64,000 nucleotides of DNA from Planktothrix rubescens CCAP 1459/22 (lineage in GTDB: Bacteria; Cyanobacteriota; Cyanobacteriia; Cyanobacteriales; Microcoleaceae). Shown here piece after piece: positions 1-64,000 of the stretch (positions are counted from its first letter, which is position 1; each line of letters opens with the position of its first letter). The stretch is from contig LR882958.1 in NCBI GenBank assembly GCA_904830895.1, positions 310,001-374,000 on the forward strand. The letters run 5' to 3'. Position numbers and translations under genes: made by a program. The notes under the pieces were generated by a model. That model was given only the letters and a program-made list of their open reading frames with translations. It was not told the origin of the DNA and did not search any database.

Positions 1-1069
1 CACTTTTTACACATTGTTCAATATATTGGTCACAATTATAAGCGGGAATAATCACACTCACCCTGGGTTTATTTTGAGGAATATTTTTATTAATTAATTG
101 TTTCCATTCGGGTAAATTATAGAAATTTTTTAAATCAAGTTCGTAACCATAGCCACGACAATAACCAATAAATCTATGTACCCAGTCAGAAATAGTAATC
201 GCTACGGTATAAGCAGTATAAAGTAAAGATTTTTGGAGAAATTCAGCCATTTCTTGAGAATAATTGGTATGATATAAATGCCATGCCATCCAAGTGACAG
301 CTTCATATCGAGCAGGTTTTTCGAGTTGTCTAATTTCATCGGATAAATTAGGCTGACTGAAAAATTGATCTTGAACAGCTACCATAAGATTAGCTCTTTC
401 TATGGCTTTTGTATTAGACATCGTTTGCTCATGTTGTCGGTAATTAACGGTAATTTCAGGGAGCCAAGTTGCTGAATATCCTTGAAGTACCAAACGCAAA
501 ACAAAATCGACATCATCCACTCCATTAAAACGAGAATCAAATCCTCCGACTTGCTGCCAAGATTCTCGCCTAAACATTAGAGAACTTGGTAAAATTGGAG
601 TTCTTTTTATCCAAATTTCTAAGGTTAAATCGGGTAACTCATGCCAAGGTTCAATATCAGAAATTTTGTTGTTATTTTGATCTATTAAACGCCAACCACT
701 ATTGACAATAGCTACATTAGGGTTAGCATCAAAACAGGCAACTTGATGTTCTAATTTTTTAGGCAAAAACACATCATCGTGATCAAGGAAAGCAATCAAT
801 TCTCCTCTTGCTTCATGAATTCCGCGATTTCTAGCAGCCGCCATACCCTGATTAGATTGAAAAATATAACGAATTAGAGATGGGTTCCGGTGTTTATCTA
901 TATAATGTTGTACAATATTGGGTGTATTGTCCGTTGAACCATCATCAACGATAACAATTTCATAGTTTGAGTAGGTTTGACTCAAAACGCTGTCGATGGC
1001 TTGGCTAAGGTAGCGATCGCCATTGTAAGTAGGAATGATAACACTAACTCGAGGGGATGAACTCAACAT
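1..1069 (-). CDS. GT2 glycosyltransferase, probably two catalytic domains (3' part outside window)
   Basis: Family 2 glycosyltransferase that would move a sugar from a nucleotide-sugar to a glycan or protein acceptor at the cytoplasmic face. The ATG is at 1069. The N-terminus reads VSVIIPTYNGDRYLSQAI, followed by IVDDGSTDNT and a DXD-like acidic motif FLDHDDVF near residue 94, all GT-A hallmarks. After about 330 residues a second GT2 start, VSVIIPAYNCDQYIEQ, begins and runs off the window edge. The protein is therefore either a tandem-domain enzyme or carries a partial repeat. The first domain closely resembles the GT2 gene at 16074-17108, so the two are paralogues. Family certain; sugar specificity unknown. 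Confidence 0.88.
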   Translation of the reverse strand, partial: MLSSSPRVSVIIPTYNGDRYLSQAIDSVLSQTYSNYEIVIVDDGSTDNTPNIVQHYIDKHRNPSLIRYIFQSNQGMAAARNRGIHEARGELIAFLDHDDVFLPKKLEHQVACFDANPNVAIVNSGWRLIDQNNNKISDIEPWHELPDLTLEIWIKRTPILPSSLMFRRESWQQVGGFDSRFNGVDDVDFVLRLVLQGYSATWLPEITVNYRQHEQTMSNTKAIERANLMVAVQDQFFSQPNLSDEIRQLEKPARYEAVTWMAWHLYHTNYSQEMAEFLQKSLLYTAYTVAITISDWVHRFIGYCRGYGYELDLKNFYNLPEWKQLINKNIPQNKPRVSVIIPAYNCDQYIEQCVKS

Positions 1070-1286
1070 AAAAATACGATTTTAGCTAATCAACCTGTTA
1101 TTATAAGTCTTATTGGCTTACATGATCAGTAGTTTGAGTAAATCGGATTGGATATCGGTTTGAATCAAAGCCAAATACTGGTTAAAATCTGAATAATTTC
1201 TAATTTATGATGGATTTTAAAGTGTAATCTTTAAAATCCTAGATGTTAAAATTTCCGGTCTATATTATGGGATAAGGAGGGTTTGT

Positions 1287-1595
1287 ATGTCTCGTTTTGA
1301 TCTGATAAAAAAAGGCAAGAAGGTTCAGAAGCCATCAGGAAAACATGATAATTTTGGAAAACCACCTAAATCTGTGATGTTACCTGGTTTAACAGGTAAG
1401 AATATACAGACCCTAAAACCAGTTAAATGGACTCCCATTAAACTGATTTTATTTTTGATCTTTGTATTTGGGCCCTACGGTGCTTTATTATATGTAGCTA
1501 GTGGGATTTCTCAAGTTTTATTGATTTATTTGCTGGCAATTCCTGCTATTGCGGGTTTAGTATTTTATCTGGTGTATCAACTCACTAAAGGTTAA
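1287..1595 (+). CDS. Small two-helix membrane protein of unknown function
   Basis: A 102-residue protein that I do not recognise. The first half is basic and soluble (Lys-rich, with FDLIKKGKKVQKPSGK). The second half has two hydrophobic stretches, roughly residues 51-70 and 74-97, separated by a short turn, so a helical hairpin in the membrane with a cytoplasmic basic tail is likely. A strong Shine-Dalgarno (AAGGAGG, 1274-1280) lies a few bases upstream of the ATG and supports real expression. It sits 21 bp before the TPR-sulfotransferase gene and may be cotranscribed with it. Confidence 0.7.
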   Translation: MSRFDLIKKGKKVQKPSGKHDNFGKPPKSVMLPGLTGKNIQTLKPVKWTPIKLILFLIFVFGPYGALLYVASGISQVLLIYLLAIPAIAGLVFYLVYQLTKG

Positions 1596-1616
1596 AAATT
1601 AGCGGAATAAATTTTA

Positions 1617-3488
1617 ATGAGTTTTGATTCTAATTTATTACACCAAAACCCCCTGTCAGCTTCCAGTTTATATGAACAGGGGGAACTTTATAGAAATCAA
1701 GGAAATTTAGAAGATGCGATCGCACTTTATCAAAAAACCATCGAACTTGATCCTGATTTTTCTTGGGCTTATCATCAGTTAGGAGATATTTTTTCCCAGC
1801 AAAATAACCCGACAGAAGCTATTGTTGTTTATGGTCAAGCGATCGCCCTTAACCCCAACTTCTCCTGGTCTTATCATAACCTAGGAATGGCATTAATTCA
1901 ACAAAAACAATGGGATCAGGCAATTTTAGCTTACTCAAAAGCTATTGAAATCAACCCTAATTTTTGTTGGTCATATTATTATTTGGGAGAGGCTTTTTAT
2001 CAACAACAAAATTGGCAAAAATCTGTGAATGCTTATTTTCAGGCTTGGAAACAAAACCCGGATTTATTAGAAAGTATTAATCAAATTGGAGCTATACTTC
2101 AAACTCAAATCAAAAAGGGATTAGATCCGGTAATTAATGATTATTGTTCGGTAGTTAATGAATCTTCTAAAAATAAATTGTTACCAATTGATTTTGAACT
2201 TTATATAAAATTGGCAGAAATTCTAATTCAAAAAAATTATGGGTTTGCAGCCCTTATATTTTACCAGATTGCCTTGCAAATTCAACCTAATAATTTAGAT
2301 ATTTCTCAAAAAATAGAAACTATTTTAGAGCAAAAAAAAGTTTTAGATCAAGAGGTAGAAAAATGTCGGGATGCTGTGCAACATAAACCCAATGATCCCC
2401 AAGTTTATTATAACTTAGGAATGGCTTTATATCGTAACCAACAGCCGGATAAAGCGGTTTTTGCCTATCTCAAATTTTTAGAACTTAAACCCGATTTGTA
2501 CCTTTGGAATTATCAAAATATTGTTGATTTAATAGCAACACAAAATCAAATTGTCACAGCCATTAATATTGTTAATCAAGCAATTAAAAAAGATCCAGAC
2601 TCCTCTATTTATTATTTGAATTTAGCCGTATTATATACTGCTCAAGGAGATTTACAATCTGCGATTAAATATAATTATATTGCTGGTCAAAAAATCATCC
2701 CTAAATTCCGTCCACAATGGCAGAATATTTCAGCACTATTAAAACCTGTTAATCACCTAGATTATTTAATAATTGGAACCCAAAAAGGAGGTACAACTTC
2801 TTTAAATTACTATCTCTCTGAACATCCGAATATCATGTCCTCAATGATTAAAGAAATGCCCTTTTGGTCAAATCAAGTTGAGCGAGGTTTAGAGTGGTAT
2901 TTTTCTCATTTTCCCCCAATTCCTCCTAACTATCACTGTTTAGTAGGAGAAGCAACACCAATAAACTTTAATTCTCCAGAAGTTGCTGAAAATTTAGTTA
3001 AATTTTTTCCGAATGTTAAATTAATTTTATTATTAAGAAACCCGATTGACCGAGCGGTTTCCCACTATTATCATTGGTTAAGTTTAAAATGGGAATTATC
3101 TTGTTTTGAAGAAGCAATTCAACGGGAAATAGATCAATTAGAGGATCAAACTATTGATTTTTGGAGAAAAATCCATCAACCAAACTTTCAAGGATATTTA
3201 GCTAAAGGGTTATATATTTATTTCTTAGAAAAATGGATCAAAGTATTTCCTAGGGAACAGTTTTTAATTTTAAGCAGTGAACAATTCTATACAAACCCTG
3301 ACCAGGGAACAACAGAAGTCCTGAAATTTTTAGGTTTACCGGAATATCATCTTTCAAACTATCATCAATATAATACCCGACCCTATCCCCCCATATCTGA
3401 ACCAACTCGGACATTACTCAATGATTATTTTCAGCCTTATAATCAGCAGTTAGAGGAGTTTTTAGGAATGCAGTTTAACTGGAATTAG
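1617..3488 (+). CDS. TPR-repeat protein with C-terminal sulfotransferase domain
   Basis: A 623-residue fusion. Residues about 15-155 and 245-375 are TPR repeats of the type AIALYQKTIELDPDFSWAYH, a protein-interaction scaffold. From about residue 381 a PAPS-dependent sulfotransferase begins: the 5'-phosphosulfate loop is LIIGTQKGGTTSL and the 3'-phosphate region is LILLLRNPIDRAVSHYY (about 468-485). The expected role is transfer of sulfate from PAPS to a glycan or protein. It stands in the same direction as the TPR-GT61 genes that follow and shares their TPR style, which suggests a common acceptor or complex. Substrate unknown; the sulfotransferase call is strong. Confidence 0.88.
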   Translation: MSFDSNLLHQNPLSASSLYEQGELYRNQGNLEDAIALYQKTIELDPDFSWAYHQLGDIFSQQNNPTEAIVVYGQAIALNPNFSWSYHNLGMALIQQKQWDQAILAYSKAIEINPNFCWSYYYLGEAFYQQQNWQKSVNAYFQAWKQNPDLLESINQIGAILQTQIKKGLDPVINDYCSVVNESSKNKLLPIDFELYIKLAEILIQKNYGFAALIFYQIALQIQPNNLDISQKIETILEQKKVLDQEVEKCRDAVQHKPNDPQVYYNLGMALYRNQQPDKAVFAYLKFLELKPDLYLWNYQNIVDLIATQNQIVTAINIVNQAIKKDPDSSIYYLNLAVLYTAQGDLQSAIKYNYIAGQKIIPKFRPQWQNISALLKPVNHLDYLIIGTQKGGTTSLNYYLSEHPNIMSSMIKEMPFWSNQVERGLEWYFSHFPPIPPNYHCLVGEATPINFNSPEVAENLVKFFPNVKLILLLRNPIDRAVSHYYHWLSLKWELSCFEEAIQREIDQLEDQTIDFWRKIHQPNFQGYLAKGLYIYFLEKWIKVFPREQFLILSSEQFYTNPDQGTTEVLKFLGLPEYHLSNYHQYNTRPYPPISEPTRTLLNDYFQPYNQQLEEFLGMQFNWN

Positions 3489-3583
3489 ATTAGATTTATG
3501 TTATAATTATAATCTGTCTAGCTAAATCCATATAAAAACCTATTTTAACTTAAATTTATATTTTTTAATGTCAATATCAAATC

Positions 3584-5618
3584 ATGATTAGAGAACCTGA
3601 TAAAATCAAATTGGAAGATCAGTTTAATTTAGGAAATAAATTTTTAGATAATGGCAAAATTGATCAAGCAATTGTTTGCTATCGTTACGCCATTGAATTT
3701 AATCCAACCTTTTATCATCCTTACTGTCAATTAGGGTTGGCTTTAAGTCAAAAGGAGCATTTTACAGAAGCAATTTTAGCCTATCAAAAAGCCATAGAAT
3801 TAAATCCTAGTTTTAGCTGGTCGTATCAAGGTTTAGGGGAAAATCTTAGTAAGGTAAAACGCTGGGAAGAAGCTATTTTAGCCTATCAAAAAGCCATAGA
3901 ATTAAATTCTGATTTTAGCTGGTCGTATCAAGGTCTAGGGGAAAATCTTAGTAAGGTAAAACGCTGGGAAGAAGCGATTTTAGCCTATCAAAAAGCCATA
4001 GAATTAAATCCTGATTTTATTTGGTCTTATTATGCTTTAAGAGAAGCTTACCAAGCCGTTAAACAGGAAAACAAAGCAGTTTCTACTTATCGTCGCTTTA
4101 TTGCTATTAATCCTAAAATTGCGGCAGGTTATTTTAATTTAGGAATAATTTTAAAAGAATTAAAACAATGGGAAGAAGCGTACATTACTTTTAGTGATTG
4201 TCTAAAAATTAATCCTGATTATCCTGACTTAAATTTAAACTTAGAAATAGTCTATCAAAAATTAGGAACGTATTTACAACAGCAAGCAATTACTTGTGAT
4301 CAAAATTATATTAAAATCAACTATCATTCTAATTTCTATTTATTGATTACAGATTTTTTAATTAAGCAACAACGATGGGAAGAAGCAATTCCCTATTTAT
4401 TGCAATGGTTAAAACGACATTCAGATAATTTTGATAGTTATGTTAAATTGGGTTTAATTTTAGAAAAAATGGGGCGAAAGTTAGATGGAGATGGATGTAA
4501 ATATTTGCAAATTATCCCCCTTGATGTACTTCAAAAATACTTGAATTTATCACCTGATTTACTAATAAATAATCAAGATTATCCCCACGCTCAGAAAATA
4601 TCAATTTACCCTCAAAGTTTAGTAAATTTTAATCCTCCAAACGGAATATTAGGAGAACCTAATTTTAGGTTGTTTCCTAACTCTATGCTATCCTCAGAAG
4701 CGTTTGTTGCAGTCATCCCTAATGGACGGACGAGGGTGGGGAGATGCTTTAACATCTGCTGTTATGACTTCAGAACACCAGTTAATTAAGGATTTATCAA
4801 CAGGTTGTGGTGAGTTAATAATTAGTCGTGAACAATTACAAGATCCTTTGGAATTACAAGGAAATGTAGCTTTTTTATCAGCGCAATTCGGATTAATTTA
4901 TTACCATTGGATGTTTGATATTATAGCCCGTTTGCATTTATTAGAGGAAGCTGATTTTGATTTCAATAAAATTGATTGGTTTGTCGTTAACCGTCATCAA
5001 TCTCCCTATGAAAAAGAGATGCTAAAGCTGTTGAATATTCCCGAACATAAAGTAATTGATAACTGTATTTATCCCTATGTTAGAGGGTCAGTATTATTAG
5101 TTCCATCTCCTGTTCATTGGAGTCATTTAAAGTCTTCAAAATGGGGAGTAAATTTTATTAAAAATAAGTTTCTTTCCGCTAGTATTAATTCAAATAATTA
5201 TTCCCGGCGAATTTATATAAGTCGCCAAAATGCTAACTGTCGAAAAGTTATCAATGAGTCGGAGTTTTTACCCTTTTTAGAAACATTAGGTTTTCAAACG
5301 CTTTGTTTAGAATATTTACCTTTTCAAGAACAAGTTGGTTATTTTGCTAATGCAGAAATTATCATCGCACCCCATGGGTCAGGATTAACTAATTTAGTCT
5401 TTTGTCGTCCTAATACAAAGGTGATTGAGTTTTTATTTCCTGAATGGGAGACTTCTTATTATTGGCAACTTTGCAATATAGTCGGCTGTGAATATTACTG
5501 TTGTGTCGGTGAACCGATAGATGATGAAGGATTAAATTTTATTCCAATTTTTGACAATATAAAAATTAAGTCTTATACTATTATTGAACTTTTAAAAATG
5601 GCAAAAGTTATTAATTAA
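3584..5618 (+). pseudogene. TPR-GT61 (DUF563) glycosyltransferase split by a 4-bp duplication
   Basis: Two reading frames together make one TPR-GT61 protein like those at 5621-7552 and 17095-19752. The first frame (3584-4789) holds TPRs and reaches AFVAVIPNGR, then goes out of frame. The second frame, open until 5618, continues with GWGDALTSAVMTSEHQL and carries the GT61 signatures YHWMFDIIARLHLL and APHGSGLTNLVF. The break coincides with GGACGGAC (4724-4731). Deleting one GGAC restores NGRGWGD, which aligns with QGRVWGD of the paralogue. Either a recent null mutation, a slippage switch or a sequencing error. A separate start for the second half is not convincing (only TTG at 4704). Confidence 0.85.
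3773..4015 (+). repeat. 102-bp near-identical tandem repeats encoding TPRs
   Basis: Units start at 3773, 3875 and 3977, exactly 102 bp (34 codons, one TPR) apart, each opening with ATTTTAGCCTATCAAAAAGC. The first two are nearly identical at the DNA level, so copy number could change by recombination or slippage. They lie inside the frameshifted TPR-GT61 gene. Confidence 0.9.
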
Positions 5619-5620
5619 TT

Positions 5621-7552
5621 ATGACTCATTTTAACGATGATAATACCAAAAATAATTCACAAATAGCAGAATCTCATTTAATTTCTGCAAATCAATGTTT
5701 AGAAGAGGGAAACCCTGAACTAGCTTTATTTTTCTATAATCAAGCCATTGAATTAAATCCTGATAATGACCAGATTTATTATAAATTAGGTCAAACTTTA
5801 ATGCAGTTAGAACGTTATGAAGATGCGATTACAGCCTATTCTAAATCTATTCAACTTAATCCTAATTTTCCTTGGTCTTACAATAGTTTAGGAGAAGTAT
5901 TAATTAAATTAGAACGCTGGGAGGAAGCGATCGCAGCCTATACTCAATTTATTAAATTTAATAATAATTTTTGTTGGGCTTATTTTGGTCTAGGAGAATC
6001 TTTTTTTAACTTAAATCAGATAGAAAAATCTATTAATTATTATGAAAAAGCAATTAAATTTGAGCCTACAAATTGCTGGATTTATATTAAATTAGGGGAT
6101 GCTTTATTAAAATTAGACCAACCAGAAAATGCGATTAAATCTTATTCTCAAGCAATTCAGCTTAATCCAAATATAGATTGGTTTTATGAGAAATTAGCGG
6201 AAACTTTCTTATCTAAAAATCAGTTAGAAAATGCAATTCAAGCCTACCAAAATGCTATAACTATAAATCCGCAAAGCTGTTACTATATCGCAATTGGTAA
6301 AATTTTAATCCAACAGGAATTATGGGATCTTGCTTTAGATTATTTAATTAAAGGATTACAAATACAGCCAGATTACTATGAAGCATATAATTATATTGCT
6401 AATATTTTTGAACAAAAAAATCAACTATTAGATGCTGTTTTTTGTGAAGTTCATCATCAATTACCAATCTCTTTAATTCAAAAAATATTTAATTTATCAG
6501 AGGAGCAGTTTATCACAACTAATACAGCTAAAAATTTAGCTATAATGCCAGTTTATCCCCCTACCAATATCAAACTCAAGCCTCCTAAGTTGATTGAAGG
6601 AACCCTCAACCCTTATTTTCAAGTCCCCTCAATTAATTTCCCAGAAACCTTTGTTTCTAGTATCCCTCAAGGCAAAGTTTGGGCAAATTCATTGAGCAGT
6701 GCTGTTCTCACATCAGATCATCAATTAGTAACAGACTTATCAACAGGAAGTGCTGCTTTAGTCGTTAATTCTTCTCATCTAAATTCACCTAGAAACTTAG
6801 AGGGAACTGTGGCATTTTTTTCTATAAAATGGGGAGAAAACTATTATCACTGGATGTTTGATATTATTGCTAGGTTTGATTTATTATCAACCTATTGTTC
6901 ACTAGAAGAAGTAGATTATTTTATCATAAATAGATGTCAATTTGCTTATGAACGAGAAACCCTATATCTGTTAAATATCCCTTCAGAAAAAATTATTGAA
7001 ACTTGCAATTATCCGGCTTTACAAGCGGATCGATTTTTAATTCCGTCCTATTCCCATTCGACTTACAGAACCCCTGAATGGGCTTGCAACTTCTTAAAAA
7101 ATTTGTGTCTCAAGGGTCAAGATCATCAAGGATTGTTTCCTTTAGAAAGAGTTTATTTAAGTCGAAGTAACGCATCCTATCGTCAGGTATCTAATGAAGC
7201 AGAAGTCATCTCATTTTTACAGCAATTTGGATTTACAGTCTTGAGTTTAGAAACTTTATCGGTCAGACAACAAGCCTATTATATGGCAAATACTAAAGTC
7301 ATTATTTCTCCCCATGGAGCAGCTTTAACCAATTTAGTTTTTTGTTCCCCAGGAACTCAGGTGATTGAGTTTTTAATGCCAAATTGGACGCTATCTTGTT
7401 ATTGGGAATTAAGTAATATTGTGGGTTGTGATTATTACTGTTTATTTTGTGAACCTGCCGATTTTGGCCGTTCTCCGACGGATGGATCTCAAAATATTAA
7501 GGTCAATTTGGATTCTCTTTTAAAATTAATGCAATGGGCTGGAGTTGTTTAG
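5621..7552 (+). CDS. TPR-repeat GT61 (DUF563) glycosyltransferase
   Basis: A 643-residue intact member of the TPR-GT61 family. About seven TPRs fill residues 15-270, for example AITAYSKSIQLNPNFPWSYN. A GT61/DUF563 domain follows, with YYHWMFDIIARFDLL and SPHGAALTNLVFCSPGTQVI near the C-terminus. GT61 enzymes include plant xylosyltransferases and animal EOGT and usually transfer pentoses or GlcNAc to glycans or proteins. The ATG is 3 bp after the stop of the broken paralogue, so the two were probably one transcription unit. No signal peptide is seen, so cytoplasmic action is inferred. Acceptor unknown. Confidence 0.88.
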   Translation: MTHFNDDNTKNNSQIAESHLISANQCLEEGNPELALFFYNQAIELNPDNDQIYYKLGQTLMQLERYEDAITAYSKSIQLNPNFPWSYNSLGEVLIKLERWEEAIAAYTQFIKFNNNFCWAYFGLGESFFNLNQIEKSINYYEKAIKFEPTNCWIYIKLGDALLKLDQPENAIKSYSQAIQLNPNIDWFYEKLAETFLSKNQLENAIQAYQNAITINPQSCYYIAIGKILIQQELWDLALDYLIKGLQIQPDYYEAYNYIANIFEQKNQLLDAVFCEVHHQLPISLIQKIFNLSEEQFITTNTAKNLAIMPVYPPTNIKLKPPKLIEGTLNPYFQVPSINFPETFVSSIPQGKVWANSLSSAVLTSDHQLVTDLSTGSAALVVNSSHLNSPRNLEGTVAFFSIKWGENYYHWMFDIIARFDLLSTYCSLEEVDYFIINRCQFAYERETLYLLNIPSEKIIETCNYPALQADRFLIPSYSHSTYRTPEWACNFLKNLCLKGQDHQGLFPLERVYLSRSNASYRQVSNEAEVISFLQQFGFTVLSLETLSVRQQAYYMANTKVIISPHGAALTNLVFCSPGTQVIEFLMPNWTLSCYWELSNIVGCDYYCLFCEPADFGRSPTDGSQNIKVNLDSLLKLMQWAGVV

Positions 7553-7639
7553 GAATAGGGATCAATTTTCCTACTTTTGGGAGATTTTACTAATAACCAA
7601 CTAAAATAATCTGAATAGGGTTAAAACCGTAAAAAATTG

Positions 7640-7990
7640 TCAGAAACCCCACGCCTTTAGGCGGGGGCTTGTAAAAGCCTAATCTGACCAGACTCAGGTA
7701 GCAATACCTACGTTAGAGGCAAGCGTTAAAGTTCTTACCTACGGATGCGTTTAGCCAGTCTGTAGCTCTAAAACCGAATCGTTAAACAGGTGTAATGGGT
7801 TAAGCCAGTGCGATTTGGATAGTACCGACCTCTAACTTTGTCGAGGCTCACATTACCGGAGCGATCCGAGTCGGTTTCTAGGTTCCGAACCAAAAACCTA
7901 GTCCCCACAAAGGGAAAGATAATCTTTCAGGCCGCTTTAGCCGCATCCGTGTTCCTCCCCATAGTTAAAGCTAGGGGTTTCCCACTCGTT
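7640..7990 (-). mobile_element. Hairpin-rich IS200/IS605-like non-autonomous element or orphan guide-RNA relic (candidate)
   Basis: About 350 bp with no open frame but dense secondary structure. Each end has a GC-rich hairpin: CCCCACGCC/GGCGGGGG at 7647-7667 and CCCCATAG/CTAGGGG at 7957-7977. Inside are AGGTA/TACCT (7696-7709), CTAGGTT/AACCTAG (7879-7901), a GAAAGAT/ATCTTTC dyad (7913-7927) and a long-range pair ACGGATGCG (7741-7749) with CGCATCCGT (7942-7950). Subterminal hairpins without long inverted repeats are typical of IS200/IS605 ends, and the right-end hairpin followed by AAACCCC-type sequence resembles tnpB-linked omega-RNA ends. No transposase remains. Family assignment is inference. 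Confidence 0.5.
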
Positions 7991-7995
7991 TTTTG

Positions 7996-8472
7996 ATGAT
8001 TAAATCTTGGATGGTAATTGGAGGAGTGGCGTTTTTAGTCGCCTTAGCCAATAATATTCTATTAACTTCTGATGATATCCGATGGTTTAATCGTTTAACC
8101 CGTCCCAGTTGGTTAACCTTTGAAAAAGCAATTCCTTTAATTTGGATAATCGTTTTTATTGCGGGGGCTTGGTCAGCAATTTTAGTCTGGGAAGCCGAAC
8201 CCGGAATATCCCAAACCTGGGTATTAATGGGATTTTACCTATTATTAGAATTAGTGATTTTGTCCTATACCCCGGTAATGTGCAAAACCAAAAGTTTACG
8301 CATCGGAACAATATTAGGCGGGACAGGTTTTATTTTAGGCTTAATGTTAATGGTGAGTGTTTGGCCAGTGTCTCAAACCGCAGCCTATTTACTCCTCCCC
8401 CTTGTCCTGTGGAGTCCAATTGGAACCTATACCACCTGGGCGATGCTCCCACTCAACCCCGCAGATGTTTAA
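7996..8472 (+). CDS. TspO/MBR-family tryptophan-rich sensory membrane protein
   Basis: A 158-residue protein with five predicted transmembrane segments, the TspO/MBR (peripheral benzodiazepine receptor) architecture. Residues RLTRPSWLTFEKAIPLIW near the second helix and PIGTYTTWAMLPLN at the C-terminus match the family pattern, although this is the divergent cyanobacterial branch. TspO proteins bind tetrapyrroles and modulate stress or pigment metabolism; the role here is inferred. I prefer the ATG at 7996 over the TTG at 7993. No ribosome-binding site is visible, because the hairpin-rich element ends directly upstream and may have replaced the native leader. Confidence 0.75.
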   Translation: MIKSWMVIGGVAFLVALANNILLTSDDIRWFNRLTRPSWLTFEKAIPLIWIIVFIAGAWSAILVWEAEPGISQTWVLMGFYLLLELVILSYTPVMCKTKSLRIGTILGGTGFILGLMLMVSVWPVSQTAAYLLLPLVLWSPIGTYTTWAMLPLNPADV

Positions 8473-8480
8473 AAACATAC

Positions 8481-8515
8481 CAGCCACCTACTATGGGTTA
8501 AATAATAGGTGGCTG
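8481..8515. terminator. Bidirectional terminator-like hairpin between tspO and infB
   Basis: CAGCCACCTA (8481-8490) and TAGGTGGCTG (8506-8515) form a perfect 10-bp stem with a 15-nt loop. It lies between two convergent genes, where a shared terminator is expected. The flanking T-runs are weak. Confidence 0.55.
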
Positions 8516-8548
8516 ATATATAGCAATATAGGAACCGAAGCGGCGCAC

Positions 8549-11500
8549 TTAAGACAGAGACAAAGTACGACGTTTAGTAGTCATCCGATAGGCTTCGATA
8601 ATATCGCCCATCGTCCAGTCATTGAAGTTATCCAAAGCAACACCGCACTCGTAGCCAGCATTGACTTCCTTAGCATCCTCTTTCATCCGTTTCAAGGAAT
8701 CGAGGACACCTTCGTGAATCACCTCATTTTTCCGGCGAATTCGGACTTTACAGTTCCGCACCACTTTACCCGACAGCACATAACAACCAGCGATGGTATT
8801 GCGTCCCACGGGGAAAATCGCCCGGACTTCCACTTGACCTAGATGTTCCTCCACCAGTTCCGGTTCTAATAGCCCTTCCATGGCAGCCTGGACGTCATCT
8901 AAGAGGTTGTAAATGATGTTGTAATCTCGGATGTCAACTCCGGCGCGATCGGCAGCTTGACGAGCACCATGGGCTAAGGTGGTGTTAAATCCAAGTAAGA
9001 CCGCATTACTGGCCGCGGCTAAGTCAATATCCGTTTCCGTAATTTCACCCGGGGCCGCTAACAGCAGTTGTAGTTCCACCTCTTTCTGAGGCAGTTTCTT
9101 CAGGGCTCCAACGATCGCTTCTACAGATCCTTGAACATCCCCCTTCAGGATCAAGTTCAGTTCTTTCAACTCACCCTGTTGAGCACGGGCGGAGAATTCA
9201 CTCAGACTGATCCGACCCTTGATTAAGCGGGTTTCCCGTTTCGTTTCTGCCCGTTGGGTGGCCAAAGCCGAGGCTTCTTTTTCACTTTCAAAGACCTCGA
9301 ATTCATCCCCAGCCGCCGGGACATCCCGCAGACCTAAGACTTCAACGGCAAAGGAAGGACTGGCATTATCAACCCGATCGCCTCGGTCATCCACCATCGC
9401 CCGGACTTTACCCAGGACGGAACCCGCCACCACGATATCCCCAACTCGCAGGGTACCATTTTGTACCAACAGCGTCGCCACAGGGCCACGGGACTTGTCA
9501 AGGTGAGCTTCAATAATCGTTCCTTTCGCGGCTCGGTCAGGGTTGGCATAGAGATCTTCCACCTCCGCCACTAACAGAATCATTTCTAGGAGGGTATCAA
9601 GGTTTTCTCCCCTGATGGCACTGACGGGAACCATAATCGTGTCACCGCCCCATTCTTCAGGAACCAGGGCAAATTCCGTTAACTCCTGTTTCACCCGATC
9701 AGGCTGGGCACCTTCCTTATCAATTTTGTTGATAGCAATAATCATCGGGACTCCGGCAGCCTTAGCGTGACTAATGGCTTCAATGGTTTGGGGTTGGACA
9801 CCATCATCGGCGGCCACCACCAGAATTGCCACATCCGTAACTCGTGCGCCCCGGGCTCGCATGGCGGTAAAGGCTTCGTGACCCGGAGTATCGAGGAAGA
9901 CCACTTGCTGGGTTTTGCCCTCATGTTCCATATCGACATGATAGGCTCCGATGTGTTGGGTGATGCCCCCAGCCTCTCCTTGAGCCACTTTGGTTTCGCG
10001 GATCGCATCGAGGAGGGTGGTTTTCCCATGATCGACGTGACCCATGATCGTGACCACCGGAGGACGCCGTTGCAGATGCTCCAGATCCTCTGCGTTCAGC
10101 ATATTGTCGGGCTTGATAGCACCGGATTTGAGTTTTTCGTTTTCAACTTCAACGCCGAGGTCTTGACAGATTAACAGAATTGTGTTGTAGTCGAGGGTTT
10201 CGGTAATATTAACTGCAATCCCTTGGGAAAACAGGCGTTTGATAATTTCCGTTTCCGGCAAGATTAAGGCAGAGGCGAGTTCCTGAACAGTCATTGGCCC
10301 AGGTACGATGACTTTCTCCGGGCGTTCAGCCTTGGGTTTAGCCTCCGTCCGGCGCGTATTGCCTCCTCCAGAACTCGAACCCCGACTGGGTGCGGGTTTT
10401 TTCGGTCTAACCGTTATCGCTGCCACACTTTGTCCGGGGCTGGCTTTGGGTTTGGGGGGACGGGCTAGGGAGACGCTAATCATGGCGTTGTTGGCATTCA
10501 GCAGAGACAACGCATTCATTTCATCGTCGTCGTCCTCATCTAAGGAGGGTTTAGCCCGTCGCTTGGCTTTGAGTTTAGCCGCCTTGGTTTTAGCGGTATC
10601 TACAACTTCTTCTTCTTCCTCCTCCCATGCTGGCCCGCGTTTTCCAGTGCGGGGGGGGTTCGGCCGAGTCAGGGTTACAGCCCGTTTTGGCCGTTTGACT
10701 AAATCATCGGTGGTGGCTAAGGGTTCCTCCTCGGCACCCTCGGTCGATTCTCCATCCTCATCAATCACTTGAGCCGCTGGCTTACGGGACGGAGGAGCCT
10801 GTAAATCAGAAATTGAGCGGGGTCTGGGACTGCCAACTTCTTTACGGGGCGGTCTTCGGCCCTCTGAATCTTTTTCTTTCCCTTCTGGGGTAGTTTGTTG
10901 AGATTTGGGAGTCGGTTTTTCGGGAGAGTCCGGTTTAGACTTTGACTCAACGGGTTTAGGCGTTGGTTTATTTGTCTTCAAAACGGGCTTATTTTTAGAA
11001 ATGGCTGCTGGTTCCGGGTTCACACTGATACTCACGGGAACTGGCTCTGCGGGTCTAATAGGGGGAGCAGAAAGAGGTGCGGCTTCCAATGGGGATGAAT
11101 CAATCTGTTCAGATGTTTCTATTTCCCCGACAGAAACCCCCATGGCCATATCTTCGGTTTCTGAGGCCACTTTCTCGGCTGTTATGGGGGAAGATTCCGT
11201 TTCCGCTTGAGCCGGAGCAGTGGGTTTTGATAATACAGGTCGATTTAACGTGGGTTTCACAGGCGCTTTTGAAGAAACAAGTGATTTAGGTGGGGTAGCA
11301 ACAGAAGCTGATTCAGAGGAACTCGCCTCATCGTAGGGGGGGGAGGACTCGAAGCTCGACCGAATTTTGGGCTTCTGGATCTCTAAAATTTCTTGCCGTT
11401 TTTTGTCGCTGGGTGCGATCGCTGATAATTTCGCATTAGGAGGAGATCCGGGTGCTTTTCCTTCAAGCTGACCCGGGTTCGGATGAGTTGCGACGTATTT

Positions 11501-11647
11501 TTCAATGCGTTCTTTATCTGATTCTGAAATCGTGCTACTGTGGCTTTTAACTGAGATATTTAGCCGTTCACACACCGCTAAGATGTCCTTGTTATCCAAA
11601 TTAAGTTCCCGTGATAGTTCGTAAATTCTGACTTTGGCGTTGTTCAT
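8549..11647 (-). CDS. infB: Translation initiation factor IF-2
   Basis: GTPase that delivers initiator fMet-tRNA to the 30S subunit. At 1032 residues it is long, as in other cyanobacteria, because of a Pro/Ser/Lys-rich, low-complexity linker (about residues 60-450). The N-terminus [20 protein letters not shown] is the IF2_N fold. The G domain has [15 protein letters not shown] near residues 530-545, DTPGHEAF and NKID. Domains II to IV follow to the C-terminus. Last gene of the rimP-nusA-ylxR-infB operon on the minus strand, but separated from ylxR by 427 bp, so it may also have its own promoter. Confidence 0.98.
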
Positions 11648-12074
11648 CCACTAACCCCTCTTCGTACCTACCCATGGTTTGATGTTTACATAGTTCGATT
11701 TACTCTTACAACAGTAACCCGCACGTTTTAAATAACGATATCATCTGCTCTGGTTATTTAAGTGTCAAGGATGCAGATGTAAGGTCTGCTTTGACAGTTC
11801 TTAATTTTATTTTAATTTTTGGTGAAATCTAATTCCTCAAATCTTTAGTATTGCCTTTATCAAGTTAGCAGATATTAACCGGATGGTGAATAATAATCAA
11901 TTTAGTTACTCAGTCTACTCTATTCTGCTTTAACATAAACCTTCTAGTCCTCTATCTGGAGAGTAGGTTTGCTGATTGAACAGAAAGATATTGTTGAGCA
12001 ACTCAAGATCTTCAGATCCCAGGCAATTTTTCCCACCCTTCCCTACCAAGTAGGACATGGGGATCAATTCCAGG
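11648..12074. other. Gene-free spacer between ylxR and infB
   Basis: 427 bp of AT-rich sequence with no supported gene on either strand. It contains a loose dyad (AAATAAC ... GTTATTT, about 11728-11758) and would serve as the infB leader or promoter region. In many bacteria a short gene sits here; I see none. Confidence 0.6.
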
Positions 12075-12317
12075 TTAATCTAAACGCTGCCATAGGCCTT
12101 GATAAACTTCCTCTGACACCGATATTCGGAGTGCGTGTCCCAGTCGATTTTTTTTCTGAGCCACCTTCAAACAATCTGGGTTAGGGCAAAGATAGGCCGA
12201 ACGACCCATGCCATGATCCAATTGTACCTGATCTGATGAATAGAGCCTGACAAATCGCCAGAAGCTTTCTTTTGCCCCTAATCGGCGACAAGCCACACAA
12301 CGACGTTGATTTTTCAT
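12075..12317 (-). CDS. ylxR: YlxR/RnpM family (DUF448) RNA-binding protein
   Basis: An 80-residue protein with the family signature: an N-terminal RRCVACRRLGAKE followed by the conserved GRSAYLCPNPDCLKVAQKK. YlxR proteins are small, basic RNA-binding proteins normally encoded between nusA and infB, exactly as here. In Bacillus the homologue (RnpM) modulates RNase P; whether that holds in cyanobacteria is not known from this sequence. It begins about 100 bp after the nusA stop. Confidence 0.93.
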   Translation of the reverse strand: MKNQRRCVACRRLGAKESFWRFVRLYSSDQVQLDHGMGRSAYLCPNPDCLKVAQKKNRLGHALRISVSEEVYQGLWQRLD

Positions 12318-12416
12318 GGGCTTGACAGTTATAGCGGGTAATGGGTTTTGGGTAATGGGTAATAGAAAGAGTTTACCTGCCCTGCTCCCCCTACCACCGG
12401 TACTCCCCCTGCTCTC

Positions 12417-13637
12417 CTATTCCTCCTTAAATTCATCATAGTTGCGATCGTTGATCGCATCCTGACGTTCGAGTTCTTCGGCGATTTTTTGATCTTCGGC
12501 TGCTGCATCATATTTAGCCGTATCCTTAATATCAATTTTCCATCCCGTCAACCGAGCAGCGAGACGAACATTTTGCCCCTCCTTGCCAATGGCCAAACTC
12601 AATTGATCTTCAGGAACCAGAATATGGGCGCGACGTTCATCGGGATTGACTAAACGAACTTCATCGACTCTCGCCGGACTCAGGGCATTAGCAATATAGG
12701 TGGCTGGGTCAGGAGACCAGCGAATCACGTCTATTTTCTCGCCCCGCAGTTCGTTCACCACCACTTGAATCCGTGACCCCCTAGCCCCAATACAGGCTCC
12801 CACAGGATCAACATCTCGATCGATGGTATCTACTGCTATTTTAGTCCGGGGGCCGACGTGACGGGAAGGAGGGTTGGCTTCCCTGGCCACGGCCACAATT
12901 CGCACCACTTCATCCTCAATTTCTGGGACTTCATTGGCAAAGAGATACACCACTAACCCGGCATCGGCCCTGGATACTAATAATTGGGGCCCCCGTTGGG
13001 AACCTTGGGAGACTTTTTTCAAATAGACCCGGAAGGTGGCATTGGCGCGGTAGTTATCATTGGGCAGTTGTTCCCGTTTAGAAAGTTCCGCTTCCACACT
13101 GGTGCGACCAAAACCACTGGCTACTTCCAGAATCACCGACTGGCGTTCAAATCGGAGGACTTTGGCTTGCAATACCGTGCCTTCAAGTTCTTTAAACTCC
13201 TCCTGAATCATTTTGCGCTGCTTATCCCGCAGTTTTTGAGCTAAAACCTGTTTAGTTTGGATCGCTGCCATCCGACCAAATTCCCCTTGATCCGGGGTAA
13301 CATCTAGGGTGACGGTATCCCCTAATTGGGCTTCGGGAGCGACTTCTCGCACGTCTTTTAAGGCAATTTGATGATCTTGGTTGCTAACTTGTTCAACAAT
13401 GGTTAAATTTTTGGCTAAGACTCGAAATCCTTCTTCATCGACATCGAGTTCGACATCAAAATTATCAAAATAATCTTCACTAAATTGGGTCTGAATTTCG
13501 ATGGTACGACGATAGCGTTCATACCCTTTTAATAGAGCTTCTCGTAGGGCTTCTTCTACGGCCTGTTTCGGTAAATTCCGCTCTTGAGAAATACCATTAA
13601 TCATATCTTGTAAACCGGGCAAACTCACCATTGACAT
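12417..13637 (-). CDS. nusA: Transcription termination/antitermination factor NusA
   Basis: A 406-residue protein that binds RNA polymerase and nascent RNA. The N-terminal domain (LPGLQDMINGISQERNLPKQ) is followed by an S1 domain (about 130-200) and two KH domains, including VDPVGACIGARGSRIQVV and LSLAIGKEGQNVRLAARLTG. As in other cyanobacteria it ends soon after KH2 with an acidic tail and lacks the C-terminal acidic repeats of E. coli NusA. The start at 13637 gives MSMVSLPG; a second ATG lies two codons later. Operon position rimP-nusA-ylxR-infB is canonical. Confidence 0.97.
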   Translation of the reverse strand: MSMVSLPGLQDMINGISQERNLPKQAVEEALREALLKGYERYRRTIEIQTQFSEDYFDNFDVELDVDEEGFRVLAKNLTIVEQVSNQDHQIALKDVREVAPEAQLGDTVTLDVTPDQGEFGRMAAIQTKQVLAQKLRDKQRKMIQEEFKELEGTVLQAKVLRFERQSVILEVASGFGRTSVEAELSKREQLPNDNYRANATFRVYLKKVSQGSQRGPQLLVSRADAGLVVYLFANEVPEIEDEVVRIVAVAREANPPSRHVGPRTKIAVDTIDRDVDPVGACIGARGSRIQVVVNELRGEKIDVIRWSPDPATYIANALSPARVDEVRLVNPDERRAHILVPEDQLSLAIGKEGQNVRLAARLTGWKIDIKDTAKYDAAAEDQKIAEELERQDAINDRNYDEFKEE

Positions 13638-13762
13638 AGTTTTTATCCTCTAAACTTTATTTTTTGTTGATCACACAGATGAATTTTTCACAGAAAATTG
13701 GGGAAGTACACCGCCCGAAAGGTTAAATCACGATCGGTTAAAATCTTTAAGGGTTAAAATCT

Positions 13763-14230
13763 TTACTCCTCGACACTTTCATCGAATAACACTTCCGTAA
13801 TTAATTCCCGGGGAATGGCTAGTTGTCGTCCTTTTTGGCTTAAATAAACCGCATTTTCATCCCGACTCACCAGTTTTCCCCGTTGTTGAGAATGACCTTT
13901 GTAGGGTTCTGATGTTTTAACAATAATGGAAAATCCTTTAAATGAAACGAATTCTCGATCACTGGTTAAAGATTCCGAAATTCCGGGGCTGGAAATCTCC
14001 AACACATAGGCATCGGGAATAATATTGCTGGTCTCTAATTCCTCATCCAAGGCTCGACTCATCCGTTCACAATCTTCCAATCCGGTATCCTGACTGGGGT
14101 TGCGGATATCTACACGCAGCACAGGCGGTTTCTGATTGGTGTAAAAGGTTGCCCCGACCACTTCCAGTCCCAATGTTTGGGCGATGGGGGTGGCGATGTC
14201 GAGAATTTGGGGGATCAGAGGATGAGCCAT
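13763..14230 (-). CDS. rimP: Ribosome maturation factor RimP
   Basis: A 155-residue protein required for assembly of the 30S subunit. It has the typical N-terminal alpha/beta domain ([23 protein letters not shown]) and the signature [18 protein letters not shown] before the C-terminal Sm-like barrel. First gene of the rimP-nusA-ylxR-infB cluster, 125 bp upstream of nusA. Length and order match the family. Confidence 0.96.
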
Positions 14231-14443
14231 AGTTGACGTGAATGCTAGAGTCTACAGGGGTTATGAGGTTAACTGCCATTAAAAAAGTGGGGTCAATCCC
14301 ACTCCAGATCGTGAAACAGTGTCTCCTCACCAAGCCAAAGACGAACCCTGTGGTTCGCCTCTTGTTCTAGTTTAGCTTAGAGCGAAAGCAATTGCTAGAT
14401 ATCGGGTTTCGAGTTTTGCTCTCGGGTCTGGGATCAGTTCTAT

Positions 14444-15877
14444 TTATTCGGTTCCTTTGATGTGTCTTTGTTCCTTTAATTGAGCAAGAACTTGTTCAAA
14501 GTTAGATTCATCCACTTGCTGAATATAGTTGATTTTGAATTCTTCTAAGAAGTCAATTAACAGGGTTTTAATTTCCTCTAATCCCTGTTCTTTTTGCAGT
14601 TCTTCTCCTAAAAGTTTATTAAAATTTTTAACCAGTTGATTAGATAATTTTGTTCCCACGGGATCATTCATGGCTTTGGCCACGGTTTGATAGGCTTCCT
14701 GGGGCCCCTCCGTGGCTAATTTAGAAAGTTCGGTAATAATTCTTTCTTGAATCTGTTGGGGAATTTGTTGTAACCCTGGAATGGTTTTAAATTGTTGAAT
14801 CACAGGAGATTGTTCGATTACCTGCTCTATATTGTAGCGCAATAATGCTTCAATGTCAAGTTCTAATTTAGGAATAACTTTATAAACAACAACCTGAATT
14901 AAATGATTGCCGATCGCTTCTATTTCATTAACATTATTAATGTCTAAATAGGGTTTATCTTGATTCAAAAATAGTTGTTTAAAAATATCACCTCTCCTAA
15001 TTTCTCCTTGAATCTGTTGAATCACTTCAATCACCACGAACTCGGTTAATTCCCTGGCAATGGCGGCAACAAATCCCCTGGTTATTTGGATTTTAATGGG
15101 TTCTAAACTAATAAAATGTACCTGATTTAAACGAATCGTTACCGGAATAATTCGTAACAATCGAAAAATCGGTAAAAACAAAAACACATCATACCACCGC
15201 CATAACATCGCATCAAACCAAGTTACCTTAGAATAACGACGACTAATTAAATAGGTTCTCGCTAAAAATTCTAAAATAAAAATGATAGTAAAGGGTAAAT
15301 CAACTTTCCAAAACGTGCGGGTAAATTTTCCGTTTTCCGAGATACTGCGATAATAGTTTGTCGCCACTAACGGTCTAATATTTCTCTCAAACCATTTCAT
15401 TTGTTGGTCATAACTGTTTTGTTTAAGATAAGATGAAGACCAAAATATATTAAAAGATTCTTTTGCAGAATTATTGGGATTTTTGATATGATCTCGCATC
15501 CGATTTTTAATTCGTTCTAAAGTCCCACTTCTCTCGGCAATAGCAAAGGGATTTTCATTGATAATTTCCTCACTTTGATTTCTTAACTTTCCTAATATTT
15601 CATCGGTTTCAGGCGAATATAAGCTGGTTTCAGCTATCGTAACTTTTAACTGTTCAATGGTCTCTAAATATTTTTCTGTGATTTGATGGGGTTCAATGCC
15701 TTTGATCGGATCATAAACTTGAGTCACAACTGGAATATAGTTAAAATAGTAATCTCGCAAATCCGTATAACTCATGTCGAATAAAACCAACCCGTAGTTC
15801 AGCGTCGCAACCATGGCCATCAACTGTTCAAACCAGGGAATATTTTGATTTTTTTTAACAGAAACAGTATTTTTCAC
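14444..15877 (-). CDS. Membrane protein with voltage-sensor-like helices and long helical C-terminus
   Basis: A 477-residue protein that I do not recognise with certainty. A first hydrophobic helix lies near residues 14-34. After a soluble, acidic loop, residues about 190-245 give FTIIFILEFLARTYLISRR, then WRWYDVFLFLPIF and FRLLRIIPVTIRL. The acidic residue in a helix, the Asp in the next helix and the Arg-spaced final helix recall S2-S3-S4 of voltage sensors. No pore filter (such as TxGYG) is present. The remaining 220 residues are soluble and helical. It could be a sensor or scaffold rather than a channel. Conserved cyanobacterial protein by impression only. Confidence 0.6.
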   Translation of the reverse strand: MKNTVSVKKNQNIPWFEQLMAMVATLNYGLVLFDMSYTDLRDYYFNYIPVVTQVYDPIKGIEPHQITEKYLETIEQLKVTIAETSLYSPETDEILGKLRNQSEEIINENPFAIAERSGTLERIKNRMRDHIKNPNNSAKESFNIFWSSSYLKQNSYDQQMKWFERNIRPLVATNYYRSISENGKFTRTFWKVDLPFTIIFILEFLARTYLISRRYSKVTWFDAMLWRWYDVFLFLPIFRLLRIIPVTIRLNQVHFISLEPIKIQITRGFVAAIARELTEFVVIEVIQQIQGEIRRGDIFKQLFLNQDKPYLDINNVNEIEAIGNHLIQVVVYKVIPKLELDIEALLRYNIEQVIEQSPVIQQFKTIPGLQQIPQQIQERIITELSKLATEGPQEAYQTVAKAMNDPVGTKLSNQLVKNFNKLLGEELQKEQGLEEIKTLLIDFLEEFKINYIQQVDESNFEQVLAQLKEQRHIKGTE

Positions 15878-15924
15878 AATTAGATATTAAAAAATAAAAC
15901 AACAAAAAATATTAATAAATCCCC

Positions 15925-15972
15925 CGTTGTTGGGCTTTAGCCCAAGAATAAGAGGGCTAAAGCCCAACAACG
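15925..15972. repeat. Perfect 19-bp inverted repeat (GGGCTAAAGCCC family)
   Basis: CGTTGTTGGGCTTTAGCCC (15925-15943) and its exact complement (15954-15972) with a 10-nt spacer. It lies upstream of both flanking divergent genes, so it is not a normal terminator. The GGGCTAAAGCCC core is a common dispersed cyanobacterial palindrome (from general knowledge). Confidence 0.85.
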
Positions 15973-16073
15973 AATTTTTTTAATCATGTCCACATACTTA
16001 CATTTGTAGGTATTATGAAGTAGAAAAATTTACCCTAACCTTTCACATTCAATACAGTTCACCGATTTAATCT

Positions 16074-17108
16074 ATGTCCCATACTTTAGCAACTCCCCAA
16101 ATTAGTGTCATCATTCCAGCATACAACTGCGATCGCTATATTGGGCAAGCCGTCGAAAGTATTCTTAATCAAACCTATCCTGCTGACGAAATTATTATTA
16201 TTGATGACGGTTCCCAAGACAATACCCGTCAAGTTTTACAACCCTATTCTAACTATATTCACTATGTTTATCAAGAAAATCAAGGGGTTTCTGTCGCCCG
16301 AAATCATGGGTTAAAATTGGCGCGGGGGGAGTTTATTGTGTTTCTGGATGCAGATGATATCTTTCTTCCCAATAAATTAGCAACCCAACTCGCAGTTTTT
16401 CAAGCAAAACCGCAATTAGGACTGGTTCAAAGTGGATGGCGTCGAGTTAACCAACAAGGAGAAACCCTCATGGATGCGACGCCCTGGGATTATGTTCCAG
16501 AGTTGAATTTAGAAACTTGGTTGCGTTGGAAACCCTTGGGGACGATGGGAACTTTGATGTTTCGTCGAGAATGGTTATTAAAAATAGACGGGTTTGAACC
16601 CGGGTTAGCCCACGCGGAAGATGTCGATTTAATCTTAAGAATGGTATTATTAGGGTGTGAATCTGCATGGTTACAACAATCAACAGTTTGTTACCGTCAA
16701 CATGACCGGAATACGATGCGGGATGGAGTTTCTCAAGCGAAATCAATTAATTATGTTTTGGATAAATTTTTTAATCTTTCTAATATTCCCCTAGAAATTC
16801 GGTTAATTGAAAATTGGGTACGTTACAGTACCTTAGTTTGGAGTTCCTGGTATTTATATTATACCGGATTTCCGATGGAAATGGCAGAATATTTACAAAA
16901 ATCTTGGCAATATACGCCATTTTTAGCGGTAGAAACCCTAATCAATTGGACGGAAAGTTTTGTGCATTATTCTAATAGTTTAGGACAGACTTTGGAGGTG
17001 AATCAACTTTGTAATTTACCCGAATGGCAAAATTTAACCCTTTGGGTTTTAGAACAAACTATAGAAAAACGTTCTCAATCTTTAGAAGGGGGAATTAAGT
17101 TACTGTAA
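16074..17108 (+). CDS. GT2 family glycosyltransferase
   Basis: A 344-residue inverting GT-A glycosyltransferase. Motifs in order: ISVIIPAYNCDRYIGQAVES (residues 9-28), IIDDGSQDNTR, NQGVSVARNHG and the metal-binding FLDADDIFLPNK. Towards the end of the domain come DVDLILRM (probable catalytic acid) and a CYRQHDRNT motif. It is clearly paralogous to the partial GT2 at 1-1069. Its 3' end overlaps the convergent TPR-GT61 gene by 14 bp. Likely part of the same exopolysaccharide or glycoprotein pathway as the TPR-GT61 enzymes; substrate unknown. Confidence 0.9.
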   Translation: MSHTLATPQISVIIPAYNCDRYIGQAVESILNQTYPADEIIIIDDGSQDNTRQVLQPYSNYIHYVYQENQGVSVARNHGLKLARGEFIVFLDADDIFLPNKLATQLAVFQAKPQLGLVQSGWRRVNQQGETLMDATPWDYVPELNLETWLRWKPLGTMGTLMFRREWLLKIDGFEPGLAHAEDVDLILRMVLLGCESAWLQQSTVCYRQHDRNTMRDGVSQAKSINYVLDKFFNLSNIPLEIRLIENWVRYSTLVWSSWYLYYTGFPMEMAEYLQKSWQYTPFLAVETLINWTESFVHYSNSLGQTLEVNQLCNLPEWQNLTLWVLEQTIEKRSQSLEGGIKLL

Positions 17109-19752
17109 TTTCTGCTAATTCCAGTAAACTCATTAAATCATCAATATTAATTCGCATATTCAACAATCCCGAATGGGTCAGATCTTCGTCCATTGTATTC
17201 TCTACCAGTTCCCCAATTAAATAGTAATGTTCCAGCCCACAAATATTACTAATAATTCGATAGCAAGGTGGAACATAAGTAGGAGCAAATAATTCGATAA
17301 TTTTGGTTCCAGGTTGACAGAAAACAATATTGGATAATCCTGCTCCATGGGGGGCTAAAACCACCGAGGCACTCGCCATTAATTCAGCTTGTTCAGAAAT
17401 CGTTAAGGATTCTAAAACAACACTCTCAAAGTTCAGGGATTCTAACTGTTTCATCAACTCATCTTGATTAACCACATTCCGAGAAATTGCATTTTTCCGA
17501 TTGATATAAATGTGACGATTTGCAGTTTTATTTTTTGCTGTTTCTGGGAGTAATTTTTGTTTTATAAAGTTACAAATCCATTCAGGAGTTGTCGTATCAT
17601 TTTGGAACAAATTAGGAGCGGGGACAATCAGTTTCTTCGCTTGAATATAAGGTTTATCAATACTTCTAATGATTTTATGTTCAGGTATTCCCAAAAGTTC
17701 TAAGGTTTCTTTCTGATAGGAAAAATCGTAATTATTAAACACAAAATAATCAATACTATTCAAATCTATACCACTTTTTTCCATCAAGTGAATTCCAGGT
17801 AAAACATCATACATCCAATGAAAAAATGCCCCCCCCCAGCGTACCGATAAAAATGCAACGGTTCCATTAATATGATGAATTGGAGGTAATTTACGGGAGG
17901 ATAAAACCAATTCAGCAGATCCGGTGGAAATATCAGTCAGTAATTCATTATGGGCTGTGATCACCGCACTGGTCGCCGAATCTCCCCAGACTCTACCTTG
18001 ATCTAATTTGACAATAAACGCATTCCGAGTTGTCGCTTGACTAAAGATAAAACCAGGATGAAATTGAGCCACGGTTTTAGAAGGATTCAGGGAAATTTCA
18101 CTACCCGGATAAACAGGAATATAGGTGACATTAGAACTAAAGTCTGAGGTGATCAATTGTTCGGGATTAACAAAACAATATTGTTCTAAAAGTGACGGGG
18201 GCAAATCCTTATAATTAAAACACTTTACAGCTTCTTCATTTCTGCCTTGATGTTGTAGAATTTCAGCAATATTTTCATAAGCAGAAATTAAATCGGGCTT
18301 CATTTTTAAAGCGTCCATCAAGTAGGACATTGCCAGATCTAGTTCTTGTTTTTTTAACCAAATTTCTCCTAATCCCGCATAATATTCAGCGATTTTAGGA
18401 TTAATATTAATAGCATTTTGATAGGATGCGATCGCTTCTTCCCATTGACTTTGAGATTTATATAAATTGCCCAGATTGTAATGTACAATATCCGCTTTAG
18501 GATTGATTTTTAGACATTCCTGATAAACAGAAATAGCAGTTTCAATTTCTTGCTGTTCAATTAAGGTTTCTGCTAATTGATCTAACAACCAAAGATTATT
18601 TGAATTCAGTTCAACTGCTTTACAATAAACTTTAATAGCTTGATCCCAGCGTTGTTGAGCAATCAATACTTTTCCCAAGGGGGGATATAACCAATCCGTA
18701 TTCGGTTCAAATTCAATCGCTTGATAATATTCTGTTAAAGCCTCATCAAACTCCTGGGTTTCACAGAGAGCATTTCCCAAGGTAAAATGTAACCAAAAAC
18801 TATCGGGATTAATCTCAAGAGCTTGACGATACCAATTAATTGCTTCTTCATGTTTTCCGGTCTTAGAACAAATTTCTCCTAACTTATAATAGGAACCAAA
18901 AAACTTAGGATTTAAACCGATTCCTTGATAATAAGCAACGGTGGCTTCTTCCCATCTTTCCTGTTCAGATAAAGCATTTCCTAGTTGATGATATGTCCAA
19001 GAAAAATCCGGGCTGAGTTCAATCGCTTTTTGATAATTGGCGATCGCTTGCTCATAATTCTTTTGTTGAACTAAAGCATCGGCTAACCCTTGATAAAATA
19101 GATTACTATTGGGATTCAGAATAATCGCTTGATTATAGGCAGCGATCGCTTCTTCCCACTGTTGTTTCCGACTTAATGCCTCTGCTAATCCATAATGGGA
19201 TTGGGGTAAACTGGGATAAATTTCTACCCCCTTTCTATACAATTCAATTGCTGGCTCTAATTTGCCTTTTTCAATTAAGGTTTTCCCAAAATCAATATAA
19301 TCTTGAGGGGCGACGGACTGGGGTTCTAAAATTAAGGCTTGATACCAAGCATTTGTGGCTTCTTCCGGTTGATTCAGATTAATGAAAACAGTATATAAAC
19401 TCTGATAAATTCTGGCTTGATTGGGTTTAAAATGTAGGGCAGTTTGATATGATTGTAGAGCATCCCGCCATTGTTGTTGTTGAACATAAACTGTTCCTAA
19501 ATTCGCATGAACTTCCGCCCAATCGGGTTTGAGATTTAGGGCTTTTGTGTACCAAAATTTGGCTTCATCAAGTTTCCCTTGCAATTGTTTAGCTAACCCC
19601 AAGGTACTGTAAGTGGGAAGAAAACGAGGTTGCAATTTTAACGCCTGTTCACACACAGCAACTGCTTCATCAAACTGCTGTTGGGCAATATGGCGACTTG
19701 CTTCTTCGTGTAAATCAAGGACAGTTTTCTCTGGAGTGTCAGACAATGGCAT
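17095..19752 (-). CDS. Large TPR-repeat GT61 (DUF563) glycosyltransferase
   Basis: An 885-residue protein from the ATG at 19752 (a TTG at 19764 is possible but less likely). At least twelve TPRs cover residues about 10-520, in the same AI-A-Y-KAIELNP-FSW style as the paralogues near 1.6-7.5 kb. The GT61 domain follows, with FFHWMYDVLPGIHLMEKSG and LAPHGAGLSNIVFCQPGTKI. It is the longest of the three TPR-GT61 proteins here and keeps the intact QGRVWGDSATSAV segment that shows how the 3584-5618 copy was broken. Function: glycosyl transfer to an unknown acceptor, with the TPR array probably binding protein partners. Confidence 0.9.
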   Translation of the reverse strand: MPLSDTPEKTVLDLHEEASRHIAQQQFDEAVAVCEQALKLQPRFLPTYSTLGLAKQLQGKLDEAKFWYTKALNLKPDWAEVHANLGTVYVQQQQWRDALQSYQTALHFKPNQARIYQSLYTVFINLNQPEEATNAWYQALILEPQSVAPQDYIDFGKTLIEKGKLEPAIELYRKGVEIYPSLPQSHYGLAEALSRKQQWEEAIAAYNQAIILNPNSNLFYQGLADALVQQKNYEQAIANYQKAIELSPDFSWTYHQLGNALSEQERWEEATVAYYQGIGLNPKFFGSYYKLGEICSKTGKHEEAINWYRQALEINPDSFWLHFTLGNALCETQEFDEALTEYYQAIEFEPNTDWLYPPLGKVLIAQQRWDQAIKVYCKAVELNSNNLWLLDQLAETLIEQQEIETAISVYQECLKINPKADIVHYNLGNLYKSQSQWEEAIASYQNAININPKIAEYYAGLGEIWLKKQELDLAMSYLMDALKMKPDLISAYENIAEILQHQGRNEEAVKCFNYKDLPPSLLEQYCFVNPEQLITSDFSSNVTYIPVYPGSEISLNPSKTVAQFHPGFIFSQATTRNAFIVKLDQGRVWGDSATSAVITAHNELLTDISTGSAELVLSSRKLPPIHHINGTVAFLSVRWGGAFFHWMYDVLPGIHLMEKSGIDLNSIDYFVFNNYDFSYQKETLELLGIPEHKIIRSIDKPYIQAKKLIVPAPNLFQNDTTTPEWICNFIKQKLLPETAKNKTANRHIYINRKNAISRNVVNQDELMKQLESLNFESVVLESLTISEQAELMASASVVLAPHGAGLSNIVFCQPGTKIIELFAPTYVPPCYRIISNICGLEHYYLIGELVENTMDEDLTHSGLLNMRINIDDLMSLLELAEITVT

Positions 19753-19844
19753 GGTCAACCGCAAAAATAGGACAGCTTTTAATATAGACGTTGGATTGAT
19801 GGAAATAGTTTATCAGGAATAGGGAACAGGGAGCAGGGGACGCC

Positions 19845-19937
19845 AACTATTACCCAAAACCCATAACCCATTACCCAAAACCCATAACCCATAACCCAAA
19901 ACCCATAACCCATAACCCATAACCCATAACCCATTAC
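19845..19937. repeat. Heptameric STRR tract (CCCATAA/CCCATTA)
   Basis: About a dozen degenerate heptamers (ACCCATA, ACCCATT, ACCCAAA) in tandem. This is the short tandemly repeated repetitive type known from filamentous cyanobacteria. Smaller tracts of the same kind occur at 22284-22322 and 54141-54163 and, inverted, near 12340-12362. Unit size 7 without unique spacers rules out CRISPR. Confidence 0.9.
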
Positions 19938-20215
19938 CTGTTCCCTATTATTAAGAAATATTACGAAAAACTTATTAAAAAATGTTGCAACTTGTTGATT
20001 AACTTGCTAATCTGTGCATAGAGGGTCTTTCCATGAACGCTCGTATTGAGGAGACAGGTGAGCCATGCTTGAAATCAATCTTGCTCTGTTAACCAGGAAT
20101 TAAGGAAAGAAGATAGCCTGGTCTGTTGTCTAATCATGACCCATTAGTAATCTCTACAATCATGACACCAAATTTCTAGCATTCCCAGATTTTTTACACG
20201 CTGCATAGAGGAATA

Positions 20216-20326
20216 TCGGTGCGCCTAAAAGGATGTCAGGGTCGCTTGGGATGAAAAAATCCCGACTCGCATGGGTGAGTGAACCTCGCCCCGCCGCACC
20301 GAATTCCTCCTCAACAGGAGGTTTTT
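20216..20326 (+). promoter_or_regulatory. Structured leader RNA candidate with Shine-Dalgarno-containing hairpin
   Basis: An 8-bp closing helix TCGGTGCG (20216-20223) / CGCACCGA (20295-20302) encloses a hairpin GGGAT/ATCCC (20248-20263) with further pairing around it. Immediately after comes CCTCCT-CAAC-AGGAGG (20306-20321) followed by five T. The 3' arm AGGAGG is also the only good ribosome-binding site for the ATG at 20330, so the hairpin could hide the site or terminate transcription. I could not match it to TPP, cobalamin, glutamine, guanidine or other riboswitches that I know. Class unknown. Confidence 0.5.
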
Positions 20327-20329
20327 GTA

Positions 20330-21154
20330 ATGAACATTCAAGGAAAAACAGCCCTAATTACTGGGGCTTCTCGTGGAATTGGCCGGGCAATTGCCGTAGA
20401 ATTTGCCAAAAATGGGGTTAAACGTCTGATTCTAGTGGCACGCGATCGTCAGAAGTTAGCGGAATTGGCCACAGAAATAAAACCAATGGGTGTGGAGGTG
20501 ATCACCTTAGCCCTGGACTTAACCCAATCTGTTCAAGTCCATATTGCGATCGCCCAGGCTTGGCGTTCCCACGGGCCAATTGAAATTCTGGTTAATTGTG
20601 CTGGTGTTGCCCACCAAAAGCCGTTTTTAGAATCCAAACTCCCAGATGTTCAGGAGGAAATCTCCTTGAATTTAATCGGGTTGTATACCATTACCCATGT
20701 CATCGCTCGACGGATGGCCACCCGCCAATCGGGAACCATTATTAATGTATCGAGTTTGATGGGCAAAATTGCTGCCCCTACGATGTCCACCTATTCGGCG
20801 ACTAAATTCGCAATTTTGGGGTTTACAGAAGCCCTCCGCCAAGAATTAGCCGCCCATAATATTCGGGTTATGGCCCTATTACCCACCTTAACGGATACGG
20901 ACATGACCCGGAACTTGCAATTATTCCGTTGGGTAGTTCCCATGACCCCCGAACAGGTCGCTAAGGTGTTAGTGGCGGGACTCGATAAGGATACCTCGGA
21001 AATTTTAGTCGGATGGCAAAGCCATTTGGCCGTTTGGTGCAACCGTTTTGCCCCCTGGTTAATGGAGAAGATTATGGTATTGGCAACTCCCGTTACCCAC
21101 AAAATCCGCAAATCCTATCCTGCATTCAACAAAGCGGATGCAACACTGCATTAG
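20330..21154 (+). CDS. Short-chain dehydrogenase/reductase
   Basis: A 274-residue NAD(P)-dependent SDR with a Rossmann fold. The cofactor loop is TGASRGIGRAIA (about residues 11-22), then VNCAG, the catalytic Ser in INVSSLMG and YSATK (Tyr-x-x-x-Lys). The ATG at 20330 was chosen because it is directly behind the AGGAGG and begins MNIQGKTALITG; an upstream GTG at 20279 would place the SD hairpin inside the gene. The basic residue after the second strand (LVARDRQK) suggests NADP(H) preference (inference). Substrate unknown; the C-terminal 70 residues resemble the FabG-like/DltE-type SDRs common in cyanobacteria. Confidence 0.9.
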   Translation: MNIQGKTALITGASRGIGRAIAVEFAKNGVKRLILVARDRQKLAELATEIKPMGVEVITLALDLTQSVQVHIAIAQAWRSHGPIEILVNCAGVAHQKPFLESKLPDVQEEISLNLIGLYTITHVIARRMATRQSGTIINVSSLMGKIAAPTMSTYSATKFAILGFTEALRQELAAHNIRVMALLPTLTDTDMTRNLQLFRWVVPMTPEQVAKVLVAGLDKDTSEILVGWQSHLAVWCNRFAPWLMEKIMVLATPVTHKIRKSYPAFNKADATLH

Positions 21155-21191
21155 TTTGGGTTAATGGTTGACCCTTAATAATTGATTCCCC

Positions 21192-21219
21192 GTAGAGACG
21201 TACCATGGTACGTCTCTAC
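21192..21219. repeat. Perfect 28-bp palindrome GTAGAGACGTACC...
   Basis: GTAGAGACGTACCA is followed directly by its exact complement, with no loop. Palindromes with the GTAGAGACG core are abundant dispersed repeats in filamentous cyanobacteria (general knowledge). It lies between the SDR gene and ycf3 and could form a cruciform or a terminator-like hairpin, but there is no T-run. Confidence 0.85.
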
Positions 21220-21310
21220 ACTGATTAAGGTAAGATTAGGCGATGGGCTGTTAGGGAACTTCCTTAAAATTAAGGAGTTTCCAGCCTTGAACTTTAGAGA
21301 TTAAAATTTT

Positions 21311-21832
21311 ATGCCAAGATCACAACGTAACGATAACTTTATTGATAAAAGCTTTACGGTTATGGCAGATATGATCCTGAAGATGCTGCCCACCAATAAA
21401 AAAGCTAAGGAAGCATTTGCCTATTATCGGGATGGAATGTCAGCCCAGGCGGACGGAGAATATGCAGAGGCTTTAGAAAATTACCAAGAAGCCTTAACCT
21501 TAGAGGAAGATCCCTATGATCGAAGTTTTATTCTTTATAATATGGGCTTAATTCATGCCAGCAATGGTGAACATGAGGAAGCATTAGAATATTATCAACA
21601 AGCGATTGAGCTAAATCCCCGAATGCCCCAGGCTTTGAATAATATTGCGGTGATTTACCATTATCAGGGGGAAAAGGCTAAGGAAGCGGGAGATGAAGAC
21701 ACCGCAGAACAAGAATTTCGGCAGGCCGCAGAATATTGGGTTAGGGCAATTCGTTTAGCCCCGAATAACTATATTGAAGCCCAGAACTGGTTAAAAGTTA
21801 CCGGAAGAAGCAAAATTGATATCTATTTCTAA
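21311..21832 (+). CDS. ycf3: Photosystem I assembly protein Ycf3
   Basis: A 173-residue TPR protein that acts as a chaperone for PSI assembly at the thylakoid. The N-terminus [20 protein letters not shown] is the conserved Ycf3 start, followed by three TPRs ([20 protein letters not shown], then [20 protein letters not shown] and the [14 protein letters not shown] region). The C-terminus [15 protein letters not shown] also matches. Length equals plastid and cyanobacterial Ycf3. The same-strand neighbour gatC begins 53 bp downstream. Confidence 0.96.
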
Positions 21833-21885
21833 TTGATTTTGCTTTTAATTTTTTCTTTGCTAACCTACCTAAAGCCCGATTAAAT

Positions 21886-22179
21886 ATGACTATTGATCGT
21901 GAACAAGTCTCTAAAGTTGCTTTTTTGGCTCGACTGGAGCTAACTCCAGAAGAAGAACAACAATTTACGACTCAACTGGGTGAAATTTTAGATTATTTTG
22001 AGCAATTAAATGAACTGGATACATCCCAGGTGGCTCCGATGACCCGGGCAATTGAGTTGAGTAATATTACTCGACCTGATCAGTTAGAATCCTATCCCCA
22101 AAGAGATGATATTCTAGCCAACGCCCCGGAACAAGAAGGAGACTATTTCAAAGTCCCCAAAATTATGTCGGAAAATTAA
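21886..22179 (+). CDS. gatC: Asp-tRNA(Asn)/Glu-tRNA(Gln) amidotransferase subunit C
   Basis: A 97-residue small subunit of the GatCAB complex, which converts mischarged Glu-tRNA(Gln), and in some species Asp-tRNA(Asn), to the correct aminoacyl-tRNA. The family pattern [20 protein letters not shown], then [18 protein letters not shown], and the C-terminal DYFKVPKIM are all present. It stabilises GatA; gatA and gatB are not in this window, as is usual in cyanobacteria. It follows ycf3 on the same strand and is closed by a terminator at 22340-22376. Confidence 0.96.
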
Positions 22180-22283
22180 CCATCAGCCCAAACTGCCTGA
22201 AGTTATAGTAGGGAACAGGGAACGCCGGATCTGGGTAGAGAATGTGTAATTAATTTTGTTTAGGTACTTATAAGTCTTTTTCC

Positions 22284-22322
22284 ACCCATTACCCATTACC
22301 CATTACCCATTACCCATTACCC
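22284..22322. repeat. Heptameric STRR tract (ACCCATT)
   Basis: Five tandem ACCCATT units, almost perfect, between gatC and its terminator. Confidence 0.88.
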
Positions 22323-22339
22323 GCTATATCAAAAATAAC

Positions 22340-22376
22340 AACCCTGTTTCTGGTGAGCGGAAACGGGGTTTTTAGT
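22340..22376 (+). terminator. Rho-independent terminator after gatC
   Basis: Stem AACCCTGTTTC (22340-22350) / GAAACGGGGTT (22360-22370) with one G-U pair, then TTTTTAGTTTTT. Strong terminator shape; it separates ycf3-gatC from psbD. Confidence 0.85.
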
Positions 22377-22414
22377 TTTTGGACAAATTTTTTTAAATTT
22401 CCGTGGCGGGGGAG

Positions 22415-22443
22415 TTGCTCAACTGAAGATTTACCTCTATAAT
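22415..22443 (+). promoter_or_regulatory. Predicted sigma70-type promoter of psbD
   Basis: A TTGCTC -35 box (22415-22420) and a perfect TATAAT -10 box (22438-22443) are separated by exactly 17 bp. The predicted start near 22450 gives a 5' leader of about 120 nt before the psbD ATG, with a small dyad TCTGCTATAGCAGA at 22491-22504 and a CGGAG ribosome-binding site near 22559. Prediction from consensus only. Confidence 0.65.
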
Positions 22444-22572
22444 TTGAACAGACGTAAAGAAACATTAACGGTACTCATAAAATTCTCAGATTCTGCTATA
22501 GCAGATGAGAGACGCTTAACATGAGTCCTAATCCCTTTACAACTTGTCATTATATATTCGGAGATTTTGTCC

Positions 22573-23631
22573 ATGACTATTGCAGTCGAAAGGCCGCAGG
22601 TTGAAAGAGGCGTCTTTGACGTCCTCGACGACTGGCTCAAACGCGATCGCTTTGTCTTCGTGGGTTGGTCAGGAGTTCTATTGTTCCCCTGCGCTTATCT
22701 AGCCCTCGGTGGCTGGTTAACCGGAACAACCTTTGTAACTTCCTGGTACACCCACGGTTTAGCAAGCTCTTATTTAGAAGGCTGCAACTTTATAACAGCC
22801 GCCGTCAGTAGTCCCGCTAACAGTTTAGGACATTCCTTACTGTTCCTCTGGGGGCCGGAAGCTCAGTGGGACTTCACCCGTTGGTGTCAACTGGGCGGTT
22901 TATGGGCTTTTGTGGCTCTGCACGGTGCTTTCGCGCTGATCGGCTTTTGTCTGCGTCAGTTGGAAATTGCTCGTTTAGTCGGCATTCGTCCCTATAATGC
23001 GATCGCCTTTACTGGCCCAATTGCGGTATTTGTCAGTGTATTTCTGATGTACCCCTTGGGTCAGTCTAGTTGGTTTTTTGGCCCTAGCTTTGGGGTAGCC
23101 GGAATCTTCCGGTTTATTCTGTTCCTACAAGGCTTCCATAACTGGACGCTGAACCCCTTCCACATGATGGGAGTGGCGGGAATTTTGGGTGGTGCGCTAT
23201 TGTGCGCTATTCACGGAGCGACGGTGGAAAATACTCTGTTTGAAGATGGAGATACGGCCAATACTTTCCGGGCTTTTGAACCGACTCAAGCTGAAGAAAC
23301 CTATTCGATGGTGACCGCCAACCGTTTTTGGTCACAAATTTTCGGGATTGCTTTTTCTAACAAACGTTGGTTACACTTTTTCATGTTATTCGTGCCGGTC
23401 ACGGGTCTGTGGATGAGTTCTATCGGCATTGTTGGTTTAGCTCTGAACCTACGGGCTTATGATTTCGTTTCCCAAGAGTTACGGGCGGCGGAAGATCCTG
23501 AATTTGAAACGTTCTATACTAAGAACATTCTGTTAAATGAAGGTCTGCGGGCTTGGATGGCTCCTGCGGATCAACCCCACGAAAACTTTATTTTCCCTGA
23601 AGAAGTTCTACCTCGCGGTAATGCTCTGTAA
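22573..23631 (+). CDS. psbD: Photosystem II D2 reaction-centre protein, monocistronic copy
   Basis: A 352-residue D2 protein of the PSII reaction centre, a five-helix thylakoid membrane protein that binds P680 chlorophyll, pheophytin, QA and the non-haem iron. The segment [17 protein letters not shown] carries the His near TyrD and the chlorophyll-ligand His, and the C-terminus [12 protein letters not shown] is canonical. The start is ATG 22573 (MTIAVER); the TTG two codons earlier is rejected. Psb-type promoter upstream, terminator at 23687. There is no psbC overlapping the 3' end, so this is probably the second psbD gene (psbD2) rather than the psbDC operon copy. Confidence 0.97.
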
Positions 23632-23686
23632 TTAGAGATTCTAATTATTCAGGACATTCTTAAAAACATCTGATTAATTTTAAAAT

Positions 23687-23720
23687 CTCCTACAAGTTTT
23701 GTAGGGGGTTTTATTGTTTT
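23687..23720 (+). terminator. Rho-independent terminator after psbD
   Basis: Stem CTCCTACAA (23687-23695) / TTGTAGGGG (23699-23707) followed by GTTTTATTGTTTTTTT. It closes psbD as a single-gene transcript. Confidence 0.85.
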
Positions 23721-23759
23721 TTTGATGATTAATGGTTTAAGAAAGCCCTGAAGGGCTTA

Positions 23760-24296
23760 CTACAGTTGAAATCTGGCTCGGATAGCTTCAATTCTTTTCC
23801 GATTTGCTCCTAAATCTGATTCTCCTAAACGAGAGGCAGAACGTACTTGAATTAAACTATCTTTTTCATCCAAATAAAATTCTACATCATCCACAAATCC
23901 CATTAAATCCGAAGTAAATTCGGCGTAAATATAGTTTGCTTCGGCTGTAATAATTTCCGCATTTTCAGTATTTGCTAGAATAATTTTAAGATTTTCAAAG
24001 GCTTTTTTAGGTGTATCTTGATAGGTGAAAGGTTCAATTTGATGTTGGGTATCTAGGCTTTGACTGGAAACACAATTGGGAGAAGTGGGACAGGGGGCAA
24101 ATTTTCCTTGTTCAATACCGAGGTTGGTGGGTCGATTTCCTGAAAATGAAAATATACTAGCTATGATTGGAGATACAGAAGTAGTATTAGCCAAAGCTGA
24201 AGGCACTAATCCTAATAAACTGCTAACAAATATAATCGCTGTTAACAATATAGAAAAACCGGGAATTTGACCGATAGACAAGACTGATTTTTTCAT
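23760..24296 (-). CDS. DUF1499 secreted/lumenal protein
   Basis: A 178-residue DUF1499 protein. A hydrophobic signal peptide (residues about 10-36) ends in the cleavage-like site SALA/NT, so export to the periplasm or thylakoid lumen is likely. The mature part has the family motif APCPTSPNCVSSQS, then AEANYIYAEFTSDLMGFVDDVEFYL and the C-terminal VRSASRLGESDLGANRKR. The function of DUF1499 is unknown; it occurs widely in cyanobacteria and plants. It stands convergent to psbD. Confidence 0.9.
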   Translation of the reverse strand: MKKSVLSIGQIPGFSILLTAIIFVSSLLGLVPSALANTTSVSPIIASIFSFSGNRPTNLGIEQGKFAPCPTSPNCVSSQSLDTQHQIEPFTYQDTPKKAFENLKIILANTENAEIITAEANYIYAEFTSDLMGFVDDVEFYLDEKDSLIQVRSASRLGESDLGANRKRIEAIRARFQL

Positions 24297-24342
24297 GGTA
24301 AATATTTAAGCACTTAATCTATTTTAAACTTAATTTAACCGA

Positions 24343-25965
24343 TTAAATCCTTTCGATGGATTCAAACATTGGGCAGTAACCATCGGAAGTTACTTTGAAG
24401 CCGTAGAGGGCGGAGGATTGATTCCAACAGCGTTGTCCGCGATAGTATTGGCAGTTTCCACAACAATCAAGATCCCTGGGAATGGGGCGATCGCTTCCTA
24501 GACTCAGGAATTCCCGTTGGGAAATCCCCCGCAACACTAATTCTTCCCCTTGCCATCGGGCCTCTACTAACCCTGTATCGGCAAAACCTAACCAGCGCGG
24601 ATCGGTGGTTAACCCTGGGGGTAGGGTAATGTGAATTTGAGTTTCAAACTCGGCAATTTCCCCTTCATACTCAATTTCAGCCAGGGGCGGCTGGATGAAG
24701 GTTTCGCCGATGGGTAACTCGACTAGGGTTCCGGGGTTGGGGGTATGGAGTTGATAGCGGTTTCTAAGTTCTTCTAAATTGGTCAGATCCCCTAAATAGG
24801 TGGGTGAGCCGTGAACAAAAATAATATGTTGGGGTCGGAGGTTATGAATTAGTTGGGTTGTCCCGGGGCCATCACAATGTTCGGAGATCAAATAGGTTTC
24901 AACCTTTGGTATGCAGGGACTAAAGCCTTTTTCTTCCGATTCGGGAGTCAGAATAATATCGAGGTTTTGACCGGGTTTTTGGCGCAAAAATAACATCCAA
25001 GGCCGGATAGAATCGGCCCAATAGGTATTCCAGTCGGCTGATTCGTCGGTGAGAACAATACAGGGCGTTTGACCGAGTTGAGATCTGTGTTCCGGGGTGA
25101 GTCTTCGGACTCTGGGGCGAATGCGGTCATCCCAAAATAGGGGCTGATGTTGGGCAAAATTCTGAACGCTGGCGGGGAAATGGGGCAGGAGTTGTAGGTA
25201 AATATCGCATCCGGTGGCGACACTGCCATCAACCCAAATATCGAGATCTCGTCCGGTAAAATAATGGTGACTACGAAGCAACATCAATAATTCCTGTCCT
25301 AAGCCTAAAGTTGGTGTTGGTAGGAGTAGGCAATATTGGGCTTCTATCGCTCGATATAAGCGTTCTGCCAGTTGGTTTTCCAGTTGACGACGATGGGGAT
25401 GGCGGGCGGTTCCATAACTGCCTTCTAGGATTAAAACGTCGGGTTTGAGTCCGCGCAACTCCCCCAGGGGTAAGCCTTCGACTAGGCGAGAATTGGAGAG
25501 AAAAAAATCTCCGGTGTAAATTAATTTATAGTTGCGTTCGGGTGTTACATAATTGATCAAAATTACTGACGCCCCGGGTAAATGACCCGCCGGAAACAAG
25601 GTAACACTGAGTCCGGGTTGGAGTTGGATAGGAGAATCCCAGGGTAAGGGCTGACACAGGGGTATATTGGGATCGGGTTCCCAGTCTGGCCAGTTTAGGG
25701 TTAATAGTTGGGTTGTGACTTGACTCCCATAAATGGGAATTTCAGGAAAAGCCTGATGGAAGGCGAGTAAACCTTGAGCATGATCCGCATGAGCATGGGA
25801 ACATATAACTAAGTCGGCTGGAGGTTGATCTGAGGATGTTAATAGGGGTGAAATGTCCTGAATACCACAATCTAGTAGAATGCGATGAGATCCAATTCTG
25901 ACTAACAGACATACACCTTCCCCTGCATGGCCAACACTATAGGCTAAACATTCCGGGTCAATCAC
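24343..25965 (-). CDS. MBL-fold beta-CASP-type hydrolase with C-terminal cysteine cluster
   Basis: A 540-residue metallo-beta-lactamase-fold protein. The metal site is CSHAHADHAQG (HxHxDH, about residues 55-65), with further ligands in FPAGHLPGAS and IYTGDF. The middle (DVLILEGSYG, then LGLGQELLMLL) and the His in HIIFVHGSPTYLGDL fit the CPSF73/RNase J-like beta-CASP group, so RNA or DNA processing is plausible. The last 60 residues carry CCGNCQYYRGQRCWN and YCPMFE, a cluster of Cys that could bind zinc or an iron-sulfur cluster; this tail is not part of canonical RNase J. Substrate unknown. Confidence 0.8.
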   Translation of the reverse strand: MIDPECLAYSVGHAGEGVCLLVRIGSHRILLDCGIQDISPLLTSSDQPPADLVICSHAHADHAQGLLAFHQAFPEIPIYGSQVTTQLLTLNWPDWEPDPNIPLCQPLPWDSPIQLQPGLSVTLFPAGHLPGASVILINYVTPERNYKLIYTGDFFLSNSRLVEGLPLGELRGLKPDVLILEGSYGTARHPHRRQLENQLAERLYRAIEAQYCLLLPTPTLGLGQELLMLLRSHHYFTGRDLDIWVDGSVATGCDIYLQLLPHFPASVQNFAQHQPLFWDDRIRPRVRRLTPEHRSQLGQTPCIVLTDESADWNTYWADSIRPWMLFLRQKPGQNLDIILTPESEEKGFSPCIPKVETYLISEHCDGPGTTQLIHNLRPQHIIFVHGSPTYLGDLTNLEELRNRYQLHTPNPGTLVELPIGETFIQPPLAEIEYEGEIAEFETQIHITLPPGLTTDPRWLGFADTGLVEARWQGEELVLRGISQREFLSLGSDRPIPRDLDCCGNCQYYRGQRCWNQSSALYGFKVTSDGYCPMFESIERI

Positions 25966-26075
25966 AGGAGTTCATCAACAGGATAATTTAGTTTAGATCT
26001 TAGAATTATTAGGGGTTTTTGCTAAAAAATGTTAGAAACTGTTGCAAAGATTATTTAAGAGGAGTGATATTAATT

Positions 26076-26639
26076 ATGTTGATTGCACAATTTCAGGAAT
26101 TTTTCGATCATTGTGTGGGTGAATGGATCACGGAGCGTACCTATCATTATCTGAGTTATCGGGAAGTTGAGCGATCGCACACGGAATTTGTGATTCATCC
26201 TTTGGAGAATTCAGCTAAAGCTAAAGTCTTAGAAGATAATCACCGTTTATCAACAAACTTAGAGTTAGAAATTCTACCAGGATATCGACTAGCTTTTCAA
26301 ACGGTTTCGGAAAAAGGGGATGAGGTTTCTCAGGAGTTAAATATTCTTTTTGTCCCTCAAAAATTAGATTTCCCGATTATTGAAGGAGATTATCTGCGAG
26401 ATAAAGCCTATGAGGAAGCGAAACCAATGGTGTCCAATTTTCGCTACGATACCGAAACCAGGGAATTGTTAATGACAACCAGCTACACCAGTGTTGTTTC
26501 GGTAGATTCGATTACTTTGATTAATCCAAAGTTAAGAATTCGTCGGATTATTAATTATCAACGACCGATTAATAATAACCCTTTGGAAACTGTATTATTG
26601 GTGGGTTTTGGAGTTGAACAAAAAAATGTTTTTAGTTGA
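26076..26639 (+). CDS. CpcS/CpeS-type phycobiliprotein lyase
   Basis: A 187-residue protein with the S-type bilin lyase (lipocalin-like) pattern: FQEFFDHCVGEWITERTYHY at the start, EVERSHTEFV, and the C-terminal NPKLRIRRIINYQRP. These enzymes attach phycocyanobilin to conserved Cys of phycobiliproteins, normally position 84 equivalents. The ATG at 26076 was chosen because it follows AAGAGGAGTGAT and matches the family start; an extension to 26019 lacks support. Divergent from the beta-CASP gene. The subfamily (CpcS, CpcU or CpeS) cannot be fixed by eye. Confidence 0.78.
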   Translation: MLIAQFQEFFDHCVGEWITERTYHYLSYREVERSHTEFVIHPLENSAKAKVLEDNHRLSTNLELEILPGYRLAFQTVSEKGDEVSQELNILFVPQKLDFPIIEGDYLRDKAYEEAKPMVSNFRYDTETRELLMTTSYTSVVSVDSITLINPKLRIRRIINYQRPINNNPLETVLLVGFGVEQKNVFS

Positions 26640-26644
26640 CAGAG

Positions 26645-26724
26645 GATCACGGATTTAAGAGGATTTCACGGATTTCACAGATTAAAATCTGTGTTAATCT
26701 GCGTCATCCGTTTAATCCGTGATC
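26645..26724. repeat. Short inverted-repeat element (GATCACGGATT ends), empty-site copy
   Basis: Terminal GATCACGGATT (26645-26655) and AATCCGTGATC (26714-26724), with an internal near-palindrome CACAGATTAAAATCTGTG. The same family occurs at 62430-62616, where it is interrupted by another repeat. It lies downstream of the lyase gene. Confidence 0.8.
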
Positions 26725-26737
26725 GGTAATTAGTAAT

Positions 26738-27757
26738 TTAATCTATTTTAAACTCTGTTCCCCGATAACAACCTTGAAAGGAGGTGATTTGAAGTCCTGT
26801 TTTTTGTTGAAGTTGATCAACCAGGCTGGAAGAAACACTATTCCATTGATAGGGAAAGTTTCCTAAATTTTGATGGGTTCCTTCTTGACTATACTCCTCA
26901 ATTGGAATCCCCGAAACCCCCATAATATTTTGATCATAATATCCATTTAAAATTATTTTTTCAATGATCACCCCGGGCTGAATGTTAAGTTTCCAGGTAA
27001 CGGGTTCATAGGAGGATAAAGCTAATATTATGGGTTGATTTTGACGGTTAATATTAACGGAAATTGTACCCGGAGAGCGTTGATTTCCGCTATGATTAGG
27101 ATCGGCTTCATAGACTCCAATTAAATGTAGTTCTTTGGGTTGGGATGTTTTGATAAGATAATGGTTAAAATCATCAGATCCTCCGACTCCACAGGTTTGA
27201 TCTTCAGCTACAATTGGTTGAGAAGGGGAAGTTACTCTTAATTGCTGTTCTACTTTGGGAATTAAAGAAGATACGGTTTTTAAACCTAATATAGTGACCA
27301 AACCCACACCAACAGTTAAGGGAATCCATTTTAGAAGATTCAATAGTAATATAGAATGGGTAATTTGATGAAATTGATATTTAATATTTGATAAAGATTG
27401 ATTTTGAGTTTCTAAACAAGCAAGTAAATTTAAACTATCAGGTTGTTCTAATAAATTTTGAATCAGTTTTCCCTCTCCAACATAAAGGTTACGGGTTTTT
27501 CGATCTAAAAGTAACCCATATTGCTGATTGGGGTCGGGGAAATACTGTTGTAAACTGGAACTAATATTCGGGTGTTGTAATAAAATTTGCCAGGATAAAG
27601 CCGAAGTTGTTCCTAAGTTTTGACCATCGGTAAAGAATGCTTCTTCGATATCGGGTTCCCAATACCAAGCCACCCATCTATTATTAGAATGATAGCCTAG
27701 GGATTTTTCTAGTTGGGGATGAACACTAATATTAAGGGGATATATCTGTTGAGACAT
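26738..27757 (-). CDS. Single-pass membrane protein of unknown function
   Basis: A 339-residue protein that I do not recognise. The N-terminal 135 residues are soluble and may fold as a cytoplasmic domain (YPLNISVHPQLEKSLGYHSN). One membrane helix follows at about residues 142-165 (LLKWIPLTVGVGLVTILGL). The C-terminal 170 residues would lie outside; they are beta-rich with three Cys (DQTCGVGGSDD, GCYRGTE) and include the strand-rich phrase NQPIILALSSYEPVTW. This looks like a conserved cyanobacterial type II membrane protein. It is 23 bp downstream of the RTX-repeat gene on the same strand and may be cotranscribed with it. Confidence 0.65.
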   Translation of the reverse strand: MSQQIYPLNISVHPQLEKSLGYHSNNRWVAWYWEPDIEEAFFTDGQNLGTTSALSWQILLQHPNISSSLQQYFPDPNQQYGLLLDRKTRNLYVGEGKLIQNLLEQPDSLNLLACLETQNQSLSNIKYQFHQITHSILLLNLLKWIPLTVGVGLVTILGLKTVSSLIPKVEQQLRVTSPSQPIVAEDQTCGVGGSDDFNHYLIKTSQPKELHLIGVYEADPNHSGNQRSPGTISVNINRQNQPIILALSSYEPVTWKLNIQPGVIIEKIILNGYYDQNIMGVSGIPIEEYSQEGTHQNLGNFPYQWNSVSSSLVDQLQQKTGLQITSFQGCYRGTEFKID

Positions 27758-27780
27758 GGTTTTATCGGGGGGAATTAAAT

Positions 27781-28425
27781 TTAAGGTAGACTTTGAAAGT
27801 CGTTGCTATTTAAGCTGTTCGCAGAAATATCAATTAATGTGGCTAATATTTCGTTAGTATTGGTAACACGAATTAGGGTATTATTCAGATCGGAAACTAA
27901 GGTTAATTGGGCAAAGGTTAATCCTCCAGTTAACCCAATTATATCCTCACCTTGGGTAAAGTCATTGATAGTATCGCTTCCTGAATTATTCGTGAGGATA
28001 AAGCGATCGCGTCCAGCCCCTCCAATGAAGATATCATTATCTTTGTCTCCATATAACCAGTCATCTCCGTCATTTCCCCGCAGAATATCTGTTCCTTGAC
28101 CTCCAAATAAGGTATCATTTCCAGTGTCTCCAGTCAGGTCATCACTATCTAAATTTCCAAATAATAAATCATCTCCAATGCGACCATCTAAAACATCATT
28201 ATTTTGCCCTCCATAAAGGGTATCATTGCCTTCGTTTCCGACAACTGCATCATTACCAAGATTGCCATTTAACCAATCATTACCTAAATTTCCCGATAAA
28301 AAATCATTCCCTGAAAGTCCTAATATTAAGTCATTTTCTACCCCTCCTAATATGGTATCATTATTCTCGCTTCCCAATAAAAATACAAAGGTATTGTTAT
28401 CGAGAGTAACAGTTGTATCTGCCAT
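27781..28425 (-). CDS. RTX (hemolysin-type) calcium-binding repeat protein
   Basis: A 214-residue protein made mostly of glycine/aspartate nonapeptides of the GGxGxDxLx type, for example GNEGNDTLYGGQNNDVL and GNDGDDWLYGDKDNDIFIGG. These form a parallel beta-roll that binds calcium. The C-terminal 60 residues (RFILTNNSGSDTINDFTQGE) resemble the end of secreted RTX proteins, so export by a type I system is likely, although no transporter is encoded nearby. No catalytic domain is present. Probably an extracellular structural or adhesive protein. Confidence 0.88.
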   Translation of the reverse strand: MADTTVTLDNNTFVFLLGSENNDTILGGVENDLILGLSGNDFLSGNLGNDWLNGNLGNDAVVGNEGNDTLYGGQNNDVLDGRIGDDLLFGNLDSDDLTGDTGNDTLFGGQGTDILRGNDGDDWLYGDKDNDIFIGGAGRDRFILTNNSGSDTINDFTQGEDIIGLTGGLTFAQLTLVSDLNNTLIRVTNTNEILATLIDISANSLNSNDFQSLP

Positions 28426-28438
28426 AATATTTTTTAAG

Positions 28439-29380
28439 TTAAAATTGATTAATCATTAAACCGTAGTTTTCGGGTATAGGTCTATTATACTCATACCAAT
28501 GGTTAGCAATATCAACCCGACGACAGATCCAAACCCGATCATAATTTTGAATATAATCTAAAAAGCGAGCGAGTGCAGCCGCCCGTCCGGGTCTACCCAC
28601 TAAACGACAATGTAACCCAATACTCATCATTTTCGGTGCGGTTTCTCCTTCAGTATATAACATATCAAAAGCATCTTTTAAATAGGTGAAAAACTGTTCC
28701 CCACAGTTAAAACCTTGATTGGTAGCAAATCGCATATCATTATTATCAAGGGTATAGGGAATCACTAAATGGGGTTTACCATAATCATAAATCCAATAGG
28801 GTAAATCATCGGCATAACTATCAGAATCATACAAAAATCCTCCTGCTTCTACGACTAATTTGCGGGTGTGGGGACTGGTGCGTCCCGTATACCAACCGAA
28901 GGGGTGATTTCCGGTAATTTTTGTATGAATAGCGATCGCTTTTTCTAAATGTTCCCGCTCCATTTCTTGATTAAAATATTTATAATCAATCCAGCGATAA
29001 CCATGACTAGCGATTTCCCAGTCTGCTTCTAACATAGCTGCAACGGCTTCTGGGTTGCGTTCTAAAGCCATGGCAACCCCATAAACGGTCACGGGGATAT
29101 GACGTTGGGTAAACAGCCGATAGAGTCGCCAAAAACCCGCTCTGCTGCCATATTCATAAATTGATTCCATGTTTAAATGGCGCAGTCCTTGAAATGGTTC
29201 AGCCCCAATAATTTCTGATAAAAATGCTTCAGAAGTTTGATCACCATGTAGAATACAATTCTCGCCACCTTCTTCATAATTAATTACAAATTGTACCGCA
29301 ATTCGGGCTTGATTCGGCCATTTAGGGTCGGGGGTGTGGCGACCATAACCGATCATATTTCTGGGATAATATTCAGACAT
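28439..29380 (-). CDS. PuuE-like polysaccharide deacetylase-fold amidohydrolase
   Basis: A 313-residue protein with the NodB-homology (polysaccharide deacetylase) fold in the PuuE/allantoinase branch: VQFVINYEEGGENCILHGD, ASHGYRWIDYKYFNQEME, GWYTGRTSPHTRKLV and DSDSYADDLPYW. PuuE opens the allantoin ring without metal in Pseudomonas; cyanobacterial members have not been tested, to my knowledge. ATG 29380 was chosen because GGAGGAAATT lies upstream; a TTG at 29398 would put the ribosome-binding site inside the gene. The Uma2 gene upstream on the same strand is 32 bp away. Confidence 0.85.
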   Translation of the reverse strand: MSEYYPRNMIGYGRHTPDPKWPNQARIAVQFVINYEEGGENCILHGDQTSEAFLSEIIGAEPFQGLRHLNMESIYEYGSRAGFWRLYRLFTQRHIPVTVYGVAMALERNPEAVAAMLEADWEIASHGYRWIDYKYFNQEMEREHLEKAIAIHTKITGNHPFGWYTGRTSPHTRKLVVEAGGFLYDSDSYADDLPYWIYDYGKPHLVIPYTLDNNDMRFATNQGFNCGEQFFTYLKDAFDMLYTEGETAPKMMSIGLHCRLVGRPGRAAALARFLDYIQNYDRVWICRRVDIANHWYEYNRPIPENYGLMINQF

Positions 29381-29412
29381 CCGATCAATTTCCTCCAAGC
29401 AATTCGGTTAAA

Positions 29413-30120
29413 TTAAACTTCCGGTTCAATACCTGCCGCCCGTAATTGTGCAGCTAATTTTTCCGCCCGTTGATGTTCAATTTGTGCTAATTCAAATCCC
29501 CATAATAATAGGTTTCCGCTTTCATCCCACCACCGCAACCAATATCCGGTTCTGTTTTCTCTAGTTCCTTGCCAAACTCCTAAATATAAGTTCATTTCTG
29601 GGATAAAATAACGGTTATCAGCATTAGCAGTTTGTAACTGATATTCTCCATTTTCATTTAAACCGTAGACTTCTAAAATGCCTTGATGGGGTTCAAAAAT
29701 CACATAATACTTGACTTGCAAAATCGTTTGATAGAAAAACCATTTCCCCGGAGGATAGGTTGATTTGATTGAATATTCTCCTCCTTCAGTATCAGACAGA
29801 AATTCTACGACTAAAAGCGGAATATCCCCTTGTAATTGCGGGGTATAACTGCGTTGAATATCGGTTCTGGGAACTCGAATTTCTGGAATAAATGCCCAGT
29901 CTGGTGCTTTAATTACTATTTTGTCATTAACCGTTGCACAAATTCCATAATTCGTTGGAGTTAAACTATTCGGGGGTAGTTTTCCCGCATTTTGTAAACT
30001 ATCTGTTAAAGCGGAAGCTAAAGCAGGTTGATTAATATTATCCACAGGATCATCGGGTAAAATAAAATCATCGGGAAGGGGTTCCCAAGTTATTTTTAAA
30101 CTGGCGATTGAGGTTGCCAT
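29413..30120 (-). CDS. Uma2 family (DUF820) PD-(D/E)XK-fold protein
   Basis: A 235-residue Uma2-type protein with the restriction-endonuclease-like core: APDWAFIPEI (the PD element), then PLLVVEFLSDTE (the acidic strand) and KVKYYVIF-type final strand (QVKYYVIFEPHQGILEVY). The Lys-rich C-terminal coiled tail (AQIEHQRAEKLAAQLRAAGI) is typical. Such genes occur in dozens of copies in cyanobacteria. Whether they are active nucleases, and on what, is not established. No toxin-antitoxin partner is seen here. Confidence 0.85.
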   Translation of the reverse strand: MATSIASLKITWEPLPDDFILPDDPVDNINQPALASALTDSLQNAGKLPPNSLTPTNYGICATVNDKIVIKAPDWAFIPEIRVPRTDIQRSYTPQLQGDIPLLVVEFLSDTEGGEYSIKSTYPPGKWFFYQTILQVKYYVIFEPHQGILEVYGLNENGEYQLQTANADNRYFIPEMNLYLGVWQGTRENRTGYWLRWWDESGNLLLWGFELAQIEHQRAEKLAAQLRAAGIEPEV

Positions 30121-30142
30121 TGTTCTTGAAAAATTAAGCTAT

Positions 30143-30262
30143 ATATTAATATTTTAATTGATACTTTGATAATTGTCAAGTTTTTAATCAAATTTTATAA
30201 TTAACCGGGTTTCTAAATTTATCAAGAATAGTTAGAAACCCGATTTGATGGGTTATGGGTTA
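30143..30262. repeat. Dispersed ~115-bp repeat, copy 1
   Basis: About 115 bp from ATTAATATTTTAATT through AATTGTCAAGTTTTTAATCA and CCGGGTTTCTAAATTTA to GAGTTAAT-like sequence. A diverged copy in the same orientation lies at 35971-36088. Noncoding and AT-rich; this copy ends inside the small gene downstream. Confidence 0.75.
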
Positions 30263-30501
30263 ATATCGTAGGTTTCAACGACAGGGGATTCGGGGAGAGT
30301 TTGAACGGAAGATTGAGAGAATTGAGAATTTAAAATTGAGACAAAGATCAGGGCGATCGCACTAAAAACAATAATCGTTAAAGCGGGATCGTTAGTGCGA
30401 ATATGACGCTCTGTTCCACATTTTAAACACACCCAAATATCAGCGTCGTGCCGGTTCTGAATCCACTTACACCCAAAGCCATTGCAGCTATTGTCTTGCA
30501 T
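30253..30501 (-). CDS. Small zinc-ribbon plus transmembrane protein
   Basis: An 82-residue protein. The first half has four Cys in the pattern CNGFGCKW ... WVCLKCGTERH, consistent with a small zinc ribbon. The second half is one membrane helix, residues about 46-63 (LTIIVFSAIALIFVSIL), followed by a short Ser-rich tail. ATG 30501 is preferred because AAAAGGAGATATT precedes it; the longer frame to 30564 has no such site. No function recognised. Confidence 0.7.
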   Translation of the reverse strand: MQDNSCNGFGCKWIQNRHDADIWVCLKCGTERHIRTNDPALTIIVFSAIALIFVSILNSQFSQSSVQTLPESPVVETYDINP

Positions 30502-30611
30502 AATATCTCCTTTTATCTTAACATGAATTTGTGAAAAAAACCTGTAGGGGCGGGTTCTCGTCAACCTTTGAAAATTACCCCAAATCTTGCTAAAACCGCC
30601 CCGTTTTTTCG

Positions 30612-31205
30612 TTAGATTTGATAGTCTGAACGATTGATCATATAGTGAGAATATTGGCGACCATCGTAGATGAATTGCTCAGTGATGCAGGTCATCCCAA
30701 TTTTTTCGAGAATATGACGGGATGGGATATTATTAATATGGGCAAAGGCATCAATACGCGGTTGATTTAAGCCATAAAAACCCAGTTTTAAAGCCATTTT
30801 TCCGGCTTCAGTTCCGTATCCTTTGCGCCAATATTCACGCCCTAAAAAATAGCCAATTTGCAGATAGGGACTGCGATCGCTTAAATAGAGTTTAACGGCT
30901 CCCATAACATCTTTTGTCTGTTTATTCAACAGAAAATAAGCCCCCCATCCCTGTCGTTCCCAATCTTTTTGAAACGCTGAGGTTTCCAGTTTTGCTTGTG
31001 CGTTTGAACGCGCCCCAGTCGTGACATATTTCATACCTTCAGGGTCTTGTAACATCCGTGTAACCTTTGGGAAATAATCGGGGTGGGGTTTAATTAATTG
31101 CATCCGTTCGGTTTCAATTAATGTGGGTAATTGCAGATTAAATTGACGGTTAGGGAAGGATTGAATATTGTTTGCAGAATTGATGGATGATTTGTAAGAT
31201 GTCAT
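30612..31205 (-). CDS. GNAT family N-acetyltransferase (RimJ/RimL type)
   Basis: A 197-residue acetyltransferase. LIETERMQLIKPHPDYFP is the typical RimJ/RimL start, and IGYFLGREYWRKGYGTEAGK contains the acetyl-CoA-binding loop (R-x-x-G-x-G/A). The later NIPSRHILEKIGMTCI is the conserved C-terminal helix-strand. It would use acetyl-CoA to modify an amine, perhaps a protein N-terminus or a small molecule; the substrate is unknown. It stands alone between two repeat-rich spacers. Confidence 0.88.
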   Translation of the reverse strand: MTSYKSSINSANNIQSFPNRQFNLQLPTLIETERMQLIKPHPDYFPKVTRMLQDPEGMKYVTTGARSNAQAKLETSAFQKDWERQGWGAYFLLNKQTKDVMGAVKLYLSDRSPYLQIGYFLGREYWRKGYGTEAGKMALKLGFYGLNQPRIDAFAHINNIPSRHILEKIGMTCITEQFIYDGRQYSHYMINRSDYQI

Positions 31206-31239
31206 AATCTATTCCTGAACTCTGCTCTCATATTGACAG

Positions 31240-31718
31240 GAAATTATTTAAAGCGTAACTGACACTCATTAACGAATCAATAGCATTATGAAATAGGCTT
31301 CATTAACCGGGTTTCTCAAGTTTTTAAGGTTAATGACCATTAACGATTTAATAACCAGGATAGCCCTGAACTAAAGTTCGGGCTAAAAGCTAAAGTTATC
31401 TAAAGATAACTCAAGATTGGATTCCATTAACCCGTTTTAACGGGTTTTAGCTCTTAGCCTGAAATTTATTTCAAGGTTGTATAGATTTTTTGCCCTTATC
31501 GGTTAATGCTCATTAACGAAACAATAGTAATTCTCAAAATCGATGATTTTAGCTTGAATTTTATTAAAGGGTTTGTTATCTTCAAATCAGAGAACTTAAG
31601 AAACCCGGTTTCTCGGTTCCCAGTGGAGAGTTCAGAAACCGGGTTTCTTAACAGAAATATCGGTGTTGAGTACAGAACTTGGTGAGAAACCCGGTTTCTC
31701 GGTTCCCAATAGGTTCCC
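31240..31718. repeat. Repeat-rich spacer: compound hairpins and AGAAACCCGGTTTCT palindromes
   Basis: Gene-free stretch between the GNAT gene and the HTH/CHAT pair. It holds hairpins GCCCTGAACT/AGTTCGGGC (about 31364-31385), AGTTATCT/AGATAACT and CCCGTT/AACGGG (about 31424-31440), then three copies of the AGAAACCCGGTTTCT palindrome (about 31610-31705). The phrase CATTAACGA recurs three times (31258, 31330, 31512). The same GGGTTTCT palindrome punctuates the toxin-antitoxin island at 42-47 kb. Confidence 0.8.
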
Positions 31719-31738
31719 AATTAAACTAGAGGAGAATT

Positions 31739-32566
31739 ATGGTTATTGCTAATATCCCAGATGATCAAGTCTTTGCAGAAGCGGCACAATATTGGAATCT
31801 GCCTCAATTATATGCAGATTTAGCGATCGCAAATGCCAAAGAACTAACATCAGTTCAGAAAAAATACTTGAGAGGATTACTGTTAGGTTATAGTCCTGAT
31901 TATATTGCCGATAAAGTTCATTCACAAGCTAATAGCGTGAGAGTAACTTTATCGAAAGATGTTTATCCAGCTATTAGACAACTTTGTGATATTGATTCTG
32001 TACAATGGGGTCAGGTGACAACATTATTAGAAAAATATAGAATCACCTTAACCCTAGAACAAGTTTGGCAAGACTTAGAACAACTTGCCACCCAAACTGA
32101 TAAAATGTATCCGGTGGCTATATCCTCCCGTCCTCAAGTTCAAGGTTTAGATTGGACAATGGATGAACAACCCGAAACCAAATTTAAGGTTAAATTAGGA
32201 GATAAAATTAAATTTGAGATTAATTTAGAGGTATCGGGATATTTAACCTTATTGCAACGGGGAACATCAGGAAAGGTGATTTGTTGTTGTCCCTCTCCCC
32301 TAGCAACGGATATCTATTTAATCAACGGTAAAACAATTTTACCCCAACCCCAAACGGGTAAATCAGCAATTCCCATTACGGGAAGTTATGGCACGGATAA
32401 ATTTTTAGCCCTCATCACCCCCCAACCCTTAACCCTAACTTGGTTAAAACAAGGTTCTGAAAAATTCCTATCCTTAACGGTAGAACATTTATTAGAACTT
32501 CAGAATAACCTTAACCCCAGCAACGACTATCAACTGTTTTGTTCTGAATATTTAATTATTGCTTAA
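31739..32566 (+). CDS. N-terminal HTH (vWA-MoxR-associated type) protein with DUF4384-like C-terminus
   Basis: A 275-residue two-domain protein. Residues about 37-82 (LTSVQKKYLRGLLLGYSPDY, then IADKVHSQANSVR) match the vWA-MoxR-associated N-terminal HTH found on cyanobacterial NTPases and proteases. The same module opens the STAND ATPase at 49884. Residues about 145-250, with VKLGDKIKFEINLEVSGYLT and a final KFLALITPQPL, look like DUF4384, a beta domain often linked to caspase-like enzymes. A strong AGAGGAG precedes the ATG. It lies 27 bp before the TPR-CHAT gene, so the two are probably cotranscribed and may form a sensor/protease pair (inference). Confidence 0.7.
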   Translation: MVIANIPDDQVFAEAAQYWNLPQLYADLAIANAKELTSVQKKYLRGLLLGYSPDYIADKVHSQANSVRVTLSKDVYPAIRQLCDIDSVQWGQVTTLLEKYRITLTLEQVWQDLEQLATQTDKMYPVAISSRPQVQGLDWTMDEQPETKFKVKLGDKIKFEINLEVSGYLTLLQRGTSGKVICCCPSPLATDIYLINGKTILPQPQTGKSAIPITGSYGTDKFLALITPQPLTLTWLKQGSEKFLSLTVEHLLELQNNLNPSNDYQLFCSEYLIIA

Positions 32567-32593
32567 TTATCTAACTCAGAGGAAGGTATAAAT

Positions 32594-35500
32594 ATGAGTA
32601 AGAAGAAAGTCACAGTTTACCAAAAGTTAATTAAAAGAATTAAAGTTTTTCTTATTGCTTTAATTAAGTTAGTTCTTTACCTGAAGGATAAATTATTAGA
32701 ATTAAATCCATTTAGTCAGTCAAAAAAACTTAAAAAACAACGTCAAAAACTCAGCCAACAAGCTATTAACCTCTATCAACAGGGTGCATTTACGGAGGGA
32801 ATAGTTGTTGCTGAACAGGCGTTAGAATTAGCTCGTTTTCTATGGGGAAAAAACCATCCCAATGTTGCCACCAGTTGTAATAACTTAGCAGGACTCTACA
32901 GATGTCAAGGACGCTACAGTGAAGCTGAACCCTTGTATTTAGAAGCGGTAGCCATCATCCGTCAAGCCCTATCCCCCAACTATTCTAACTTAGCCTCCGG
33001 CCTCAATAACCTGGCATCACTCTACTATAATCAAGGACGCTACGGTGAAGCCGAACCCTTGTATTTAGAAGCCGTAGCCATCGACCGTCAAGCCCTATCC
33101 CCCAACCATCCTAACTTAGCCTCCGGCCTCAATAACCTAGCATTACTCTACAAAAGTCAAGGACGCTACGGTGAAGCCGAACCCTTGTATTTAGAAGCCG
33201 TAGCCATCATCCGTCAAGCCCTATCCCCCAACCATCCAGACTTAGCCACCCACCTCAATAACTCGGCAGAACTCTACACAATTCAAGGCCGCTACGGTAA
33301 AGCCGAACCCTTGTATTTAGAAGCGGTTGCCATCGGCCGTCAAGCCCTATCCCCCAACCATCCTGACTTAGCCACCCTGCTCAATAACCTGGCAGAACTC
33401 TACAGAAACCAAGGACGCTACGGTGAAGCCGAACCCTTGTATTTAGAAGCCGTAGCCATCGATCGTCAAGCCTTACCCCCCAACCATCCTTCTTTAGCTA
33501 CCGACCTCCATAACTTAGCAGGACTCTTAGCCACCACTCAACGTCCTGGGGGTGCATTCCTCTTAATGCAAGAAGCCCTGAAAATAGAAGATTATAATAT
33601 TCGGCAAATGTTCGGATCGGGTTCAGAACGCGATCGCCTCAACTACCTAAAAACCCTTCGAGGAAATTTTCAAGCCTTCCTCTCCCTAGTCTGGCAATAT
33701 TTCCCCCAACAGTCGCAAGCGGTACAAGCCGCCTTTGACTTAGTGTTGCGCCGCAAGTGCTTGACGGCTTCCGCCCAAGCTGCCCAAAACCTCGCCCTCG
33801 CCAGTGGTCGTTATCCCCATCTGTTACCCCAGGTGCAAGAGTTACGGAAGATCACCGATAAAATTATTGCTCTCACCATCTCCCTAGTCAGTCAGTTTGA
33901 GCAGCGAGACGATATCCTTGAGCAGATCGGGACGTCGCAAAAACAAGCCGATGAAATTAACCGACTGCTGGCCCGTGAAATTCCTGAAGTGCAACTGCAA
34001 AACGCCCTCCCCGACCGTCAAGCGGTGGCGTTGGAACTTCCCCTCGGTAGTACCCTGTTGGAGTTTGTGCATTTTAAGGTGTATGACTTCACCGCCCCTG
34101 AACAGGAATGCTGGAAACCCGCCCGTTATCTGGCGTTTATTCTCCCCGCCCAACAACCGGATCAAGTGGCGATGGTGGATCTAGGGGATGCGGCGGAAAT
34201 TGATCGGTTAATTCGTCTATTTCGGGCGGGGGTTTCCCTTCCTCCCGATCATTTCTCCCCTGCTCAAGAAAATGCGATCGGCCGTTTAGGCTGCTGGGAT
34301 GAGGAGGAGGTTGTTGTGCGGTCTTCTTCCTCCTTTGTCAGTCATGGTCAAGGGTTGCGGCGGCTGTTGTTGGATCGGGTGTTTCAGGTGTTGGATGACC
34401 TCTCCCCCGACCCCTCTCCTGCAAGGCGAGGGGAGTTTGACCTCTCCCCCAACCCCTCTCCTGCAAGGCGAGGGGAGAAAGATGTCACCCCCATTCCCTC
34501 GCAGGGAAGGGGGGCTGGGGGGGTTAGGTCACTCATCATCGCCCCCGATAGCAACTTAAACCTGCTCCCCTTTCAACTGTTAGCCCAAGAAAACGGACGA
34601 TTATTAATAGAAGACTACAGCATCAGTTATTTAAGTGTGGGGCGAGAAATCTTGCGGAAAACTATTGTTTCCCATGCTATCCCATCGGCTCCCTTAATTA
34701 TGGCTGATCCGAATTTTGATTATCCCCAACCGTTTCCCGAAGTTGAGGATAACATTGTTGAAAATACGTCTCAAAACTGTAATATTGAACTCAACACTAA
34801 CGAACCCGAAACCTTGCTGCAAACTTTATCGGGTTGTCAGCGAGTATTAGGAACCCGTTTCTTAGGAGAAACCGTTGCTAAACTCCTGAAAGTAGAACCC
34901 TATTTAGAAAATGAAGCCCGCGAGTCCTATCTGCATCGCCATAAATCTCCTAAAATTCTATTGTTTGCTACTCACGGGTTATTTGTTGGGCAGAAACAAG
35001 AACAAAATTATCATCATTTAATTCAAGATTTGCTTACCTGTCCTGAAGGTGAAAAAATCAACCTGTTAAAAAATTATCGAGATTTATGGAATAAAGATTT
35101 ATTAGCGTTAATGCGATTAATTGCTGATTTATACAAAGAAAATAATCGGCAAAATTTAGCAGATTTCTTAAATTATTGGGCAACTGTTATCGAAAATGAA
35201 GTTAAACCTTCCTCAGAAAATCAATTTTCCAATGTTGAAGATCCGATGTTAAGATCGGTATTAGCCTTAACAGGAACTAACACGGTTTTACGCGGTCAAC
35301 CCTTATCGGAAGAATACGGAAAAGGATTAGTTTTTGCCCTAGATGTGGCAGCATTAGATTTATGGGCAACGGAAATTAGTATTTTATCGGCTTGTCAAAC
35401 GGGACTAGGAGATTTAGCATCAGGAGAGGGTGTATTTGGGTTGCGTCGGGCATTTGCGATCGCAGGTTCAAAAACATTACTTATGAGTTTATGGTCTGTT

Positions 35501-35779
35501 CCCGATAAAGCAACGGCGTTGTTAATGCAGTTATTTTTTGATAAAATAGATACGGGTTGGGGTCGTCTGCAAGCGTTAGAATTTGCCCAAGATTATATTA
35601 AAAATGCGACAATTTCTAAATTACAAACAACGGAACTGGGTCAAACTGTTCTCAAAGAATTATACCCCAAAAACGACTATCCCGAACCCGATTATCAACC
35701 GTTAAACCATCCCTATTTTTGGGGTGCATGGGTTTGTCAAGGAGAAACAGCACCTCTGTCTAGCCCATTAATGAATTAG
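32594..35779 (+). CDS. TPR-CHAT caspase-like protease
   Basis: A 1061-residue protein. An N-terminal basic hydrophobic segment (residues about 8-30) may touch the membrane. Five to six 42-residue kinesin-light-chain-type TPRs ([15 protein letters not shown]) cover about 70-330. The C-terminal CHAT domain has the catalytic dyad His794 in LLFATHGLF and Cys934 in ILSACQTG, both intact, so proteolytic activity is expected. TPR-CHAT proteases act in Craspase (type III-E CRISPR) and in other death or defence systems; here no CRISPR genes are near and the upstream HTH/DUF4384 gene is the likely partner. Residues about 601-646 are a repeat-derived insertion. Confidence 0.88.
34395..34530. repeat. Genomic repeat inserted in frame inside the CHAT protease gene
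   Basis: Two tandem copies of a CCTCTCC...CCCCTCTCCTGCAAGG-type unit followed by a third diverged, inverted-looking G-rich part. The sequence folds (CTCCCC...GGGGAG) and is typical of dispersed intergenic cyanobacterial repeats. It keeps the frame open and adds the low-complexity peptide [12 protein letters not shown] twice. Confidence 0.85.
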
Positions 35780-35856
35780 AATTATAGCAAGTCTAAATGA
35801 ATGGTACAAAAGAATAAGTAAGTGGGCGAGAAAATTAACAAGTATGTAACGAAAAG

Positions 35857-35970
35857 TTAACTTTGTTGCTCTGAGTGAAATTTCATCCGTTGTGTGCTGT
35901 AGTTTCCTCTTTCTGCCCTAGCTTGAATACCATTAATTACCGCATAAGCCAGATCTAATTCATCCTCAAA
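35857..35970 (-). pseudogene. 3' fragment of an unknown gene cut at a repeat boundary
   Basis: About 38 codons of coding-like sequence ending in a stop: FEDELDLAYAVINGIQARAE, then RGNYSTQRMKF. There is no start codon. Upstream the frame enters the AT-rich dispersed repeat at 35971. This looks like the C-terminal remnant of a small gene truncated by, or together with, the repeat. I do not recognise the family. Confidence 0.35.
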
Positions 35971-36088
35971 ATATTAATATTTTAATTAATATTTTGATAA
36001 TTGTCAAGTTTTTAATCAATTTTATAATTAACCGGGTTTCTAAATTTAATAATAGTTAGAAACTCAGTTTATGAATTATGAGTTAATT
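35971..36088. repeat. Dispersed ~115-bp repeat, copy 2
   Basis: Same orientation as 30143-30262, with the shared blocks AATTGTCAAGTTTTTAATCA and AACCGGGTTTCTAAATTTA and several point differences and small indels. Confidence 0.75.
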
Positions 36089-36141
36089 TTGATTTGTAGG
36101 GATAAATGAGCCTGAAATCTAGGCACAGCAAGGAGGCAATA

Positions 36142-37065
36142 TTACAACCTATTTAGGATTGCTATAGCTTGCCAAACTTGATCTAATAAATTAGAACTAT
36201 CGGCATCAAACCATTGAATTTCAGAAATAGCATTAAACCAAGTTCGTTGTCGTTTGGCAAATTGTCGGGTATGTAATACGATTAATTCCTTGGCTGTTTT
36301 TAAAGAAATATCCCCAGCTAAATATTGTTTTATTTCCTGATATCCTAAAGTTTCTAATAACGATAACTTAGTTCCATATTTTTGACATAAATTTTCTACT
36401 TCCTGCACAAATCCTCGTTCGATCATGTCTTCAGTCCGTTTTTGAATCCGATGAATTAATGCTTCTGGTTCACAATTTAAACCGATTTGTAAAATTGGAT
36501 AATTCGGAGGATTTTCTCCTTGTTGTTCAGAAATCGGACGACCTGTAATATAATAAACTTCTAAAGCTCGTAAAGTTCTAACCTGATCATTAGCATGAAT
36601 TTTCTGCGCTGCCATCGGATCAATTTGTTTTAACATTTGATAACATTGCACTTGACCTAAACCTTCAAGTTGCGATCGCAATTTTAAATTAGGTGCAACC
36701 CTCGGAATTTTCATTCCCCGCACAATAGATTTAATATATAATCCCGTACCACCAACTAATAATATAGGAGCAGAAACATCAGAATTCATAATCAATTCTT
36801 GCGCTTGATCCTGATAATCTGCTACAGTTAAAGTCTGGGTTGGTTCACAAATATCAATCAAATAATGGGGAATCCCCCGACGTTCTTCAAGTGTTGGTTT
36901 CGCCGTCCCAATATCAAACCCTCGATAGACCAAACGAGAGTCCGCACTCAAAACCACAGACCCCAAACGCTCCGCTAACTGGATTGCCAAACCCGATTTC
37001 CCCGTAGCCGTCGCACCACAGATGACAATTAACTGGGGTGACTGTGGTATTGTACAAATAGTCAA
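36142..37065 (-). CDS. miaA: tRNA dimethylallyltransferase
   Basis: A 307-residue enzyme that adds the dimethylallyl group of DMAPP to A37 of tRNAs reading UNN codons, the first step to ms2i6A. The P-loop is CGATATGKSGLA (about residues 15-26), followed by SADSRLVYRGFDIGTAKPT, the DYQ motif in VADYQDQAQEL and VGGTGLYIKS. The C-terminal KRQRTWF is conserved. The gene is divergent from gyrB with 183 bp between them. Length is normal. Confidence 0.97.
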   Translation of the reverse strand: MTICTIPQSPQLIVICGATATGKSGLAIQLAERLGSVVLSADSRLVYRGFDIGTAKPTLEERRGIPHYLIDICEPTQTLTVADYQDQAQELIMNSDVSAPILLVGGTGLYIKSIVRGMKIPRVAPNLKLRSQLEGLGQVQCYQMLKQIDPMAAQKIHANDQVRTLRALEVYYITGRPISEQQGENPPNYPILQIGLNCEPEALIHRIQKRTEDMIERGFVQEVENLCQKYGTKLSLLETLGYQEIKQYLAGDISLKTAKELIVLHTRQFAKRQRTWFNAISEIQWFDADSSNLLDQVWQAIAILNRL

Positions 37066-37248
37066 CTTTCCTTCTCCTTGCGCCCATCACGGATAACCGA
37101 ATATATCAACCCTGTCCAAATTTCATTTGAGAATGCCCTACGATCCTCTCCAACCTATTTGTGCTACAATTTTTGAAAGTTTTATCATTTTAATGTAAGA
37201 ACGCCATAAGGGACGTTTTTACTCAACCAATACTGGAGTCGTGATCAA

Positions 37249-40200
37249 ATGACCAGCAATTACAGCGCCGACCAAATTCAAGTCCTTGAAGGTTTGGAAG
37301 CCGTTCGCAAACGCCCTGGAATGTACATTGGTTCCACAGGGCCAAGAGGACTCCACCATTTAGTATACGAGGTTGTAGACAATGCGATCGATGAGGCGCT
37401 GGCTGGCTATTGCACCCACATCGAAATCGATTTCAACGCCAATGGTTCCGTCACCGTCACCGATGATGGTCGCGGTATCCCCGTCGATACCCATTCTAAA
37501 ACCGGAAAGTCCGCTTTAGAAACGGTGTTAACAGTTCTGCACGCCGGAGGTAAATTTGGCGGTGGCGGTTATAAGGTTTCTGGGGGTTTACATGGGGTCG
37601 GGGTTTCCGTTGTTAACGCCTTATCAGAATGGTTAGAAGTCACGGTTTTTCGTGATAGAAAAGAATATTCCCAACGCTTTGAACGGGGGACTCCCGCCAC
37701 GGAACTGACATCAAAACCGATCAAAGAAGCCCGCACCGGAACCTCCGTTTGCTTTCTACCTGATACTGTAATTTTTACTACCGGAATTGAGTTTGATTGT
37801 GATACCATTGCTTCCCGTTTACGGGAACTTGCCTATTTGAATGCGGGAGTTAAAATTACTCTGACAGATAGTCGTTTAGAACTGTTAAGACGGGAAACTC
37901 CCAGGATAGAAACCTACCGTTATGAAGGCGGAATTCGGGAGTATATCGCCTACATGAACAATGATAAACAACCCCTCCATGAAGATATTATTTATACTTG
38001 TGGAGAACGGAGTAATGTTCAAATAGAAGTCGCTTTGCAGTGGTGTACCGATGCCTATAGTGATACGGTTTTAGGCTTTGCTAATAATATTAGAACTATC
38101 GATGGTGGAACCCATTTGGAAGGGTTAAAAACCGTTTTGACTCGGACTTTAAATGCGATCGCCCGTAAACGGAATAAACTTAAAGAAGGAGAAGCAAATT
38201 TAGGCGGGGAAAATATTAGGGAAGGTCTGACCGCCGTTATTTCTGCGAAAGTTCCCGATCCTGAATTTGAAGGACAAACCAAAACCCGATTAGGAAATCC
38301 AGAGGTTCGGGGAATTGTTGACTCATTGGTGGGGGAAGCTTTAACCGAGTATTTAGAATTTAATCCAGGAATTGCCGATGCGATAATTGAGAAAGCCATC
38401 CAAGCCTTTAAAGCCGCAGAAGCCGCTCGTCGAGCCCGGGATTTAGTTCGTCGAAAATCGGTCTTAGAATCCTCACCTTTACCCGGTAAATTAGCGGACT
38501 GTAGTACCCGAGATCCCCATGAATCCGAGATTTTCTTAGTCGAAGGGGACAGCGCTGGCGGTTGTTTTATTAGTTTTACTTATATATTGCTGGCTGATGG
38601 GTCAGAAAAAACTATCAAAGAAATTGTTGATGAGCAGGCTGAGGGGAAAGAGCATTTTTGCTACACCATTAATCAAAGTGGCAATATAGCCATTGAACGC
38701 ATCACCAATGCACGACTAACGAAGAAAAATGCCCAAGTCGTGAAATTAACTTTAGATAATGGAGAAACCCTGATTTGTACTCCCGAGCACCCGTTTATGT
38801 TGCGCGATCGCACCTATAAAGCAGCAGCAGAATTAACCCCAGAAGATTCCTTAATGCCATTTCATCGCAAAATTTCTCAGAAAGGGGTAGATGGAGGATT
38901 AAACGGTTATGAAATGGTTTGGAACCCCGGTTATGATAAATGGATTTATACCCATTTATTAGCCGATTTTTATAACTTAAAACATGGGGTTTATCAAGCG
39001 TCTGAAGGCAATCATCGTCACCATGTTGATTTTCATAAACTTAACAATAATCCCACCAATATCAAACGCTTACCAGCAGAAGAACATTTAGCCTTACATC
39101 GCGCTAATTTGGAAAAAACCTTACATCGTCCTGATGTGATTGAGAAAAGTCGCCAAGTGCATCAAAGTGAAGAATTCCGAGCATTTATGAAGCAACGAAT
39201 GATGCACCCTCAAACCCGACAAATCCTGTCAGAACAAGCTAAAGCACAATGGGAAAATGAGGAATATAAAGCTTATATGGGGGAGAAATGGCGAGAGTTT
39301 TATGAAAGTAATGAGGAGTATCGCCAAGAAAATAATGAAATGTTATATCAGGCGCAACAAGAATATTGGAGTCATGAAGAAAATCGCCTAAAACAATCGG
39401 AACGGGTGCGTCAACAGTTTGCAAATAACCCGGAATTACGAGAATCTTATTCTGAAGCAGCGAAAAAACAATGGGAAGATGAAGAACTTTTGGAATGGCG
39501 ACGGGAAAAAACGAAGGAACAATGGACAAGAGATTTTCGTAAAAAACGCCGTCAAGCATTAGATGAAACCTATTATGCCAAAACACTGGCTGCGCTTTAT
39601 AAAGTCTATTCCCATTATGGGTATATGGACGTTGACAAGTACGAAGATTATCGCAAACGTCAAAAAGATAACAGTATACTGAAGTTTAAAACCTTTTGCG
39701 ATCGCTATTTTGAAGGGGATGAAGTTGCCACCAGAACTGCTATTCGTAACTATAACCATCGGGTAGTTTCTATTGAATGGTTAGAAGAACGGCATGATGT
39801 TTATGATATTGAGATTCCCCATAGCCATAACTTCGCATTATCGGCGGGTATATTTGTGCATAATAGCGCCAAACAAGGACGCGATCGCCGTACCCAAGCC
39901 ATTCTTCCTTTACGGGGAAAAATCCTGAATATCGAGAAAACCGATGATGCCAAAATCTACAAAAATAATGAAATTCAATCCTTAATTACAGCATTAGGAT
40001 TAGGGATAAAAGGAGAAGAATTTGATGCTTCTCAATTGCGGTATCACAAAGTCATAATTATGAGCGTTGCGGGTGATGAACCAACCCTAGTAATGGAAGA
40101 TACCGGAAAAACGGAATTTGTGGAAATTGGCAAATTTATTGATGAGTGTATCGAAGGGAAACGTACCCCAGAACGCTATCAAGTGATTGCCTTTGATCCC

Positions 40201-42141
40201 GTAACCCATGCCACCCGTTTTCGTCCGATTAAAGCCGTAATTCGTCACGGTCATGAAGAACCCATGTATCAACTGACGACTCGCTATAATCGTCAGATTA
40301 AAGTCACATCTTCCCATAGTGTTTTTGTTTATGAAAACGGGGAAGTTAAACTCAAAAAAGGCAATGAAATTAAACCGGGAGATTGGTTAGTTGCCAGTCG
40401 TCGTTTACCCCGTTCAACTGAACCCCAAACCCGAATTGATTTACTCCGAACTTTATATGAAGCGGGTGTAACTCAATCATTATATTTACAAGGAGAAGAT
40501 GTTCGTAAAATTGCCAGTCGGCGAATTTTAGCCCAGGTTGACAAACCGGAATTATTCAGTGAAACCCGGGTTGAATTAGATGCTCAAGGATGGGAACAAT
40601 TAATTGCCCAACGTCAAGCATTAGGCATGACTCAAAAACAATTGGCAACTGCCATTGGAGTCAAACAACCCATTACTATTAATCACTGGGAACGGGGAAT
40701 TAATCGCCCAATTTTGTCTAATTTCTTGGATTATTTAGAGACAATTGGAGGTAACGAAAATATTGTTTACCAAACCCTTCCCTCTAAAATTGATCAACTC
40801 CTGACTCAAGATGACAGCAGTAAAAACGCCCGTTGGCGAGAAGTTAGTAATTACAAACCCTTTGAATATTTCACACCAAGCGAGTTAATTCAGTTGGGGG
40901 ATAACCTAAAAATTGTTCCTCAAGCGCACCAGAATAAAGCCTTTGATCGCTATTTACCCATTACTTCAGAATTGATGTGGTTTTTGGGTTGGTATGTAGC
41001 GGAAGGAACCCTATCAAAACATCAAGTCAGCCTGAATTTAGGCACAAAAGATGAGCGATTTATTCCTGAGTTAATTACAGCTATTCAAGAGGTATTTGGG
41101 GAAACCCCACGCCGCTATAATGATCCCGAAAGTCAGGGGATTAAACTGTACTTTAATAGTGTAGCTGCTGCCCGACTTTTACAGGCTTGGGGATTAGGAA
41201 AAAAATCCCATGAAAAACAAATTCCCGATCTGGTTTTCTCGGTGACAGAACCTTTACAAATTGCCTTTTTAGAGGGGTATTTCTTAGGGGATGGTACAAC
41301 CAGTGGGGCGAATATTTCTTGGACTACAAACTCCAATTCAATTAAGAATGGATTACTCTATTTATTCGGACAATTGGGATTAATTGCGAGTACCAGTGAA
41401 CATCAACCTCAATTGAATGACACAGCCCCAATTCAAACCCGTTATCCCTACTATACCCTGACCCTTTGTGGCAAACAACAACTCGAAAGTTGTCGTTTAA
41501 TTTGGCAACGTCATTTAGGGGTAGAAAAACTCAACGCCTATTTACAACTTCCGACTCAAAAACCGATGGATTATTTACCCATTAGTGAAGATTTAATGGG
41601 ATTAAAAGTTATCAAGGCAGAGGAGATTGAATTAGTTGGAGAGTATGTTTATGACTTCTCCGTTGATGGGGATGAAAACTTTGTTTGTGGAACTGGAGGA
41701 CTCTGCTGTCATAACACCGATGCGGACGTTGATGGAGCCCACATCCGAACTTTGTTACTCACCTTTTTCTATCGTTATCAACGGGAATTAGTGGATCAAG
41801 GCTATATTTATATTGCCTGTCCTCCCCTGTACAAAGTGGAACGGGGACGTAACCATCAATACTGTTACAATGAGCGAGAATTGCAAGAGCATTTGAGAAG
41901 TTTACCCGCCAATGCCAACTACAATATTCAACGGTTTAAAGGGTTAGGGGAAATGATGCCAGAACAACTTTGGACAACCACCATGAACCCAGAAACTCGC
42001 ATGATTAAACGGGTTGAAGTTGAAGATGCCGCCGAAGCTGATCGGATTTTTACTGTATTAATGGGCGATCGCGTTGCCCCCCGTCGGGAGTTCATCGAAA
42101 CCCACGCCCCCCGATTAAATTTAACTGATTTAGATATCTAA
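37249..42141 (+). CDS. gyrB: DNA gyrase subunit B precursor with two inteins
   Basis: ATPase subunit of DNA gyrase, introducing negative supercoils with GyrA. The 1630-residue precursor contains a normal 645-residue GyrB after removal of two inteins. Extein parts: residues 1-438 (GHKL ATPase, for example [18 protein letters not shown], and the start of TOPRIM, EGDSAGG), 873-938 ([19 protein letters not shown] to HKVIIM) and 1490-1630 ([15 protein letters not shown] to the end, including the conserved [13 protein letters not shown]). Both insertions fall in catalytic TOPRIM motifs, so splicing is essential. The C-terminal NLTDLDI is standard. The reading frame is intact throughout. A terminator follows at 42171. 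Confidence 0.97.
38563..39864 (+). other. Intein 1 in GyrB (HNH endonuclease type)
   Basis: 434 residues (439-872), inserted between SAGG and SAKQGRDR, the known GyrB site also used by the Synechocystis GyrB intein. First residue Cys ([14 protein letters not shown]), block B TPEHPFM, last residues GIFVHN before Ser+1, so all splicing residues are present. The middle has an HNH-type core ([18 protein letters not shown], then EEHLALH) and a row of repeated helical QW-x-x-E-E segments like NUMOD DNA-binding repeats. Full-length homing endonuclease with no frameshift, so possibly active. Confidence 0.93.
40063..41715 (+). other. Intein 2 in GyrB (LAGLIDADG type with XRE-like HTH)
   Basis: 551 residues (939-1489), inserted between HKVIIM and TDADVDGAH, in the metal-binding DxD motif of TOPRIM. 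The first residue is Ser ([13 protein letters not shown]), block B is VTSSHSVFV, the end is GGLCCHN, and the next extein residue is Thr. Two LAGLIDADG-like motifs are FLGWYVAEG (about 1244-1252) and LEGYFLGDG (about 1340-1348). Residues about 1115-1165 ([20 protein letters not shown]) look like an XRE-type helix-turn-helix, unusual inside an intein. All blocks look intact. Confidence 0.93.
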
Positions 42142-42170
42142 GGGGTTTGGGATTGCTTGAGGTATGATCT

Positions 42171-42204
42171 AAAAACCCGATTTCGTGAAAGTTATCGGGT
42201 TTTT
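42171..42204 (+). terminator. Rho-independent terminator of gyrB
   Basis: Perfect 11-bp stem AAAAACCCGAT (42171-42181) / ATCGGGTTTTT (42194-42204) with a 12-nt loop. An identical copy stands at 45361-45394 behind the duplicated gyrB tail. Confidence 0.92.
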
Positions 42205-42220
42205 AATCTTCAACGCATTT

Positions 42221-42315
42221 GCGATCGCGTGGAGTGAGAAACCGGGTTTCTGAATAAAATATCGGCGGCGATGCTTGAGTTATCTGATCGACCCGGTTTC
42301 TTAAGTTGCGATCGC
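42221..42315. repeat. HIP1-bounded double palindrome repeat, copy 1
   Basis: Consensus layout: GCGATCGCGTGG, then GAGAAACCGGGTTTCTGA, a ~40-nt link with CGGCGGCGATGCTTGAGTTA, then CTGAGAAACCCGGTTTCTTA and AGTTGCGATCGC. Here the second palindrome is mutated (CTGATCGACCCGG). Copies 2-6 are listed below. This copy supplies the last residues and stop of the truncated retropepsin-like gene. Confidence 0.9.
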
Positions 42316-42540
42316 ATGGTAATGGTATTGAATAGGAACGGTTTGCTGTTCCCATATTGCCCCTAATTGTAGACCAATCTGATATGGGAGAACATTAACA
42401 CTTGCACCAGTATCTAATAATGCCATCACTTCTACAGAGTTGCTACCGATGGAGAGAGTAATGGGCAAATATGGCATGACACTCGATCGCCCAAGGCTAT
42501 CAATTCTCTCTATAAATGGGAATCGCTGACTATTAAGCAT
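42301..42540 (-). pseudogene. Retropepsin-like aspartic protease, C-terminally truncated copy
   Basis: 79 codons nearly identical to the first 71 residues of the 142-residue protein at 45471-45899, including the catalytic-type motif VMALLDTGASVNVLPY. After AIWEQQTVPIQ the homology stops and the frame runs into palindromic repeat copy 1, adding a few foreign residues before a stop. The missing 70 residues suggest a deletion joined at the repeat. The D-T-G motif survives, but half the fold is gone, so probably inactive. It overlaps the upstream 86-residue gene by 8 bp. Confidence 0.8.
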
Positions 42541-42793
42541 GGGCTGATTCTTGGGCGGTAGCTAGAAGTTCTGATAATGCTTGAATTGACTTCTGATCTG
42601 CCTGTGGAGACCATACAACTGCACTCGTTGATGCTAGTTGATTCAAAAGTATATTTTCTGAATTAGTATCTTCAGCAGGTTCTAGGCTGCATCCTTGTTC
42701 CTTGGCAACTGCAAGTAGGAGAAAGTGAATGAGTCGCAGTTTATCTTGATGAGATAATTGATTAACTGTGGGTAAAAGTTCACTGAGAGGCAT
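42533..42793 (-). CDS. 86-residue small protein upstream of a retropepsin-like gene (copy A)
   Basis: A small, acidic, mostly helical protein that I do not recognise (SELLPTVNQLSHQDKLRLIH). The first half resembles antitoxin-type helical N-termini that recur in cyanobacterial TA and Uma2 neighbourhoods; the second half is Ser/Ala-rich. It is one residue different (Lys for Glu) from copy B at 45892-46152. Its stop overlaps the start of the retropepsin-like gene by 8 bp, so the two form a translationally coupled pair. Confidence 0.65.
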   Translation of the reverse strand: MPLSELLPTVNQLSHQDKLRLIHFLLLAVAKEQGCSLEPAEDTNSENILLNQLASTSAVVWSPQADQKSIQALSELLATAQESAHA

Positions 42794-42977
42794 ATCGCTT
42801 GTTTAAGAGTATATATATTTATTTTAACCTTTAAAATTGTGTTTTAACGGCGATCGCGCTTTCTTTTGGAGGGGCGATCGCACTACAAATCATCGATTTT
42901 AATCGGTATAGTTGAGCCGTTGAAGAGCAGAAATGTCAGGGTGATGGTTGCGTGTCTATCAGTTACAATGCCGGAAA

Positions 42978-43250
42978 TCACCTGTAAACACGCTCCATAA
43001 TTCCACCGAATGATACGGCTACATTGTATCCAATACGAATACCAAATAGACGAGCATTTGGATGTTTTTCACTGAGTTTTCGGGCTGATTTTAACCCGGT
43101 TTCATCTACTTCGTAGTCTCCTGATTCAAAGTCGATGATCACCATCTTGCCGATATTTTCGTCTATCTCAACTTGTTGACGGATGCTACTCTCATACAAT
43201 TGTCGGGCGCGTCGTGCCACTTCTTCTCGGCTTAAAAGGATGGTTTGCAT
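42978..43250 (-). CDS. Small conserved protein, possible antitoxin-like partner
   Basis: A 90-residue protein from the ATG at 43250 (LSREEVARRARQLYESSIRQ). The pattern ENIGKMVIIDFESGDYEVDE followed by LFGIRIGYNVAVSFGG matches a small family common in cyanobacteria and other TA-rich genomes. I know no proven activity. A longer frame to 43334 would overlap hicA by 20 bp, and its extra residues look unconserved. It lies 64 bp beyond the hicA stop and is probably in the same transcript. Confidence 0.65.
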   Translation of the reverse strand: MQTILLSREEVARRARQLYESSIRQQVEIDENIGKMVIIDFESGDYEVDETGLKSARKLSEKHPNARLFGIRIGYNVAVSFGGIMERVYR

Positions 43251-43314
43251 GAGGAGAGCCTTGCGATTGCTATACTTAATATTATACCGCAGATATTGAT
43301 CGCTCCTTTGAAGA

Positions 43315-43533
43315 TCATAAATTTTCCCATTCATCTCTCTGAATCATTGCCTGTCGCAATATCTCAGCCAAAAGCCCTCTGCCGATATCGCCACGATGCG
43401 GGTTCGGCACTCGCACAGTAATATCGCCCTTCTGCATATACTGGTGTTTGCTGCCAGCATAAGGCCCATCAAAACCCAGTTGCTTTAAATACTTGATTAA
43501 ATCTCGACGACTAATTGGCCCAAAAGCAGGCAT
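43315..43533 (-). CDS. hicA: HicA family toxin
   Basis: A 72-residue HicA-type mRNA interferase with a double-stranded-RNA-binding fold. Motifs: ISRRDLIKYLKQLGFDGPYA, then GSKHQYMQ with the catalytic His, ITVRVPNPHRGDI and GLLAEILRQA. HicA cleaves mRNA and tmRNA when free; HicB neutralises it. The start at 43533 overlaps the hicB stop by one base (TAATG), showing translational coupling. Toxin second, antitoxin first, as in many cyanobacterial hicBA loci. Confidence 0.9.
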   Translation of the reverse strand: MPAFGPISRRDLIKYLKQLGFDGPYAGSKHQYMQKGDITVRVPNPHRGDIGRGLLAEILRQAMIQRDEWENL

Positions 43534-43775
43534 TATGCAACTTCCTTGATCGATAATTCTATTCCATCGACAACAGGTAAAGGCAAATTCTGCGAAATCC
43601 GCAACAAAATCCAATCTTCCAAAACCTCTGCCAATTCTTCTCTGCAAGTTTCGAGTGCATCTGCATTAGCCCATAGACCCTGAAAGCCGGGAATTTCCCC
43701 GAAAAAAGTACCATCATCTGTCAATATCTTGTACTTGGCTTTATGCAAAGCGGCTTGGAGGTATTTTGTCAACAT
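43533..43775 (-). CDS. hicB: HicB family antitoxin
   Basis: An 80-residue HicB-type partner with the partial RNase H-like fold: KYKILTDDGTFFGEIPGFQG, then ANADALETCREELAEVLEDW. It has no obvious C-terminal HTH or ribbon-helix-helix DNA-binding domain, so autoregulation may differ from E. coli HicB. ATG 43775 was chosen; the frame upstream is repeat-derived. It starts the hicB-hicA unit, with the 42978-43250 gene downstream. Confidence 0.88.
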   Translation of the reverse strand: MLTKYLQAALHKAKYKILTDDGTFFGEIPGFQGLWANADALETCREELAEVLEDWILLRISQNLPLPVVDGIELSIKEVA

Positions 43776-43874
43776 AACAAGTGTCTTTGATTTCCCTGAA
43801 AACAGTCTATCATGGAAATAAAAAAATATAGAGAACTGATTAGAAACAGAGCGATCGCTCTTTCTTTTGGATGG

Positions 43875-43951
43875 GCGATCGCGTGGAGTGAGAAACCGGG
43901 TTTGGTGAACACTCATCTCGGTTCTTGAGTTATCTGAGAAACCCGAAATCT
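43875..43951. repeat. HIP1-bounded double palindrome repeat, copy 2
   Basis: GGCGATCGCGTGGAGTGAGA and AACCGGGTTT, then a diverged centre and TGAGTTATCTGAGAAACCCG. Lies between hicB and the 122-residue orphan. Preceded by GCGATCGCTCTTTCTTTTGG, also found beside other copies. Confidence 0.82.
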
Positions 43952-43982
43952 TACAATTATTTGAAAAATATTGAGGTGAAAA

Positions 43983-44351
43983 ATGCACGATTTATATAGG
44001 CTGATTGAGAAAATTAAGAAGGCTCCTTCAATGTACTTGGGACGACACTCTATTATTTGTATTCAGGCTTTTTTGTCGGGTTACAGCGTTGCTAAATATG
44101 AGTTAGGAGAACAGCCAACGAAACAAGATCGCGATTTTATGCAGTTTTCTGAGTGGATACGAAAAAGATTCAATGTGCAGACTAGCCAATCTTGGGCTAA
44201 TATCATTCTTTTTTATTCTGAGGATGAAAGTAAAGCACTTGATAAGTTTTTTGAACTCCTAGATGAATTTATAAATCGGAATCCTGCTGATGATAATTTA
44301 GTTAAAGAAGGATTGGATATGTCGGAAAAAGTGGAAGTTTTTAGAAGTTGA
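43983..44351 (+). CDS. 122-residue orphan protein, immunity-like style
   Basis: A soluble acidic protein that I do not recognise. Notable conserved-looking stretches are KKAPSMYLGRHSIICIQAFL, then FSEWIRKRF, SWANIILFYS and ALDKFFELLDEFINR, a pattern seen in small proteins next to toxins and polymorphic toxin systems (weak inference). TGAGGTGAAAAATG gives a plausible ribosome-binding site. It is the only plus-strand gene between copies 2 and 3 of the palindromic repeat. Confidence 0.6.
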   Translation: MHDLYRLIEKIKKAPSMYLGRHSIICIQAFLSGYSVAKYELGEQPTKQDRDFMQFSEWIRKRFNVQTSQSWANIILFYSEDESKALDKFFELLDEFINRNPADDNLVKEGLDMSEKVEVFRS

Positions 44352-44359
44352 CAAAAAGA

Positions 44360-44443
44360 GCGATCGCGTGGGGTTGAGAAACCGAGTTTCTGAATAAAAT
44401 CTCGGCGGCGATACTTGAGTTATCTGAGAAAACCAGTTTCTTA
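44360..44443. repeat. HIP1-bounded double palindrome repeat, copy 3
   Basis: GCGATCGCGTGGGGTTGAGA, mutated first palindrome (AACCGAGTTTC), CTCGGCGGCGATACTTGAGT and mutated second palindrome. Separates the 122-residue orphan from the GNAT-type TA remnant. Confidence 0.85.
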
Positions 44444-44563
44444 ACCTGCACTATTTTTATGACTTAATTTTCGGTTGGTTCAATATCTTGGATACTCAAC
44501 AGATCGATCAATGGCTTGAGATCGAGATACATAGTGCGATAAGGTACAGATGGCGGTAAGGAC

Positions 44564-44878
44564 TCACGCCAGTAAACCAATCTTGATGGCTGGAAACGAT
44601 CGGTACTGAACACCCTCATCTAGCAGGATTGTTTCATCAACTACCAGTTTATCCGCGAGTAGAGTGATATAACCTGCCAAAGTGTTTTCATGGCGTAAAA
44701 TCCAGCATTGACTGATACGAGCGTCTATCTCTCGCTGAATCCGCCCTTGTCGCCAGTAAGTGACAAATTCACCCCGTAGACAACGAAACCCCTGAGCAGA
44801 AATGGTAAGATTTGCGGTCAGATGCTCGACGGGTAACTCGGAGAAATCAACTCCAGTAAACTTACTACTGGGCGGCAT
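44564..44878 (-). pseudogene. Truncated GNAT-type (TacT-like) toxin
   Basis: 104 codons resembling the first two thirds of toxin-type GNAT acetyltransferases: LRGEFVTYWRQGRIQREIDA at the start, GYITLLADKL and SFPAIKIGLLA. The family continues there with the acetyl-CoA loop (Q/R-x-x-G-x-G/A), but here a stop follows at once, so acetyl-CoA binding should be lost. The next ~100 bp (to about 44466) hold another open frame, YWRESLPPSVPYRTMYLDLK, of unknown origin. It overlaps the small antitoxin-like gene upstream by 14 bp, like a coupled TA pair. Confidence 0.65.
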
Positions 44879-45035
44879 TAGCAGACTTCTGACGACGGCG
44901 ACGATTGGCAATACGTTCAACTAAAGCCAAAGCAGCTTCATTTGCAATATAACCGCCACTCTTAAAGGCATGGGCTAGTTTCTGAACTTCGCTGCCTGAG
45001 ACAGGTTTGGAAACTGTATGGAGTGGGTACTTCAT
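44865..45035 (-). CDS. 56-residue antitoxin-like protein paired with the GNAT remnant
   Basis: A short basic-tailed protein (VSKPVSGSEVQKLAHAFKSG, then ALALVERIANRRRRQKSA). It ends 14 bp inside the GNAT frame, the tight overlap typical of antitoxin-toxin pairs. It is not a clear DUF1778/RHH antitoxin, but position and size suggest that role. The start at 45035 is the only ATG giving this frame. Function inferred from context only. Confidence 0.55.
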   Translation of the reverse strand: MKYPLHTVSKPVSGSEVQKLAHAFKSGGYIANEAALALVERIANRRRRQKSANAAQ

Positions 45036-45160
45036 AATTTAAGCTTGATTATTTAGCTTGATCATAGCAGGCGTTTCCCTATTTTCCGTAAGTATTTTAG
45101 ATAGAGCGATCGCGCTTTCTTTTAGTGAGGCGATGCCTTCGGCTGGCTGCGCCTACGGGT

Positions 45161-45240
45161 GGGGTTAAGAAACCGGGTTTCTGAATAAAATCTTGGCTGG
45201 GATGCTTTAGTTATCTGAGAAACCCGGTTTCTTAAGTTGT
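45161..45240. repeat. HIP1-bounded double palindrome repeat, copy 4
   Basis: Contains GGTTAAGAAACCGGGTTTCT, AAAATCTTGGCTGGGATGCT and GAGAAACCCGGTTTCTTAAG. It abuts the duplicated gyrB tail at 45243. Confidence 0.87.
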
Positions 45241-45242
45241 GA

Positions 45243-45331
45243 CTATATTAATGGGCGATCGCGTGGCCCCCCGTCGGGAGTTCATCGAAACCCATGCTCC
45301 CCGCCTAAATTTAACTGATTTAGACATCTAA
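45243..45331 (+). pseudogene. Duplicated 3' tail of gyrB (last 26 codons)
   Basis: Encodes the same 26 residues as the true gyrB end (from [15 protein letters not shown] to the stop). Compared codon by codon there are six changed codons (Val, His, Ala, Arg, Leu, Asp) and all are synonymous. The gyrB terminator follows in identical form. A decaying copy should show amino-acid changes, so this tail more likely came from another functional gyrB allele by recombination. It marks the downstream edge of a 3.2-kb insertion. Confidence 0.9.
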
Positions 45332-45360
45332 GGGGTTTGCGATTACTTGAGGTATGATCT

Positions 45361-45394
45361 AAAAACCCGATTTCGTGAAAGTTATCGGGTTTTT
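45361..45394 (+). terminator. Duplicate of the gyrB terminator
   Basis: AAAAACCCGAT / ATCGGGTTTTT, identical to 42171-42204, behind the duplicated gyrB tail. Confidence 0.9.
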
Positions 45395-45470
45395 AATGTC
45401 TCTCCAATTGAAAACCACTATATTTTAGGTGATCGCTCATCAGAAACAAGAAAGCGCGATCGCATATTGC

Positions 45471-45899
45471 TTAAACAATTCCTTTCTCCCTTGGGTAAAG
45501 CTCAAAAGCTAATTCGTGACGAAAAAAACAGACATTAAACTCCGAGAAAAAGTTGAGGTGTCCAAGGATTACAGGTGCATCTGTCGAACGAGTCCAAGCG
45601 AATGCAAGTAAGATCGTAGAAAACTCAGCAAGTGCGCCTGAAAGCACCAATCCCCGCGCCTCACTATGAGCCAAATTCCCACTCAATTGAATAGGAACGG
45701 TTTGCTGTTCCCATATTGCCCCTAATTGTAGACCAATCTGATATGGGAGAACATTAACACTTGCACCAGTATCTAATAATGCCATCACTTCTACGGAGTT
45801 GCTGCCGTTGGAGAGAGTGATTGGCAAATATGGCATGATACTTGATCGCCCAAGGGTATCAATTCGCTCTATAAATGGGAATCGCTGACTATTAAGCAT
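45471..45899 (-). CDS. Retropepsin-like aspartic protease family protein (full-length copy)
   Basis: A 142-residue protein with a single D-T-G motif in EVMALLDTGASVNVLPY (about residues 37-53) and a later VILGHLNFFSEF, the psi-loop/flap arrangement of retropepsin-like (RVP/gag-asp) domains that act as dimers. The protein is about the size of one retropepsin subunit. It is coupled to the 86-residue gene by an 8-bp overlap. Such pairs are common in cyanobacteria, but I know of no proven function; a protease acting in a TA- or defence-like module is a guess. The truncated twin is at 42301. Confidence 0.72.
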   Translation of the reverse strand: MLNSQRFPFIERIDTLGRSSIMPYLPITLSNGSNSVEVMALLDTGASVNVLPYQIGLQLGAIWEQQTVPIQLSGNLAHSEARGLVLSGALAEFSTILLAFAWTRSTDAPVILGHLNFFSEFNVCFFRHELAFELYPREKGIV

Positions 45900-46152
45900 G
45901 GGCTGATTCTTGGGCGGTAGCTAGAAGTTCTGATAATGCTTGAATTGATTCCTGATCTGCCTGTGGAGACCATACAACTGCACTCGTTGATGCTAGTTGA
46001 TTCAAAAGTATATTTTCTGAATTAGTATCTTCAGCCGGTTCTAGGCTGCATCCTTGTTCCTTGGCAACTGCAAGTAGGAGAAAGTGAATGAGTCGCAGTT
46101 TATCTTGATGAGATAATTGATTAACTGTGGGTAAAAGTTCACTGAGAGGCAT
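45892..46152 (-). CDS. 86-residue small protein upstream of the retropepsin-like gene (copy B)
   Basis: Almost identical to copy A at 42533-42793 (one residue, Glu for Lys). Same helical N-terminal half and Ser/Ala-rich C-terminal half. The high conservation of protein and flanking DNA (shared up to about 46240, including GCGCTTTCTTTTGGAGGGGC) shows that the whole module was duplicated recently. Translationally coupled to the protease-like gene. Confidence 0.65.
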   Translation of the reverse strand: MPLSELLPTVNQLSHQDKLRLIHFLLLAVAKEQGCSLEPAEDTNSENILLNQLASTSAVVWSPQADQESIQALSELLATAQESAHA

Positions 46153-46264
46153 ATCGCTTGTTTAAGAGTATATATATTTATTTTAACCTTTAAAATTGTG
46201 TTTTAACGGCGATCGCGCTTTCTTTTGGAGGGGCGATCGCGATGAGTTTTGGTGGGCGATGGTG

Positions 46265-46362
46265 TGGCGATCGCGTGGGGGTGAGAAACCGGGTCTCTGA
46301 ACAAAATCTCGGCGGCGATGCTTGAGTTATCTGAGAAACCCGGTTTCTTAAGTTGCGATCGC
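46265..46362. repeat. HIP1-bounded double palindrome repeat, copy 5
   Basis: GGCGATCGCGTGGGGGTGAG, GAAACCGGGTCTCTGA, CTCGGCGGCGATGCTTGAGT and GAGAAACCCGGTTTCTTAAG, then TTGCGATCGCC. Between the retropepsin module and vapBC. Confidence 0.9.
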
Positions 46363-46461
46363 CTTCCCCATTCAATAGCACCTATACTATCGGTCAAGAT
46401 ACTGGTAAAGGTGAACAGCTTTGAGGTAAACTAGAATTGCTCGAAGTTTCTGGAGTCTGAC

Positions 46462-46734
46462 ATGGAAACAATGAAACTGCGATCGCATATTGGAACCGAT
46501 GGCATATTGCTTCTCCAAATGCCCGATGAGTTTAAAGATACTTCTGTGGAAGTGGTGGTAGTTGTGCAGCCTCTACCATCGGAGGAAGTTAAACCGAAGT
46601 ATAACGCTTGGGGACAACTGACTACTAAAAAATCAATTCAAACAGCAATTGGTAGAATGCGACAACTACGGCAAGAAATTGCCTTGGATAAAAGCTCAAT
46701 CCGCGAAATGATAGAAGAAGGGCGCAGGTTCTAA
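46462..46734 (+). CDS. vapB: VapB-type antitoxin
   Basis: A 90-residue protein directly before a PIN toxin. It starts KLRSHIGTDGILLLQMPDEF, an AbrB/SpoVT-like or related beta-rich N-terminus, and ends in a charged helix (SSIREMIEEGRRF) of the kind that wraps the toxin. Its stop overlaps the vapC start by one base (TAATG). A second ATG three codons in is possible. The family label rests mainly on the partner. Confidence 0.78.
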   Translation: METMKLRSHIGTDGILLLQMPDEFKDTSVEVVVVVQPLPSEEVKPKYNAWGQLTTKKSIQTAIGRMRQLRQEIALDKSSIREMIEEGRRF

Positions 46735-47177
46735 TGCAGTTTATATTGGATTGTTCTGTAGCAATCAGTTGGTGCTTAGTGGATGAAGATAACGATTATG
46801 CTAATGCTATACTCGCGATGATGCCGGATTGCGAAGCGTTTGTACCAGGAATTTGGTCGCTAGAAGTTGCTAATACTCTCCTGGTTGCCGAGCGACGCAA
46901 TCGCATGACGACTGAGCAATCTGAGATGGCTATTACTTTTTTACAATCACTTTTAATTCAGGTTGATGAAGCTACGGATAGCAACGCACTGTCGTCAACT
47001 CTGGTACTAGGAAGACAAGAAGGTTTAGCTGCTTATGATGCAGCTTATTTAGAGTTAGCATTAAGATTGGAATTGCCGATCGCAACACTGGATAGCCACT
47101 TGGCGGAAGCGGCAATTCGCTGCGGTGTGGGGTTGGTAGTTATTGATGGAGAAATGCCAGAGACGGAGCGATCGTAA
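46734..47177 (+). CDS. vapC: VapC-type PIN-domain toxin
   Basis: A 147-residue PIN-domain ribonuclease. Acidic active-site residues are visible: Asp in FILDCSVAISWCL (residue about 5), Glu in SLEVANTLL, Asp in GLAAYDAAYLELA and Asp in IATLDSHLAEAA. VapC toxins cleave tRNA or rRNA and are held in check by VapB. All four acidic positions are present, so activity is likely. The 3' end is followed at 47213 by palindromic repeat copy 6. Confidence 0.9.
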   Translation: MQFILDCSVAISWCLVDEDNDYANAILAMMPDCEAFVPGIWSLEVANTLLVAERRNRMTTEQSEMAITFLQSLLIQVDEATDSNALSSTLVLGRQEGLAAYDAAYLELALRLELPIATLDSHLAEAAIRCGVGLVVIDGEMPETERS

Positions 47178-47212
47178 TCTAACCGATGAGAGGAGGTTAA
47201 ATAATTTTATGG

Positions 47213-47308
47213 GCGATCGCGTGGGGTTGAGAAACCGGGTTTTTGAATAAAATCTTGGCTGGGATGCTTTAGTTATCTGAGAAACCCGGTTTCTGAAGTT
47301 GCGATCGC
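47213..47308. repeat. HIP1-bounded double palindrome repeat, copy 6
   Basis: GCGATCGCGTGGGGTTGAGA, GAAACCGGGTTTTTGA, AAAATCTTGGCTGGGATGCT and GAGAAACCCGGTTTCTGAAG, then TTGCGATCGC. Between vapC and the specificity gene; shares the centre variant with copy 4. Confidence 0.9.
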
Positions 47309-47322
47309 GCTTGCAGGTTAAT

Positions 47323-48009
47323 CTAAACTGAAAAGTTGGTCTTAAGGTGTACAAGGTCTTCAAGCTGTTCACGAAAGACTCTCACTCTCTCAAACAAGGT
47401 TTTTCCAGTGTCTACTAAAGCTTCGGGAGGCGCACTGACTTCAAGATTGGCAATACGTCCCTTAATTGCCATCCGAGCATAGAAAAAACGCCATCTTTGT
47501 CTGTTAATCTGCACTACAAACCACAGCAAATCATTGAGGCTCATCTTGTACTTGGGTAACAAAACCCGAACTGAACTGCCACCGTTGCCTCTTGCCATAA
47601 ATGACCAGGGTTGTAACGCTGCTTTGCCGAAAGCAGTAATCGTAATGCCACCTTGCTCAAACACCTCCTCTGGAACAGGATCAATCAAGCTGATAATGCT
47701 GTTGGTCGAGTCACCACTACTGATATAGGGAATCGCGCCTTCAATGTAATTTTTTTCACCTATCGAGCGTCCATTCTCAATGTGGAAGTATTTAGAAAGT
47801 GTTCCATGAGTTCCATAAGGTAATTCCTTACTATCATCCTCTTCATCTGCAACCCCAAAATCTTCAAGAACAACATCAGCCAAGTCTGGCATCAATGTCA
47901 CAGCTTCAAATATCCCGCGCATTGCTTCACTTCGTAAACGTTCAAATTCACGCTCCGAGAGTTTTGGTTGAGGTAGCCATTGTTGTGGACTCCACTCGAT
48001 ATTACTCAT
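47323..48009 (-). CDS. DNA-specificity subunit of a BcgI/type I-like restriction system
   Basis: A 228-residue protein with one target-recognition-domain-like half, as in HsdS: IPYISSGDSTNSIISLIDPV, then GGITITAFGKA and a C-terminal helix (TGKTLFERVRVFREQLEDLV) resembling the conserved spacer of type I S subunits. Full HsdS has two such halves (about 400 residues), so this would work as a dimer or be a half-S subunit. Its start overlaps the methylase/nuclease gene by 4 bp (ATGA), so they are one operon. It provides sequence recognition for the upstream enzyme. Confidence 0.78.
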   Translation of the reverse strand: MSNIEWSPQQWLPQPKLSEREFERLRSEAMRGIFEAVTLMPDLADVVLEDFGVADEEDDSKELPYGTHGTLSKYFHIENGRSIGEKNYIEGAIPYISSGDSTNSIISLIDPVPEEVFEQGGITITAFGKAALQPWSFMARGNGGSSVRVLLPKYKMSLNDLLWFVVQINRQRWRFFYARMAIKGRIANLEVSAPPEALVDTGKTLFERVRVFREQLEDLVHLKTNFSV

Positions 48010-49664
48010 GGGAGAATATCACATCCTTCTACGACTGTAACTAATTCAGAAATTACCGTTTTACCTTTCATAAAAATATGAAATTGGTTGACAATCTCAT
48101 CAATCTGATTACCTGCTCGTTCAACACGCTTACCCTTAAGCTTTTCATATCCATCATTCCAAATTCTGGCCATAAATATTTTGTCAGTTGAGGCAAGTGG
48201 TACATGAGCTTCAGCAACCATGATTGAGGTTGGTGCAGCAGTTGGATAAAACAAGTCTTCAGGAAGGCTAATCATGGCAAGGAGTTTATGTTTGAGCAGA
48301 AAACGTTGTCGCCATGCGTTGTGATTCATATCGGCGAAAATTCCAGCATATACAACTACAGTCAAGAATCCACCGGGTTCTAGTGCATCCATTGCTCTGT
48401 CAACAAATAGATACTCCGGTTCCTCGTCTTGGGAAAACGGCGGGTTGAGAAATGCTCTAGTGCATCTACGATTTACAACCGAGAATATATTATCGTCAAA
48501 GCAGCTTTCGTTATAAATATGACTTTTACCATCTCCTCGAAAAAACATATTGAGCATCGAAAGTGCCCAAACAGTCGGATTAGTATCAAAACCAATAATT
48601 GAATCTTTGACCTTCTCAATTTCAGCAGCACTACGAGCTTGTCGCATCATGGCATCAAATGCAGCAACGAGAAAGCCGCCTGTACCCGCAGCAATATCAA
48701 TAATACGATCTCGTACACTTACTCCCACTAATTCGGCACACATCCGCGTAATATGTCGTGGCGTGAAAACAATTCCCAGGGCATTATTGTCATAGCCATA
48801 ACGCAAAAATGCTTCGTAGAACATTCCCAAAAAATCAGCATCTGTTTGTATGACTGAGCGAACATTCAGGCGCTTTAGTGTATTGATAACTCGCCCAATA
48901 TAAGGAGAAAGGCGATTAAAATCTGCTCCTGATAAACGCAGAGCATCTTTGAGTCGTTCTTTATTTTGATCGGGTAGTTTATGTGCAGCATTAATAGCAC
49001 TTTCAGCTAGTGTATTAACTGAGAATAACGCATTAGTAGGAGTTGTATCAATTTGTCCCTGGTACATTGCCAAAACTAAAGCACCAATCACTTTAGGACG
49101 AAGTGGGGCTTCTATTTTCGCAGTGCGTAGAATACGACTTGTTTCAATTGCTGCATCAACAAACTCAGCTTGTGAGGGTACACTCACTTTTGTTGAGCCA
49201 TTATCGGCTTTCAGCGCAATTTCAACTTCTGTTTTGGTTGGAAAAGTAGTTAGGGCAAATCCATGTGAAGTAAGAGAAATCCATCTCTGATGAGTTAGAA
49301 AAGAAACACTGATCTCAAACCCTTTATCTTCTTCGCCCGCAGCACCAATCGCTACTTTAATACTGTATTTACCTATTGCATTGATTTTGTCAGCGTAATC
49401 CTCTGCTTCTTTTTGTGCTTGTTTCAGTTTACCTACTTCGTTTTTTGCTTCAACAATAATCGTGGGATCGCCTACTAAACAGAAAAGAAAGTCAGGTCGT
49501 TCGCCTTCAAGACCAATGTTATGGAAATAAGCTTCGATTTCTTGCTCCTCTAAAACATCTCCTCCGCTACTAATGTGACGCAGATCCCAACCACGACGTT
49601 CAGCTTCACGCCGAATATAATAGCGACAACGATTTTCTGATCTTCGATTTTGTTTTGGAGCCAT
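48006..49664 (-). CDS. Fused PD-(D/E)XK nuclease and N6-adenine methylase (BcgI-like RM subunit)
   Basis: A 552-residue single-chain restriction-modification subunit. N-terminal nuclease motif: RPDFLF (Asp58) ... IIVEAK (Glu72, Lys74), a good PD-(D/E)XK site. The C-terminal half is an HsdM-type methylase with SAM loop IAAGTGGFLVAAF (about 322-335), the catalytic NPPF (about 405-408) and motif regions such as GIVFTPRHITRMC. With the half-S protein it forms the two-gene architecture of type IIB enzymes such as BcgI. It should both methylate and cut unmodified DNA. No separate helicase HsdR is present. Confidence 0.85.
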   Translation of the reverse strand: MAPKQNRRSENRCRYYIRREAERRGWDLRHISSGGDVLEEQEIEAYFHNIGLEGERPDFLFCLVGDPTIIVEAKNEVGKLKQAQKEAEDYADKINAIGKYSIKVAIGAAGEEDKGFEISVSFLTHQRWISLTSHGFALTTFPTKTEVEIALKADNGSTKVSVPSQAEFVDAAIETSRILRTAKIEAPLRPKVIGALVLAMYQGQIDTTPTNALFSVNTLAESAINAAHKLPDQNKERLKDALRLSGADFNRLSPYIGRVINTLKRLNVRSVIQTDADFLGMFYEAFLRYGYDNNALGIVFTPRHITRMCAELVGVSVRDRIIDIAAGTGGFLVAAFDAMMRQARSAAEIEKVKDSIIGFDTNPTVWALSMLNMFFRGDGKSHIYNESCFDDNIFSVVNRRCTRAFLNPPFSQDEEPEYLFVDRAMDALEPGGFLTVVVYAGIFADMNHNAWRQRFLLKHKLLAMISLPEDLFYPTAAPTSIMVAEAHVPLASTDKIFMARIWNDGYEKLKGKRVERAGNQIDEIVNQFHIFMKGKTVISELVTVVEGCDILP

Positions 49665-49883
49665 GCACTGTTAAAAATTTAACTATTAATTACAATGAAA
49701 ATGTTTTCTCTATCATCTTTATAAATCAAAGATTTGTCTAGCCAAAAAACATCCTATTTTGCCGCCAACCTCCCCCCACTTTCACTCTATTAAATCTAAT
49801 TTTGTACAAAAATATATGAAATTGTACGAAAATGCTGTCAAATGTGAGCTACAATACAAAAAATCTCGCATCTACCAAACCAG

Positions 49884-51269
49884 ATGAATCTTAAAGAAAT
49901 GTTAAAATTCGCTGATGATATAGTATTTGCTAAAACAGGCCAACATCTTGACGATTTACAAGCAGCGGTGCTGCGAGGAACTCTACAACGGGAGACATAC
50001 AAAGAAATAGCGAAAGACTTTGACTGTTCTGAAAGTCGCATCAGAGAAATTGGATCGGAATTATGGCAATTACTTTCAGAAGAATTGGGAGAAGATATCA
50101 ATAAAAAGAATTTTCGCTCGGCGATGGAGAGGTTACAAATCTCCCTATTTTCAAATGTTATACAAGATAATGTTATACAAGATAATGTCGGAGTTGGTAG
50201 TATTAATATCTGTGGAGAAGGAAGACACCCGCCAAATACACCAAACTCACCCCCACCAAATCAAGAAACATCTAACACAAAACAACCTGAAACTCCACAT
50301 CAAGATTTAAGCGAGATGCCAGAATTAGGTGCTTTTTACGATCGCACTCCTGAACTAGAAACCCTGACCACCTGGATTTTACAAGCACAATGTCGCCTGA
50401 TTGCTATTACGGGTATTAGCGGTATTGGGAAAACATCCCTAGCAGTACAAATCGTACAACAAATAAAAAATGAATTTGATTACATAATTTGGCGCACTAT
50501 AAACGCATCCCACACCTTAGACGAATTTCAACAGGAACTAATTCAGCTTTTCTCCCATTCAGAAAAACTAGACTCCCCTACAACTAAACCGAAACCCTTA
50601 TCCCTAATTAAGTATTTACAAAAGCATCGCTGTTTAATTATATTAGATGATGTTCATAATCTTTTCAGTAGTGGCGAATTGGCAGGAAAATATAAACCAG
50701 AATATGAAGAATATCGCCATTTTTTTAAACAGATAGAAAAATTATCCCATCAAAGTTGCTTTCTTTTAATCGGTTGGGAACAACCCAGAGAAATTTCTCA
50801 AATTGAAAGCCAAAATAATCCTATTCGTACCTTACAAATCAATGGTTTAGATATCGCAGCCGCAGGGGAAATACTCAGAGATTACGGGTTAGCAGAAATC
50901 GACTACTCAATACTTATTCACCGTTACCAAGGCAACCCTTTATGGTTAAAAAGTGTTGCAACTCTGATTCAAGAATTAGGAGTCAATGTTACTGATTTAT
51001 TACAAAATGATACCATCTTATTACCCGAAGATGTTAAAGATATTTTACGGCAACAGTGGGATCGCCTGTCCGATAGAGAAAAACAAATATTGTCCATACT
51101 GGCTAAGGAAACTCAACCCCTAAAACTGTCAAAATTAATAGACAAACAACCCAATTTAAACTTAGAATTAGTTAATGTCTTACAATCTTTACAACGGCGT
51201 TGTTTAGTAGACAAAATTGAGGATAGTTTCTGGTTATCACCTCTAATTAAGCAGTATTTGGTCATATAA
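49884..51269 (+). CDS. STAND ATPase with N-terminal HTH (NB-ARC-like)
   Basis: A 461-residue signal-transduction ATPase. Residues about 19-66 (DDLQAAVLRGTLQRETYKEI, then AKDFDCSESRIREI) form the vWA-MoxR-associated HTH also seen at 31739. A Pro/Asn-rich linker leads to the NTPase: Walker A TGISGIGKTSLA (about 176-187), Walker B CLIILDDVHN (about 250-259), and a winged-helix part ending in LSPLIKQYLVI. No WD40 or TPR sensor follows, which is unusual for this group, so sensing may need a partner. It is divergent from the RM pair (219 bp apart), suggesting a defence role. Confidence 0.82.
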   Translation: MNLKEMLKFADDIVFAKTGQHLDDLQAAVLRGTLQRETYKEIAKDFDCSESRIREIGSELWQLLSEELGEDINKKNFRSAMERLQISLFSNVIQDNVIQDNVGVGSINICGEGRHPPNTPNSPPPNQETSNTKQPETPHQDLSEMPELGAFYDRTPELETLTTWILQAQCRLIAITGISGIGKTSLAVQIVQQIKNEFDYIIWRTINASHTLDEFQQELIQLFSHSEKLDSPTTKPKPLSLIKYLQKHRCLIILDDVHNLFSSGELAGKYKPEYEEYRHFFKQIEKLSHQSCFLLIGWEQPREISQIESQNNPIRTLQINGLDIAAAGEILRDYGLAEIDYSILIHRYQGNPLWLKSVATLIQELGVNVTDLLQNDTILLPEDVKDILRQQWDRLSDREKQILSILAKETQPLKLSKLIDKQPNLNLELVNVLQSLQRRCLVDKIEDSFWLSPLIKQYLVI

Positions 51270-51570
51270 AAAAGATGAAGATCAGATTCCCACAGATAAA
51301 TTTTATCGACCCGTCCTTTTTCTGATTTCCAATTTTCCCGAAAGTTAATCCGAGCAAATGTATCCTTTCATACAACGATGATCCGAATTTGATGAGAAAT
51401 TTTTCATGACAAAGGGCAGAACTTCCACTAACATTAGGGAAAAACACCCGTTAGGTGAAAAAACTCATCTCTAGTCCTGGTATCATAACTAATCAGTTTG
51501 AACCCAGGAACACTATCAATCCGGGTCGCGTCATCAACTAACGGAATCTTTCATCAACCAAGTTCCACCC
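51270..51570. other. Gene-free spacer upstream of the ECF sigma gene
   Basis: 301 bp. I see no gene. It marks the end of the accessory island; core genes resume after it. The last 100 bp should hold the sigma gene promoter, but I could not identify convincing boxes. Confidence 0.55.
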
Positions 51571-52227
51571 ATGAGTCAATCTATCCCTATCTCCTGGTCT
51601 AAGGCAGGCGTCTCTATCCCCCTGGAGCAACTACCCCTTGAGCAACTCCCCAATACCGATTTAGTCCTGCGGTGTCAAGAGGGAGTCTGTCCAGATAAAG
51701 CAGCCTTTACAGAACTGCTGCGTCGGTATCAGTCCCATGTTGATAAGATTCTCTATCACCTGGCCCCAGACTGGCAGGATCGGGCTGACCTCGCCCAAGA
51801 AATCTGGATTCGGGTCTATCGTAATATTAAGCGTCTACAGGAACCCGTCAAATTTCGGGGTTGGTTAAGTCGAATTGCTACTAATTTGTTCTACGATGAA
51901 CTCCGCAAGCGCAAACGGGTCAAACCCCCCTTATCTTTAGATGCCCCTCGCAATATAGAAGATGGGGAAATGGATTGGGAAATTGCCTCCGATGGCCCTG
52001 GCCCCGATGAAGATATGGCAACCCGTGAATTTTATAGTCATCTTCATGAAGCGATCGCCGATTTACCCGAAGCATTCCGCACCACGATTGTTTTGCGGGA
52101 AATTGAAGGATTAGCTTATGAAGAAATCGCCGAAATTACCGGGGTTTCCCTGGGAACGGTAAAATCGAGAATCGCCAGAGCCCGTCAACGCTTACAAACC
52201 GATCTGCAAGTGTATCTCAATCCCTAA
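51571..52227 (+). CDS. ECF-type RNA polymerase sigma factor (SigG-like)
   Basis: A 218-residue group 4 sigma factor. Region 2 is visible as DRADLAQEIWIRVYRNIKRL and WLSRIATNLFYDELRKRKRV; region 4 as AFRTTIVLREIEGLAYEEIA followed by SLGTVKSRIARARQRL. It redirects RNA polymerase to stress promoters. The next gene, 112 bp downstream, encodes a likely membrane anti-sigma factor, which fits the SigG arrangement of cyanobacteria. Exact signal unknown. Confidence 0.93.
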   Translation: MSQSIPISWSKAGVSIPLEQLPLEQLPNTDLVLRCQEGVCPDKAAFTELLRRYQSHVDKILYHLAPDWQDRADLAQEIWIRVYRNIKRLQEPVKFRGWLSRIATNLFYDELRKRKRVKPPLSLDAPRNIEDGEMDWEIASDGPGPDEDMATREFYSHLHEAIADLPEAFRTTIVLREIEGLAYEEIAEITGVSLGTVKSRIARARQRLQTDLQVYLNP

Positions 52228-52339
52228 AATCTGTGCAGGCGAGCGGGTGAAATTCCTGTTAATAGGGATATAATAGTTCTATAGGTTGAACCCCAATTTC
52301 TCATGTCTGATTTCATATTTGGTGAACGGGGGTGTTCGG

Positions 52340-52891
52340 ATGAAGCATAATCTTGAGCCAGAACCACAAACTTACTCAACCATCGGGGGATATCTATCTG
52401 AGGAACACTCGGATCTTGACCCTAAAATCCAATTACTCAGTGCCTACCTGGACAATGAAGCGACGGTTGCAGAGCGCCGTCAAGTTCAGTTGTGGCTGGA
52501 TACTGATCCTAAGATTAAAGCAACTTTTCTACAATTACTACAACTGCGTTCTCGCTTGCAAAATGCTCCTGTCCCTGCTTCTGGTACTTCGGTACAAAAA
52601 CTAACCGCCCGCGTTTTCCAACGGTTAAATCAGAGAACCCGGAGGATGGCAACTTGGGGAGGAACTGCGATCGCGGCTTTATTAGTGATGACTTTTTCTA
52701 GTACAATTTCAGGCAATTCCGGGCGTTTTCCGATGTTTGCCCAGTCTGAAACCCTGAACAATTCGGAACCCTTACAAATTGCTTTAAATGAACCTCTGAT
52801 CCCAATTATTACTCCGAATGCGGTTAGTATTAGTGTGGATCAACCGATTATTCCGATTCCTAAAGCCGCAGTTTCAAGACCCATCAATTAA
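52340..52891 (+). CDS. Membrane-anchored anti-sigma factor
   Basis: A 183-residue protein. The N-terminal cytoplasmic half has QLLSAYLDNEATVAERRQVQ, the anti-sigma (RsgI/zinc-finger-like) helical motif, although the usual HxxxCxxC zinc ligands are missing. A transmembrane helix follows at about residues 109-128 (GGTAIAALLVMTFSSTISG), then a Pro/Ile-rich outer part. The start is ATG 52340; the frame upstream to 52286 is less likely. It should bind the sigma factor encoded upstream and release it on a signal. Confidence 0.83.
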   Translation: MKHNLEPEPQTYSTIGGYLSEEHSDLDPKIQLLSAYLDNEATVAERRQVQLWLDTDPKIKATFLQLLQLRSRLQNAPVPASGTSVQKLTARVFQRLNQRTRRMATWGGTAIAALLVMTFSSTISGNSGRFPMFAQSETLNNSEPLQIALNEPLIPIITPNAVSISVDQPIIPIPKAAVSRPIN

Positions 52892-52894
52892 AAT

Positions 52895-52942
52895 AATATA
52901 ACCCCAGAGACTTTAAAATATAAGGTTTTTTGGGGTTATATT
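52895..52942. terminator. Bidirectional terminator between the anti-sigma gene and the GGCT gene
   Basis: AATATAACCCCA (52895-52906) and TGGGGTTATATT (52931-52942) are perfect complements. It lies between convergent genes, with T/A-rich flanks on both sides. Confidence 0.75.
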
Positions 52943-52948
52943 TTAGGT

Positions 52949-53356
52949 CTAATCTTGGTTTTTCCAACACCCATCAGGAATTAAAACCCCGGAATAAAAC
53001 TCAACGGTTTTAATATCCATCAAATAAACCCAAACTAAGCCTAAAGGTTGATGGTTGAGATCAAATACAGAAATTTGTTGTCGCTGATATTCGTTTTCTT
53101 CAGCAGGGCGATGGGGTTGGTAATCTTCTAATTGATCTAAATCTAAAAAAATATTAGGGTCTGCAAAGGATAAAATCACCCCCTGTACCATACCATCCCC
53201 AGCTACCATCCCTGGATAACCTAAAGATAGAGCATAGAGTGTTCCCACCGCTAAAGCCGGACGCTGGGCCAGGACTCGCCCCTGACAATAGCGTTGATAG
53301 TTATATTCCCCTGGCTTGAGCGTACCATAGACAAATACATCAATCTGATTGGTCAT
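52949..53356 (-). CDS. Gamma-glutamylcyclotransferase-fold (AIG2-like) protein
   Basis: A 135-residue protein with the GGCT/AIG2 signature VFVYGTLKPGEYNYQRY (the YGTL phosphate-binding loop), GVILSFADPNIFLDLDQLED with the expected acidic residue near DxLE, and a final VWVYLMDI strand. These proteins cyclise gamma-glutamyl compounds to 5-oxoproline or act on related amides. ATG 53356 chosen because the family starts about five residues before the YGTL loop. Convergent with the anti-sigma gene. Confidence 0.88.
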   Translation of the reverse strand: MTNQIDVFVYGTLKPGEYNYQRYCQGRVLAQRPALAVGTLYALSLGYPGMVAGDGMVQGVILSFADPNIFLDLDQLEDYQPHRPAEENEYQRQQISVFDLNHQPLGLVWVYLMDIKTVEFYSGVLIPDGCWKNQD

Positions 53357-53508
53357 AGTTAAGTTGCAATGTCTGTAAGAAAAAGAGATGATTGTACAGT
53401 AATTGTCAAAACTTTTTGTTAAGATGATCATCAACAGATCGTCTTGACCGTTGGATGAAGGCGATGATTAGTTTGAATTGAGTTTATTTCCTACTTCTGA
53501 ATTTATTT

Positions 53509-54108
53509 ATGTTAATAGCCATTAATTTAATTGATTTTTCATTTCATACATTACTGTTAAGTACGTTTTTCCCTGAATTTCCGGTTTTTGACGGGATTTT
53601 TTCGACTCAGGGGGTGATGGTGATGCTACTGGCGGCCTATGCCGTGGCCATGTGGATGTTTCTCACCAGCGCACCGAAAGTACATACAATTATGGTTTCT
53701 GATTTGAATGTAGCCAGGGATTTTTACGAGGGTTTATTAGGACTGTCCGTGGCAGATGTGCCTTTACATTATTACTATAACTATGAACAAACTTTAGGAG
53801 CGACCGGAATTGATCCCCTGTATCTTTCTGCCCCCGTCGGGAACACTGTAACATCTAAAATGCAGGGTACGGAGGGATTATGGTATCAACTAATGAAAAA
53901 CACTCAGTTACATATTATTAGCGGGGCTAGTTATGGTTCCAAAGATCAAGAACGTCATGTTTGTTTTGATAAAGACTGTTTAGAACAAATTTTAATGCAG
54001 GTACAATTGCGCGGGGTAAAACATAAAATTCGCAGTGAAAGACCGTTAAATTTTTTAGTGAAAGATTTAGATGACCGTGTTATTGAAATGACGGAAGTTA
54101 AGAGTTAA
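53509..54108 (+). CDS. VOC/glyoxalase-fold protein with N-terminal membrane segment
   Basis: A 199-residue protein. The first 52 residues are hydrophobic (two short helices, MVMLLAAYAVAMWMFLTSA). The rest is a vicinal-oxygen-chelate fold: KVHTIMVSDLNVARDFYEGL at the start of the domain and RPLNFLVKDLDDRVIEMTEV at its end. Metal-ligand positions are not fully obvious; the final Glu is present. Could be a membrane-attached dioxygenase or a metal-binding protein. Substrate unknown. Confidence 0.75.
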   Translation: MLIAINLIDFSFHTLLLSTFFPEFPVFDGIFSTQGVMVMLLAAYAVAMWMFLTSAPKVHTIMVSDLNVARDFYEGLLGLSVADVPLHYYYNYEQTLGATGIDPLYLSAPVGNTVTSKMQGTEGLWYQLMKNTQLHIISGASYGSKDQERHVCFDKDCLEQILMQVQLRGVKHKIRSERPLNFLVKDLDDRVIEMTEVKS

Positions 54109-54140
54109 CAGGGGGAGCAGGGGAGGTAAACTTTTTCTAT

Positions 54141-54163
54141 TACCCATTACTCATTACCCATTC
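54141..54163. repeat. Short STRR tract (ACCCATT)
   Basis: About three ACCCATT/ACTCATT units between the VOC gene and the degenerate GGDEF gene. Confidence 0.75.
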
Positions 54164-54172
54164 CCTATTTCC

Positions 54173-54832
54173 TTAAAAATAAACACAACGTTCTCCTGTC
54201 ATTTTAGCTTGTTGTAGGGCTTGATTTATTCGTTCAATGCAGGCGCGATAGTGTTCATTGGGTTGAACTTTTGTATATCCAATATATACAGAAGAATTAG
54301 AGGGATTATTTTCAAGGGATTCTTCTTGATTAACTAAACGATCTAAAATTCGGTTGAGTGCTATTTTTGTTCCGGGTAATTCCGAAAAAATAGCTAATAG
54401 AAATTCATCCGTTTTCCATTGGGCGACCCAATCACTTTCTCGCAAAATTTGTTTTAATTCCTGCATTAAATTAATAATTTGGCAGGATGGAGTTGCTAAA
54501 AAATCTGGGTTTTCATCAGTTAACTGGCTGTCTTCGACGTTAATTATAGCAACACATAGGGATAAATGGTGACGGTTTGCTATACTTAAACACTGGCGAA
54601 GATGGGTTTCTGCGGTTTCTCGTTCCAGAACAATTTGCAGGGATTCTTCCTGACGAGACAGAATAATATTTTCTAGGTCTAAAATCTTTTGTTCGTTATT
54701 TTTAATTCCCAATTCAATCGCTTGGTGAAGTTGATTTATTTCCAGATAAATACTGGGAGTAAATTTTGGAATTTCTCCTTGATTAAAATATAAATTTAAG
54801 GCTTTTGTTATCAATAAAATAGACTCTTTCAT
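54173..54832 (-). CDS. Degenerate GGDEF-domain protein
   Basis: A 219-residue protein. The N-terminal half is helical/coiled (LENIILSRQEESLQIVLERE). The C-terminal half follows the diguanylate cyclase fold, with HLSLCVAIINVED in place of the usual strand and DWVAQWKTDEFLLAIFSE where active enzymes have the RYGGDEF loop. Only DEF remains (WKTDEF), so cyclic di-GMP synthesis is unlikely; it could bind GTP or serve as a scaffold. The last part (VYIGYTKVQPNEHYRACIER) matches the GGDEF C-terminus. Confidence 0.8.
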   Translation of the reverse strand: MKESILLITKALNLYFNQGEIPKFTPSIYLEINQLHQAIELGIKNNEQKILDLENIILSRQEESLQIVLERETAETHLRQCLSIANRHHLSLCVAIINVEDSQLTDENPDFLATPSCQIINLMQELKQILRESDWVAQWKTDEFLLAIFSELPGTKIALNRILDRLVNQEESLENNPSNSSVYIGYTKVQPNEHYRACIERINQALQQAKMTGERCVYF

Positions 54833-54889
54833 ATAGTTAATATATCGGGATAATAAAATAATACCAGCTAGATAGGAGTAGGTGAACTA

Positions 54890-54941
54890 CCATAAAACCC
54901 TGTCGTCGAGGGACAGCGCACCTTGAAAACTAGGGTTATGG
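54890..54941. other. Nested inverted repeat, possible small structured RNA
   Basis: Outer stem CCATAAAACCCT (54890-54901) / AGGGTTATGG (54932-54941) with a two-base bulge, and an inner stem CTGTC (54900-54904) / GACAG (54912-54916). It lies between the DUF2854 and GGDEF genes. It may be a dispersed repeat, a terminator for DUF2854 (minus strand) or an RNA. Class unknown. Confidence 0.45.
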
Positions 54942-54983
54942 GGTTCTGTATTACTTCAGCATACTATCTACTGAAGAACCAAA

Positions 54984-55532
54984 CTAACTTTTATCTGAAA
55001 TTAAAGCAACATCAATCTGTTCTTCTCGGGGTTGGCTAATTTCAACTTGTAAATTAGGGCCAAAAAATTTAGCAATTTTGTCTTGTTTTTTTTGCCAATT
55101 TTCCAAAGACATAAACGGAGAATCAAACTCTAAAATCAAAGAATAGGAATCATTAATGAGGGCTTCTCGAATACCTTGGAGGAGGGGACGTTCTTCACGG
55201 TTGGGGCTAAGTCCCAGACGTTCTAGGACATCGGATAAATGGGCTTCTTGGCCATAGCGATACCGGGTGACATCCTTGCGGACTTGATTTTGGGTGTCTG
55301 TAGCCTGTTTTTCTCGGCTGGCTAAGACCTCAGAGGAGGTGACTTGAGTAAAAGGGATGGGTTTGAGTTCTGCCGCTTTCAGGGCTAACCCTCCCAACAA
55401 TACAGGAATTCCATAGAAAAATCCAGCTAAGTTTAAGGTGGCATTATCCGCAAAATAGGCGGCAAAACCCACTACAGTTAAGATTCCACCCACCACTAAA
55501 CCCAGGGCTCCCAAAGAAGTTTGACGTAACAT
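54984..55532 (-). CDS. DUF2854 membrane protein
   Basis: A 182-residue cyanobacterial/plant DUF2854 protein. The N-terminus MLRQTSLGALGLVVGGILTV starts two transmembrane helices (about 5-28 and 33-52), followed by the conserved GGLALKAAELKPIPFT and a soluble domain with RYRYGQEAHLSDVLERLGLS. Function unknown; conserved through oxygenic phototrophs. ATG 55532 matches the family start. Confidence 0.9.
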   Translation of the reverse strand: MLRQTSLGALGLVVGGILTVVGFAAYFADNATLNLAGFFYGIPVLLGGLALKAAELKPIPFTQVTSSEVLASREKQATDTQNQVRKDVTRYRYGQEAHLSDVLERLGLSPNREERPLLQGIREALINDSYSLILEFDSPFMSLENWQKKQDKIAKFFGPNLQVEISQPREEQIDVALISDKS

Positions 55533-55606
55533 ATTAATCAAAAGTATTCTGCTAGAACTCACTGTGTTGATTCTAAACTGCTACGCCATTTTATTAAACG
55601 TTCAAT

Positions 55607-55873
55607 ATGAACACCAACGACGAAGATCAATCTATTTCTAACATAAAACGCAAGCTCCTAGAACAGATTAATACCCTTAAGTGCGAGGATGAACGAATGT
55701 ACAACATTCTAGCCATTGATGTTTGGGCTTTAGCGAAAACGATGGATGAGTTTCAACCGGGGTTTTGGGGGGCGTTTATGAAAAACCGTGAAAAAGCCTT
55801 AAAACGTTTCCTGGCTGAGTCGGCTAAAAATAAAACCGACACGGATAGTAAACGCCCTCCATTTTTGCGCTAA
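55607..55873 (+). CDS. 88-residue conserved hypothetical protein
   Basis: A small soluble helical protein (KRKLLEQINTLKCEDERMYN, then ILAIDVWALAKTMDEFQPGF and MKNREKALKRFLAE) with a basic C-terminus. I do not recognise a family, but the composition and intact frame look real. Divergent from DUF2854 and only 12 bp short of the convergent saccharopine-dehydrogenase-like gene. Confidence 0.65.
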   Translation: MNTNDEDQSISNIKRKLLEQINTLKCEDERMYNILAIDVWALAKTMDEFQPGFWGAFMKNREKALKRFLAESAKNKTDTDSKRPPFLR

Positions 55874-55885
55874 TCTGTTTAATTT

Positions 55886-56977
55886 CTAACTAAAATTGGT
55901 TTGAATATTAACGCCACGTTGATTCAGAGTGGCTTCAAATAATGGAGTCGAAAGTATTTGTTCTACGGGCCAAACTCCGGGCTTTTGCAGTTTACCCTTT
56001 AAGCAAAGTTCCGCAATCGTTCCGGTGCCAATTCCGGCAATTTTAGCGGTATTTTCATGAACAATTGTAGAACAAAAATCAACGGTTTTTCCCTGTTTAA
56101 TTCCGGTAACACAGGAACGAACTGCTACCCCGATACCACTCCAAAGATCGGTTACATTGGTCATCCGATAACTTACCTGGGATAAAAACTCAATCACGGC
56201 GGGATTTTTCAGCCAACTTTCTGGCCACCAATGGGCAACACTCCAGGTTAAATAATTATAAAAATCGGGAATAGTGCCAAATTTGGTAATCACAGTTTTA
56301 ACGGGAAAAGAGTCTACTAAGGTGAAACATTCTGGCATATCAAACCAATAAACTCCGGTTTTTCCATAGGGGGAAGGAAATTCAATGGTTTCCCTTTCGC
56401 TATAGGGTTTAATCGTTTGCCATTGTCCGTTTATCCACACTTGAAATGGAGATTGTAGCCCTAAAAAAGTAGTTCTCATAACAGTAATTCCAGCCCCCCC
56501 AGACCCTCCCACCACATAACTTAGGTGAATTTTTTCGACTTGATCAAATTGTTCCACTCCTTGACGCACCATGCTATTAGAAATACCGGGGAAAATACCT
56601 GTATTAATAATAGCGGTGACTCCGGCATTTTTAGCTGCTTCAGAATGCTCTAAAATCCGGCGGGTAAAGTCTCGATTATCACTGACATCAATATAGTTAA
56701 CGTGATGTTGAATACAGGTTTTTAAAACTCCTAAATCTCGATATTGAAATGGCCCGGCACAGTGAATAACTAAGTCAGAATTGGCGATCGCATTTTCTAA
56801 TTTATCCTGATCTGCTAAATCTAATTCTAACTGTTGAAATCGGGGATTAATTCCTATATTTCTTGTCAATTTTCGTCCAGTAATGGTAATCTCGGCGGCG
56901 GTATGTTGGGCTAGATATTCGGCAACACTATTGCCAATTCGTCCTCTGCCTCCTAGGATTAAAACTCGTTGATTCAT
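55886..56977 (-). CDS. Saccharopine dehydrogenase-like NAD(P)-binding protein
   Basis: A 363-residue oxidoreductase-fold protein. The nucleotide loop is VLILGGRGRIGNSVAEYLA (residues 5-23). DLVIHCAGPFQYRDLGVLKT and YIDVSDNRDFTRRI follow in the pattern of saccharopine dehydrogenase/trans-acting enoyl reductase relatives. The C-terminal domain contains a catalytic-type VHENTAKIAGIGTGTIAEL. Could reduce a lipid or carotenoid-like intermediate; the true substrate is unknown. Its 5' neighbour on the same strand is the cNMP-fusion gene, 27 bp away. Confidence 0.83.
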   Translation of the reverse strand: MNQRVLILGGRGRIGNSVAEYLAQHTAAEITITGRKLTRNIGINPRFQQLELDLADQDKLENAIANSDLVIHCAGPFQYRDLGVLKTCIQHHVNYIDVSDNRDFTRRILEHSEAAKNAGVTAIINTGIFPGISNSMVRQGVEQFDQVEKIHLSYVVGGSGGAGITVMRTTFLGLQSPFQVWINGQWQTIKPYSERETIEFPSPYGKTGVYWFDMPECFTLVDSFPVKTVITKFGTIPDFYNYLTWSVAHWWPESWLKNPAVIEFLSQVSYRMTNVTDLWSGIGVAVRSCVTGIKQGKTVDFCSTIVHENTAKIAGIGTGTIAELCLKGKLQKPGVWPVEQILSTPLFEATLNQRGVNIQTNFS

Positions 56978-57004
56978 GGGATTATCTCCTGAGTATTATG
57001 GGTT

Positions 57005-57793
57005 TTATTCTAAATACTGAAAAATAGCATTTGCGGTTAATAAATTAGTTGCAAATAAAACCTGTTGTAAGTCACATAATCGCGATAAAGATTCAACGGA
57101 TGCGGGGTTAGATTCGACTTTCACCGGATCTCGAAGATACATAATTGCTTTGACTTGATCTAACAGAATTTGATGACCAATAGCGGTTTCACCTAAAATT
57201 AAACTTTCGGGTTCAATTACTTGACTAATGGTTAAATTTGTGCTTTCTCTTAAGGCTATTTTTAATTTTTCCGAGGTGACAATGGAAAAGTTATTAATAA
57301 TATGAAGATGATCCTTGATTAAATTAATTAAATCCGAAAATAAATGATCATCGGCTAATAATACCAGGATTTCTGTATTATCTTTTTTGTCATTTTTTCG
57401 TAAATTATTAATCAGATTACTGGTGACAAAATTAACTAATTTAACCGCTAAATAAGGTTGTTTGAGTTTTAATTTTTCAATATCATCAAAGGTCATAATC
57501 GCGATCGCCCCATCACTAGCAGCAATAAAATCCGATCGCAAGCCATGAATAAATGCCATTTCCCCTAATATATCCCCTTTAGTCCGACTGGAATTTTCTA
57601 TCTGGTCATCACTGATGCTGACTTCCCCAGATAGAATAATCCCAAAGGATGAATCCCGACCTGTTTGGGGCATAATCACTTGTAAATCAAAGAACTTATG
57701 AATCGAAAAATATTCGCTAATAGTTTCGATTTCTTCTGTATAAAATTCTTGAAGAATATCGAGTTTTAATAATAATTCTGTTCTATGATCCAT
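57005..57793 (-). CDS. Cyclic-nucleotide-binding domain fused to a methylglyoxal-synthase-like domain
   Basis: A 262-residue two-domain protein. Residues about 10-130 form a cNMP-binding beta-roll: DSSFGIILSGEVSI and TKGDILGEMAFIHG, which holds the GE of the phosphate-binding cassette. From about 143 a methylglyoxal-synthase (MgsA)-like fold follows, with LADDHLFSDLINLIKDHL, AIGHQILLDQVKAIMYLRDP and LSRLCDLQQVLFATNLLTAN. The catalytic Asp of MgsA (GGD) is replaced by IGH, and the usual His after DP is Asn (VESNPAS), so enzymatic activity is doubtful. It may be a cAMP- or cGMP-sensing regulator. Confidence 0.75.
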   Translation of the reverse strand: MDHRTELLLKLDILQEFYTEEIETISEYFSIHKFFDLQVIMPQTGRDSSFGIILSGEVSISDDQIENSSRTKGDILGEMAFIHGLRSDFIAASDGAIAIMTFDDIEKLKLKQPYLAVKLVNFVTSNLINNLRKNDKKDNTEILVLLADDHLFSDLINLIKDHLHIINNFSIVTSEKLKIALRESTNLTISQVIEPESLILGETAIGHQILLDQVKAIMYLRDPVKVESNPASVESLSRLCDLQQVLFATNLLTANAIFQYLE

Positions 57794-57959
57794 TATAGAT
57801 GCTCCGCCTTTTTACCTAAAATAAAAATTGACAACTGGCTCAAAAGTTTTAGTCTGTTTAACAATCCCCCAATACCCGATAATTGTATAAATAGGAGTTT
57901 TTCCCATTGATGATCATAAAAGAAACAATTTATCTATCTTAATCTATTACTGTTACTCG

Positions 57960-58439
57960 ATGATTTTTTCCCAATTGCAGAAAATGGTAAGATTTGATAC
58001 TCCTGAAAGCCAGTGGTTTTCCAAGGTGTTATGGGTCGGTGTCGGTTGTGGACGGTTAACCCCAAGAATTTTAATTGAAATGGCAATTCAGCAGGTTTTA
58101 CAACAGTATAATTTAGGGGAAAATGCGATCATCGGGATTGCCACTTTAGATATCAAAGGGAATGAACCTGGGTTAGTGGAATTGTGCCAAGCCAAAAATT
58201 GGCCCTTACGCACCTTCTCCTCAGAAGTATTGCGGGCTGTGGAGGTTCCTAACCCTTCTGCGGGGGTGGGAATAGTAGTCGGAACACCGAGTGTAGCCGA
58301 AGCCGCCGCCTTAGAAGCCGCCGGAGTCAAAACCTTACTGGTTTCTAAGCAAATTTATCGGGCGTCAACGCCTGAGAGTAGACAGGCGGTAACGGTAGCC
58401 ATTGCTCAAGTTCAACGGAAAACCCCAGGGGAATTTTGA
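57960..58439 (+). CDS. Stand-alone CbiG C-terminal/CobE-like cobalamin biosynthesis protein
   Basis: A 159-residue protein corresponding to the C-terminal domain of CbiG (CobE fold): VLWVGVGCGRLTPRILIEMA, then GIATLDIKGNEPGLVELCQA and VAEAAALEAAG with the conserved LLVSKQIY. CbiG opens the delta-lactone in anaerobic cobalamin synthesis; CobE-type stand-alone domains accompany the pathway, with no fixed reaction assigned. No other cob/cbi gene is nearby. Confidence 0.85.
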   Translation: MIFSQLQKMVRFDTPESQWFSKVLWVGVGCGRLTPRILIEMAIQQVLQQYNLGENAIIGIATLDIKGNEPGLVELCQAKNWPLRTFSSEVLRAVEVPNPSAGVGIVVGTPSVAEAAALEAAGVKTLLVSKQIYRASTPESRQAVTVAIAQVQRKTPGEF

Positions 58440-58622
58440 TAAAGTTTGGTTAAATATTTTAGCAAAATGTGAAGCTCGATGAGTTTGACAATATCCCTGT
58501 TGTTAAAGTCAGGTAAGGGTTTAGACACTTTCAGGGTCTAATTCGGTTCAGGTGGGGAAGATCGGAACTTGGTACAATGCAACCAGCGAATGATTCTTGG
58601 AATTCTGAACCTTTTAATTTTT

Positions 58623-59087
58623 ATGACAACTGCAACAGCTTATCCTAACGCCCCGGATCTCTCGACTGATGATTATGTCGTCATTGGTTTAGCGACCTGT
58701 TTTATTAAAGAAGATGGGGAAGTTCATCAAGTGCAAGTGGTTGAACCCATTCCCTCGGCGGCTTTAGAAGCAATTCTTAAAGGAGTTCCGACTTCATATC
58801 AAATGGCTTTGGCGGTGACATTAGGTTCTATTTTAACGAATACAGAGGCTAAAATTCCCCCTGAATTAACAACAGATGCCCATTTTTGTGAGAATTTTAG
58901 CGATCGCGCGATCGCCGCAACTCGCACTTACAAGAATCGACCCCAAGCTCAACTTCATATTCCTTTAGGAACCAGTTTTAAAGAATTTAATTACTCCTTA
59001 GAACGAAAACGGGTTTTAAATTCTGAACGGATGATTCGGAATGAAGATAATGTCAAACAACACGCTTATACTCACCAAGTTCTGTAA
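58623..59087 (+). CDS. Conserved cyanobacterial hypothetical protein
   Basis: A 154-residue soluble protein, probably conserved in cyanobacteria, with DYVVIGLATCFIKEDGEVHQ and VEPIPSAALEAILKGVPTSY as the most recognisable parts. No domain assigned. ATG 58623 chosen because the protein then begins MTTATAYPNAPD; a frame up to 58569 is possible but its residues are hydrophobic junk. A HIP1-dense stretch encodes FSDRAIAAT. Function unknown. Confidence 0.7.
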   Translation: MTTATAYPNAPDLSTDDYVVIGLATCFIKEDGEVHQVQVVEPIPSAALEAILKGVPTSYQMALAVTLGSILTNTEAKIPPELTTDAHFCENFSDRAIAATRTYKNRPQAQLHIPLGTSFKEFNYSLERKRVLNSERMIRNEDNVKQHAYTHQVL

Positions 59088-59090
59088 TTA

Positions 59091-59257
59091 TATAGCAGGA
59101 AACAGGGAACAGGGAACGCCGGATCTGGGAACAGCCCCCCCCAAACCCCCGTGCACGGGGGTTTGGGGGGGGAAGGGAATAGGGAGGAAAAGAAAAGACT
59201 TCACCGTCTAGGTTCCGTACATCCGTCTTTGTCCTAACTGCCTTGACGATTGCTATA
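59091..59257. mobile_element. MITE-like repeat, TATAGCA/TGCTATA ends, copy 1
   Basis: A 167-bp unit bounded by TATAGCA (59091) and TGCTATA (59251-59257). It contains a large C/G-run palindrome (CCCCCAAACCCCCGTGCAC with its complement, about 59135-59171) and the tail ATCCGTCTTTGTCCTAACTG. Copy 2 at 61154-61293 has the same layout; a shorter relative is nested at 62469-62566. Confidence 0.75.
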
Positions 59258-59325
59258 TTTAAGAGATTTTAATTGGGGCGAAATCCTGGGCTATTCACTG
59301 AATATCTAGGAAATTGCCCCCATAT

Positions 59326-60147
59326 TTAATTATTTTGATTCTCCTGTTCTTGAGTTTGTTCTAACGCTTGAATTTGCGGAACAGTTAACTGTGTTGTTTC
59401 GGCAATTTGTTCTAAACTCATTCCCGTTTTTAGTAATAGAATTGCCACTTGTTTTAAGGCTTCAGTACGGCCTTCGGTAAGACCTTCAGCACGACCTTCA
59501 GCACGACCTTGTTCTTTACCTTCTCGCAAAATTTCTTGATACATGGTAGATTCTTGCATAATATCGCTCCTAATAATCCGTTGAATTACTTCAGGTTCTA
59601 ACACTAATCCGGCGAGAATTGCAGATGCAGCCATCAAATTACTTTGAACTCGCCTATCTGCAATTTGTTCAGTTATTTGGGAGATTTGAGTTAATACCAG
59701 GGCGGGATCATTAGTCTGACTTAATACCGCAAAAGGTAATAACCCAGGAATTCTCAAAAACTCCTCTGTTGGTTGTTCCCAAAGACGAATGACCTCAAAT
59801 TCATGGGAGGTTTTTTCTAGTCTAAAGGTATTTTGTTGAACTAAAGGGGATTTTGTTGGCTGTAAATAAATCACCACCTGACGCATTGACTTTTGCGGAA
59901 ACCGTCGATATACCCTAACTCGATAATCTAACATCCGAAATGGGATCATTACATCCGGTTGAGTTTGGAATTCCGTATGCAATACCAACTGATCAGATTG
60001 GAGTAAAATTAAGGAATCTGCGCGAATAGGTTCTAAGGATAACTCCGTTGGGCTCAGTTGTGTTAACTGAATCGGAAAACCCAATAACCAACTGGCTAAA
60101 TCCTCGGAAAAATTCTCCGCTAGAAATTTGCAGATATTATCAAACAC
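59326..60147 (-). CDS. Rpn/PD-(D/E)XK transposase-like nuclease
   Basis: A 273-residue Rpn (recombination-promoting nuclease/putative transposase) family protein. The core RADSLILLQS followed by LVLHTEFQTQPDV shows the D ... E-x-Q type active site. The C-terminal part has GRAEGRAEGLTEGRTE, a tract of GR-AEG repeats typical of the family, and ends in Gln-rich sequence. Very common in filamentous cyanobacteria, often in many copies. The repeats make length variation likely. Confidence 0.88.
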   Translation of the reverse strand: MFDNICKFLAENFSEDLASWLLGFPIQLTQLSPTELSLEPIRADSLILLQSDQLVLHTEFQTQPDVMIPFRMLDYRVRVYRRFPQKSMRQVVIYLQPTKSPLVQQNTFRLEKTSHEFEVIRLWEQPTEEFLRIPGLLPFAVLSQTNDPALVLTQISQITEQIADRRVQSNLMAASAILAGLVLEPEVIQRIIRSDIMQESTMYQEILREGKEQGRAEGRAEGLTEGRTEALKQVAILLLKTGMSLEQIAETTQLTVPQIQALEQTQEQENQNN

Positions 60148-60247
60148 GCTTCTTTTTCCTGGGTCTGGTTATTAATCCTGATTTGTCTTTCTAATTTTAT
60201 GATAAACTTTTTTAGAAAGTTCTCATCTTAAAAAAGGATAAAGATCC

Positions 60248-60805
60248 ATGTTAAAACTCTATGGTGGCGGTCGCAGTCGGGCTTCAATTGTTCAATGGTA
60301 TTTAGAGGAAATTGGGGTTGCCTACGAGTTTATTTTATTAGATATGGCGGCAGGGGAACACCTGCAACCCGAATTTCTATCAATTAATCCGATTGGTAAA
60401 GTTCCTGCTATTGTAGAAGATGATTTTCAACTGTGGGAGTCCGGCGCAATTTTATTATATTTAGCTGAAAAACACGGTAAATTACCAAATTCTGCTGAAG
60501 AACGAGCTATCATTACACAATGGGTATTATTTGGCAATGCTACCTTGGGAACGGGGATTTTTATAGAAGCGAATCGGGAAAAAGAAACTCCTCGTTTACT
60601 CAATCCTTTAAATAAAATTCTGAGTCAACAACCCTTTTTAATGGGTGATGAATTGAACATAGCTGATATTGCGGTAGGTTCAATTTTGGCTTATATTCCC
60701 CTGATGTTGAAGTTGGATTTAAGCCCCTATCCGGCGGTTTTAGAATATATTCAACGTTTAAACGAAAGACCCGCTTTCCAAAAAACAATTGGTGGAAGCA
60801 AGTAA
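60248..60805 (+). CDS. Glutathione S-transferase family protein
   Basis: A 185-residue GST. The N-terminal thioredoxin fold has LKLYGGGRSRASIVQWYLEE, then INPIGKVPAIVED with the cis-Pro, and ESGAILLYLAEKHGKL, the glutathione-binding ES motif. The C-terminal helical domain has LNIADIAVGSILAY. Could detoxify electrophiles or act on a specific metabolite. It is convergent with psbK and followed by an inverted repeat at 60821. Confidence 0.93.
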   Translation: MLKLYGGGRSRASIVQWYLEEIGVAYEFILLDMAAGEHLQPEFLSINPIGKVPAIVEDDFQLWESGAILLYLAEKHGKLPNSAEERAIITQWVLFGNATLGTGIFIEANREKETPRLLNPLNKILSQQPFLMGDELNIADIAVGSILAYIPLMLKLDLSPYPAVLEYIQRLNERPAFQKTIGGSK

Positions 60806-60820
60806 TATTAACGGGAAAAT

Positions 60821-60887
60821 GCTATCAGCGTCGAGTTAAAAAGATTGGAAAGTCAAACCCCAAATTTTCTAACTCAACGCTGATAGC
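60821..60887. terminator. Inverted repeat between GST and psbK, terminator-like
   Basis: GCTATCAGCGTCGAGTTA (60821-60838) and TAACTCAACGCTGATAGC (60870-60887) pair over 18 bp with one mismatch. The spacer is 31 nt. Convergent gene arrangement supports a shared termination signal; the T-run is weak. Confidence 0.65.
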
Positions 60888-60901
60888 TTAAACTTGTTTT
60901 C

Positions 60902-61039
60902 TTATTTGAATCCCACAGAGGCTTGCCAAACGAAAGCCAACAACAGGAAAAATACGGGGATAACGGGCAAAATGTCAACAACCGGGCTAAAAATAGAGTA
61001 AGCTTCGGGTAGCTTTGCTAACAGCAGTGTTGCTTCCAT
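60902..61039 (-). CDS. psbK: Photosystem II reaction-centre protein PsbK
   Basis: A 45-residue single-helix thylakoid protein, too short for most gene finders. The sequence starts [20 protein letters not shown] and ends [14 protein letters not shown], matching the PsbK family, whose mature form begins KLPEAY. The first nine residues are the cleaved leader. PsbK stabilises the PSII core next to CP43. It stands alone on the minus strand; psbK is often near tgt, but that gene is not in the window. Confidence 0.96.
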
Positions 61040-61373
61040 GAATTAATATACCTCTGGGAAAAATTATTTGGGCGAATTTTTACACATTTTACCACGCCCG
61101 GTCATGGCAACTCACGAATTTTAAAAGTTGCTGCTCAAGCCCAATTTTGGTGATATAGCAGGGAACACCGGAACAGCCCCCCCAAACCCCCCGTGCACGG
61201 GGGGCTAGGGGGAAGGGAACACCGGGGGAAAATACTTCACTGTCTGGGTTCCAAGATCCGTCTTTATCCTAACTGCCTTGGCGGTTGTGATATCCTCCAA
61301 AATCCGTTAACGGCTACTAAGTTATTATGGGCTATTGAAACGGAAGGTTTGAAAGTATTAGGGGTTGGATCGA
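61040..61373. other. Spacer between psbK and the alpha-E gene
   Basis: About 330 bp with no accepted gene. It holds the psbK leader (CAGAGGTATATTAATTC before the ATG on the minus strand) and MITE copy 2 (61154-61293). A short open frame after the MITE (LTATKLLWAIETEGLKVLG) may be a remnant, but it cannot be assigned. Confidence 0.6.
61154..61293. mobile_element. MITE-like repeat, TATAGCA-type, copy 2
   Basis: A 140-bp relative of 59091-59257, same orientation: TATAGCAGGGAACA, C-run palindrome with GTGCAC centre, then ATCCGTCTTTATCCTAACTG and TGTGATA as a mutated right end. Confidence 0.75.
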
Positions 61374-62363
61374 TCAGGAACTCGCTTGAGTTTGAGTCTG
61401 GACAAAGGGACTGACAACTGGTTTTAGGGCAAAAAAATCTTCATAAATTCGCTCACCAACATGATTCATCCGATGTTGCAAATCATCTAAAAATTCATGA
61501 ATTCCTGTTTGCATAATTTCTTCAATCGTCAGATAATCGAGTTCAGAACGTAACCGTCCTAACTCCCGTTCGGCAGGATTTTGCCAGGTTCCGGGGCTAG
61601 TTCCAGTAATACATTGAAGCGATCGCTCCGCTTGTAACAAACAATATTGAATTGAACGGGGAAACTCCCGATCCAAGATTAAAAATTCTACCACCCTAGA
61701 GGGCGTAATTCGGTGTTGTTTGCGTTTCCGATACATTTCATAAGCACTCGCAGATTTTAACAATGCAATCCACTGAATTTCATCAATAGTTGTTCCCACA
61801 TCCTGTACCGAAGGTAACAAAATATAATACTTAACATCCAAAATTCGAGAGGTTTTATCCCCCCGTTCTAATAATCTCCCCATATTGCCAAAATGCCACC
61901 CTTCATTATGGGACATCGTAGCATCCATCACCCCAGCAAACAGGTGTCCGTGCATTTTCACTTGATAGAAGAAATCCGCGAGTTGATAGGAACTATCTCC
62001 TAAAGCCGCATCTCTAACCATCATATAAAATTCATTCACCTGTTCCCACATTTCCGAGGAAATAATTTCTCGAACTGAACGAGCATTTTCCCGGGCAGCC
62101 CGTAAACAAGATAAAATAGAACTGGGATAATTACTATCAAAGGTCAAAAATTGGATCACATTTTCTGCGGTAGCCTCTCCATAACGTTCTTTAAACAGTT
62201 CTAAATCTCCCGTTGTGACAATAATTGGTTTCCACTGTTGTTGAACACCGGAGGGAGAATCTAATAATAAATTTTGATTAACGTCAATAAAACGAGCAAT
62301 ATTTTCCGCCCGTTCTACATAACGATTTAACCAATAAATAGAATCTGCAACACGACTTAACAT
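61374..62363 (-). CDS. Alpha-E domain (DUF403) protein
   Basis: A 329-residue helical alpha-E protein: LSRVADSIYWLNRYVERAEN at the start, NEGWHFGNMGRLLERGDKTS in the middle and PRSIQYCLLQAERSL later. These proteins are encoded next to circularly permuted ATP-grasp proteins, as here, and are predicted to take part in peptide ligation or cyanophycin-like synthesis; the real product is unknown. ATG 62363 is chosen because the longer frame to 62435 adds repeat-derived residues. Divergence from the family is small. Confidence 0.92.
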   Translation of the reverse strand: MLSRVADSIYWLNRYVERAENIARFIDVNQNLLLDSPSGVQQQWKPIIVTTGDLELFKERYGEATAENVIQFLTFDSNYPSSILSCLRAARENARSVREIISSEMWEQVNEFYMMVRDAALGDSSYQLADFFYQVKMHGHLFAGVMDATMSHNEGWHFGNMGRLLERGDKTSRILDVKYYILLPSVQDVGTTIDEIQWIALLKSASAYEMYRKRKQHRITPSRVVEFLILDREFPRSIQYCLLQAERSLQCITGTSPGTWQNPAERELGRLRSELDYLTIEEIMQTGIHEFLDDLQHRMNHVGERIYEDFFALKPVVSPFVQTQTQASS

Positions 62364-62429
62364 ATTAAAAATTGTTAACGGTTTACTGTTGAATAAGATG
62401 AAGCCACCCCCAAAAAATCCATGAAATCC

Positions 62430-62616
62430 GATCACAGATTTAAGAGGGTTACGCAGATTGACACAGATTATAGCAGTCGCGCCTGGGGTGTTAGGACATA
62501 GACTGATGCTAAAACCGCGCGCCGTACACTCCTCTTTTTCTGCGGTGTTCCCTGTTCCCTGCTATAACACAGATTAAAATCCGTGAAATCCGTGAAATCC
62601 TCTTAAATCCGTGATC
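62430..62616. mobile_element. Inverted-repeat element (GATCAC-type ends) carrying a nested insertion
   Basis: Ends GATCACAGATTTAAGAGG (62430-62447) and CCTCTTAAATCCGTGATC (62599-62616), 18-bp inverted repeats with one mismatch. Compared with the 26645-26724 copy it is split by a ~96-bp insert flanked by direct repeats of ACACAGATTA. It lies between the alpha-E and ATP-grasp genes. Confidence 0.75.
62469..62566. mobile_element. Nested TATAGCA/TGCTATA element with target duplication
   Basis: Bounded by TATAGCA (62469-62475) and TGCTATA (62560-62566). The 10-bp direct repeat ACACAGATTA stands on both sides (62461-62470 and 62567-62576), overlapping the first two bases of the left end. No coding capacity. 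Shares GTTCCCTG-type right-end text with the 59 and 61 kb relatives. Confidence 0.7.
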
Positions 62617-62621
62617 CAGAT

Positions 62622-64000
62622 TTATTCACATAAAACCCAAGTATCCTTACTCCCTCCTCCTTGAGAAGAATTAACAACTAATGACCCTTTTTTCATCGCC
62701 ACCCGGGTTAATCCCCCTGGATGAACATAGATATCCTCACCATATAAAATATAGGGTCTTAAATCAACGTGACACCCTTCAAAAGTATCTCCTAATAAGG
62801 TTGGAACGCGAGATAGAGATAATGTTGGTTGTGCAATATAATTTCGGGGATTCGCCTTGATTTTTTGGGCAAATTCTTGACGTTCTGCTTCGGTAGATTG
62901 GGTTCCAATTAACATCCCATATCCTCCCGCTTCATTCGCCGCTTTAACGACTAATTTATCGAGATTATTTAGCACATATTTCAGTTGTTTGGGTTCCCAA
63001 CATAAATAGGTCGGAACATTGGATAAAATTTGTTCTTCTCCTAAATAATATTGAGTCATTTGGGGAACATAAGCATAAATCACTTTATCATCTGCAATTC
63101 CAGTTCCCAAAGCATTCGCCAGAGCAACCCGACCATTTCGATACACTTCCGTTAACCCGGGAACCCCTAACATTGATTCAGGATTAAAAACTAACGGATC
63201 AATGAAATTATCATCAATTCTGCGATAAATCACATCCACCCGTTGTAAACCCTTAGTGGTTCGCATCTGCACATAGCCATCACTGACCACTAAATCCCGT
63301 CCTTCGACTAATTCCACCCCCATTTGTTGGGCTAAAAATGAGTGTTCAAAGTAGGCGGAATTGTACATCCCCGGAGTTAAAACAACAACCGTCGGATTAG
63401 TAATATGATCCCCCACTAAATTTAGCAAGGTATCTAATAAATGACTGGGGTATTCATCAACGGGTTGAATCCCTAATTTAGCAAAAAGTTGGGGAAATGT
63501 GCTTTTCATTACCCGGCGATTTTCTAAAACATAGGAAACCCCCGATGGACAGCGCAAATTATCTTCCAGAACGTACCATTTTCCCTCTTGATCTCTAACT
63601 AAATCTGTACCTGTAATATGACACCAAATTCCTTTAGGGGGTTTTAACCCCATACAGGGTTTAAGAAATCCTTTAGAAGACAGGATTAATTCTTCGGGAA
63701 TAATTCCATCTTTAACAATTTTTTGTTCCCCATAAATATCATTAATAAATAGATTTAATACATGAATACGTTGCTTCAATCCGCTTTCTAAATGAGACCA
63801 TTCTGAAGCAGAAACAATTCTAGGAATTAAGTCAAAGGGTAATATTCTTTCTGTTCCTTCACTATCATTATAAACGTTAAAAGTTGCTCCTAATTTCATC
63901 ATTGCTGTTTTAGCCGCTTCCTGTCGAATTTCTAAATCCCCTGGGGATAAAGAATTAATTCGATCAATTAACTGGGCTGCATAGGAACGAGGTTGTCCTT
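62622..64000 (-). CDS. Circularly permuted ATP-grasp (DUF404/407) protein, 5' end outside window
   Basis: At least 459 residues of a circularly permuted ATP-grasp type 2 protein. Visible motifs: FNVYNDSEGTERILPFDLIP, then GLKPPKGIWCHITGTDLVRD, LVKAANEAGGYGMLIGTQ (nucleotide-binding) and YIAQPTLSLSRVP, and near the end HVDLRPYILYGEDIYVHPGG. The frame is open to the window end, continuing upstream as EIRQEAAKTAMMKLG, so the ATG at 63902 is internal. ATP-grasp plus alpha-E pairs are predicted to make a small peptide by ATP-dependent ligation. Confidence 0.93.
   Translation of the reverse strand, partial: GQPRSYAAQLIDRINSLSPGDLEIRQEAAKTAMMKLGATFNVYNDSEGTERILPFDLIPRIVSASEWSHLESGLKQRIHVLNLFINDIYGEQKIVKDGIIPEELILSSKGFLKPCMGLKPPKGIWCHITGTDLVRDQEGKWYVLEDNLRCPSGVSYVLENRRVMKSTFPQLFAKLGIQPVDEYPSHLLDTLLNLVGDHITNPTVVVLTPGMYNSAYFEHSFLAQQMGVELVEGRDLVVSDGYVQMRTTKGLQRVDVIYRRIDDNFIDPLVFNPESMLGVPGLTEVYRNGRVALANALGTGIADDKVIYAYVPQMTQYYLGEEQILSNVPTYLCWEPKQLKYVLNNLDKLVVKAANEAGGYGMLIGTQSTEAERQEFAQKIKANPRNYIAQPTLSLSRVPTLLGDTFEGCHVDLRPYILYGEDIYVHPGGLTRVAMKKGSLVVNSSQGGGSKDTWVLCE

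Follow-up and report, generated by a model that had tools for sequence, protein, structure and literature searches.

Tandem gyrB 3' ends and cassette islands in the assembled genome of Planktothrix rubescens CCAP 1459/22

From two repeats and the alleles of relatives, we propose that Planktothrix rubescens CCAP 1459/22, as assembled, carries in tandem two alleles of the gyrB 3' end with its downstream island (Table 1). The window analysed, to which all coordinates refer, is a stretch of 64,000 nucleotides. Probably, a partial duplication left a stub of gyrB, and the divergent 3' half of the working gyrB was acquired by import. The two repeats, the silent pattern of their differences, the divergence profile along gyrB and the island alleles of relatives are direct observations. 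What we infer from them is how the joint was formed, whether duplication or import came first, and which lineage imported.

Table 1. Features of the gyrB locus and the two islands.
Feature	Coordinates	Strand	Basis
Working gyrB, 1630 aa, two inteins	37249..42141	+	TIGR01059 over cut-off; intein N-/C-terminal domains
3' half of gyrB with import-like divergence from same-species G001	38526..42155	+	changepoint; putative right edge, last tail 1/tail 2 difference
Intein 1 of gyrB	38563-39864	+	Intein_splicing
Intein 2 of gyrB	40063-41715	+	Intein_splicing, LAGLIDADG_3
Tail 1, terminal codons of the working gyrB	42052..42141	+	repeat alignment, codon comparison
Terminator-like hairpin T1	42170..42205	+	repeat I1/D3
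M1, ~95-bp palindromic repeat	42221..42315	+	repeat alignments
Shortened aspartic-protease-like gene copy, 79 aa	42301..42540	-	ORFs, domain search, repeat alignment
86-aa partner gene, copy 1	42533..42793	-	ORFs, repeat alignment
Cassette A small gene	42978..43334	-	comparison with relatives
HicA-like toxin and UPF0150/HicB-like antitoxin	43315..43775	-	PF07927 E 4.9e-11, PF21748 E 6.3e-29
M2, degenerate repeat	43875..43953	+	repeat alignments
Cassette C, 122-aa gene	43983..44351	+	ORFs, comparison with relatives
M3 repeat	44360..44444	+	repeat alignments
Acetyltransferase-like fragment	44564..44920	-	weak Pfam match, E 0.17, under cut-off
M4 repeat, closing island 1 on the right and adjoining tail 2	45156..45242	+	repeat alignments
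Tail 2, putative stub of another gyrB allele	45242..45331	+	repeat alignment, relatives' gyrB states, codon comparison
Terminator-like hairpin T2, identical to T1	45360..45395	+	repeat search
Full-length aspartic-protease-like gene, phage-defence candidate PDC-M52B	45471..45899	-	PADLOC E 9.5e-80
86-aa partner gene, copy 2	45892..46152	-	ORFs
M5 repeat	46267..46362	+	repeat alignments
VapBC-like pair	46462..47177	+	PIN domain, under cut-off
M6 repeat; nearest to M4 (94% over 87 bp)	47213..47308	+	repeat alignment
DNA methyltransferase and specificity-like subunit, restriction-modification type	47323..49664	-	N6_Mtase 6.3e-29; Methylase_S under cut-off
NB-ARC/STAND NTPase, right-hand island end	49884..51269	+	PF00931 2.1e-15

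The two parts of the tandem repeat

Nucleotides 42052-42207 are repeated at 45242-45397 (156 bp, 94.2% identity, offset 3190), and with an E-value of 2.5e-64 a chance origin is ruled out. An earlier note, made from the sequence alone, had described the last 26 codons of gyrB and the terminator as recurring about 3.19 kb downstream, with six codons differing, all synonymously, and with identical terminator stems; the alignment and codon comparison bear this out. The repeat begins four codons further upstream, giving 30 codons in all, of which seven differ: six silently, and one by a replacement (GTA, Val, to ATA, Ile) within the four added codons. Ile occupies this site also in G001 (the same species), G004 (another species), G007 and G002. 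The final 52 bp, including the hairpin, are identical in both copies.

Against neutral change, six silent differences out of six in the last 26 codons gave p 3.5e-4, and no more than one replacement over 30 codons gave p about 0.003. A simple decaying duplicate of the tail is rejected because the differences are silent, as the note had also argued; the tails differ like working gyrB alleles, and at five of the seven coding differences both states are present in gyrB of relatives. The differences are best read as having arisen between alleles of gyrB that diverged as functioning genes, which forms part of the explanation favoured here.

Repetition resumes past the terminator, after non-matching spacers, where 42327-42881 corresponds to 45686-46240 (555 bp, 97.8%), covering the defence-candidate protease and its partner gene. 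This part had been missed: the note had bounded the island by the two tails, at 42063..45394. The tail repeat is real, but more than the tail is duplicated. Tail, terminator, protease and partner recur in the same order and orientation; the cargo beyond the partner differs. Outside two divergent patches the left and right copies differ at 3/536 sites (0/52, 0/108 and 3/376), which is the level expected between two strains of one species. A single 73-bp block holds 9 of the 12 differences between the 555-bp copies. Outside it the copies appear sister-like, because they share states against G001, alignment site 194 being unique to them.

A tree of both tails with gyrB of relatives, proposed in the note as a check, cannot decide the matter: the 90-nt tails are too short to be informative, and constraining them as sisters was not rejected (p-AU 0.35), while with the terminator included they group as sisters at 74/77. 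Forcing the 555-bp copies into one clade gave p-AU 0.023; this value hangs on the 73-bp block, and we have withdrawn that tree as decisive against sister copies.

The islands and their counterparts in relatives

Judged from sequence, the gyrB 3' flank of the genus is a hypervariable cassette island, a hotspot of variable cargo. The right island is 98.7% identical to that of G001 over 45422-47298, with a 94.5% patch in the right flank at 45500, and the NTPase at its end adjoins the array in G001, G004 and G007 too. The parts of the left island common to G004 are mostly 96.5-100% identical, the HicAB and acetyltransferase-like cassettes reaching these values in six 200-bp windows over 43300-44999; the G004 island was read across two contigs, whose join is presumed. 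The acetyltransferase-like gene is longer in G004 (215 aa). Cassette A has a protease partner in G001 that is cut here at 42898, the same cut point as in G004. Cassette C sits elsewhere in the G001 island and was not found in the stretch of G004 matching island 1.

The gyrB tail was found in nine of the ten genus genomes, the tenth being 73% complete, and a second tail in one only, the present genome; none was found in G001 or G004. The earlier note had suggested looking in the gyrB 3' flanks of relatives for variable cargo and tandem tails: the former is there, the latter are absent from the other genus genomes. Across the family, 58 of 61 genomes matched the query of tail plus terminator; G010 did so only through the terminator, which leaves 57 with a match to the tail proper. 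Extra matches in other genomes were confined to query positions 117-171, the terminator part. Hairpins of the T1 type are absent 3' of gyrB in G002, G003, G006, G008 and G009.

The leader of the terminator reads GATC after both tails and CCC in G001, G004 and G007. Past its terminator, tail 2 is followed by the sequence that G007 has behind gyrB, and tail 1 by that of G001 and G004. Tail 2 differs from G001 at 9 sites and from other relatives at 9-10; being no nearer to G001 than to the others, it is not what would be expected of simply an old G001-like gyrB end.

Origin of the arrangement

Along gyrB, comparison with G001 (exteins only) placed a changepoint at 38526 (interval 38486-38550; 0/300 permutations), 37 bp 5' of intein 1. 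Only 2/605 sites differ in 37921-38525, and far more 3' of 38526. Including the 5' flank from 36900 shifts the changepoint to 37641, owing to another patch (22/280). The putative right edge, 42155, is the last difference between tails 1 and 2. Backbone at 51000-54900 differs from G001 by 0-1% in 300-bp windows. Divergent patches are nonetheless common here, since 25% of 120 backbone windows differ from G001 by 3% or more and the right flank has its own patch at 45500. The earlier suggestion that DNA with a related gyrB tail recombined here agrees with this divergent 3' half, which fits import.

In the favoured explanation, the left island is joined to the working gyrB and the right one would still carry 30 terminal codons of the gyrB it came with, and the terminator of that gene. 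Tail 2 directly abuts the end of M4, a member of the 95-bp palindromic repeat family at which the two versions meet, with about 1 nt in common between M4 and gyrB as judged by eye. DNA ending in M4 may have been attached to a gyrB 3' end with almost no shared sequence, creating the stub. This event would be a partial duplication (merodiploid), the source being a conspecific donor or the sister chromosome. The working gyrB would have acquired its divergent 3' half by recombination, from about intein 1 to just beyond the stop codon.

A possible but less likely alternative has two steps within the lineage: ordinary tandem duplication of tail, terminator, protease and partner, joined at an M repeat, and later homologous import that replaced only the left copy with a foreign 3' half of gyrB and with cassettes like those of G004. 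The near identity of the copies outside the two patches, their private states (the GATC leader and alignment site 194) and the closeness of M4 to M6 all speak for it, but the cargo after the partner gene and the post-terminator sequence differ between the copies, so further replacement steps are needed. The earlier note had favoured insertion of DNA carrying a related tail; the allele-like tails agree with this, but, given the near identity outside the patches, duplication within the species followed by import fits equally well.

Rather unlikely is that the inteins turn gyrB into a recombination hotspot, where a cut close to or at the site of intein 1 leads to uptake of foreign 3' halves and the conversion tract extends past the gene, carrying defence and toxin-antitoxin cassettes along, with the unpartnered far end joined at random to give the stub; a selfish element would then feed a defence island. 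Inteins do differ between species as alleles. A link between intein 2 and the island was rejected: intein 2 is missing from G004, which has the island, and G002, G003 and G006 have intein 2 without the left end of the island.

An assembly or mixed-culture artefact that placed the gyrB flanks of two strains in a row is improbable. There are repeats at the joint in the assembled sequence, but the genome is in 5 contigs (completeness 100, contamination 0.04) and the M4-tail 2 joint is no overlap between two repeats, so that it calls for a physical junction read.

In other genes, some prophages and genomic islands supply a replacement 3' end on integration, and their hallmark is an alternative tail, changed only silently, beyond the cargo; yet a remnant of such an integrase-driven element is most improbable here, as PF00589 (tyrosine integrase) had four matches genome-wide, with none on the contig closer than 1.9 Mb to the locus, none of four genome matches to the integron integrase IntI was over cut-off, and the cassettes follow one gyrB tail only in G001 and G004 and lie beside other genes in L048. 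With no tyrosine or integron integrase near the locus, site-specific insertion is unsupported, and the gyrB 3' end, described in the earlier note as an insertion point, holds as a hotspot but not as a site-specific target. Plasmid records had no match to 41716-46500.

Resemblance to known systems

The immunity-gene arrays of the Vibrio cholerae T6SS are described as built by homology-facilitated illegitimate recombination, with a homology anchor in the conserved upstream part, the other end illegitimately joined and old 3' material kept downstream as the arrays grow (PMC5361080). A displaced 3' remnant of the anchor gene beyond the cargo is present here as tail 2. In the present case, however, the homology anchor is gyrB, an essential core gene, and only its last 30 codons and terminator survive downstream, with a toxin-antitoxin/defence island. 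In Streptococcus pneumoniae merodiploids arise by transformation, through DNA uptake and alternative pairing that yield tandem duplications, and small duplications without flanking repeats are also described (PMC3784515). The tail-to-partner repeat is likewise a contiguous segment in the same order and orientation; the pneumococcal mechanism was shown experimentally, whereas at gyrB it is putative and the duplicated part is short.

The gyrB 3' end may serve as a homologous anchor for swapping or adding defence-cassette islands between strains and species. The silent-only stub would be a dated scar, and similar events might be found by searching islands for truncated ends of core genes. The putative start of divergence at the intein 1 site, seen in the extein-only comparison, and the allelic inteins resemble intein homing in which flanks are co-converted (PMC10643990); inteins and island do not co-occur across relatives, and homing here is conjectural. 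Perhaps, if the link is true, a selfish genetic element is tied to defence-gene turnover.

Small modules with a folding repeat between them, every copy in the same orientation, also resemble integron cassette arrays, although no integron integrase exceeded the cut-off and the M family is also dispersed in genomes. A search of 41700-51400 against Rfam gave no match at gathering score, and a promoter scan found no excess over shuffles (9 against a shuffled mean of 9.2). Four of the five M copies folded form a hairpin, the exception being M3 (z -0.26). The M repeats had first seemed confined to the island (9 matches, 8 of them in it, with 40/93 candidates scored); this was dropped because the matches of a model search proved dispersed, with 18 in this genome and others in 49 of 60 family genomes.

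Differences between the repeated gyrB tails

The last 30 codons of the working gyrB (tail 1) and the terminator behind them recur downstream, where the coding part is a stub (tail 2), as a 156-bp repeat with 94.2% identity. The nine differing sites (42055, 42075, 42105, 42108, 42114, 42115, 42135, 42150 and 42155) give 9 differences in the 102 bp to 42155, followed by 0 in 52 bp, in keeping with the identical terminator stems described in the earlier note. Its count of six changed codons among the final 26, all synonymous, was also correct. Six silent changes out of six are improbable under random substitution (p 3.5e-4, 40,000 draws), and the pattern is indeed not that of a decaying duplicate. 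Across 30 codons one Val/Ile replacement is added, Ile being the state in G001 (same species), G004 (another species) and the relatives G007 and G002; at most one replacement in seven has p about 0.003 (40,000 draws). By inspection, both states are present in the working gyrB of relatives at 5/7 differing coding sites, while each of the remaining two shows a state confined to one tail. The silent excess and these shared states indicate that the differences arose in working genes.

The repetition extends further than the earlier note held. Beyond differing spacers there is a second repeat of 555 bp (97.8%), which carries a gene for an 86-aa product and one for an aspartic-protease-like protein. 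The protease-like gene is full length (142 aa) in the right copy, with a match to PDC-M52B, a candidate defence family in PADLOC (E 9.5e-80), and shortened to 79 aa in the left. Differences along this repeat run 0/108, 9/73 and 3/376, the boundaries of these patches and of those in the tail repeat having been picked post hoc, after the data were seen. Since the protease and partner pair shows 88-96% protein identity in Oscillatoriales and other cyanobacteria of other genera (L048-L053), it appears to move widely.

Coordinates of the features discussed (window positions unless a locus is named)
Feature	First copy or position	Second copy
Last 30 gyrB codons + terminator	42052-42207	45242-45397
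555-bp repeat	42327-42881	45686-46240
Protease + partner pair	45471-46152	
Intein 1	38563-39864	
Intein 1, long-allele segment	38979-39464	
Intein 2	40063-41715	
Cassette A (small gene)	42978-43334	
Cassette C (122-aa gene)	43983-44351	
M4 repeat	45156-45242	
STAND NTPase	49884-51269	
~32-39-bp repeat	42850, 43851, 45106, 46209	
M-delimited array, window	42221-47308	
M-delimited array, L048	5803-12359	
M-delimited array, L115	6049-7966	
M-delimited array, L116	2369-3407	

Island alleles 3' of gyrB

In the relatives G002 and G003 the equivalent of ~51378 stands about 100-160 bp 3' of gyrB, so that roughly 42.2-51.3 kb of the window (G000:C1:310001-374000; genome 5.7 Mb, 5 contigs) is extra, variable DNA. 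A terminator-like hairpin 3' of gyrB is common to G000, G001, G004 and G007; G002, G003, G006, G008 and G009 lack it. In G001 the order is gyrB, terminator, cassette A and the equivalent of 45422-47298 at 98.7%; in G007 it is gyrB, terminator, another cassette and the equivalent of 45422-46241 at 95.9%. On contig C32 of G004, gyrB is followed by the terminator, the partner gene, an M repeat, another cassette and A, while C92 carries A, HicAB, M, an acetyltransferase-like gene, M, further genes and a STAND NTPase; we infer that these contigs are neighbours, since both end inside cassette A. The earlier note had called for this flank comparison: the variable cargo is there, differing among G001, G007 and G004, but a second gyrB tail was not found in the G001 island. 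The G004 island also holds, at L110 1834-6779, what looks, from its sequence, like a radical-SAM-like gene with neighbours, one of which has a similar gene beside M repeats in L116.

The cassettes of the left island match G004 at 96.5-100% in six 200-bp windows, a last one, at 45000, falling to 80.8%; cassette A is cut at the identical place in both, and cassette C had no match in the corresponding stretch of G004. Between 45690 and 46950 the right island is 98.5-100% identical to G001 per 200-bp window, and a single such window at 45500 is down to 94.5%. After the terminator, tail 2 is of the G007 type and tail 1 of the G001/G004 type. Because the left island is G004-like, the right G001-like and the post-terminator sequences differ, the locus probably represents two island alleles in tandem. 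This could have come about in one step, incoming DNA being anchored in gyrB and its far end joined illegitimately, much as proposed for V. cholerae arrays (PMC5361080). At the joint, 45242, M4 and gyrB have about one base in common, judged by eye.

Less likely than this general reading is a two-step course, in which a duplication (compare PMC3784515) came first and DNA was imported afterwards over the left copy only. Near identity outside the patches and shared private states favour this or a same-species donor, whereas two alleles better account for the differing cargo and the unlike sequences behind the terminators. A tree of both tails, as the earlier note proposed, does not decide between these courses: the 90-nt tails with 9 relatives gave no resolved tree (one clade, p-AU 0.35), and in the 156-bp set of 5 rows the tails group together at 74/77. 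For the 555-bp repeat with 9 relatives, the tree places copy 1 with L048 (98/95); a single clade of both copies is rejected at p-AU 0.023, but the one 73-bp block holds 9/12 differences.

In the open-licence literature on Planktothrix gyrB, inteins, islands and toxin-antitoxin systems, and on islands downstream of gyrB, none of the papers listed deals with this locus; in passages of PMC9398003, gyrB serves only as a tree marker.

The divergent gyrB 3' half and its inteins

Outside 38400-45400 the median difference from G001 over 120 windows of 300 bp is 0.7%, with 25% of them differing by at least 3%; in the gyrB 3' half, a candidate import tract, 8/11 windows do so. The best changepoint in the gyrB exteins, 38526 (interval 38486-38550), was reached by 0/300 permutations and lies 37 bp 5' of intein 1. 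Begun at 36900, the scan instead puts the changepoint at 37641, drawn there by a distinct patch (22/280). Differences at 38547-38562 are common to G001 and G002, and the event at the intein may therefore belong to G001's line, not the window's. Of the two inteins in gyrB, intein 1 has long and short alleles across species, the additional segment being found in the window and G004 and missing in G001, G002 and G007. From a motif we take this segment to be the endonuclease part; Pfam gives only the splicing domain there. Intein 2 is absent from G004, G008 and G009.

M repeats and candidate STAND-anchored arrays

The window has six M copies, each at a joint between cassettes and all pointing the same way; of five that were folded, four form hairpins (z -4.1 to -8.0) and one does not (z -0.26). 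On an Oscillatoriales USR001 contig (L048), 5 copies of a single orientation separate toxin-antitoxin modules near panB; this array shares the protease cassette and also has methyltransferase genes and a STAND gene, some of the gene names being putative. Matches to the M model in at least 49/60 family genomes (E up to 1e-6) mark the wider family as a dispersed repeat. Among the matches listed at 88 bits or more, a homologue of the window's STAND NTPase lies within 7 kb at no fewer than 6 of 8 loci outside the genus, for which the chance, a post hoc figure, is ~4e-9 at 10 STAND copies per genome and 1.4e-7 at 18. The M-delimited arrays may be a STAND-anchored type of cassette array.

Such toxin-antitoxin and defence arrays occur in several genera, the M repeats sharing one direction within each (window, L048, L115 and L116). 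Cassette ends in the window also carry a ~32-39-bp repeat bounded by GCGATCGC, 18 of whose 51 sites in the window lie between 41.5 and 50.5 kb.
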